Source: Myxococcota bacterium
Lineage (GTDB): Bacteria > Myxococcota_C > UBA6777
DNA length: 25,478 nt
NCBI GenBank assembly: GCA_023150835.1
Contig: JAKLKB010000100.1
Coordinates: forward strand, 1 to 25,478
Reading direction: 5' to 3'
The first letter of the stretch is position 1. Every line of letters begins with the position of its first letter. Position numbers and translations under genes: made by a program. Below, piece by piece: positions 1 to 25,478 of the stretch. The notes below the pieces were generated by a model. The model was not told the origin of the DNA and ran no database searches. It was given only the letters and a program-made list of their open reading frames with translations.

Positions 1-269
1 GCAGACGTGCGCTCCGAAGAGAGACACACCCCCGACACACAGTAGCCCTCGTACTTGAGGTTGCTGCAATCGCAAGAGGCCGCACATTTGAGGCCGCTGG
101 TGTTGTAGTCCGCGATCTGGATGCCGTATTTGCACTCGCCACCGCCCCCGCAAGAAACCACGCTCACCACAACACACCACCCCACTACGATCCATCCAAG
201 CCAACGCATCATAGACGAACGACTCCCTGCCTCAAACACTCCAGTTCCTCTTCGTTCCAACCAAAGCAT
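1..269 (-). CDS. RCC1-family surface lipoprotein, N-terminal part only (paralogue 1, runs off left edge)
   Basis: Only the first 89 or so codons are present; the rest lies left of the window. The ATG at 269 follows AAAGGAG with about 8-9 nt spacing, the same leader as paralogue 4. The protein starts MLWLERRG, and an internal MMRWLG at about residue 20 begins the hydrophobic stretch. That ends in a lipobox-like VVSC followed by GGGGEC, so it is probably an exported lipoprotein. The next Cys-rich segment (KYGIQIADYN, then CDCSNLKYEGYC) matches the N-termini of the three complete genes downstream, so I infer the same architecture: MopE motifs, Stig1 repeats and two RCC1 propellers. An internal ATG at 212 or 209 is the alternative start, but its candidate SD is weaker. 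Confidence 0.85.
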   Translation of the reverse strand, partial: MLWLERRGTGVFEAGSRSSMMRWLGWIVVGWCVVVSVVSCGGGGECKYGIQIADYNTSGLKCAASCDCSNLKYEGYCVSGVCLSSERTS

Positions 270-465
270 CCTTTTCTCTCCTTTGAGCTACGGGACGTTC
301 AAACAAACGACTCTATCGCTTGACATGCCGCGAGTACAGGTTTTTTTTGGCACAAGCAACACCTGTTGTAATTTGGTTGCAAATACAGCGGGGCAGAAAA
401 AACAGCGTCGCTCCTGTACCGAAAAAAATTATGCTCCATCAGCGGATAAGGATAAAGACAGGGAC

Positions 466-580
466 GTCGAACAGTTCCCACATCGCACCTTGAGAAAAGA
501 TGTTCCTGAAAACTAGAGAGAGCCACAAGAGGACTTGTGGCCTCGGAAGCTTCGTTGAGCAACAACAGAAAGGACTGGAC
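466..580 (+). promoter_or_regulatory. Conserved 5' leader of the Cys-rich secreted gene (left, degenerate copy)
   Basis: About 115 nt closely match the leader at 12995-13116 of the intact gene. They share a block around CGAACAGTTCCCAC, a hairpin at 522-541 and an SD-like AAAGGAC at 570-576. The hairpin stem is GCCACAA/TTGTGGC with a 6-nt loop. The stem is identical in both copies while the loops differ, which suggests the structure is what is conserved. The rest of the 270-646 gap is AT-richer and holds the divergent promoter region of paralogue 1; I see no gene in it. Confidence 0.5.
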
Positions 581-634
581 GGTCAACGACCCACCCCTAA
601 AGGGGCGGGCTTGTGAAAGCAAGTCCGGTTGACC
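581..634 (+). mobile_element. 54-bp foldback element inserted in a leader (IS200/IS605-end-like)
   Basis: The element is bounded by a perfect inverted repeat GGTCAAC (581-587) / GTTGACC (628-634). Inside are hairpin CCC-a-CCCC/GGGG-c-GGG (590-609, loop TAAA) and hairpin CTTG/CAAG (610-623), giving a three-way-junction fold. The intact paralogue lacks it: there the SD runs straight into the start codon, so it is an insertion. The layout resembles subterminal structures and palindromic MITEs of the IS200/IS605 (tnpB) group. That assignment is from memory of such ends, and no transposase gene is present. Confidence 0.5.
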
Positions 635-646
635 AGACGACAACAG

Positions 647-763
647 ATGAGAAAAACATGGATGGCGTTTTTGCTGGGCTGCGGGATTTGTCTGCTGCTT
701 CCCTCGGCAGCAAATGCGGGCTATTGCCCTGCCGATTGCGAAAGCTCTGTCCGCGCCAACTGA
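647..763 (+). pseudogene. Truncated copy of the Cys-rich secreted protein (signal peptide plus 14 residues)
   Basis: The 38-codon reading frame starts MRKTWMAFLLGCGICLLL and ends in TGA. Its first 32 residues are nearly identical to the intact gene at 13117-13884, including the signal peptide and the first two mature cysteines (YCPADCE). It diverges and stops just before the CN-x-C-x-C core of the pacifastin-like motif. The ATG no longer has a close SD because the foldback element at 581-634 moved the SD about 70 nt upstream. A GC-rich open frame continues in another phase to about 900 but shows no convincing similarity to the intact gene. I read this as a dead duplicate; expression of a short secreted peptide cannot be excluded. 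Confidence 0.75.
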
Positions 764-835
764 AGCGAAACAGGTGGATCGGAATGCGAAAACAGGCTAC
801 AGCACAAAGCACTCTGCGCCTTGGTGGCTTCGTTG

Positions 836-1041
836 ACCTCACCCCTGCCCCTTCGGGGCATCCCCTCTCCACGCTTGCACTCACTACGTTCGTAGCGTAG
901 AGAGGGGAAAAGGCCAAGGCCGATGGGTCGGGGGTTTTGGCTTTTTACAGAGAGCTACGCTCTTGCAGAAAGCTTCGATTTTCTCCCCCCTCGCCTCCGC
1001 AGCGTAGCAAGCGGGGAGAGGGGGCAGGGGGTGAGGGGTAA
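836..1041. repeat. MITE-like intergenic element with imperfect inverted ends
   Basis: The left end (about 836-880, CTCACCCCTGCCCC then CATCCCCTCTCCACGCTTGC) is roughly the reverse complement of the right end (about 1003-1041, GCAAGCGGGGAGAGGG then GGGTGAGGGG). The left arm contains a perfect hairpin TGCCCC-TTC-GGGGCA at 846-860. No coding capacity is evident. Apart from this element and the terminator candidate, I see nothing in the 764-1152 gap. Confidence 0.45.
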
Positions 1042-1118
1042 GAAGAACCCGAATCCTCTGCCTATCTCGCGTTTTGTACCCCTGTAAGCCCCCCGTAAAA
1101 GCAGGAGAGAGGCTTTCC

Positions 1119-1147
1119 AAAAACAAAAAACAGGCGGGTAAAGCCCG
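1119..1147 (-). terminator. Possible intrinsic terminator of paralogue 2
   Basis: Read on the minus strand, CGGG-ctttA-CCCG is followed by a T-rich run with two T stretches, 6-34 nt after the stop codon at 1153. The stem is only 4 bp, so the call is weak. Confidence 0.3.
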
Positions 1148-1152
1148 ATGCG

Positions 1153-4100
1153 TCAAGGAAAGCGTACAGGTGTGGTAGGTGCCGTTCGATCAAGCGAATC
1201 GCCTGCCCCAAGCTGGCCTTCGTGGTTCCTGCCCCAGCACTTGACGGTGTGGTCATCGAGGATAGCGCAGGTGTGACTTTCTCCCAAGGAGACGGCTTTT
1301 ACGGTACGCCCCGCGCCAAAAGCAACGGGAAGTGTGGGTGGGACGGTTCGTGACATCGTATCACCCAACCCAAGCTGGCCGTAGTAATTGAGTCCCCAGC
1401 ACTTGAGAGAGCCGTTATCAAGGAGCGCGCAGGAGCGATTAGTTGCGACGAAAACGGCTGTTGCGGTGCGCCCCGCCCCGAGATCGACGGGGGTTGCGGG
1501 AGGGGCTATCCGTTGCGTGGTGTCACCGTAGCCGAGTTCACCGTAGGTATTGTTGCCCCAACATTTGACTGTGCCGTTGTCGAGAAGCACACAAGTATGG
1601 CTGTATTCCAAGGCAAGGGCTTTTGCGGTACGTCCCGCCCCCAAATCGAGGGGGGTTATGGGTGGAGCGCGTCGCATTGTGGTGTCACCGTAGCCGAGTT
1701 CACCAAAGGTATTGCTGCCCCAACATTTAACCGAAGCATCGTCAAGGATCGCGCAGGAATGGGATTTTCCTAACACCAAGGTTTTTGCGGTGCGCCCGCT
1801 GCCCAGATCGACGGTGATTGTAGGCGGAGCGGTTCGGTTCACGACATCGTTGTAGCCGAGTTGACCGTAAGTGTTGCGGCCCCAACACTTGATCGAATCA
1901 TTGTCAAGGATCGCACAAGCATGCGTTCCTCCCAAAGCAAGAGCTTTTGCGGTGCGACCCGTCCCGAGTTCGATGGGGTTGGCGGGAGGAGCGTTTCGAT
2001 CGATGGTGTCGCTGTAGCCGAGTTGACCCACGTTATTGCGGCCCCAACACTTGAGGGTGTCGTTGTCGAGGATCGCGCAGGTGTAATAGTCGCCGACATC
2101 AAGGGCTTTTGCGGTGCGGCCTACGCCGATATCCACGACACCTGTAGGTGGGGAGGGTCGAGATACGGTATCACCGTAGCCAAGTTGACCGTACACATTC
2201 TGGCCCCAACATCGGACTTGGCCGTTTTGGAGAGAGCAGTTGTGATACGCTCCAGACTTCAAAGCCATAAGGGGAGACGTGCAACGGAACAAACCGCATA
2301 TCTGGCCGCTTGCGCAGGCGATGTTGCATCCGCCACAATGCGCGGCGGAAAAAGTATCCACACAAGTTCCGCTGCACGTGGTTTGACCGAGCGCAATCGA
2401 TTCGCTTGTCACTTTACTGCGCATGGCAAAATCGCCGTAGCCGAGCTTTCCTTTGGTGTTGTCGCCAAAACAAACAGTGCGTTGGTTGTCCAAGACAGCG
2501 CAGGTGTGGGTCATGCCAACAGAAAGAGTCTTGGCGGTGCGAGCCAGACCGAAGTCCAAAGGGGCGGAGGGAGGGGCGGGTAGGTCTTTGTCTTGGCCGC
2601 TCTCGCCATTTCCAAGTTGCCCTGCATCGTTTGCGCCCCAACAGCGGGCGGTTCCATCGTCAAGCAAAGCGCATCGATGCGAGCCAAGGCCCGAGAACAA
2701 GGCGTGGGCGGTACGACCCGCTCCAAAAGCCACAAGCTCGGCAGGGGGTTTGTTTCGGTCGGTGGTGTCGCCGTAGCCAAGCTGTCCTCGGCTGTTGTCG
2801 CCCCAACACTTGACGGAACGATCATCCAAAAAGACGCAAACATCGGCACGACCGACGCTAAGGGATTTGACGCTGCGGCCTGCACCGACGTCGACGGGTT
2901 GAAGGTGGGGAGCGCTTCGAGGCACCTGATCGCCGAGACCGAGTTGGCCTTTGTCGTTTTTTCCCCAGCATTTGACGGTGTCGTTGTCGAGCAAGGCGCA
3001 AGTAAAAGCATCTCCCGCCCCCACCGCTTTGACACTGCGCCCGATCCCCACATCCACCGCCTTGGCATCGGGCGAAAGGCGCGAAGCCGAGTCCCCGTAC
3101 CCAAGCTGGCCGTGCGCATTGGCTCCCCAACAGCGGAGGCTTGCATCATTCAACACAGCACAGGTGTGGGTCACTCCCGTCGCCGCCCCAACCACCAAAC
3201 GCCCCACTCCCAAGTCCACCCCCCAAAAGATCGGCTTTTCGATATCGGTCAGGTTGCCATACCCCAACTGCCCGTAAGAATTCTTGCCCCAACAAGAAAG
3301 CCCTTGATCAAAGGCCAACACACAGGTATGCGACTCTCCAAGCCAGATCTGCTTGGCTCGCTTTTCTGCACCCTGACCGATCACAAGTGTTTCGCTTGGA
3401 GGCAGAGCATACAAAGCTTTATCTGCGTAGCCCAAAGGAGCGCTGTCACCATCCCCCCAACATTTGAGTTGACCACAAGCCGTAATCGCGCAAGTGTGCG
3501 AAACGCCCGCGACGACCGATAACAGCGAAGTACACCCCCCCGACACACAGATCTCGCCGACAGCACACGCCTTGCCGCACCCGCCACAATGGGCGGCGGA
3601 AGACAGCGTATCGACACAGCTTCCGTCGCAACGGGGATGCGTGGGTTTGCAATCGCACTTGCCCGAAGAGCATTGCTCGCTGAATGGAGCGCAAGGTCGG
3701 TTGCATCCACCGCAATGCTTGGGGTCCGCAGCAACATCCACGCAGACACCTCCGCAGATCCCCGAAGCATCGCGGCATTTGCACTCGCCTCCCTCGCAAC
3801 GCTCGTAAGGTGGGCAGGTTTTGCCGCATCTACCGCAATGTTTGTCGTCCGTCAAAAGATCCACGCAATCGTTGCCACAAACAGCGTAGCCTTGTTTGCA
3901 AGCACACTGCCCTCCCGAGCATTGCTTGCGCTCACCACAAGGATTCGCACATCTTCCGCAATGTAGGTTGTTGGTGGCGGTATCCACACAAACGCTGTTG
4001 CACTCGATCTGCCCGTCGCTGCAACGACATTGACCGCCTCGACACAAGTTGCCTCCGCTGCAAGCCACATCACAGCGACCACAATGTTTGGGATTTGTTT

Positions 4101-4869
4101 GGGCGTCGACACATTGACGGCCACAGCGTAGCTGCGCCGAAGGGCATACGATCTCCTTGCAGCTTGCGGCCTCACAGCGCCACCCATCGACGCAATCCTC
4201 ATCTTTCAAGCATCCGCATTCTTCGTCGGTTTGGCCGTTGCAGTTGTTGTCTAAGCCATCGCAGAGTTCTTTTTGAGGCAGGATCTCGCCCGTACAGGCC
4301 CCCCATGTCGAATCCGCCCCACAGCTTCGGCTTCCTGCGCGGCAGATGCCGATGCCCAAGGTATGGAGCGTTCCCGTGTAGCAATTTTGGGTACGTCCCG
4401 CGACACAAAAAGGCGCACAGTCGGGATCTTCGAGATCGGTGCGACCATCACAATCGTTGTCTTGGCTGTCTGTGCAGGCTGTTGCAGTATTTTCGGGGGT
4501 GGGCGTGGGAGGGATGCAATCGCCCCAAACAAGCTCGGTCAAAGGCTCGGGTTGGGCTTCTTGTTGACCCCATTCACAAGCAGCGACTTTTTGCAACAGT
4601 TTGCATTGTTGGATCTCGCCCTTGCGTTGGGCTGCACGGCGTTGGGTCGAGACGCACGTCCCCGATACGCAGTAGCCCTCATACTTGAGGTTGCTGCAAT
4701 CACAAGGCTTTTTACATTGGAGACCGCTGGTGTTGTAGTCGGCGATCTGGATACCGTTTTTGCACTCACCGCCGCCTCCGCAAGAAGCCATGCCCACCAC
4801 AAAACACAAGGCCAACAAGCTTCCTCCCAACCAGCGCACCGCAAACAGCTTGACTCTCAACCAACGCAT
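1153..4869 (-). CDS. Double-propeller RCC1 / Stig1 / MopE-motif surface lipoprotein (paralogue 2)
   Basis: 1238 aa from the ATG at 4869, chosen because AAAAGGAG lies 7 nt upstream; the frame is open further upstream without a better SD. Residues 1-30 form a lipoprotein signal ending MASC, with Cys30 followed by GGGG. Two Asp-rich MopE-like motifs (CTDSQDNDCDG about 132-142, CDGLDNNCNG about 203-212) probably bind metal. Five Stig1-like repeats (CG-x2-CVD, HCG-x-C, C-x-C) span about 242-447. Propeller 1 has seven RCC1 blades (about 450-820), a sixth Stig1 repeat follows, and propeller 2 has seven more (about 858-1238). The blade pattern is C-x8/9-CWG-x-N-x2-GQLGYGD. The C-terminus ends PVRFP, where other blades have PVDLG, consistent with strand closure of the ring. 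Likely anchored in the outer membrane as a binding or adhesion scaffold; ligand unknown. RCC1 here indicates a fold, not a GTPase exchange factor. Confidence 0.9.
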   Translation of the reverse strand: MRWLRVKLFAVRWLGGSLLALCFVVGMASCGGGGECKNGIQIADYNTSGLQCKKPCDCSNLKYEGYCVSGTCVSTQRRAAQRKGEIQQCKLLQKVAACEWGQQEAQPEPLTELVWGDCIPPTPTPENTATACTDSQDNDCDGRTDLEDPDCAPFCVAGRTQNCYTGTLHTLGIGICRAGSRSCGADSTWGACTGEILPQKELCDGLDNNCNGQTDEECGCLKDEDCVDGWRCEAASCKEIVCPSAQLRCGRQCVDAQTNPKHCGRCDVACSGGNLCRGGQCRCSDGQIECNSVCVDTATNNLHCGRCANPCGERKQCSGGQCACKQGYAVCGNDCVDLLTDDKHCGRCGKTCPPYERCEGGECKCRDASGICGGVCVDVAADPKHCGGCNRPCAPFSEQCSSGKCDCKPTHPRCDGSCVDTLSSAAHCGGCGKACAVGEICVSGGCTSLLSVVAGVSHTCAITACGQLKCWGDGDSAPLGYADKALYALPPSETLVIGQGAEKRAKQIWLGESHTCVLAFDQGLSCWGKNSYGQLGYGNLTDIEKPIFWGVDLGVGRLVVGAATGVTHTCAVLNDASLRCWGANAHGQLGYGDSASRLSPDAKAVDVGIGRSVKAVGAGDAFTCALLDNDTVKCWGKNDKGQLGLGDQVPRSAPHLQPVDVGAGRSVKSLSVGRADVCVFLDDRSVKCWGDNSRGQLGYGDTTDRNKPPAELVAFGAGRTAHALFSGLGSHRCALLDDGTARCWGANDAGQLGNGESGQDKDLPAPPSAPLDFGLARTAKTLSVGMTHTCAVLDNQRTVCFGDNTKGKLGYGDFAMRSKVTSESIALGQTTCSGTCVDTFSAAHCGGCNIACASGQICGLFRCTSPLMALKSGAYHNCSLQNGQVRCWGQNVYGQLGYGDTVSRPSPPTGVVDIGVGRTAKALDVGDYYTCAILDNDTLKCWGRNNVGQLGYSDTIDRNAPPANPIELGTGRTAKALALGGTHACAILDNDSIKCWGRNTYGQLGYNDVVNRTAPPTITVDLGSGRTAKTLVLGKSHSCAILDDASVKCWGSNTFGELGYGDTTMRRAPPITPLDLGAGRTAKALALEYSHTCVLLDNGTVKCWGNNTYGELGYGDTTQRIAPPATPVDLGAGRTATAVFVATNRSCALLDNGSLKCWGLNYYGQLGLGDTMSRTVPPTLPVAFGAGRTVKAVSLGESHTCAILDDHTVKCWGRNHEGQLGAGDSLDRTAPTTPVRFP

Positions 4870-4937
4870 ACTTTGGCTCCTTTTCGGGATAATACGATAT
4901 CCGAGAGCATTGTACACGAAGGGCGGGCGCGATCTGC

Positions 4938-4994
4938 TATAGACGCCCTGTTCTTGGGCAGCCACGGGGGGCTGCCCCTACATCTTCCGCGTAC
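4938..4994 (+). repeat. Palindromic intergenic repeat, family A, copy 1
   Basis: A 57-bp unit containing ACGCCCTGT, then a perfect 8-bp stem GGGCAGCC (4956-4963) / GGCTGCCC (4970-4977), then CCTAC and ending GTAC. It aligns almost end to end with 25389-25444 and partly with 25268-25301. Sitting 47 nt after the stop codon of paralogue 3, it could also act as a transcription barrier between paralogues 3 and 2. Confidence 0.6.
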
Positions 4995-5040
4995 ACAATG
5001 GGCGGATTTCGAATAAATCGCGCAAGCAAAACAAACAAGA

Positions 5041-8000
5041 TCAAGGAAAAGGCAACGGATCGAAGTCGGGCGCGCTGCGGTAGATCGTGTCGCCATAACC
5101 GAGCTGTCCGTGAGGGTTGACTCCCCAACATTTGAGGGAATGGTTGTCGAGGATCACACAAGCGTAAGATTTCCCGACGTCAAGGGCTTTTGCGGTGCGA
5201 CCCGCACCAAGATCAACAGGGTTGGCGGGGGGAGCGGTTCGGTTGATGATATCGCCGTAGCCGAGCTCTCCATTCGCGTTGGCTCCCCAGCATTTGACGG
5301 TATCGTTACGGAGGATCGCGCAAGCGAAGTGCTTGCCCACGGCAAGCGTTTTCGCCGTCTGCCCCCCGCCGAGATTGATCGGGTTGATGGAGGGAGAGGT
5401 CCGGTTTGTGGTGTCGCCGTAGCCGAGTTGGCCCGAAGTGTTGCTCCCCCAACATTTGACGGTATCGTTGTCGAGGATCGCACAAGAGGATGTATCCCAG
5501 AAAGCAAGGGCCTTTGCGGTGCGACCCGTCCCGAGATCCACAGGATTGGCGGGGGGAAAGGTTCGGATTGTGGTGTCGCCGTAGCCGAGTTGGCCCGAAG
5601 TGTTGCTCCCCCAACATTTGAGGGTGTCGTTGTCAAGGATCGCGCAAGTGTAGTTTTGCCCCAAAGCAAGGGCTTTGGCGGTACGGCCCACGCCCAGATC
5701 GACGGGGGTTGGGGGGGGGGAGTTTCGCTGGATGGTATCGCCGTAGCCAAGCTGTCCGAAGAGATTCCATCCCCAACACTTGAGAGTATCGTTGTCGAGG
5801 ATCGCGCAGGAGTGAGAGGCTCCCAAGGCAAGGGCTTTTGCGGTGCGCCCAGCGCCGAGATCGACGGGGGTCGAGGGGGGAGATTTTCGCGAAATGGCGT
5901 CAGCCAAGCCAAGCTGCCCGTCAGAGTTGCCCCCCCAACATTTGAGCGTATCGTTGTCGAGGATCGCGCAGGAGTGAGAGGCTCCCAAGGCAAGGGCTTT
6001 CGCGGTGCGGCCCGCGCCAAGATCTACAAAGGCGGTCGGCGGGGCCGTTCGGCTTGTGATGTCGCCGTAGCCAAGCACACCGTCACCGTTCCACCCCCAA
6101 CACCGAAGTTGGCCGCTTTGTAAAGAACAAGAGTGTTCGTTCCCCAAAGCGACTGCCGTCACTCCAAGAACACAACGCCCGACGTTGCACATCTGGTTGG
6201 CTGCACAAGCAGCGCTACACCCGCCACAATGATCGGGCGAAGCCAAGATATCAACACAAGCGCCGCCACAGATCGCCTGCCCCAAAGCGATCGGATCGCT
6301 GGGTTTGATGCGCGAGTTCGTGTCGCCATATCCGAGCTTTCCACCCCCACCATCCCCCCAACAGACGGTGCGTTGGTTGTCCAAGACAGCGCAAGTGTGG
6401 TTCATACCGACAGAAAGAGCTTTTGCGGTGCGACCCATACCGAAGTCCAAAGCAACGGAAGGAGGGGCGGACTGGTCTTTGCCTTGGCCGCTTTCACCGT
6501 TGCCAAGCTGCCCTGTATCATTTGCCCCCCAACAGCGGGCAGTTCCATCATCAAGCAAAGCACAGCGGTGTGAGCCAAAGCCCGAGAACAAGGAATGGAC
6601 GGTGCGGCCTGCTCCAAAAGTCACAAGCCCAGCAGGGGGCTTGTTTCGATCGGTGGTATCGCCGTAGCCAAGCTGTCCTCGGCGGTTGTCACCCCAGCAC
6701 TTGACGGAGCGATCATCCAACAAGACGCAGACATCGGCACGACCGACGCTAAGGGATTTGGCGCTGCGCCCTACACCGACGTCGACGGGTTGAAGGTTGG
6801 GAGCGTTTCGAGAGACCTGATCGCCAAGACCGAGTTGGCCTTTGTCGTTGTTTCCCCAGCATTTGACGGTGTCGTTATCAAGCAAGGCACAAGTGAAAGC
6901 ATCTCCCGCACCCACAGATTTGACACTGCGCCCGATCCCCACATCCACCGCCTTGGTATCCGGCGAAAGTCGCGAAATTGCATCGCCATAGCCAAGCTGG
7001 CCTTTGTCGTTTCCGCCCCAGCAACGCAGGCTTGCGTCATCCAAGATCGCGCAAGTGTGGTTGACACCAACGACCACTTGAGTTGCATAACGACCCACCC
7101 CCATCCCCACACCCGACAGGCTCGGAGCCGCAAGAGCGATCGTGTTTCCGTATCCTAACTGCCCGACTTGGTTTTCTCCCCAGCAATGCACACGAGAATC
7201 CACCAACGCACAGGAATGTTTTTCCCCAAGCACCACTTGTCGGACGAGTTCCACACCAGATGCGCCAAAAACGAGCGACCGCCCGCTTGGAGAAAAGCGG
7301 ATCCGACCATCCCCATAACCAAGCGCAACACGATTTCCATACCCCCAACATTTGAGTCGCCCGCAAACCGTGACAGCACATGTATGGGAAACACCCGCAA
7401 CGATCGACAACAGCGGATTGCAAACGCCCGCTTTGCAAGCTTCGCCCACAGCACAAGCCTTGCCACATCCGCCACAATGGGCCGTAGAAGACTGCGTATC
7501 GACACAGCTTCCGTCGCAGCGGGGATGCGTGGACTTGCAATCGCACTTGCCCGAAGAGCATTGCTCGCTGAACGGAGCGCAAGGTCGGTTGCATCCGCCA
7601 CAATGCTTGGGGTCCGCAGCGATATCCACGCAGACGCCCTCGCAGATCCCCGAAGCATCGCGACATTTGCACACGCCTCCCTCGCAACGCTCGTAATGTG
7701 GGCAAGCTTTGCCGCAGGTTCCGCAATGTTTGTCGTCCGTCAAAAGATCCACGCAATCGTTGCCGCAAACGGAGTCGCCTTGTTTGCACAAGCATTGCCC
7801 TCCCGAACATTGCTTGCGCTCACCACAAGGATTCGTGCATTTTCCGCAGTGCAGGTTGTTGGTGGCGGTATCCACACAAGCGCTGTCGCACTCGCTCTGC
7901 CCATCGCTGCAACGGCATTGACCACCTCGACACAAGTTCCCTCCGCTACAAGCCACACCACAGCGACCGCAATGTTTGGGATCGGTTTGCGGATCGACGC

Positions 8001-8772
8001 ATTGACGACCACAGCGCAGTTGTGCCGAAGGGCATACGATCTCCTTACAGCTTGCGCCGGCCTCACAGCGCCAACCCTCGACGCAATCCTCGTCTTTCGA
8101 GCATCCGCATCCTTCGTCCGTTTGGCCGTTGCAGTTGTTGTCCAAACCGTCGCAAAGCTCTTTTTGAGGCAGGATCTCGCCCGTACAGGGTCCCCACATC
8201 GAATCAGCCCCACAGCTTCGACTCCCTGCGCGACATACGCCGATGCCCGACGTGCTGGGCGTTCCTGTGTAGCAATCTTCGGAGCGCCCAGCGGAACAGA
8301 AGGGCGCACAGTCGGGATCTTCGAGGTCGGTGCGACCATCACAATCGTTGTCTTGGCTGTCTGTACAGGCTTTTACCGTATTTTCGGGAGTGGGCGTGGG
8401 AGGGATGCAATCGCCCCAAACAAGCTCGGTCAGAGGCTCGGGTTGGGCTTCTTGTTGACCCCATTCGCAAGCGCCGACTTTTTGCAACAGTTTGCATCGT
8501 CGGATCTCGCCCTTGCGTTGGGCAGGAAGGCGTTGGGTCGAGACGCACGTCCCCGACACGCAGTAGCCCTCATACTTGAGGTTGCTGCAATCACAAGGCT
8601 TTTTACATTGGAGACCGCTGGTGTTGTAATCGGCAAGCTGGATGCCGTTTTTGCACTCGCCTCCGCCTCCACAAGAAGCCATGCCCACCACAAAACACAA
8701 GGCCAACAAGCCCCCTCCCAACCAACGCATCATGCGCGATTCGACAACGAGAACACGGGTTTTTTTTGTCAA
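5041..8772 (-). CDS. Double-propeller RCC1 / Stig1 / MopE-motif surface lipoprotein (paralogue 3)
   Basis: 1243 aa if translation starts at the TTG at 8772, which has GGAG 8 nt upstream. The ATGs at 8733/8730 begin the more usual signal MMRWLGGGLL but have no visible SD. All paralogues carry such a 9-20 residue extension before the MRWLG-type core. The lipobox-like MASC is followed by GGGGEC. Domain order is as in paralogue 2: two MopE-like motifs, five Stig1-like repeats, seven RCC1 blades, one Stig1 repeat (CGGACVDILASPDHCGGC), seven RCC1 blades. Blades 2 and 3 of propeller 2 share a 53-nt block exactly (5786-5838 and 5948-6000, 162 nt apart). The C-terminus is DPLPFP. It sits between paralogues 2 and 4 on the same strand, with gaps of 171 and 93 bp. 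Exported surface protein; ligand unknown. Confidence 0.88.
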   Translation of the reverse strand: MTKKTRVLVVESRMMRWLGGGLLALCFVVGMASCGGGGECKNGIQLADYNTSGLQCKKPCDCSNLKYEGYCVSGTCVSTQRLPAQRKGEIRRCKLLQKVGACEWGQQEAQPEPLTELVWGDCIPPTPTPENTVKACTDSQDNDCDGRTDLEDPDCAPFCSAGRSEDCYTGTPSTSGIGVCRAGSRSCGADSMWGPCTGEILPQKELCDGLDNNCNGQTDEGCGCSKDEDCVEGWRCEAGASCKEIVCPSAQLRCGRQCVDPQTDPKHCGRCGVACSGGNLCRGGQCRCSDGQSECDSACVDTATNNLHCGKCTNPCGERKQCSGGQCLCKQGDSVCGNDCVDLLTDDKHCGTCGKACPHYERCEGGVCKCRDASGICEGVCVDIAADPKHCGGCNRPCAPFSEQCSSGKCDCKSTHPRCDGSCVDTQSSTAHCGGCGKACAVGEACKAGVCNPLLSIVAGVSHTCAVTVCGRLKCWGYGNRVALGYGDGRIRFSPSGRSLVFGASGVELVRQVVLGEKHSCALVDSRVHCWGENQVGQLGYGNTIALAAPSLSGVGMGVGRYATQVVVGVNHTCAILDDASLRCWGGNDKGQLGYGDAISRLSPDTKAVDVGIGRSVKSVGAGDAFTCALLDNDTVKCWGNNDKGQLGLGDQVSRNAPNLQPVDVGVGRSAKSLSVGRADVCVLLDDRSVKCWGDNRRGQLGYGDTTDRNKPPAGLVTFGAGRTVHSLFSGFGSHRCALLDDGTARCWGANDTGQLGNGESGQGKDQSAPPSVALDFGMGRTAKALSVGMNHTCAVLDNQRTVCWGDGGGGKLGYGDTNSRIKPSDPIALGQAICGGACVDILASPDHCGGCSAACAANQMCNVGRCVLGVTAVALGNEHSCSLQSGQLRCWGWNGDGVLGYGDITSRTAPPTAFVDLGAGRTAKALALGASHSCAILDNDTLKCWGGNSDGQLGLADAISRKSPPSTPVDLGAGRTAKALALGASHSCAILDNDTLKCWGWNLFGQLGYGDTIQRNSPPPTPVDLGVGRTAKALALGQNYTCAILDNDTLKCWGSNTSGQLGYGDTTIRTFPPANPVDLGTGRTAKALAFWDTSSCAILDNDTVKCWGSNTSGQLGYGDTTNRTSPSINPINLGGGQTAKTLAVGKHFACAILRNDTVKCWGANANGELGYGDIINRTAPPANPVDLGAGRTAKALDVGKSYACVILDNHSLKCWGVNPHGQLGYGDTIYRSAPDFDPLPFP

Positions 8773-8780
8773 CGGCGTCA

Positions 8781-8784
8781 CTCC
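8781..8784 (-). promoter_or_regulatory. Shine-Dalgarno site deciding a TTG start for paralogue 3
   Basis: GGAG on the minus strand lies 8 nt before TTG (8772). The downstream ATG pair at 8733/8730 is preceded by GAATCGCGC, with no SD. An alternative reading is that TTGACA at 8772-8767 is a -35 hexamer; I see no convincing -10 at the right distance. Confidence 0.5.
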
Positions 8785-8801
8785 TAATGATGCTTTGGAT
8801 G

Positions 8802-8881
8802 GCTCTCTCAAGGAAAGCGCACAAGACGGTGCTTTGGAGGTCTCTCTCTGCGTTGGAGGACTCTCTCAAGGAAAGCGCACA
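8802..8881. repeat. Short tandem duplication of the paralogue 3' end
   Basis: CTCTCTCAAGGAAAGCGCAC occurs at 8803-8822 and again at 8861-8880. The second copy is the terminal coding sequence of paralogue 4 (VRFP-stop on the minus strand). The first, 58 bp away and intergenic, still reads LVRFP-stop. A partial third unit (GCTTTGGAGGTCTCTCTC) lies between them. It may be a scar of unequal recombination in the array. Confidence 0.6.
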
Positions 8882-11800
8882 GGATGGTGTTCGGGAGCAG
8901 ATCGCGGCAGGACATCGCCCATCCCAAGCTGCCCCTCGGCATTGCGGCCCCAACAGCGCATCGAATGATCTTGCAAGATCACGCAAGCATGGTGGCTTCC
9001 AAGCGAGAGGCGTTCAGGCCGAACACCGACCCCCAAGTCGATCGAGGTCGCAGGGGGTGCGTTGCGGGTGGTCAAGTCGCCATAGCCAAGTTGTCCGTAA
9101 GCGTTGTTGCCCCAACACTTGAGAGCGTCGTTATCGAGAATCGCGCAACCGAAGCTGTGTCCCACCGCAAGGGCTTTTGCGGTGCGCCCGACACCGAGAT
9201 CAACGGGGGTTGATGGGGGAGCGTTTCGGCTCGTGGTGTCGCCGTAGCCGAGCTGGCCTTCTATATTTGCTCCCCAACACTTGACGGTGTCGTTGTCGAG
9301 GAGCGCACAAGTGTATTCGCTGCCCAAAGCAAGGGCTTTTGCAGTGCGACCTGCCCCGAGATCGACGGCAGTCGTAGGCGGAGAGGTTCGTTGGGTCGTA
9401 TCGCCGTAGCCGAGTTGGCCAACAGCGTTGCGGCCCCAACATTTGACGGAGGAATCGTCAAGGATCGCACAAGAGTGTGAACCTCCCAAGGCAAGGGCTT
9501 TGGCGGTACGGCCCACGCCAAGATCGACGGTGGTTGGGGGGGGAGAAGTTCGAGTTGTGGTGTCGCCATAGCCAAGCTGCCCAAAAGTGTTCCATCCCCA
9601 GCACTTGAGCGTGTCGTTGTCGAGGAGCGCGCAGGTGTGGGAGGCTCCCAAGGCAAGGGCTTTTACAGTACGCCCGACACCGAGATCGACGGGGGTTGAG
9701 GGGGGAGTGTTTCGGTTTGTGGTGTCAGCCAAACCAAGCTGCCCGTAAGAGTTGCCCCCCCAACATTTGAGCGTGTCGTTGTCGAGGAGCGCGCAGGTGT
9801 GGGAGGCTCCCAAGGCAAGGGCTTTTGCGGTGCGGCCCGCGCCCAGATCGATGGGCGTGGTGGCAGCAAAAAAGCGCGAAGTGTGATCGCCATAACCGAG
9901 TTGACCGACGTTGTTGTATCCCCAACACTTGATCTGCCCTGCTTGAAGAGAACAGGTATGACCCGCTCCAGAGGCGAAAGCGTCCATTTGAGGGATGCAG
10001 CGGCTGCCGTTGCAGCCTTGGTTTGCGGCACAAACGACGTTGCATCCGCCACAATGCGCGATAGAAAAAGTGTCCACACAAGCTCCGCCGCAGACTGTTT
10101 GGCCCAGCACGATCGACTCCTCCGTCACTTTGTTGCGCGGGATCTCATCACCATATCCGAGCTTTCCACCGCGCCCATCCCCCCAACAAACGGTGCGTTG
10201 GTTGTCCAAGACAGCGCAAGTGTGGTTCATGCCGACAGAAAGAGTCTTTGCGGTGCGACCCATACCGAAGTCCAAAGCAGCGGAAGCAGGGGCGAGTTGG
10301 TCTTTGTCTTGGCCGCTCTCGCCGTTTCCAAGCTGCCCTGTATCGTTTGCGCCCCAACAGCGGGTAGTTCCATCGTCAAGCAAAGCGCAGCGGTGCGAGC
10401 CAAGGCCCGAAAACAAGAAGTGGGCAGTACGACCCGCCCCAAAAGCTACAAGCTCGGCAGGAGGCTTGTTTCGGTCGGTGGTGTCGCCGTAGCCAAGCTG
10501 TCCTCGGCTGTTGTCGCCCCAACACTTGACGGAACGATCGTCCAACAAGACGCAGACATCGGCGCGACCGACGCTGAGGGACTTGACGCTGCGTCCTGCA
10601 CCGACATCAAGAGGCCGAAGTTCTGGCGCGTTTCGAGGCATCTGATCACCGAGACCTAGCTGGCCCTTGTCGTTGTTTCCCCAGCATTTGACGGTGTCGT
10701 TGTCGAGCAAGACACAAGTGAAAGCGTCTCCCACCCCCACAGATTTGACACCGAGTCCGATCCCCATATCGATGGCGATCTTTGGGGGCGCGAAGCGCCA
10801 AGTCGCATCGCCGTACCCGAGCTGGCCGTTGTCATTGGCCCCCCAACAACGGAGGCTTGCGTCATCCAACACCGCGCAAGTATGTTTGGAACCGACAGCC
10901 ACTTGGACAGCGAAACGACTGGCTCCAAAGTCCACCGCGATCCCGCTCGCGGCGAGAAGCGGTTTGACATCCCCATAACCCAATTGCCCGTCGTGGTTGG
11001 CCCCCCAACAGTACAAACGCCTGTCCACCAACAAAGCACAAGCATGCGTTCGACCGATCGCGATCTGTCGAACTTGTCGTTGTTTGCCTTGGCCGATGGC
11101 GCTCACCTCCATCAAAGCAAAACGGCGGATGCCTTGCTCTCCGTAACCAAGCGAGCTTTCAGAACCATCCCCCCAACATTTCAGCCGCCCACAGGCCGTG
11201 ATCGCGCAAGTGGACGAAACACCCGCAACAACCGACACCAGCGAAGCGCAAACGCCCTCTTCGCAAGCCTCGCCAACAACACACGCCTTGCCGCACCCAC
11301 CACAATGATCAACAGACGATCTTGTGTCCGTACATTTTCCATCACAACGGAGATGGGCGGGCTTGCAATCGCACTTGCCCGAAGAACATCGCTCGCTGAA
11401 CAGATCACAAGTCTTATTGCATCCGCCACAATGCTTGGGATCCGCAGCGATATCCACACAAACGCCCTCGCAGCTCCCCGAAGCATCGCGGCATTTGCAC
11501 ACGCCCCCTTCGCAACGCTCGTAATGTGGGCAAGCTTTGCCGCAGGTTCCGCAATGTTTGTCGTCCGTCAAAAGCTCCACACAATCGTTGCCACAAACAG
11601 CATAGCCTTGTTTACAAGCACATTGATATCCCGAGCATTGCTTGCGCTCACCACAAGGATTCGTGCATCTTCCGCAGTGTAGGTTGTTGGTGGCGGTATC
11701 CACACAAACGCTGTTGCACTCGATCTGCCCATCGCTGCAACGGCATTGACCACCTCGGCACAGGTTCCCTCCGCTACAAGCCACACCACAGCGACCGCAA

Positions 11801-12615
11801 TGTTTGGGATCGGTTTGCGGATCGACGCATTGACGGCCACAGCGTAGCTGCGCCGAAGGGCATACGATCTCCTTGCAGCTTGCGGCCTCACAGCGCCACC
11901 CATCGACGCAATCCTCATCTTTCAAGCATCCGCATTCTTCGTCGGTTTGGCCGTTGCAGTTGTTGTCCAAACCATCGCAGAGCTCTTTTTGAGGCAAGAT
12001 CTCACCTGTACAGGCCCCCCATGTCGAATCTGCCCCACAGTTTCGGCTGCCTGCGCGGCACACGCCGACGCCCAAGGTATCGAGCGTCCCCGTGTAGCAG
12101 GTTTGATTCAGTCCCGCGACACAAAAAGGCGCACAGTCGGGATCTTCGAGATCGGTGCGGCCATCGCAATCGTTGTCTTGGCTGTCTGTGCAGGCTGTTG
12201 CAGTATTTTCGGGAGTGGGCGTGGGAGGAATGCAATCGCCCCAAACCAGTTCGGTCAGAGGCTCGGGTTGGGCTTCTTGTTGACCCCATTCGCAAGCGCC
12301 GACTTTTTGCAACAACTTGCAACGTTGGATATCGCCCTTGCGCCGGGCTAGAACACGAGGGTTGGAGACGCACGTCCCCAACACACAGTAGCCCTCGAAC
12401 TTGAGGTTGCTGCAATCACAACCAACTGTGCATTTGAGTCCGCTGGTATTGTAGTCGACGAGTTGGATGCCGTTTTTGCACTCGCCACCGCCCCCACAAG
12501 AAGCCGTGCCCACCGCAAAACACACAGCCAACAAGCTCCCCCCCAACCAGCGCATTGTAGACAACAAAGCCGCGACGGCGCCCACCCAACCCACGTTCCA
12601 TTCCAGCCAGCGCAT
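8866..12615 (-). CDS. Double-propeller RCC1 / Stig1 / MopE-motif surface lipoprotein (paralogue 4)
   Basis: 1249 aa from the ATG at 12615, selected by CAAAGGAGCG ending about 5 nt upstream (GGAG spacing 9), the same leader as paralogue 1. The N-terminus MRWLEWNV is followed by a second MRWLGGSLLAV core and a TASC lipobox-like site before GGGGEC. Domains are as in its neighbours: MopE-like CTDSQDNDCDG and CDGLDNNCNG, five Stig1-like repeats, seven RCC1 blades, a Stig1 repeat (CGGACVDTFSIAHCGGC), seven RCC1 blades. The C-terminus is HHPVRFP. Propeller-2 blades 2 and 3 share 60 identical nucleotides (9605-9664 and 9767-9826), exactly one 162-nt blade apart. It heads the array and is divergent from the Cys-rich secreted gene at 13117, separated by 501 bp. 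Predicted outer-membrane-anchored and rigidified by many disulfides; ligand and partner unknown. Confidence 0.9.
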   Translation of the reverse strand: MRWLEWNVGWVGAVAALLSTMRWLGGSLLAVCFAVGTASCGGGGECKNGIQLVDYNTSGLKCTVGCDCSNLKFEGYCVLGTCVSNPRVLARRKGDIQRCKLLQKVGACEWGQQEAQPEPLTELVWGDCIPPTPTPENTATACTDSQDNDCDGRTDLEDPDCAPFCVAGLNQTCYTGTLDTLGVGVCRAGSRNCGADSTWGACTGEILPQKELCDGLDNNCNGQTDEECGCLKDEDCVDGWRCEAASCKEIVCPSAQLRCGRQCVDPQTDPKHCGRCGVACSGGNLCRGGQCRCSDGQIECNSVCVDTATNNLHCGRCTNPCGERKQCSGYQCACKQGYAVCGNDCVELLTDDKHCGTCGKACPHYERCEGGVCKCRDASGSCEGVCVDIAADPKHCGGCNKTCDLFSERCSSGKCDCKPAHLRCDGKCTDTRSSVDHCGGCGKACVVGEACEEGVCASLVSVVAGVSSTCAITACGRLKCWGDGSESSLGYGEQGIRRFALMEVSAIGQGKQRQVRQIAIGRTHACALLVDRRLYCWGANHDGQLGYGDVKPLLAASGIAVDFGASRFAVQVAVGSKHTCAVLDDASLRCWGANDNGQLGYGDATWRFAPPKIAIDMGIGLGVKSVGVGDAFTCVLLDNDTVKCWGNNDKGQLGLGDQMPRNAPELRPLDVGAGRSVKSLSVGRADVCVLLDDRSVKCWGDNSRGQLGYGDTTDRNKPPAELVAFGAGRTAHFLFSGLGSHRCALLDDGTTRCWGANDTGQLGNGESGQDKDQLAPASAALDFGMGRTAKTLSVGMNHTCAVLDNQRTVCWGDGRGGKLGYGDEIPRNKVTEESIVLGQTVCGGACVDTFSIAHCGGCNVVCAANQGCNGSRCIPQMDAFASGAGHTCSLQAGQIKCWGYNNVGQLGYGDHTSRFFAATTPIDLGAGRTAKALALGASHTCALLDNDTLKCWGGNSYGQLGLADTTNRNTPPSTPVDLGVGRTVKALALGASHTCALLDNDTLKCWGWNTFGQLGYGDTTTRTSPPPTTVDLGVGRTAKALALGGSHSCAILDDSSVKCWGRNAVGQLGYGDTTQRTSPPTTAVDLGAGRTAKALALGSEYTCALLDNDTVKCWGANIEGQLGYGDTTSRNAPPSTPVDLGVGRTAKALAVGHSFGCAILDNDALKCWGNNAYGQLGYGDLTTRNAPPATSIDLGVGVRPERLSLGSHHACVILQDHSMRCWGRNAEGQLGMGDVLPRSAPEHHPVRFP

Positions 12616-12644
12616 CCTTTTCGCTCCTTTGTGCCACAGCCTAT

Positions 12645-12684
12645 CCGAAGGCCCGCTTCGATGAAAATGACCGAAGGCCCGCTT
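12645..12684 (-). promoter_or_regulatory. Direct repeats upstream of paralogue 4
   Basis: CCGAAGGCCCGCTT occurs at 12645-12658 and 12671-12684, 26 bp apart, and the first copy extends into the near-palindrome CGAAGgcccgCTTCG. The repeats lie 30-69 bp upstream of the start codon of paralogue 4, where an operator would be expected, but they could equally be an intergenic repeat. Confidence 0.35.
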
Positions 12685-12805
12685 TTTTGCTTGCCCTAAC
12701 TCAGGATTTCGTATCGCCTTAAAGATCTGTTGTATCATTCGAGGCAAAAACCTTCAAACCCTTTTTTCGATAGGATTTGGCGCAGTTGGGATCGTTTCGG
12801 TGTGG

Positions 12806-12847
12806 TGGGGCTTTGCCCCACGCCCCACAAGGGAGCACTGCTCCCTT
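12806..12847. repeat. Double hairpin intergenic repeat (family B)
   Basis: A perfect hairpin TGGGGC-TTT-GCCCCA (12806-12820) is followed by AAGGGAGC-ACT-GCTCCCTT (12829-12847). The first hairpin recurs in reverse orientation at 14721-14735. There is no gene in the 12616-13116 gap; it also holds the direct repeats at 12645, the motif at 12911 and the leader at 12995. Confidence 0.55.
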
Positions 12848-12910
12848 GACCCCGTATTGGCGAAGTGAACGCAGGTTTTTCAAAACAACAACGCTGTCGC
12901 TTGGGCTGGC

Positions 12911-12940
12911 ACGAACACGGGGTTTTTTTGTCAACTGCGT
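12911..12940 (-). repeat. Second copy of the sequence in front of paralogue 3
   Basis: On the minus strand this reads ACGCAGTTGACAAAAAAACC then CCGTGTTCGT. It nearly matches 8747-8779, where the same block holds the TTG start region of paralogue 3. It is either a promoter-like element or a relic of another paralogue's 5' end. Confidence 0.4.
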
Positions 12941-12994
12941 AAGCTCTATGCAAGCAAAAAATGAGGGGGCAACCAGAGAATAAAAAAAAGAAAG

Positions 12995-13116
12995 GGGCGT
13001 CAAACAGTTCCCACACCGCGCCGAGAGAGAAGATGTTCCCGAACACCCGAGAGCGCCACAACCCCCTTTGTGGCCTCAGCAACTTCGTTGAGAAACAACG
13101 GAAAGGACTGGACGAG
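12995..13116 (+). promoter_or_regulatory. Leader with conserved hairpin upstream of the Cys-rich secreted gene
   Basis: Homologous to 466-580. The hairpin GCCACAA (13055-13061), loop CCCCCT, TTGTGGC (13068-13074) precedes the SD AAAGGA (13102-13107). The left copy keeps the stem but has loop GAGGAC. The position suggests a 5'-UTR element acting on mRNA stability, translation or attenuation; there is no U-tract, so it is not a classic terminator. Confidence 0.5.
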
Positions 13117-13884
13117 ATGAGGAAAACAGGAATGGCGTTTCTGCTGGGCTGCGGGATTTGTCTGCTGCTGTCGTCGACAGCGAATGCAGCCTACTGCCCT
13201 GCCGATTGCGAAAACTGGTTTGATGGCTGCAACGATTGTGTCTGCCGAAACGGCCAAACAGCGGGATGCACACGGCGTTTTTGCCGCACCAAAAGCCAAC
13301 CCTATTGCAAAAAGAAGCGCTGCCCAAGTTGCGCCACCCTGCGCTGCGCCAGCGGATACCGTTGCACCAACCAGTTCAACGGCTGTGGCCAATGCGTCGC
13401 CCTTCCCCCCACTCCCCGCCCCAACACCTCTTGCGCCGCCCCCTACTACTTCGCCACCGAACGCGATTGTCGCGCAAGCGGCCACGCAAAATGCTTCCCC
13501 AGCATCAACCGCAAAGGCTGCTTTGCCCCTGTCTACTCGGCAAGTTTCAGCGCTGCTTCGTCCTCAGGCGTCAGCTTGCGCGTCGCCCCGGGCGCTTCCC
13601 GCATCAAGATCGCCGACGCTCGCGGGCGAATATGCCTCGCGGGGAGCCTCGTTTGCGGAGATGTGTCTGGTGTTAACCAAAAAGAATGCGACGACATCTC
13701 CGAAGAGTGCATTTGTCCGAGACGCTGCTCGGGGAAAAATTTTGGAGCGTTGGTAGACAATCGGTGCAACGCTGTGCGCGCAGGCGCACTTCTTCCCGTC
13801 AGCGGCTCGATCTCGATCCACTTTGTCCAAGACTGTAAAATCAACAACAACCGAGGCGAATTCACTGTGTTGTATCACAACTGA
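13117..13884 (+). CDS. Secreted Cys-rich protein with pacifastin-like inhibitor motif
   Basis: 255 aa from the ATG at 13117, with AAAGGA about 9 nt upstream; the frame is open further upstream, but that part is the leader. Residues 1-24 are a signal peptide (MRKTGMAFLLGCGICLLL, cleavage after ANA). Residues 27-56 fit the pacifastin pattern C-x10-C-N-x-C-x-C-x2-G-x4-C-T-x3-C exactly, with one extra cysteine at 31. By analogy with insect pacifastins, where the reactive bond follows CT, the P1 residue would be Arg53 (trypsin-like targets). A second Cys cluster at 64-93 (C-x6-C-x5-C-x6-C-x2-C) is antistasin-like at best. A Pro-rich linker follows, and the C-terminal 150 residues are unrecognised, with scattered cysteines. 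It is divergent from paralogue 4, and a broken copy is divergent from paralogue 1, so the pairing is probably old. Inhibitor activity is inference. Confidence 0.8.
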   Translation: MRKTGMAFLLGCGICLLLSSTANAAYCPADCENWFDGCNDCVCRNGQTAGCTRRFCRTKSQPYCKKKRCPSCATLRCASGYRCTNQFNGCGQCVALPPTPRPNTSCAAPYYFATERDCRASGHAKCFPSINRKGCFAPVYSASFSAASSSGVSLRVAPGASRIKIADARGRICLAGSLVCGDVSGVNQKECDDISEECICPRRCSGKNFGALVDNRCNAVRAGALLPVSGSISIHFVQDCKINNNRGEFTVLYHN

Positions 13885-13913
13885 TCCGTTCCAGAGAAAC
13901 ACAGGGGGGTTGA

Positions 13914-14159
13914 AGTGTGGCGGTGTGCGTCGCCATCGGCCAAGCCGCCGATATGATGCAAGATCTCAAGACGGGCTTTATGTTGGGTGCCCGACCGATT
14001 CGCCAGCAGTACGCGCAACTTTGCTTGACATGGCTTGGATCGCTATTGGCGGTGGGAGCGCTCTATCTGTTGTGGCGCAACAGCCCGAATGGAGCGAATG
14101 GTTTTGGCCCGGGAACCGATCTGCCCGCCCCCCAAGCAAGCGTATTGATGGGCATTCTC
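13914..14159 (+). pseudogene. OPT-family oligopeptide transporter fragment
   Basis: About 82 codons in frame carry two landmarks of OPT transporters: DMMQDLKTGFMLGARP-x3-QQ, and LPAPQASVLMGI after a membrane-like stretch (LCLTWLGSLLAVGALYLLW). A stop codon (13911) immediately precedes the frame and only a GTG (13917) could start it. A full OPT protein has roughly 600 or more residues with a dozen or more membrane segments, so this is an internal remnant. After PAPQA the similarity ends, although the frame stays open to 14321; the -1 frame is also open to 14275. It lies 29 bp after the Cys-rich gene, which suggests a deletion brought them together. Confidence 0.65.
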
Positions 14160-14295
14160 CCGTCCACCAAGCCAAAGTCCAGTCCATCGGAGGCGAACAC
14201 GCCAAACAGATCGCCACGCAGATCGCCAAAGACTTTCTCTTGCACGCAGGAGCCGTCGATCCACAAACATATTAGTTGGATCAAGTGGCACACCT

Positions 14296-14343
14296 GCCTG
14301 CCCCTACGAAACACCGTGTGATTTCCAACACGTAGGGGCAACC
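14296..14343 (+). repeat. 48-bp perfect direct repeat, copy 1
   Basis: Begins GCCTGCCCCTACGAAACACC and ends ACACGTAGGGGCAACC, with its own inverted ends (GCCCCTACG/CGTAGGGGC). Identical to 14432-14479. Immediately overlapping is a perfect 9-bp hairpin GGGCAACCA-TGTG-TGGTTGCCC (14336-14357). Confidence 0.85.
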
Positions 14344-14431
14344 ATGTGTGGTTGCCCTGTTGTTGGGGTTCGTTCAAAACAGATGGCGATGAAGAGGTCA
14401 CCGACGCAACAGAGCGAGGGCAGGCACGGGG

Positions 14432-14479
14432 GCCTGCCCCTACGAAACACCGTGTGATTTCCAACACGTAGGGGCAACC
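14432..14479 (+). repeat. 48-bp perfect direct repeat, copy 2
   Basis: Identical to 14296-14343, offset 136 bp. Its first 8 bases form a perfect stem with the sequence just before it: GGGCAGGC (14418-14425) / GCCTGCCC (14432-14439). The core GCCCCTAC also occurs in family A repeats (4938, 25389). Confidence 0.85.
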
Positions 14480-14799
14480 CCCATACGCGCCTTGTTAAGG
14501 CGGAAATATCGGATAATCGAGGATGATCGATCTTTCTTTTGTCGCCCTCCTCATTCCCCTCGGCCAACGGGGGGAAGTTGGAGCAGGCAAAGACGTTCTC
14601 TTGTGCAAACAGCGTGCAGCATGGAAAACCAAAACCTCGCTGCCTCCGACTTTCTCTCCCTCCCCTGTTCACGGTCTTTGGCAGGGGTGGGGGCCAACCA
14701 TAGCTTAACCTAACGCCTTATGGGGCAAAGCCCCACAAACACAAGAGACAGGGGGCCTGAGATGGAAACCCAGAAACACCAGAAGAGAGTGCAAAGCTC
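14480..14799. other. Intergenic stretch without a recognised gene
   Basis: Short open frames here lack an SD and recognisable protein features. The only structure seen is hairpin TGGGGC-AAA-GCCCCA (14721-14735), the reverse-orientation match of 12806-12820, plus G/C-rich runs near 14565 and 14680 that look like further repeat remnants. Confidence 0.5.
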
Positions 14800-14827
14800 T
14801 TGACACAACGCAGGAATTGGCGTTGTG
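14800..14827 (+). promoter_or_regulatory. Putative promoter -35 overlapping an operator-like inverted repeat
   Basis: TTGACA (14800-14805) overlaps a perfect 8-bp inverted repeat CACAACGC (14804-14811) / GCGTTGTG (14820-14827) with an 8-bp spacer. It lies about 100 bp upstream of the WD40 lipoprotein start. No good -10 hexamer is visible at 17 nt, so an activator-dependent promoter or a repressor site are both possible. Confidence 0.4.
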
Positions 14828-14929
14828 GTAAAGCGAGCAAGCAGGCCAAACAACGGGGGCTACCGCACCGCAGCACACGTTGTTTGGACACCCCATCGGC
14901 AGGCTTTTTTGGACGTATTGAGGTTTGAC

Positions 14930-17900
14930 ATGCAACGGTACCCCACACCGCCAACGCCCCCTTTGCGCGCTTTTTTGATAGGCATCGGTTTGTGTTTTTT
15001 GATCGGATTTTTTGCGTTCGGCTTATCCGCGTGTGCCGATCCCAACGCTCCCAAGACATGCAGCGACAACGCCGAGTGCAGCGGCGAGCGCCGCTATTGC
15101 GTGGGGGGGGTGTGCCGCTTTTGTATCCAAGACCAAGATTGTGGGCAAGGCAAACGCTGCCAATCCAACGTCTGTATCGAAGCAACGACCGAGGCGGCAG
15201 GCGAATCCGCCCAAGAAGACGCAAGCGCCGAGGCTGATCCCACTGATTCTTCGGCAGAACAGACCCGCCCCGAAGAAGAAGCCGCCAACACCGAAGACAG
15301 CGGCCCGACAGAAAGCATCGCCGAACAACCACCCTCCGACGAACCCAAAGGCCCCTCTTGCAAACCCGATCCAGATGATCTCACGGCTTGTTGCGCGCCC
15401 ACACAAAGCAAGCTGTTGTGGCAGCCTCATCTGCTTTTTGGCGCACGCAATCCCCAAGTGCGCCTCGCCGTCCACCCCGCAGGAACCCATCTTGTGACGG
15501 TCGCAGATGACGAACCCACGCTGCGGATCTGGCGCACCAACAACGGTGTCTTGGACAACGTGATCAACAACTTGAATGCCAGCCCGGGTTCGTGGTACGT
15601 CGCTTATGCGCCTGACGGAAAGACCCTTGCGACGGCGGATCGCGACTACAACGTCCGTCTGTTTGATACCACGACAGGCGCGCTCAAACACACCCTCACA
15701 GGCCACACCAGTTTTGTGTACGGCGTGGCCTTTTCTCCCAATGGAAAGCTCCTTGCTTCCGCAGGTTCGTTTGATCGAACGATACGCATCTGGGATCTCG
15801 CCACCAACAAACAACTCTTGAGCCTCGCTCATGCCAGTACAACCCGCGTGGTGCGCTTTTCTCCCGATAGCACGATGCTTGCGGCAGCGTCGGATGATCG
15901 GTTGATCAAGCTGTGGAATGTCGCGGACGGCAAACTGATCCGCGATATCACAGGACACACCAGCACGATCTGGGGCATTGACTTTTCTCCTGACGGAAAG
16001 CTCCTTGCATCGGGTTCTTCGGATCTATCCGCACGCCTCTGGAACGTTGCTGACGGCAAGCTATCCAAAACGCTGACGGACTCGACGGGCCCCGTCTACG
16101 ATCTCGCCTTCTCGAAAGACGGCAAGATGCTTGCGGTCTCTGGCGGAAGTCAGCGCGTGGTGCATCTTTACGACACCGCAACGTGGGCACGCACCAAGCA
16201 ATTCACAGGATACGCTTCGGGCAACATCTTTTCGTTGGGCTTTTCGCCGAATGGAACGGCCCTTTACACCAGCGCAGACGATCGCACGATGCGTCATTAC
16301 ACCGTCGCCGACGCGATGACTTCTCGCGTGATCTACACCAACTCGGAGCGCCACGTTGAAGTCGCCACCAGTCCCAAAGGAAAGTGGATGGCCGCAGCCA
16401 GCGTCGTGCGCCAAGAAGTGCGGCTGTGGCAAGTCGGCCAGTACGATCAGCGCAAGTCCCTGAACGAACACCCTGCGGGCGTCGCAGCGTTGGCCTTTTC
16501 CCCCGATGAGGCGCTACTCGCAACAGGTGGAGAAGACGGCGCGATCCGCTTGTTTGGCACAGCCGACGGCAAAAAAACCCGAGAACTCGTCGGCCACAAG
16601 CTCCCCACGCGTGCGATTGCTTTTTCACCAGACGGAAAAGCCCTTGTATCGGCATCTTGGGATCGAGATGTCCGCCTTTGGAATGTTGCGGACGGCAAGC
16701 TGATCCGCAACATCAGCGGTCAGCACCCTGCCGTGATCTCGGCAGTGAAGTTTTCACCTGACGGAAAGCTCCTTGCAACGGCCTGTGCCGATCACAATGT
16801 TCGCCTGTTCAATGCAGTAGATGGAACTCTTTTGCAAACGCTCACAGGCCACACACGTTGGGTGTTCGACCTCGCGTTTTCGCCCGACGGAACGCAGATG
16901 GCGTCGGTCTCCGAAGACGTCAGCATCCGCTTGTGGAAGATCCCAAGCGGCGAGTCGGCGCAAACATGGACGGGTCGGCATCTGAGCGTGATCCGCCGCG
17001 TGGATTTTTCCCCTGATGGGCAGCTACTGGTCACCAGCTCTTACGATCAATATGTCAAGCTGTTGCGCGCCAGCGATGGTGAGATCTTGCAGATGTATCG
17101 GGGTTTTAATGGCTTCGTAAGCAGCGCGCACTTTAGTCCTGACGGACGCCGTATCGTGACGGGCGCTTGGGATGAAACCATCCGCATCTGGCAAGTTGAA
17201 ACCAAAGGCCGCCTCTCTCGCACCCTTGATGGCCAGACCCAGATCGTCAGCCAAGTCATCCTCCATCCTCTCGGTCACACCGCCGTATCCACCACCGAAG
17301 TGGGTTTCGCTCTGATCTGGGATACCGCCACATGGCAAGTCCGCCACAAACTCGAAGGGCATGAAGGCGGTGTTTTTTCTTTGGCCTACTCTCCCGACGG
17401 AAAGACCCTTGCGACGGGCGACAACAAAGGCAATGTCTTTCTGTGGGATGCCGCCACAGCCAAAAAACAAAAAGAACTGAAAGGCCACACCAGCCGCGTC
17501 GCAGCCCTCGCCTTCTCACTCGATGGAAAGACCCTTGCATCGGGATCATGGGACACACATATCCGCCTCTGGTCGGTGACTGATGGCAAAGAAAAAAGCG
17601 TCGTGCGCGGACACGAAGGCTATGTGCTTTCGTTGGCGTTTGCGCCCAACGGAACGCACCTTGTATCGGGTTCTTATGACCGCTCGATCCGTGTGTGGGA
17701 TCTCAACGACAACAACAAAGAGATCCAAAAGCTGATCTCTCAAGGCGGTGGCATCACACAGATCGGCTTTTCCCCCAATGGGGCCTATCTTGCAAGCGCC
17801 GCCTACGACTCCACAGTACGGATCTGGAATGGGGCCAATTACGCAGGTATCCGTACGCTTACAGGCCATGTACGCGCAGTCGCCAGTCTCGCTTTTTCTC

Positions 17901-18997
17901 CCGACAGCGAGATCCTCTACTCCGGAGCTTGGGACAAAACGATCCGCGCTTGGCGTGCCGCCGATGGACACCTCTTGCAAAACTTTGAAGGGCACACCCA
18001 AGGCGTCATCAGCCTTGCGATCGCCCCTGACCACGCATGGATGCTCTCGGCAGGCGAAGACGCCAAGATCCATGTCTGGCAAGTCGGCCAAGATAGACTT
18101 ATGGAAACCCTTTATACCAGCCCGTTCGGAGTGCTCGGTCTTTCGGTGAGCCCCGATGATGCGTGGGTTGCAACAGGTGGCTATGATCGTGTACTCAAAC
18201 TCTGGAACAGCCAAACCACCGCAGCATACCGAACGTACAGCAGCCATGCTGCCGAGCTTTTGGATGTCACCGTGACAAGCGACGCGGCAACCGTCGCCTC
18301 AGGCTCCGAAGACAAGCGCGTGCGCTTGTGGAGGCGTTCCGACGGATCGCTGTTGCGACAGATCGGAACAGAACACGACGGCGGCGTCACCAGCGTGCGC
18401 TTTACCAAAGATGACAAGACCCTGCTGACCGCCTCACGCGACGGCAAGTTGCGCTTGTGGAACGTCGCCGATGGCAAGCTCACCAAGACCCTCGAAGGCC
18501 ACACCGACGAAGTCTTGCGTGCGATCTTTTCTCCAGATGATAGCCTGATCGCCTCTTCCGACCGCAAGGGCGAGATCTATGTCTGGAAAGTCGCCGATGG
18601 AAGCGTTGCTTACAAGATCACCGCCCACACCAAAGCTACACGCGATCTGACTTTTTCACGCGATGGCAACTTCCTCTTCTCGATCTCAGACGATCAAACG
18701 CTGCGGATGTGGTGGGTGACTGACGGAAGGCCGCTGCTTACACGCAACCTATCGATCATACCAAACCGCCTGTGCATGGGCCCCAAAGATGCGTGGCTGG
18801 CTCTTTCCAACCAACAAGACGGCGTCGTCCAGTTGTGGAATCCTGAGACCATGCAGATCATCACGCGGCTCTCCACACAATCGCTTGCGCTGACGTCCCT
18901 TGCTTGTGGAAACAAGGCAACTATGCTGTTTGCAGCGAACCACAACGGCCTTGCTTTTGGCTGGACTTGCCCGATCCAAGCCCCGCCCAAGCCCTAA
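14930..18997 (+). CDS. Giant WD40-repeat lipoprotein with 28 blades
   Basis: 1355 aa from the ATG at 14930, with GAGG 6 nt upstream; the open frame extends to 14825 without a comparable SD. Residues 1-35 are a lipoprotein signal with a good lipobox, LSAC (Cys35). Residues about 40-77 hold a compact Cys motif (CSDNAEC, YCVGGVC, DQDCGQGKRC), then an acidic Ala/Glu/Pro linker to about 145 and a small Cys cluster (DDLTACC). From about 165 to the end I count 28 consecutive WD40 units of about 42 residues, each with FSPDG-type and IRLWNVADGK-type strands, i.e. four seven-blade propellers. No kinase, NACHT or protease domain is fused. Probably a periplasm- or surface-facing interaction scaffold. It is followed after 64 bp by the GH31 gene on the same strand, suggesting co-transcription. 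Partner unknown. Confidence 0.9.
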   Translation: MQRYPTPPTPPLRAFLIGIGLCFLIGFFAFGLSACADPNAPKTCSDNAECSGERRYCVGGVCRFCIQDQDCGQGKRCQSNVCIEATTEAAGESAQEDASAEADPTDSSAEQTRPEEEAANTEDSGPTESIAEQPPSDEPKGPSCKPDPDDLTACCAPTQSKLLWQPHLLFGARNPQVRLAVHPAGTHLVTVADDEPTLRIWRTNNGVLDNVINNLNASPGSWYVAYAPDGKTLATADRDYNVRLFDTTTGALKHTLTGHTSFVYGVAFSPNGKLLASAGSFDRTIRIWDLATNKQLLSLAHASTTRVVRFSPDSTMLAAASDDRLIKLWNVADGKLIRDITGHTSTIWGIDFSPDGKLLASGSSDLSARLWNVADGKLSKTLTDSTGPVYDLAFSKDGKMLAVSGGSQRVVHLYDTATWARTKQFTGYASGNIFSLGFSPNGTALYTSADDRTMRHYTVADAMTSRVIYTNSERHVEVATSPKGKWMAAASVVRQEVRLWQVGQYDQRKSLNEHPAGVAALAFSPDEALLATGGEDGAIRLFGTADGKKTRELVGHKLPTRAIAFSPDGKALVSASWDRDVRLWNVADGKLIRNISGQHPAVISAVKFSPDGKLLATACADHNVRLFNAVDGTLLQTLTGHTRWVFDLAFSPDGTQMASVSEDVSIRLWKIPSGESAQTWTGRHLSVIRRVDFSPDGQLLVTSSYDQYVKLLRASDGEILQMYRGFNGFVSSAHFSPDGRRIVTGAWDETIRIWQVETKGRLSRTLDGQTQIVSQVILHPLGHTAVSTTEVGFALIWDTATWQVRHKLEGHEGGVFSLAYSPDGKTLATGDNKGNVFLWDAATAKKQKELKGHTSRVAALAFSLDGKTLASGSWDTHIRLWSVTDGKEKSVVRGHEGYVLSLAFAPNGTHLVSGSYDRSIRVWDLNDNNKEIQKLISQGGGITQIGFSPNGAYLASAAYDSTVRIWNGANYAGIRTLTGHVRAVASLAFSPDSEILYSGAWDKTIRAWRAADGHLLQNFEGHTQGVISLAIAPDHAWMLSAGEDAKIHVWQVGQDRLMETLYTSPFGVLGLSVSPDDAWVATGGYDRVLKLWNSQTTAAYRTYSSHAAELLDVTVTSDAATVASGSEDKRVRLWRRSDGSLLRQIGTEHDGGVTSVRFTKDDKTLLTASRDGKLRLWNVADGKLTKTLEGHTDEVLRAIFSPDDSLIASSDRKGEIYVWKVADGSVAYKITAHTKATRDLTFSRDGNFLFSISDDQTLRMWWVTDGRPLLTRNLSIIPNRLCMGPKDAWLALSNQQDGVVQLWNPETMQIITRLSTQSLALTSLACGNKATMLFAANHNGLAFGWTCPIQAPPKP

Positions 18998-19061
18998 TCT
19001 CTAAGCTTTCCCCCCACACCGCACACTCCCCCAAAGCTCACCCGCGCCAAGGAGTCCGATT

Positions 19062-21377
19062 ATGCGCACGAAGATCCTACTTCTCGCCTTTGCTCTGTTG
19101 CTCGGTTTGTTCACGTTGTTTCAACAGCTCGCTGCTTCACGAGATCAAGCGCCTTCCGTCTTGGCTGCGCTTGATACTGCACCGCTCCCCTCCACCGCGC
19201 AGTGGTCCATCGGACCTTTTCGCATCCAATGGCTCGCACCTTCCCCACAAGAAGCGCAGCTTTTGATTCGCCATCACGATGTACCCCATCTCTTGTGGTC
19301 GAGCGCCCCCGGGAAAAGCTTTCTTGCCGCAGGCATCGGAAAAGAACAAGTCCACGAAAGTCGTGGATCGTTCTTGATCCAAGACCAATTGTTGCTGCGC
19401 TGTGAACAACAAAGCATCACCGCCTTTCATGCCACCCCCCACAGCCTCACTTTGTACGGACGACTGACCTGTCCAAAGGCTCCACACGGCCCGACCCACG
19501 CCCCTTATCAGATGCGCTTCCAAACCCAAGGCACGCAACGCCTGACTTTTTCTTATACCGTCCAAGATCCCCGATTTAACCGCGCCTTTCTGCTGTATCA
19601 ATCCTCCGCAGAGGAACGCTTCTTTGGTTTTGGCGAACAGTTCACCCACGTTGAGATGAAAGGTCGAAAGCTGCCGATCTTTGTGATGGAACAAGGCATC
19701 GGACGAGGCGTACAGCCGCTGAGCACAGCCGCCAATCTTCTCGCAGGGAAGGGCGTTTCTGGCGACTGGCACACTTCGTACGCAGGTGTCCCGCATTACG
19801 TCACTTCCAAGATGCGCTCGCTCTACCTCCTCAACAACGAATACAGCACCTTTGATATGCGACCCGAAGAACACGTCGAGATCAGCTTGTTTTCTCGCCA
19901 GATCGAAGGCGCGCTGCTCGCAGGTCACGATCCGCTTGAGTTGATCGGCTTGTACACCGAATACGCCGGGCGGATGCGCCCTCTGCCCGAATGGATCCAT
20001 CAAGGCGCGATCATCGGGATGCAAGGCGGCACACAAGCCGTCCGAAAAACCCTCGAAGACCTCAAACGACACAACACCCCCGTCTCGGCCTTTTGGCTGC
20101 AAGACTGGGTCGGTCAACGCAAGACCAGTTTTGGCAAGCAGCTTTGGTGGAACTGGGAACTGGATCGCGACCGTTATCCGCAATGGGAAGCGCTTGTCGC
20201 CGAACTCAAGCAATACGGCGCACGCGTGATGACCTACATCAATCCTTTTCTCGTCGATATGCGCCACAGCGATATCGCCAAAAACAACAAACGCTTTCAA
20301 CGCAATCTCTTCAAAGAAGCCGAAGCAGCGGGCTACTTGATCCGCGATCATCACAACAAGCCTTACCTGATCCCCAACACCAGCTTTTCTGCGGGCCTCG
20401 TCGATCTGAGCCACCCCAAAGCCCGAAGCTGGATCAAAGAAGTGATCAAAACCCAGATGCTCCGCATCGGTTCCTCGGGCTGGATGGCGGACTTTGGCGA
20501 AGCCCTCCCCTACGATGCCCGACTCTACACCCAAGAAACCCCCAGCACCTACCACAACCGCTATCCCGAAGAATGGGCGCAAGTCAATCGCGAAGCCATC
20601 CAAGAAGCCGGTCGCAGCGACGACATCGTCTTCTTTACCCGCGCAGGCTACACCCGCAGTCCCCGCTTTTCGACGCTGTTTTGGCTCGGCGATCAACTCG
20701 TCACGTGGGATATCCAAGACGGTCTCAAAACCGCGATCAGCGGCCTATTGTCGGGCGGATTTTCGGGCTACAGCCTCAACCACAGCGATATCGGCGGATA
20801 CACCACCATCACCAACCCCATCCGAAACTACCACCGCTCCAAAGAATTGATGTTGCGTTGGATCGAACTCAACGCCTTTACCGCGATCTTCCGCACACAC
20901 GAAGGCAATCAGCCCGAGAAAAATCACCAGTTCAACAGCGATCCTGAAACGCTTCGACACTTTAGCCGTTTCGCCAAGATCTACAAAGCGTGGAACTTTT
21001 ATCGGAGTCTGCTTGTGATGGAAGCCTCCACTCGCGGCTGGCCGATCGTCCGCCATCTCTTCTTGCATTATCCGCACGATCCCAATACACAACGCCTCGA
21101 ATTCCTCCAATTCCTGATCGGCTCCGAGATCTTGGTGGCCCCTGTCAGCGACCCCGGAGTCCAAACCAAAGACGTGTATCTTCCGCAAGGTCAATGGGTT
21201 CACTTGTGGACAGGCCGCATCTACGGGCATCCCCACCAAGGCCGCTGGCTACGCATCCACGCTCCGCTCGGCTCTCCCCCCGTCTTCTACAAACGCGGCA
21301 GCAGCATCGGCGAACGCTTCTACCGACTCTTGCTCGAACAAGGTCTCCTCGAATCCACCCACCACGCGAAGCCTTGA
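19062..21377 (+). CDS. Exported GH31 alpha-glycosidase, sulfoquinovosidase (YihQ)-like
   Basis: 771 aa; AAGGAG lies 8 nt before the ATG. Residues 1-25 are a signal peptide or anchor. The catalytic domain aligns by eye with E. coli YihQ. The predicted nucleophile is Asp477 in WMADFGEALP and the acid/base is Asp544 in WLGDQ; their spacing of 67 equals YihQ D405/D472. HSDIGGYTT (Tyr580) and RTHEGNQP are conserved. QDWVGQRKTSFGKQLWWNW supplies Gln347 and Trp363, matching Q288 and W304, but YihQ Arg301, which binds the sulfonate, is Gln360 here. The enzyme should hydrolyse alpha-glycosides with retention, but sulfoquinovose specificity is doubtful. YihQ is cytoplasmic and about 680 aa; this one is longer and exported. 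Probably in an operon with the WD40 lipoprotein. Confidence 0.9.
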   Translation: MRTKILLLAFALLLGLFTLFQQLAASRDQAPSVLAALDTAPLPSTAQWSIGPFRIQWLAPSPQEAQLLIRHHDVPHLLWSSAPGKSFLAAGIGKEQVHESRGSFLIQDQLLLRCEQQSITAFHATPHSLTLYGRLTCPKAPHGPTHAPYQMRFQTQGTQRLTFSYTVQDPRFNRAFLLYQSSAEERFFGFGEQFTHVEMKGRKLPIFVMEQGIGRGVQPLSTAANLLAGKGVSGDWHTSYAGVPHYVTSKMRSLYLLNNEYSTFDMRPEEHVEISLFSRQIEGALLAGHDPLELIGLYTEYAGRMRPLPEWIHQGAIIGMQGGTQAVRKTLEDLKRHNTPVSAFWLQDWVGQRKTSFGKQLWWNWELDRDRYPQWEALVAELKQYGARVMTYINPFLVDMRHSDIAKNNKRFQRNLFKEAEAAGYLIRDHHNKPYLIPNTSFSAGLVDLSHPKARSWIKEVIKTQMLRIGSSGWMADFGEALPYDARLYTQETPSTYHNRYPEEWAQVNREAIQEAGRSDDIVFFTRAGYTRSPRFSTLFWLGDQLVTWDIQDGLKTAISGLLSGGFSGYSLNHSDIGGYTTITNPIRNYHRSKELMLRWIELNAFTAIFRTHEGNQPEKNHQFNSDPETLRHFSRFAKIYKAWNFYRSLLVMEASTRGWPIVRHLFLHYPHDPNTQRLEFLQFLIGSEILVAPVSDPGVQTKDVYLPQGQWVHLWTGRIYGHPHQGRWLRIHAPLGSPPVFYKRGSSIGERFYRLLLEQGLLESTHHAKP

Positions 21378-21440
21378 CACGCCACAAACGACAAGTTATC
21401 TGTAGAAAGGATATAAAAAAGGTATATAAAAGGAAATAAA
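21374..21440 (+). promoter_or_regulatory. Promoter and iterated AT-rich repeats of the toxin-antitoxin operon
   Basis: TTGACA (21374-21379) overlaps the GH31 stop codon; 17 nt later TATCTG (21397-21402) is a weak -10. Just downstream, three similar units AGGATATAAAA, AGGTATATAAAA and AGGAAATAAAA run into the ATG at 21441; the last supplies the SD. Iterated short sites are what a ribbon-helix-helix antitoxin would be expected to bind, so autoregulation is plausible. Confidence 0.45.
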
Positions 21441-21719
21441 ATGTATGCGTGGGATGAACAAAAGCGTCGAACCGTGCGAGCGAAAAGGGCAATTGATTTA
21501 GCGTGGATTCGCGAAGTTTGCGAGCATCCATACGTGGAAGATCAAAAAAGTGACGACCCCGAACAATTTCGCATCGTCGGAAAGTACCAAGACCAACACA
21601 TCACGTTTATCGTCGAATATTCGGAAGACGAACTTGGCGAACTGATCTGGGTGGTCACGGCTTGGCACTCAACCGCCTCGGAGAAAAAGTGTTATGAAGA
21701 CGAGATCGAGAGAGCATAA
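21441..21719 (+). CDS. BrnT-like toxin candidate of a type II toxin-antitoxin pair
   Basis: 92 aa; AAAAGGAAATAAA precedes the ATG. The N-terminus YAWDEQKRR followed by an ID segment resembles the WD-x2-K start of BrnT toxins, which are RelE-like ribonucleases. The later strands (FRIVGKYQDQHITFIVEY, then LIWVVTAWHST) and the C-terminal EKKCYEDE helix fit the same small alpha/beta fold. The canonical His after the first helix (KHG) is not seen. The next gene overlaps its end by 26 bp and encodes a ribbon-helix-helix protein, and the toxin-first order is that of brnTA. The functional call rests mainly on this pairing; it could be another RelE-superfamily or DUF4258-like toxin. Confidence 0.6.
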   Translation: MYAWDEQKRRTVRAKRAIDLAWIREVCEHPYVEDQKSDDPEQFRIVGKYQDQHITFIVEYSEDELGELIWVVTAWHSTASEKKCYEDEIERA

Positions 21720-21969
21720 AAAAGCGCAAGACGAAGCATTGGAAGCGCTCGCCGAAAAAGCAGAACTCGGTGAAGACGTCAATTCGGAATTCACAGGAAA
21801 ACGCGTCGCCAAACAACGCATCAACGTAGACTTTCCCTACGAGATGCTTTTGGAGATCGACGCAGAGTGTCGGAGACTTGGTGTGACCCGACAAGGGTGG
21901 ATTAAAATGGTTTGCGACGACCGCCTGCGCGAAAGTGCCATTGGATGGGCGAAAAGAAAAGCTGTCTAA
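21694..21969 (+). CDS. CopG/BrnA-type ribbon-helix-helix antitoxin
   Basis: 91 aa; the ATG at 21694 lies inside the toxin gene and is preceded by GGAG about 10 nt upstream. An N-terminal charged helix (MKTRSREHKKAQDEALEALAE pattern) is followed by the RHH motif at about 42-80: QRINVDFPYEMLLEIDAE, then RLGVTRQGWIKMV. That is the usual beta strand plus two helices of CopG-like antitoxins joined to BrnT toxins. It should bind DNA as a dimer, repress the operon and neutralise the toxin. The 26-bp overlap suggests translational coupling. Its end lies 13 bp from the convergent end of the aldehyde dehydrogenase gene, with no room for a conventional terminator. Confidence 0.8.
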   Translation: MKTRSREHKKAQDEALEALAEKAELGEDVNSEFTGKRVAKQRINVDFPYEMLLEIDAECRRLGVTRQGWIKMVCDDRLRESAIGWAKRKAV

Positions 21970-21982
21970 GAGTATTCGCGAG

Positions 21983-23668
21983 TTAACCACGCGCAGCGTA
22001 CCAAAAGATCGCAGGAAGTTTTTGAAAGCTCGGCTCGAACTCAAACGCAGCGATGCGTTCGCCGACCTTGTGGGCGAGGCGATGGGTCACAAACCACGGG
22101 GGTTTCGGGAAGACTGTAAAGGCACCACGGATCACGCTTTTTTGAGGCTTCTCGAACATCAGGATATTGTGAACCACACCGATACCGCTTTGGATATCCT
22201 CGTAGGTATGGCCGGGATACGCGCCCCACGTGGTGTTTCCAAGACCATAACTCAAAGCAGGCCAGTGATTGATCCCGATGCTGCCGTAGCGTAGGGCGGC
22301 GATGGCGTCCTCAAACGCTTTCGTACCGATCTGGCGCTCGGTGCGTGGATGGATCAACACACAAGCATTCAAGGTTCCGTGCAAGGTCTCATTGGCCCAT
22401 GCGACGGCCTTTTGCAAAAAGTCGGTGGCGTTGGCGGCAGGTAAAGGAACTTCACCCGTCACAGAGCAAAAAGATTCTTCGCGAAAACGCAAGTTGCTTT
22501 TGTCTTTCCAATCCAATTGGGGCAACAGCGTGAAGGGAACGGTTTCTGCGTTGAGAGGGCCAAAGGCTTCGATCTGTTCGACGCCTTTGGTGAATTGTTT
22601 GTAGCGATCTTGTGCGCCCGGATAATAGGCTTTCCGAGAGGGAAGATCACGCAAGACACCGCGCAGCTTGTTGAGGAACGCTTCGCGTTGATCCCACGCT
22701 GCATGCGTGATCAACACCTTGGCGGCGTTGCAATTGAAGCCCGAGTTTTGTGTCATCTGTGTAGCGACGTTTTCTGCATGGAATTGGAGTTCCGCATCGC
22801 TCCACACACCCGGGACAACGATCACGGGGCTGACGTTTCCAAGCTCGCTGGTGATGGTCTTGTCGAGCAGGCGCTCGCCTTTGCGCTTGCGCTGTGCGCC
22901 CTCTTCGCCCGAACCAAAGACGATCATGTCGTGGGTCTTGTCGCTGCCTGTGATATGGATCTCCGCAACCACCTCGTGTTTGCACAGATACGCCCCCACA
23001 TCGCCCCCACCGTACATAAAACGCAAGAAGCCTTCTTTTACCAACGGTGCAAAGGCTCTCTCCAAGCTCGGTCCAAGGTAATCGTTGACGGGATTGAACT
23101 TGAGTGCGCAGACCTTGCCTTCCACAAACATCTTGTAGACAGCGTCCAAAGGCGCGATGCTTGCGACGTTTCCAGCCCCCAAGATCAAAGCCACTTCGCC
23201 CTTGGGTTCGCGTTCTTTGTAAAACGTCGCCATCCCCTGCACCAGCGTATCCTTGGTGACTTCGGGCTGCATCCAGATCTCTGCCGAAAATCCGTTGTAC
23301 ATGATCTTGTCGAACACCGTTTCGGGGAAAACCTGCACAACCACTTGCCCGTCTGGGCGCGTCCGAACCTTCGATGTATCGAGATAAGGCCGCCCCGCAT
23401 CCGCCACTTGCTCCAACGAACGCTGCAACAAACGCAAGTTGCGCATAATGATCACAGGCCCACCCATCCACTCATCCGCGCTTTGCGGTGAATCCTTCGG
23501 CAGTCCCTTCGCGATCAACGCTCGCTCCACTTGCTCGTGCATCACGCCCGCAAAGCCCTTTCGCACTTCTTCAAGCAGCTTGATCTTTTCGCGCACAGGC
23601 AGCCGCGCCCAACGTGTCTTGTTTTCATCCAGAACTTTTAGATCATGATCCAAGCGTTTTGTATCCAT
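21983..23668 (-). CDS. Aldehyde dehydrogenase family protein
   Basis: 561 aa; GGGAG lies about 9 nt before the ATG at 23668. It has ALDH-superfamily landmarks: LILGAGNVAS (164-170 region) with Lys190 in ALKFNP for NAD(P) binding, ITGSDKTHD (about 239-247), the general-base Glu275 in TSELGN, and the catalytic Cys313 in NSGFNCNAAKV. E-to-C spacing is 38, slightly longer than the 34 of classical ALDHs. The C-terminus adds an unusual extension (from about 520, ending FWYAARG). Predicted to oxidise an aldehyde with NAD(P)+, cytoplasmic; the substrate is not deducible. A CoA-acylating activity is possible but nothing specific points to it. Convergent with the toxin-antitoxin pair, divergent from the peroxiredoxin gene. 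Confidence 0.88.
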   Translation of the reverse strand: MDTKRLDHDLKVLDENKTRWARLPVREKIKLLEEVRKGFAGVMHEQVERALIAKGLPKDSPQSADEWMGGPVIIMRNLRLLQRSLEQVADAGRPYLDTSKVRTRPDGQVVVQVFPETVFDKIMYNGFSAEIWMQPEVTKDTLVQGMATFYKEREPKGEVALILGAGNVASIAPLDAVYKMFVEGKVCALKFNPVNDYLGPSLERAFAPLVKEGFLRFMYGGGDVGAYLCKHEVVAEIHITGSDKTHDMIVFGSGEEGAQRKRKGERLLDKTITSELGNVSPVIVVPGVWSDAELQFHAENVATQMTQNSGFNCNAAKVLITHAAWDQREAFLNKLRGVLRDLPSRKAYYPGAQDRYKQFTKGVEQIEAFGPLNAETVPFTLLPQLDWKDKSNLRFREESFCSVTGEVPLPAANATDFLQKAVAWANETLHGTLNACVLIHPRTERQIGTKAFEDAIAALRYGSIGINHWPALSYGLGNTTWGAYPGHTYEDIQSGIGVVHNILMFEKPQKSVIRGAFTVFPKPPWFVTHRLAHKVGERIAAFEFEPSFQKLPAIFWYAARG

Positions 23669-23918
23669 CTTTTCGTCTCCCTACACAGCCCGCGCCAACA
23701 ACACGACGCCTCGCCGTACCAACAAAATGAACGCACTTTCAGCGCAGGAGCTATACCACGCCCCTCGACCCCAAGCAAGACGCTTTGGCTCACCTCACCC
23801 CACAGCCACGACTGTCACACAAAATCCATCCCCAACGCGCAACCTTTTTCGATCTCTTGTCATCTCATAGCCCGAACACAGACCGCAGGAGCTTTCCTCG
23901 CTGCTGTCGAGCCTTTCC

Positions 23919-23946
23919 TTGACGAACCAAAGATCGTCGTTAACCT
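23919..23946 (+). promoter_or_regulatory. Possible promoter of the peroxiredoxin operon
   Basis: TTGACG (23919-23924), a 16-nt spacer and TAACCT (23941-23946) lie about 75 bp upstream of the peroxiredoxin ATG. The fit is moderate. The remaining 23669-24020 gap between the divergent genes shows no further gene, and I could not identify an OxyR or PerR site. Confidence 0.3.
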
Positions 23947-24020
23947 TCGATCGCTTTCGTCACCCCATCGCGTCCGCTGTGATCGCAGCGACGCCCACGA
24001 ACACAAGCAAGGAGCCTCTC

Positions 24021-24545
24021 ATGCTACAAGTCGGAAAACCCGCCCCTCACTTCAAAGGTCAAGCCCTCGTCGGACGCGAATTCAAAGATATCAACCTCGA
24101 TGCCCTCAAAGGAAAATGGGTGGTCTTGTTCTTCTATCCGATGGACTTCACCTTCGTTTGCCCGACCGAACTGGTCGCCTTTAACAACGCCGTCGCAGAC
24201 TTCGAAGATCGCAATGCCCTCGTGATCTCCGCCTCCACCGACACCGTCTTTAGCCACCTTGGCTGGGTCAAAGCAGATGAACGCCTCGCCAGCCTCAAAT
24301 ACCCCATCCTTGGCGATGTCACCAAAAAGATCTCCCAAGATTACGGTGTCCTGACCGATGAAGGCATCGCCTTGCGCGGTACCTTTATTATCGACAACGC
24401 TGGAATCCTCCGCTGGGCCGCTCAATACGACCTCAATGTCGGTCGCAATATCGAAGAAACACTCCGCGTCCTTGACGCCCTTCAAACCGACGAACTCTGC
24501 CCTTGCAACTGGGAAAAAGGCCAAGACACGATCAAAGCAGGCTGA
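24021..24545 (+). CDS. Typical 2-Cys peroxiredoxin (AhpC/TSA family)
   Basis: 174 aa from the ATG at 24021, with AAGGAG 6 nt upstream; a longer open frame from 23919 has no SD and no family similarity in its extra part. The protein reduces hydrogen peroxide and alkyl hydroperoxides in the cytoplasm. The peroxidatic Cys47 lies in MDFTFVCPTE, where Pro48, Thr49 and the downstream Arg complete the active site. The resolving Cys160 lies in ELCPCNW, with an extra Cys162. The length is slightly shorter than E. coli AhpC (187 aa). The AhpD-like gene follows after 64 bp, so the two probably form an antioxidant operon with AhpD as a candidate reductant. Confidence 0.95.
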   Translation: MLQVGKPAPHFKGQALVGREFKDINLDALKGKWVVLFFYPMDFTFVCPTELVAFNNAVADFEDRNALVISASTDTVFSHLGWVKADERLASLKYPILGDVTKKISQDYGVLTDEGIALRGTFIIDNAGILRWAAQYDLNVGRNIEETLRVLDALQTDELCPCNWEKGQDTIKAG

Positions 24546-24609
24546 CACGCTGTCCATCCCATCCTGTACGGGCGAAGACCCTTGCATCCGAAATGGAAAG
24601 GAGACGTGT

Positions 24610-25230
24610 ATGTCTGTACTCCCTCCGACCTCATCTGCCGAAGCATCCGAGCGCGCCAACAAAGCCATCGAACGCTTTCAAGAAAAAATGGGTAGCCCTG
24701 CTCCCGCATTTTTGCACGCGATGCTTGGCTCTGAGTCGATGATCCACGACACCTTTATGAACCTTGACACCCTTCTCAACAAAGGAAAGCTCGCCAACGA
24801 TGCCAAGGCTCTTATGGGCTTTGCGGCAGCAACCACCGCTCGCAACCAAGACGTCGCACGCTGGTTTGCCGAGATGTCCCGAAAACACGGTCGAAGCGAT
24901 GCCGATCTTCACGAAGTCCTCGCCGTGGTCGCCACCTGCACATCGTACAATCAACTCTATAAGTTCCGTTATTTGTCCCAAGATCCGACCTTTGCGCAGA
25001 TGCGACCCGGACTTCGCGCCACCCCCTTCGTCAACTCCACCCTCAGCAAGGATATCGTCGAACTCCTTTGTGTCGGCGTCTCCACGATCAACGGATGTCA
25101 AAGCTGCGTGTCAGGACACGTCCAAGCCGCCCTTCAAGCCGGCCTGACGCACGAGATGATCGAAGATGCTGTACGCATCACCGCCGCCACCGCTGGTATC
25201 TGCGCTTGGAGCGCAAACACCCTCGGCTAA
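24610..25230 (+). CDS. AhpD-like carboxymuconolactone decarboxylase-family peroxidase/reductase
   Basis: 206 aa from the ATG at 24610, with AAAGGAG about 7 nt upstream. The C-terminal half holds the AhpD signature GCQSCVSGHVQAAL: Cys163 and Cys166 (C-x2-C) with His170. The upstream segment at about 65-120 looks like a second, degenerate AhpD-fold repeat (LMGFAAATTARNQD) in which the redox cysteines are missing, as in other AhpD proteins. In known systems AhpD couples lipoyl or thioredoxin reductants to AhpC, so this one probably recycles the neighbouring peroxiredoxin. It could also act as a stand-alone alkylhydroperoxidase. No clear terminator is seen after the stop. Confidence 0.9.
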   Translation: MSVLPPTSSAEASERANKAIERFQEKMGSPAPAFLHAMLGSESMIHDTFMNLDTLLNKGKLANDAKALMGFAAATTARNQDVARWFAEMSRKHGRSDADLHEVLAVVATCTSYNQLYKFRYLSQDPTFAQMRPGLRATPFVNSTLSKDIVELLCVGVSTINGCQSCVSGHVQAALQAGLTHEMIEDAVRITAATAGICAWSANTLG

Positions 25231-25267
25231 TACGCTATCCGAGCGATGCGTACACAAAGAAAAGTAC

Positions 25268-25301
25268 GTATACGCCCTGTAATCGGGCAGCCCCCTGTTG
25301 C
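25268..25301 (+). repeat. Palindromic intergenic repeat, family A, partial copy 2
   Basis: ACGCCCTGTAATCGGGCAGC (25271-25290) matches the left half of the 57-bp family A unit; the right arm (CTGCCCCTAC) is missing. It contains GCCC/GGGC arms of its own. Confidence 0.5.
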
Positions 25302-25388
25302 ACTTGGACCAACTCATGCCATTCGTTTGCGATCATCATTCCTACAATATCCGTCAAAAGCGTATCCAAAAGTGTCGATGCGATTTGT

Positions 25389-25444
25389 TGTAAACGCCCT
25401 GTGATTGGGCAGCCACACCTGTCTGCCCCTACTTTTTCACGTAC
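25389..25444 (+). repeat. Palindromic intergenic repeat, family A, copy 3
   Basis: A 56-bp unit with ACGCCCTGTGATTGGGCAGC, CTGCCCCTAC and a terminal ACGTAC. It aligns base for base with 4938-4994 except for a few substitutions and a 1-bp gap, in the same orientation. The 25231-25478 tail holds this and the partial copy and no gene. Confidence 0.6.
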
Positions 25445-25478
25445 TTCACGGACGGAACTCGTAGAAACTGTTTGCTTT

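Follow-up and report, generated by a model that had tools for sequence, protein, structure and literature searches.

Three tandem genes of a Myxococcota bacterium encode large proteins that each carry two predicted seven-blade RCC1 rings, and sequence comparison with their relatives indicates that variation is confined to one face of the ring, at the positions that a plant relative, UVR8, uses for partner binding. This confinement is the new part of the analysis. The frame of the blade appears to be under purifying selection and the face to be diversifying, with omega at the face above 1 in one orthologue pair from the organism's own genus. Because the frame is held while the face changes, binding of a variable partner is the most likely function, and we consider it probable that the proteins make up a surface-recognition family undergoing diversification, a bacterial and extracellular parallel of the fungal HNWD propellers. 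Environmental bacteria commonly encode RCC1 repeat proteins, and for very few of these is a function known. A fixed frame combined with change on the binding surface of a relative gives them a testable one, variable recognition outside the cell; it also names six positions per blade as the residues expected to decide binding and points to the rings as a robust stapled scaffold.

Gene Array and Domain Architecture

The window (the whole stretch of 25,478 nucleotides that was analyzed) is a complete contig of a 7.56 Mb genome that comprises 239 contigs and is 93% complete. Within 1153-12615, the genes P0001, P0002, and P0003 lie head to tail, all on the minus strand, and encode proteins of 1230-1249 aa. 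The first-pass annotation had described at least four giant paralogues in tandem on one strand, which it did not name; the tandem arrangement stands with three complete genes, whereas the fourth member is an 89-aa N-terminal piece (3-269, minus strand) cut by the contig end. P0001 (1153-4869) has 1238 aa counted from Met33 (AAAAGGAG upstream), P0002 (5041-8733) has 1230 aa, and P0003 (8866-12615) has 1249 aa counted from Met45. The domain order is the same in all three: a leader, a Cys-Gly-Gly-Gly motif, MopE-type motifs, several Stig1-type modules in a row, a first set of seven RCC1 blades, a Stig1 spacer, and a second set of seven. On the minus strand of P0001, the mature N-part with its lipobox-like Cys62-GGGG, MopE motifs, and Stig1-type array occupies 3529-4782 (PF11617 at 35.1 bits, PF04885, NF041328), followed by ring 1 (blades 1-7, 2392-3528), the Stig1-type spacer (2275-2391, a Stig1 Pfam match), and ring 2 (blades 8-14, 1156-2274), whose seven C-x8/9-CWG blades match RCC1_2 and RCC1. 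The seven-blade rings of P0002 lie at 6283-7416 (ring 1) and 5044-6165 (ring 2, covered by an AlphaFold2 model) on either side of a spacer at 6166-6282 with a Pfam Stig1 match at residues 844-881, all on the minus strand. Those of P0003, likewise on the minus strand, lie at 10108-11244 (ring 1, seven blades, covered by predicted strands and pLDDT) and 8869-9990 (ring 2, seven blades), with the spacer (sequence and Stig1 Pfam match) at 9991-10107.

Each complete protein has exactly 14 blades, spaced by about 54 aa within a ring and interrupted by a single 88-aa step between blades 7 and 8, as expected from the earlier proposal of seven plus seven blades around a Stig1-like spacer. The cysteine pair, originally assigned to nearly every blade, is found in all of them: C-x8/9-C[W/F]G is present in 42 of 42, with the motif of P0001 blade 7 ending in CFG and a third Cys present in blade 1 of ring 1. 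Matches over the Pfam cut-off amount to 14 RCC1_2, 11-12 RCC1, 4-6 Stig1, and 1 MopE per protein. The RCC1 repeat superfamily (PF13540/PF00415) accounts for 14 RCC1_2 stretches in each protein at 298-327 bits (cut-off 22), the Stig1 profile (PF04885) scores 55.9-89.7 bits (cut-off 24.1), and the MXAN_6577-like Cys-rich profile (NF041328) scores 156-225 bits (cut-off 100). Stig1-type modules form an array ahead of ring 1 in addition to the spacer between the rings. The MopE metal-binding motif (PF11617) reaches 30.4-35.1 bits against a cut-off of 27 as a putative metal site, and it lies in the N-part near the lipobox-like Cys, where such motifs had been placed at first pass. We take the D-x-D/N-x-D-G loops of these motifs to look as much like a Ca-type site as a Cu-type site.

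Every copy has a hydrophobic leader followed by a conserved Cys-Gly-Gly-Gly, with Met or Thr at position -3 in the full genes and a lipobox that reads VVSC (VVSC-GGGG) in the fourth-copy fragment. P0001-P0003 are described here as probably exported, lipid-anchored cell-surface proteins, with their parts presumably exposed at the surface. A defense-system reading was set aside after PADLOC returned no match for P0001 or P0003.

Several other features of the window deserve mention. A plus-strand gene at 14825-18997, divergent to the adjoining RCC1 genes, encodes a 1390-aa lipoprotein-like protein that consists almost entirely of WD40 repeats, whose 22 matches would suffice for three rings. P0007 (12961-13884, plus strand) is a 307-aa Cys-rich protein with a weak Pacifastin_I match. 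Downstream of P0001, a short relic (629-763, plus strand) resembles the P0007 leader, suggesting that a duplicated segment included the P0007 gene. The gene at 21983-23668 on the minus strand encodes an aldehyde dehydrogenase-family protein of 561 aa, whose Aldedh match is only partial and weak (39.6 bits). Elsewhere in the same genome, 238 places match P0003, mostly in modules of the Stig1/MopE type only, so the genome holds many Cys-rich genes of this type.

Predicted Structure of the Rings

The rings of P0003 were modeled with AlphaFold2 from an alignment of 7 sequences, giving five models with pLDDT from 53 to 81. The ring model has a mean pLDDT of 81.2, with blade cores above 90 and three strands per blade, and its ring 2 superimposes on UVR8 with a Z score of 55.3 (1.6 Å over 362 residues; Foldseek TM 0.92). 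In a separate 1200-aa model of P0002 with a pLDDT of 67.1, ring 1 matches UVR8 with a Z score of 47.6 (2.3 Å over 360 residues). Because the match to UVR8 runs along all seven blades, the rings appear to be closed, and two closed seven-blade rings are predicted, in keeping with the closed rings and intrablade Cys pairs that had first been proposed. The paired cysteines of P0003 are found on neighboring strands of one blade that a tight turn connects, as with C130 (strand 128-133) and C140 (strand 138-142), and from this strand assignment we infer that the two side chains are close. Disulfides would then be expected to form in the blades of P0001-P0003 in vivo. The CRINKLY4 ectodomains (7a0j, 7a0k) and TEM-1-bound BLIP-II (1jtd) also match the ring models. 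CRINKLY4 has seven repeats with C(X~10)CWG pairs that are likely disulfides (PMC4617170); given this description and the match of its repeats, the stapled blade is a known design.

Distribution of the Architecture

The first-pass annotation had not recognized this design as described anywhere. That part of the claim finds no support: apart from the stapled ring of CRINKLY4, the same domain order occurs in KLAP109, a metagenome-assembled genome of the same genus titled Myxococcota and the nearest named relative among the genomes compared, and Chloroflexota have CWG rings in twos or threes. Two further proteins of the organism's own genome (C151, C26) and two of KLAP109 (C129, C382) repeat the pattern of seven blades, an 88-aa step (87 in C382), and seven blades. 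Complete blade groups were counted across Myxococcota, Chloroflexota, Oligoflexia/Bdellovibrionales, Actinomycetota, and Legionella. Of these 63 groups, 48 have exactly 7 blades and 3 have exactly 14 (51 of 63 together), and the blade number of seven is not due to chance. Ring layouts of [7,7] and [7,7,7] are found in Roseiflexaceae and of [14] in Oligoflexia; the idea that the double ring is unique was dropped, as both Chloroflexota and Oligoflexia have it. In the other genomes of the family that were examined, the open reading frames inspected have single rings or form one giant frame, so the Stig1-spaced double ring may be a genus-level trait within this lineage. The giant frame itself (G002:C26, 446000-485999; L065, L066) is 12,255 aa long and contains at least three seven-blade RCC1 rings; a 4,999-aa piece of it that was scanned combines Stig1 modules with propellers of the RCC1, NHL, SBBP, WD40, and Vgb-lyase types.

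Variation on One Face of the Ring

Blades were aligned in a register that sets the first Cys to 0, and positional entropy was taken over the ring-2 blades of seven related proteins. The highest values fall at +13, -4, +15, +16, +26, and -3 (3.1-3.5 bits; the next position has 2.97), and the frame is almost fixed. The UVR8 residues named for the dimer interface, its salt bridges, and its Trp center are E43, D44, W94, D96, D107, D129, R146, E182, R200, W233, R234, W285, R286, W337, and R338 (PMC8748919, PMC5091643). Placed in the same register, these 15 residues occupy exactly -4, -3, +13, +15, +16, and +26. The chance that a random six of 54 positions would match this set, which consists of the residues named in two papers rather than a full contact map and is independent of the variability measured here, is 3.9e-8. 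Topology places the -4/-3 turn on the same side of the ring as the +13 to +16 loop, and the turn between strands 2 and 3 (+4 to +7) is on the opposite side and mostly conserved. This turn and the other exposed loops (+28 to +34) vary less than the six face positions.

The pattern extends beyond the genus. All six positions rank in the top nine in each of four other blade sets (Chloroflexota, Oligoflexia/Bdellovibrionales, Actinomycetota, and other Myxococcota), and when four close homologue pairs drawn from two phyla are pooled, the most-differing positions are +15, +16, -3, +13, +26, and -4. Single-pair rankings do not always return exactly the six, and in the Gordonia and Oligoflexia tandems divergence is too high for them to be informative; a GC-rich Acidimicrobiales tandem pair (omega_face 3.8, GC3 0.87) was left out of the pool because its dS is not trusted. 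Within the window, blades 4-7 of ring 1 have conserved faces. In the open-access subset of the literature, writing on bacterial RCC1 surface proteins is sparse, and no paper on face-restricted diversification of bacterial RCC1 rings was found.

Selection and Blade Exchange

Selection was assessed by pairwise counting of substitutions, with omega_face computed for the six positions and compared with omega in the rest of the blade. Between the tandem paralogues P0001-P0003, ring 2 is 12-24% identical on the face versus 65-73% in the rest of the blade. The dS between these genes varies as a mosaic: the stalk and ring-1 blades 4-7 differ by about 0.3-0.5, and ring-1 blades 1-3, like ring 2, by about 0.8-1.8. 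Such a pattern suggests that gene conversion has affected the stalk and a portion of ring 1 and that the variable parts are older or separately kept. C26 and its KLAP109 orthologue C129 are 31% identical on the face and 84-85% elsewhere, with an omega_face of 1.82 (blade bootstrap 1.44-2.32) and an omega of 0.21 elsewhere. Depending on the blade, their dS lies between 0.09 and 1.70; some of these blades have therefore also been exchanged, and exchange can mimic selection. With clearly orthologous blades only, omega_face is 2.01 (Fisher p 0.0014). A Roseiflexaceae pair is 68% identical on the face versus 95% in the rest, with an omega_face of 1.39 (CI 0.84-2.19).

For the window's own P0001, the evidence is of a fast face. 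Compared with its KLAP109 orthologue C484, from which it differs by a dS of about 0.25-0.37 across both rings, the ring-2 face evolves at 4.3 times the rate of the remaining positions (p 5e-6), while omega_face over both rings is 0.69 (CI 0.42-1.12); a value above 1 is not proven here. In C484 itself (L021, ~2235), a TGA interrupts the frame ahead of the last blade, reflecting either assembly error or decay. Neutral repeat shuffling was rejected as the whole cause of the face variation, as P0001 blades pair with their own orthologous blade in 13 of 14 cases and the omega_face of C26-C129 still reaches 2.0. The early guess of a recognition system has thus gained support from the face variability and the selection data, although not from an omega_face above 1 in P0001.

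If the rings had no role in recognition, the six positions could be those exposed sites on which constraint is weakest in a surface layer of structural or adhesive function, drifting near neutrality, and the two pairs with an omega_face of 0.60-0.69 (L020-L031 at 0.60, together with P0001) are what such drift would give. We judge this quite improbable in light of the C26-C129 pair (omega_face 1.8-2.0, Fisher p 1e-4 to 1e-3), the value for the Roseiflexaceae pair, and the exact coincidence of the six positions with the interface set. Escape and recognition account equally well for positive selection on one exposed face, and the apparent surface lipoprotein design would suit surface antigens or phage or predator receptors whose face varies as the cell evades outside binders rather than to meet new ligands. 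Escape is nonetheless an unlikely explanation, since the varied set is exactly the relative's partner-binding surface while other exposed loops vary less, and since the stalk should also change, yet it is constrained (dN 0.048-0.081).

A diversifying recognition family, our preferred reading, would work as follows. A constant Cys-rich stalk of MopE motifs and Stig1-type modules would hold two rigid rings away from the membrane, and the one flat face of each ring, with six positions per blade and up to 42 per ring, would serve as the contact surface. Point substitution under selection and blade exchange would alter this face while the disulfides hold the frame. Putative partners are variable proteins or glycans carried by other cells, by prey or phages, or by kin. 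The gene family would supply several binding specificities per cell. Recognition as the function of the rings is itself our inference. Extended to at least four phyla, the same idea describes an extracellular repertoire of stapled RCC1 ring receptors, combinatorial and positively selected on one face, as a counterpart of HNWD directed at self, prey, phages, or competitors; we advance this wider version tentatively, as possible rather than probable.

Comparison with Known Systems

Blade, fold, and modules are all known already, and double rings recur in other phyla. UVR8 is the best fold match for both rings, and its dimer face corresponds to the positions that vary here, but it is an intracellular plant light sensor without Cys pairs in its blades, and its face serves one fixed partner. 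CRINKLY4/ACR4 (PDB 7a0j, 7a0k) comes closest in the blade, having seven extracellular RCC1-like blades each with C(X~10)CWG, and it matches P0003 ring 2 in fold (Z 26.0, 2.4 Å over 258); there is also a profile match (E 4e-12). It differs in having one ring, TNFR-like repeats, a transmembrane helix, and a kinase, and in lacking the double ring, lipobox, and Stig1 stalk; P0001-P0003 gave no Pfam match to a kinase domain and end with ring 2. In Myxococcus, the RCC1 repeat protein MXAN_0889 was detected among outer-membrane vesicle proteins (PMC4158809), the shared feature being the repeat type.

BLIP-II is a secreted bacterial seven-blade propeller that binds beta-lactamase with picomolar affinity (PMC6121496), and it matches P0003 ring 2 (1jtd_B, Z 26.8, 2.1 Å over 243). 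This precedent raises the prospect that the proteins are secreted or anchored inhibitors of foreign enzymes, with each ring face fitted to its own target. BLIP-II, however, is a single small ring with no Stig1 stalk and a known enzyme target; an inhibitor would need neither a lipid anchor nor a pair of rings nor a stalk of such length, and no target candidate lies nearby, which makes inhibition very improbable.

The nearest parallel to a diversifying recognition family is with the HNWD proteins of Podospora (het-d/het-e/het-r; PMC1805685, PMC2873952), in which positive selection acts on four codon positions in each WD40 repeat, every one of them at the interaction surface (PMC1805685). Both systems combine a fixed repeat frame, a few fast-changing positions per repeat, a multigene family, and repeat exchange. 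HNWD proteins are fungal, cytosolic NLRs that join WD40 repeats to NACHT and HET domains, and their concerted evolution is strong, whereas here it is partial; the Pfam search of P0001-P0003 returned no WD40 repeats with NACHT, but RCC1 instead. For positive selection restricted to one face, as in HNWD, omega_face is 1.82 in C26-C129 and 0.69 (CI 0.42-1.12), not proven to exceed 1, in P0001. We therefore read P0001-P0003 not as members of the HNWD family but as proteins that may work like them, which would extend a design known from intracellular non-self recognition in fungi to extracellular proteins of bacteria.
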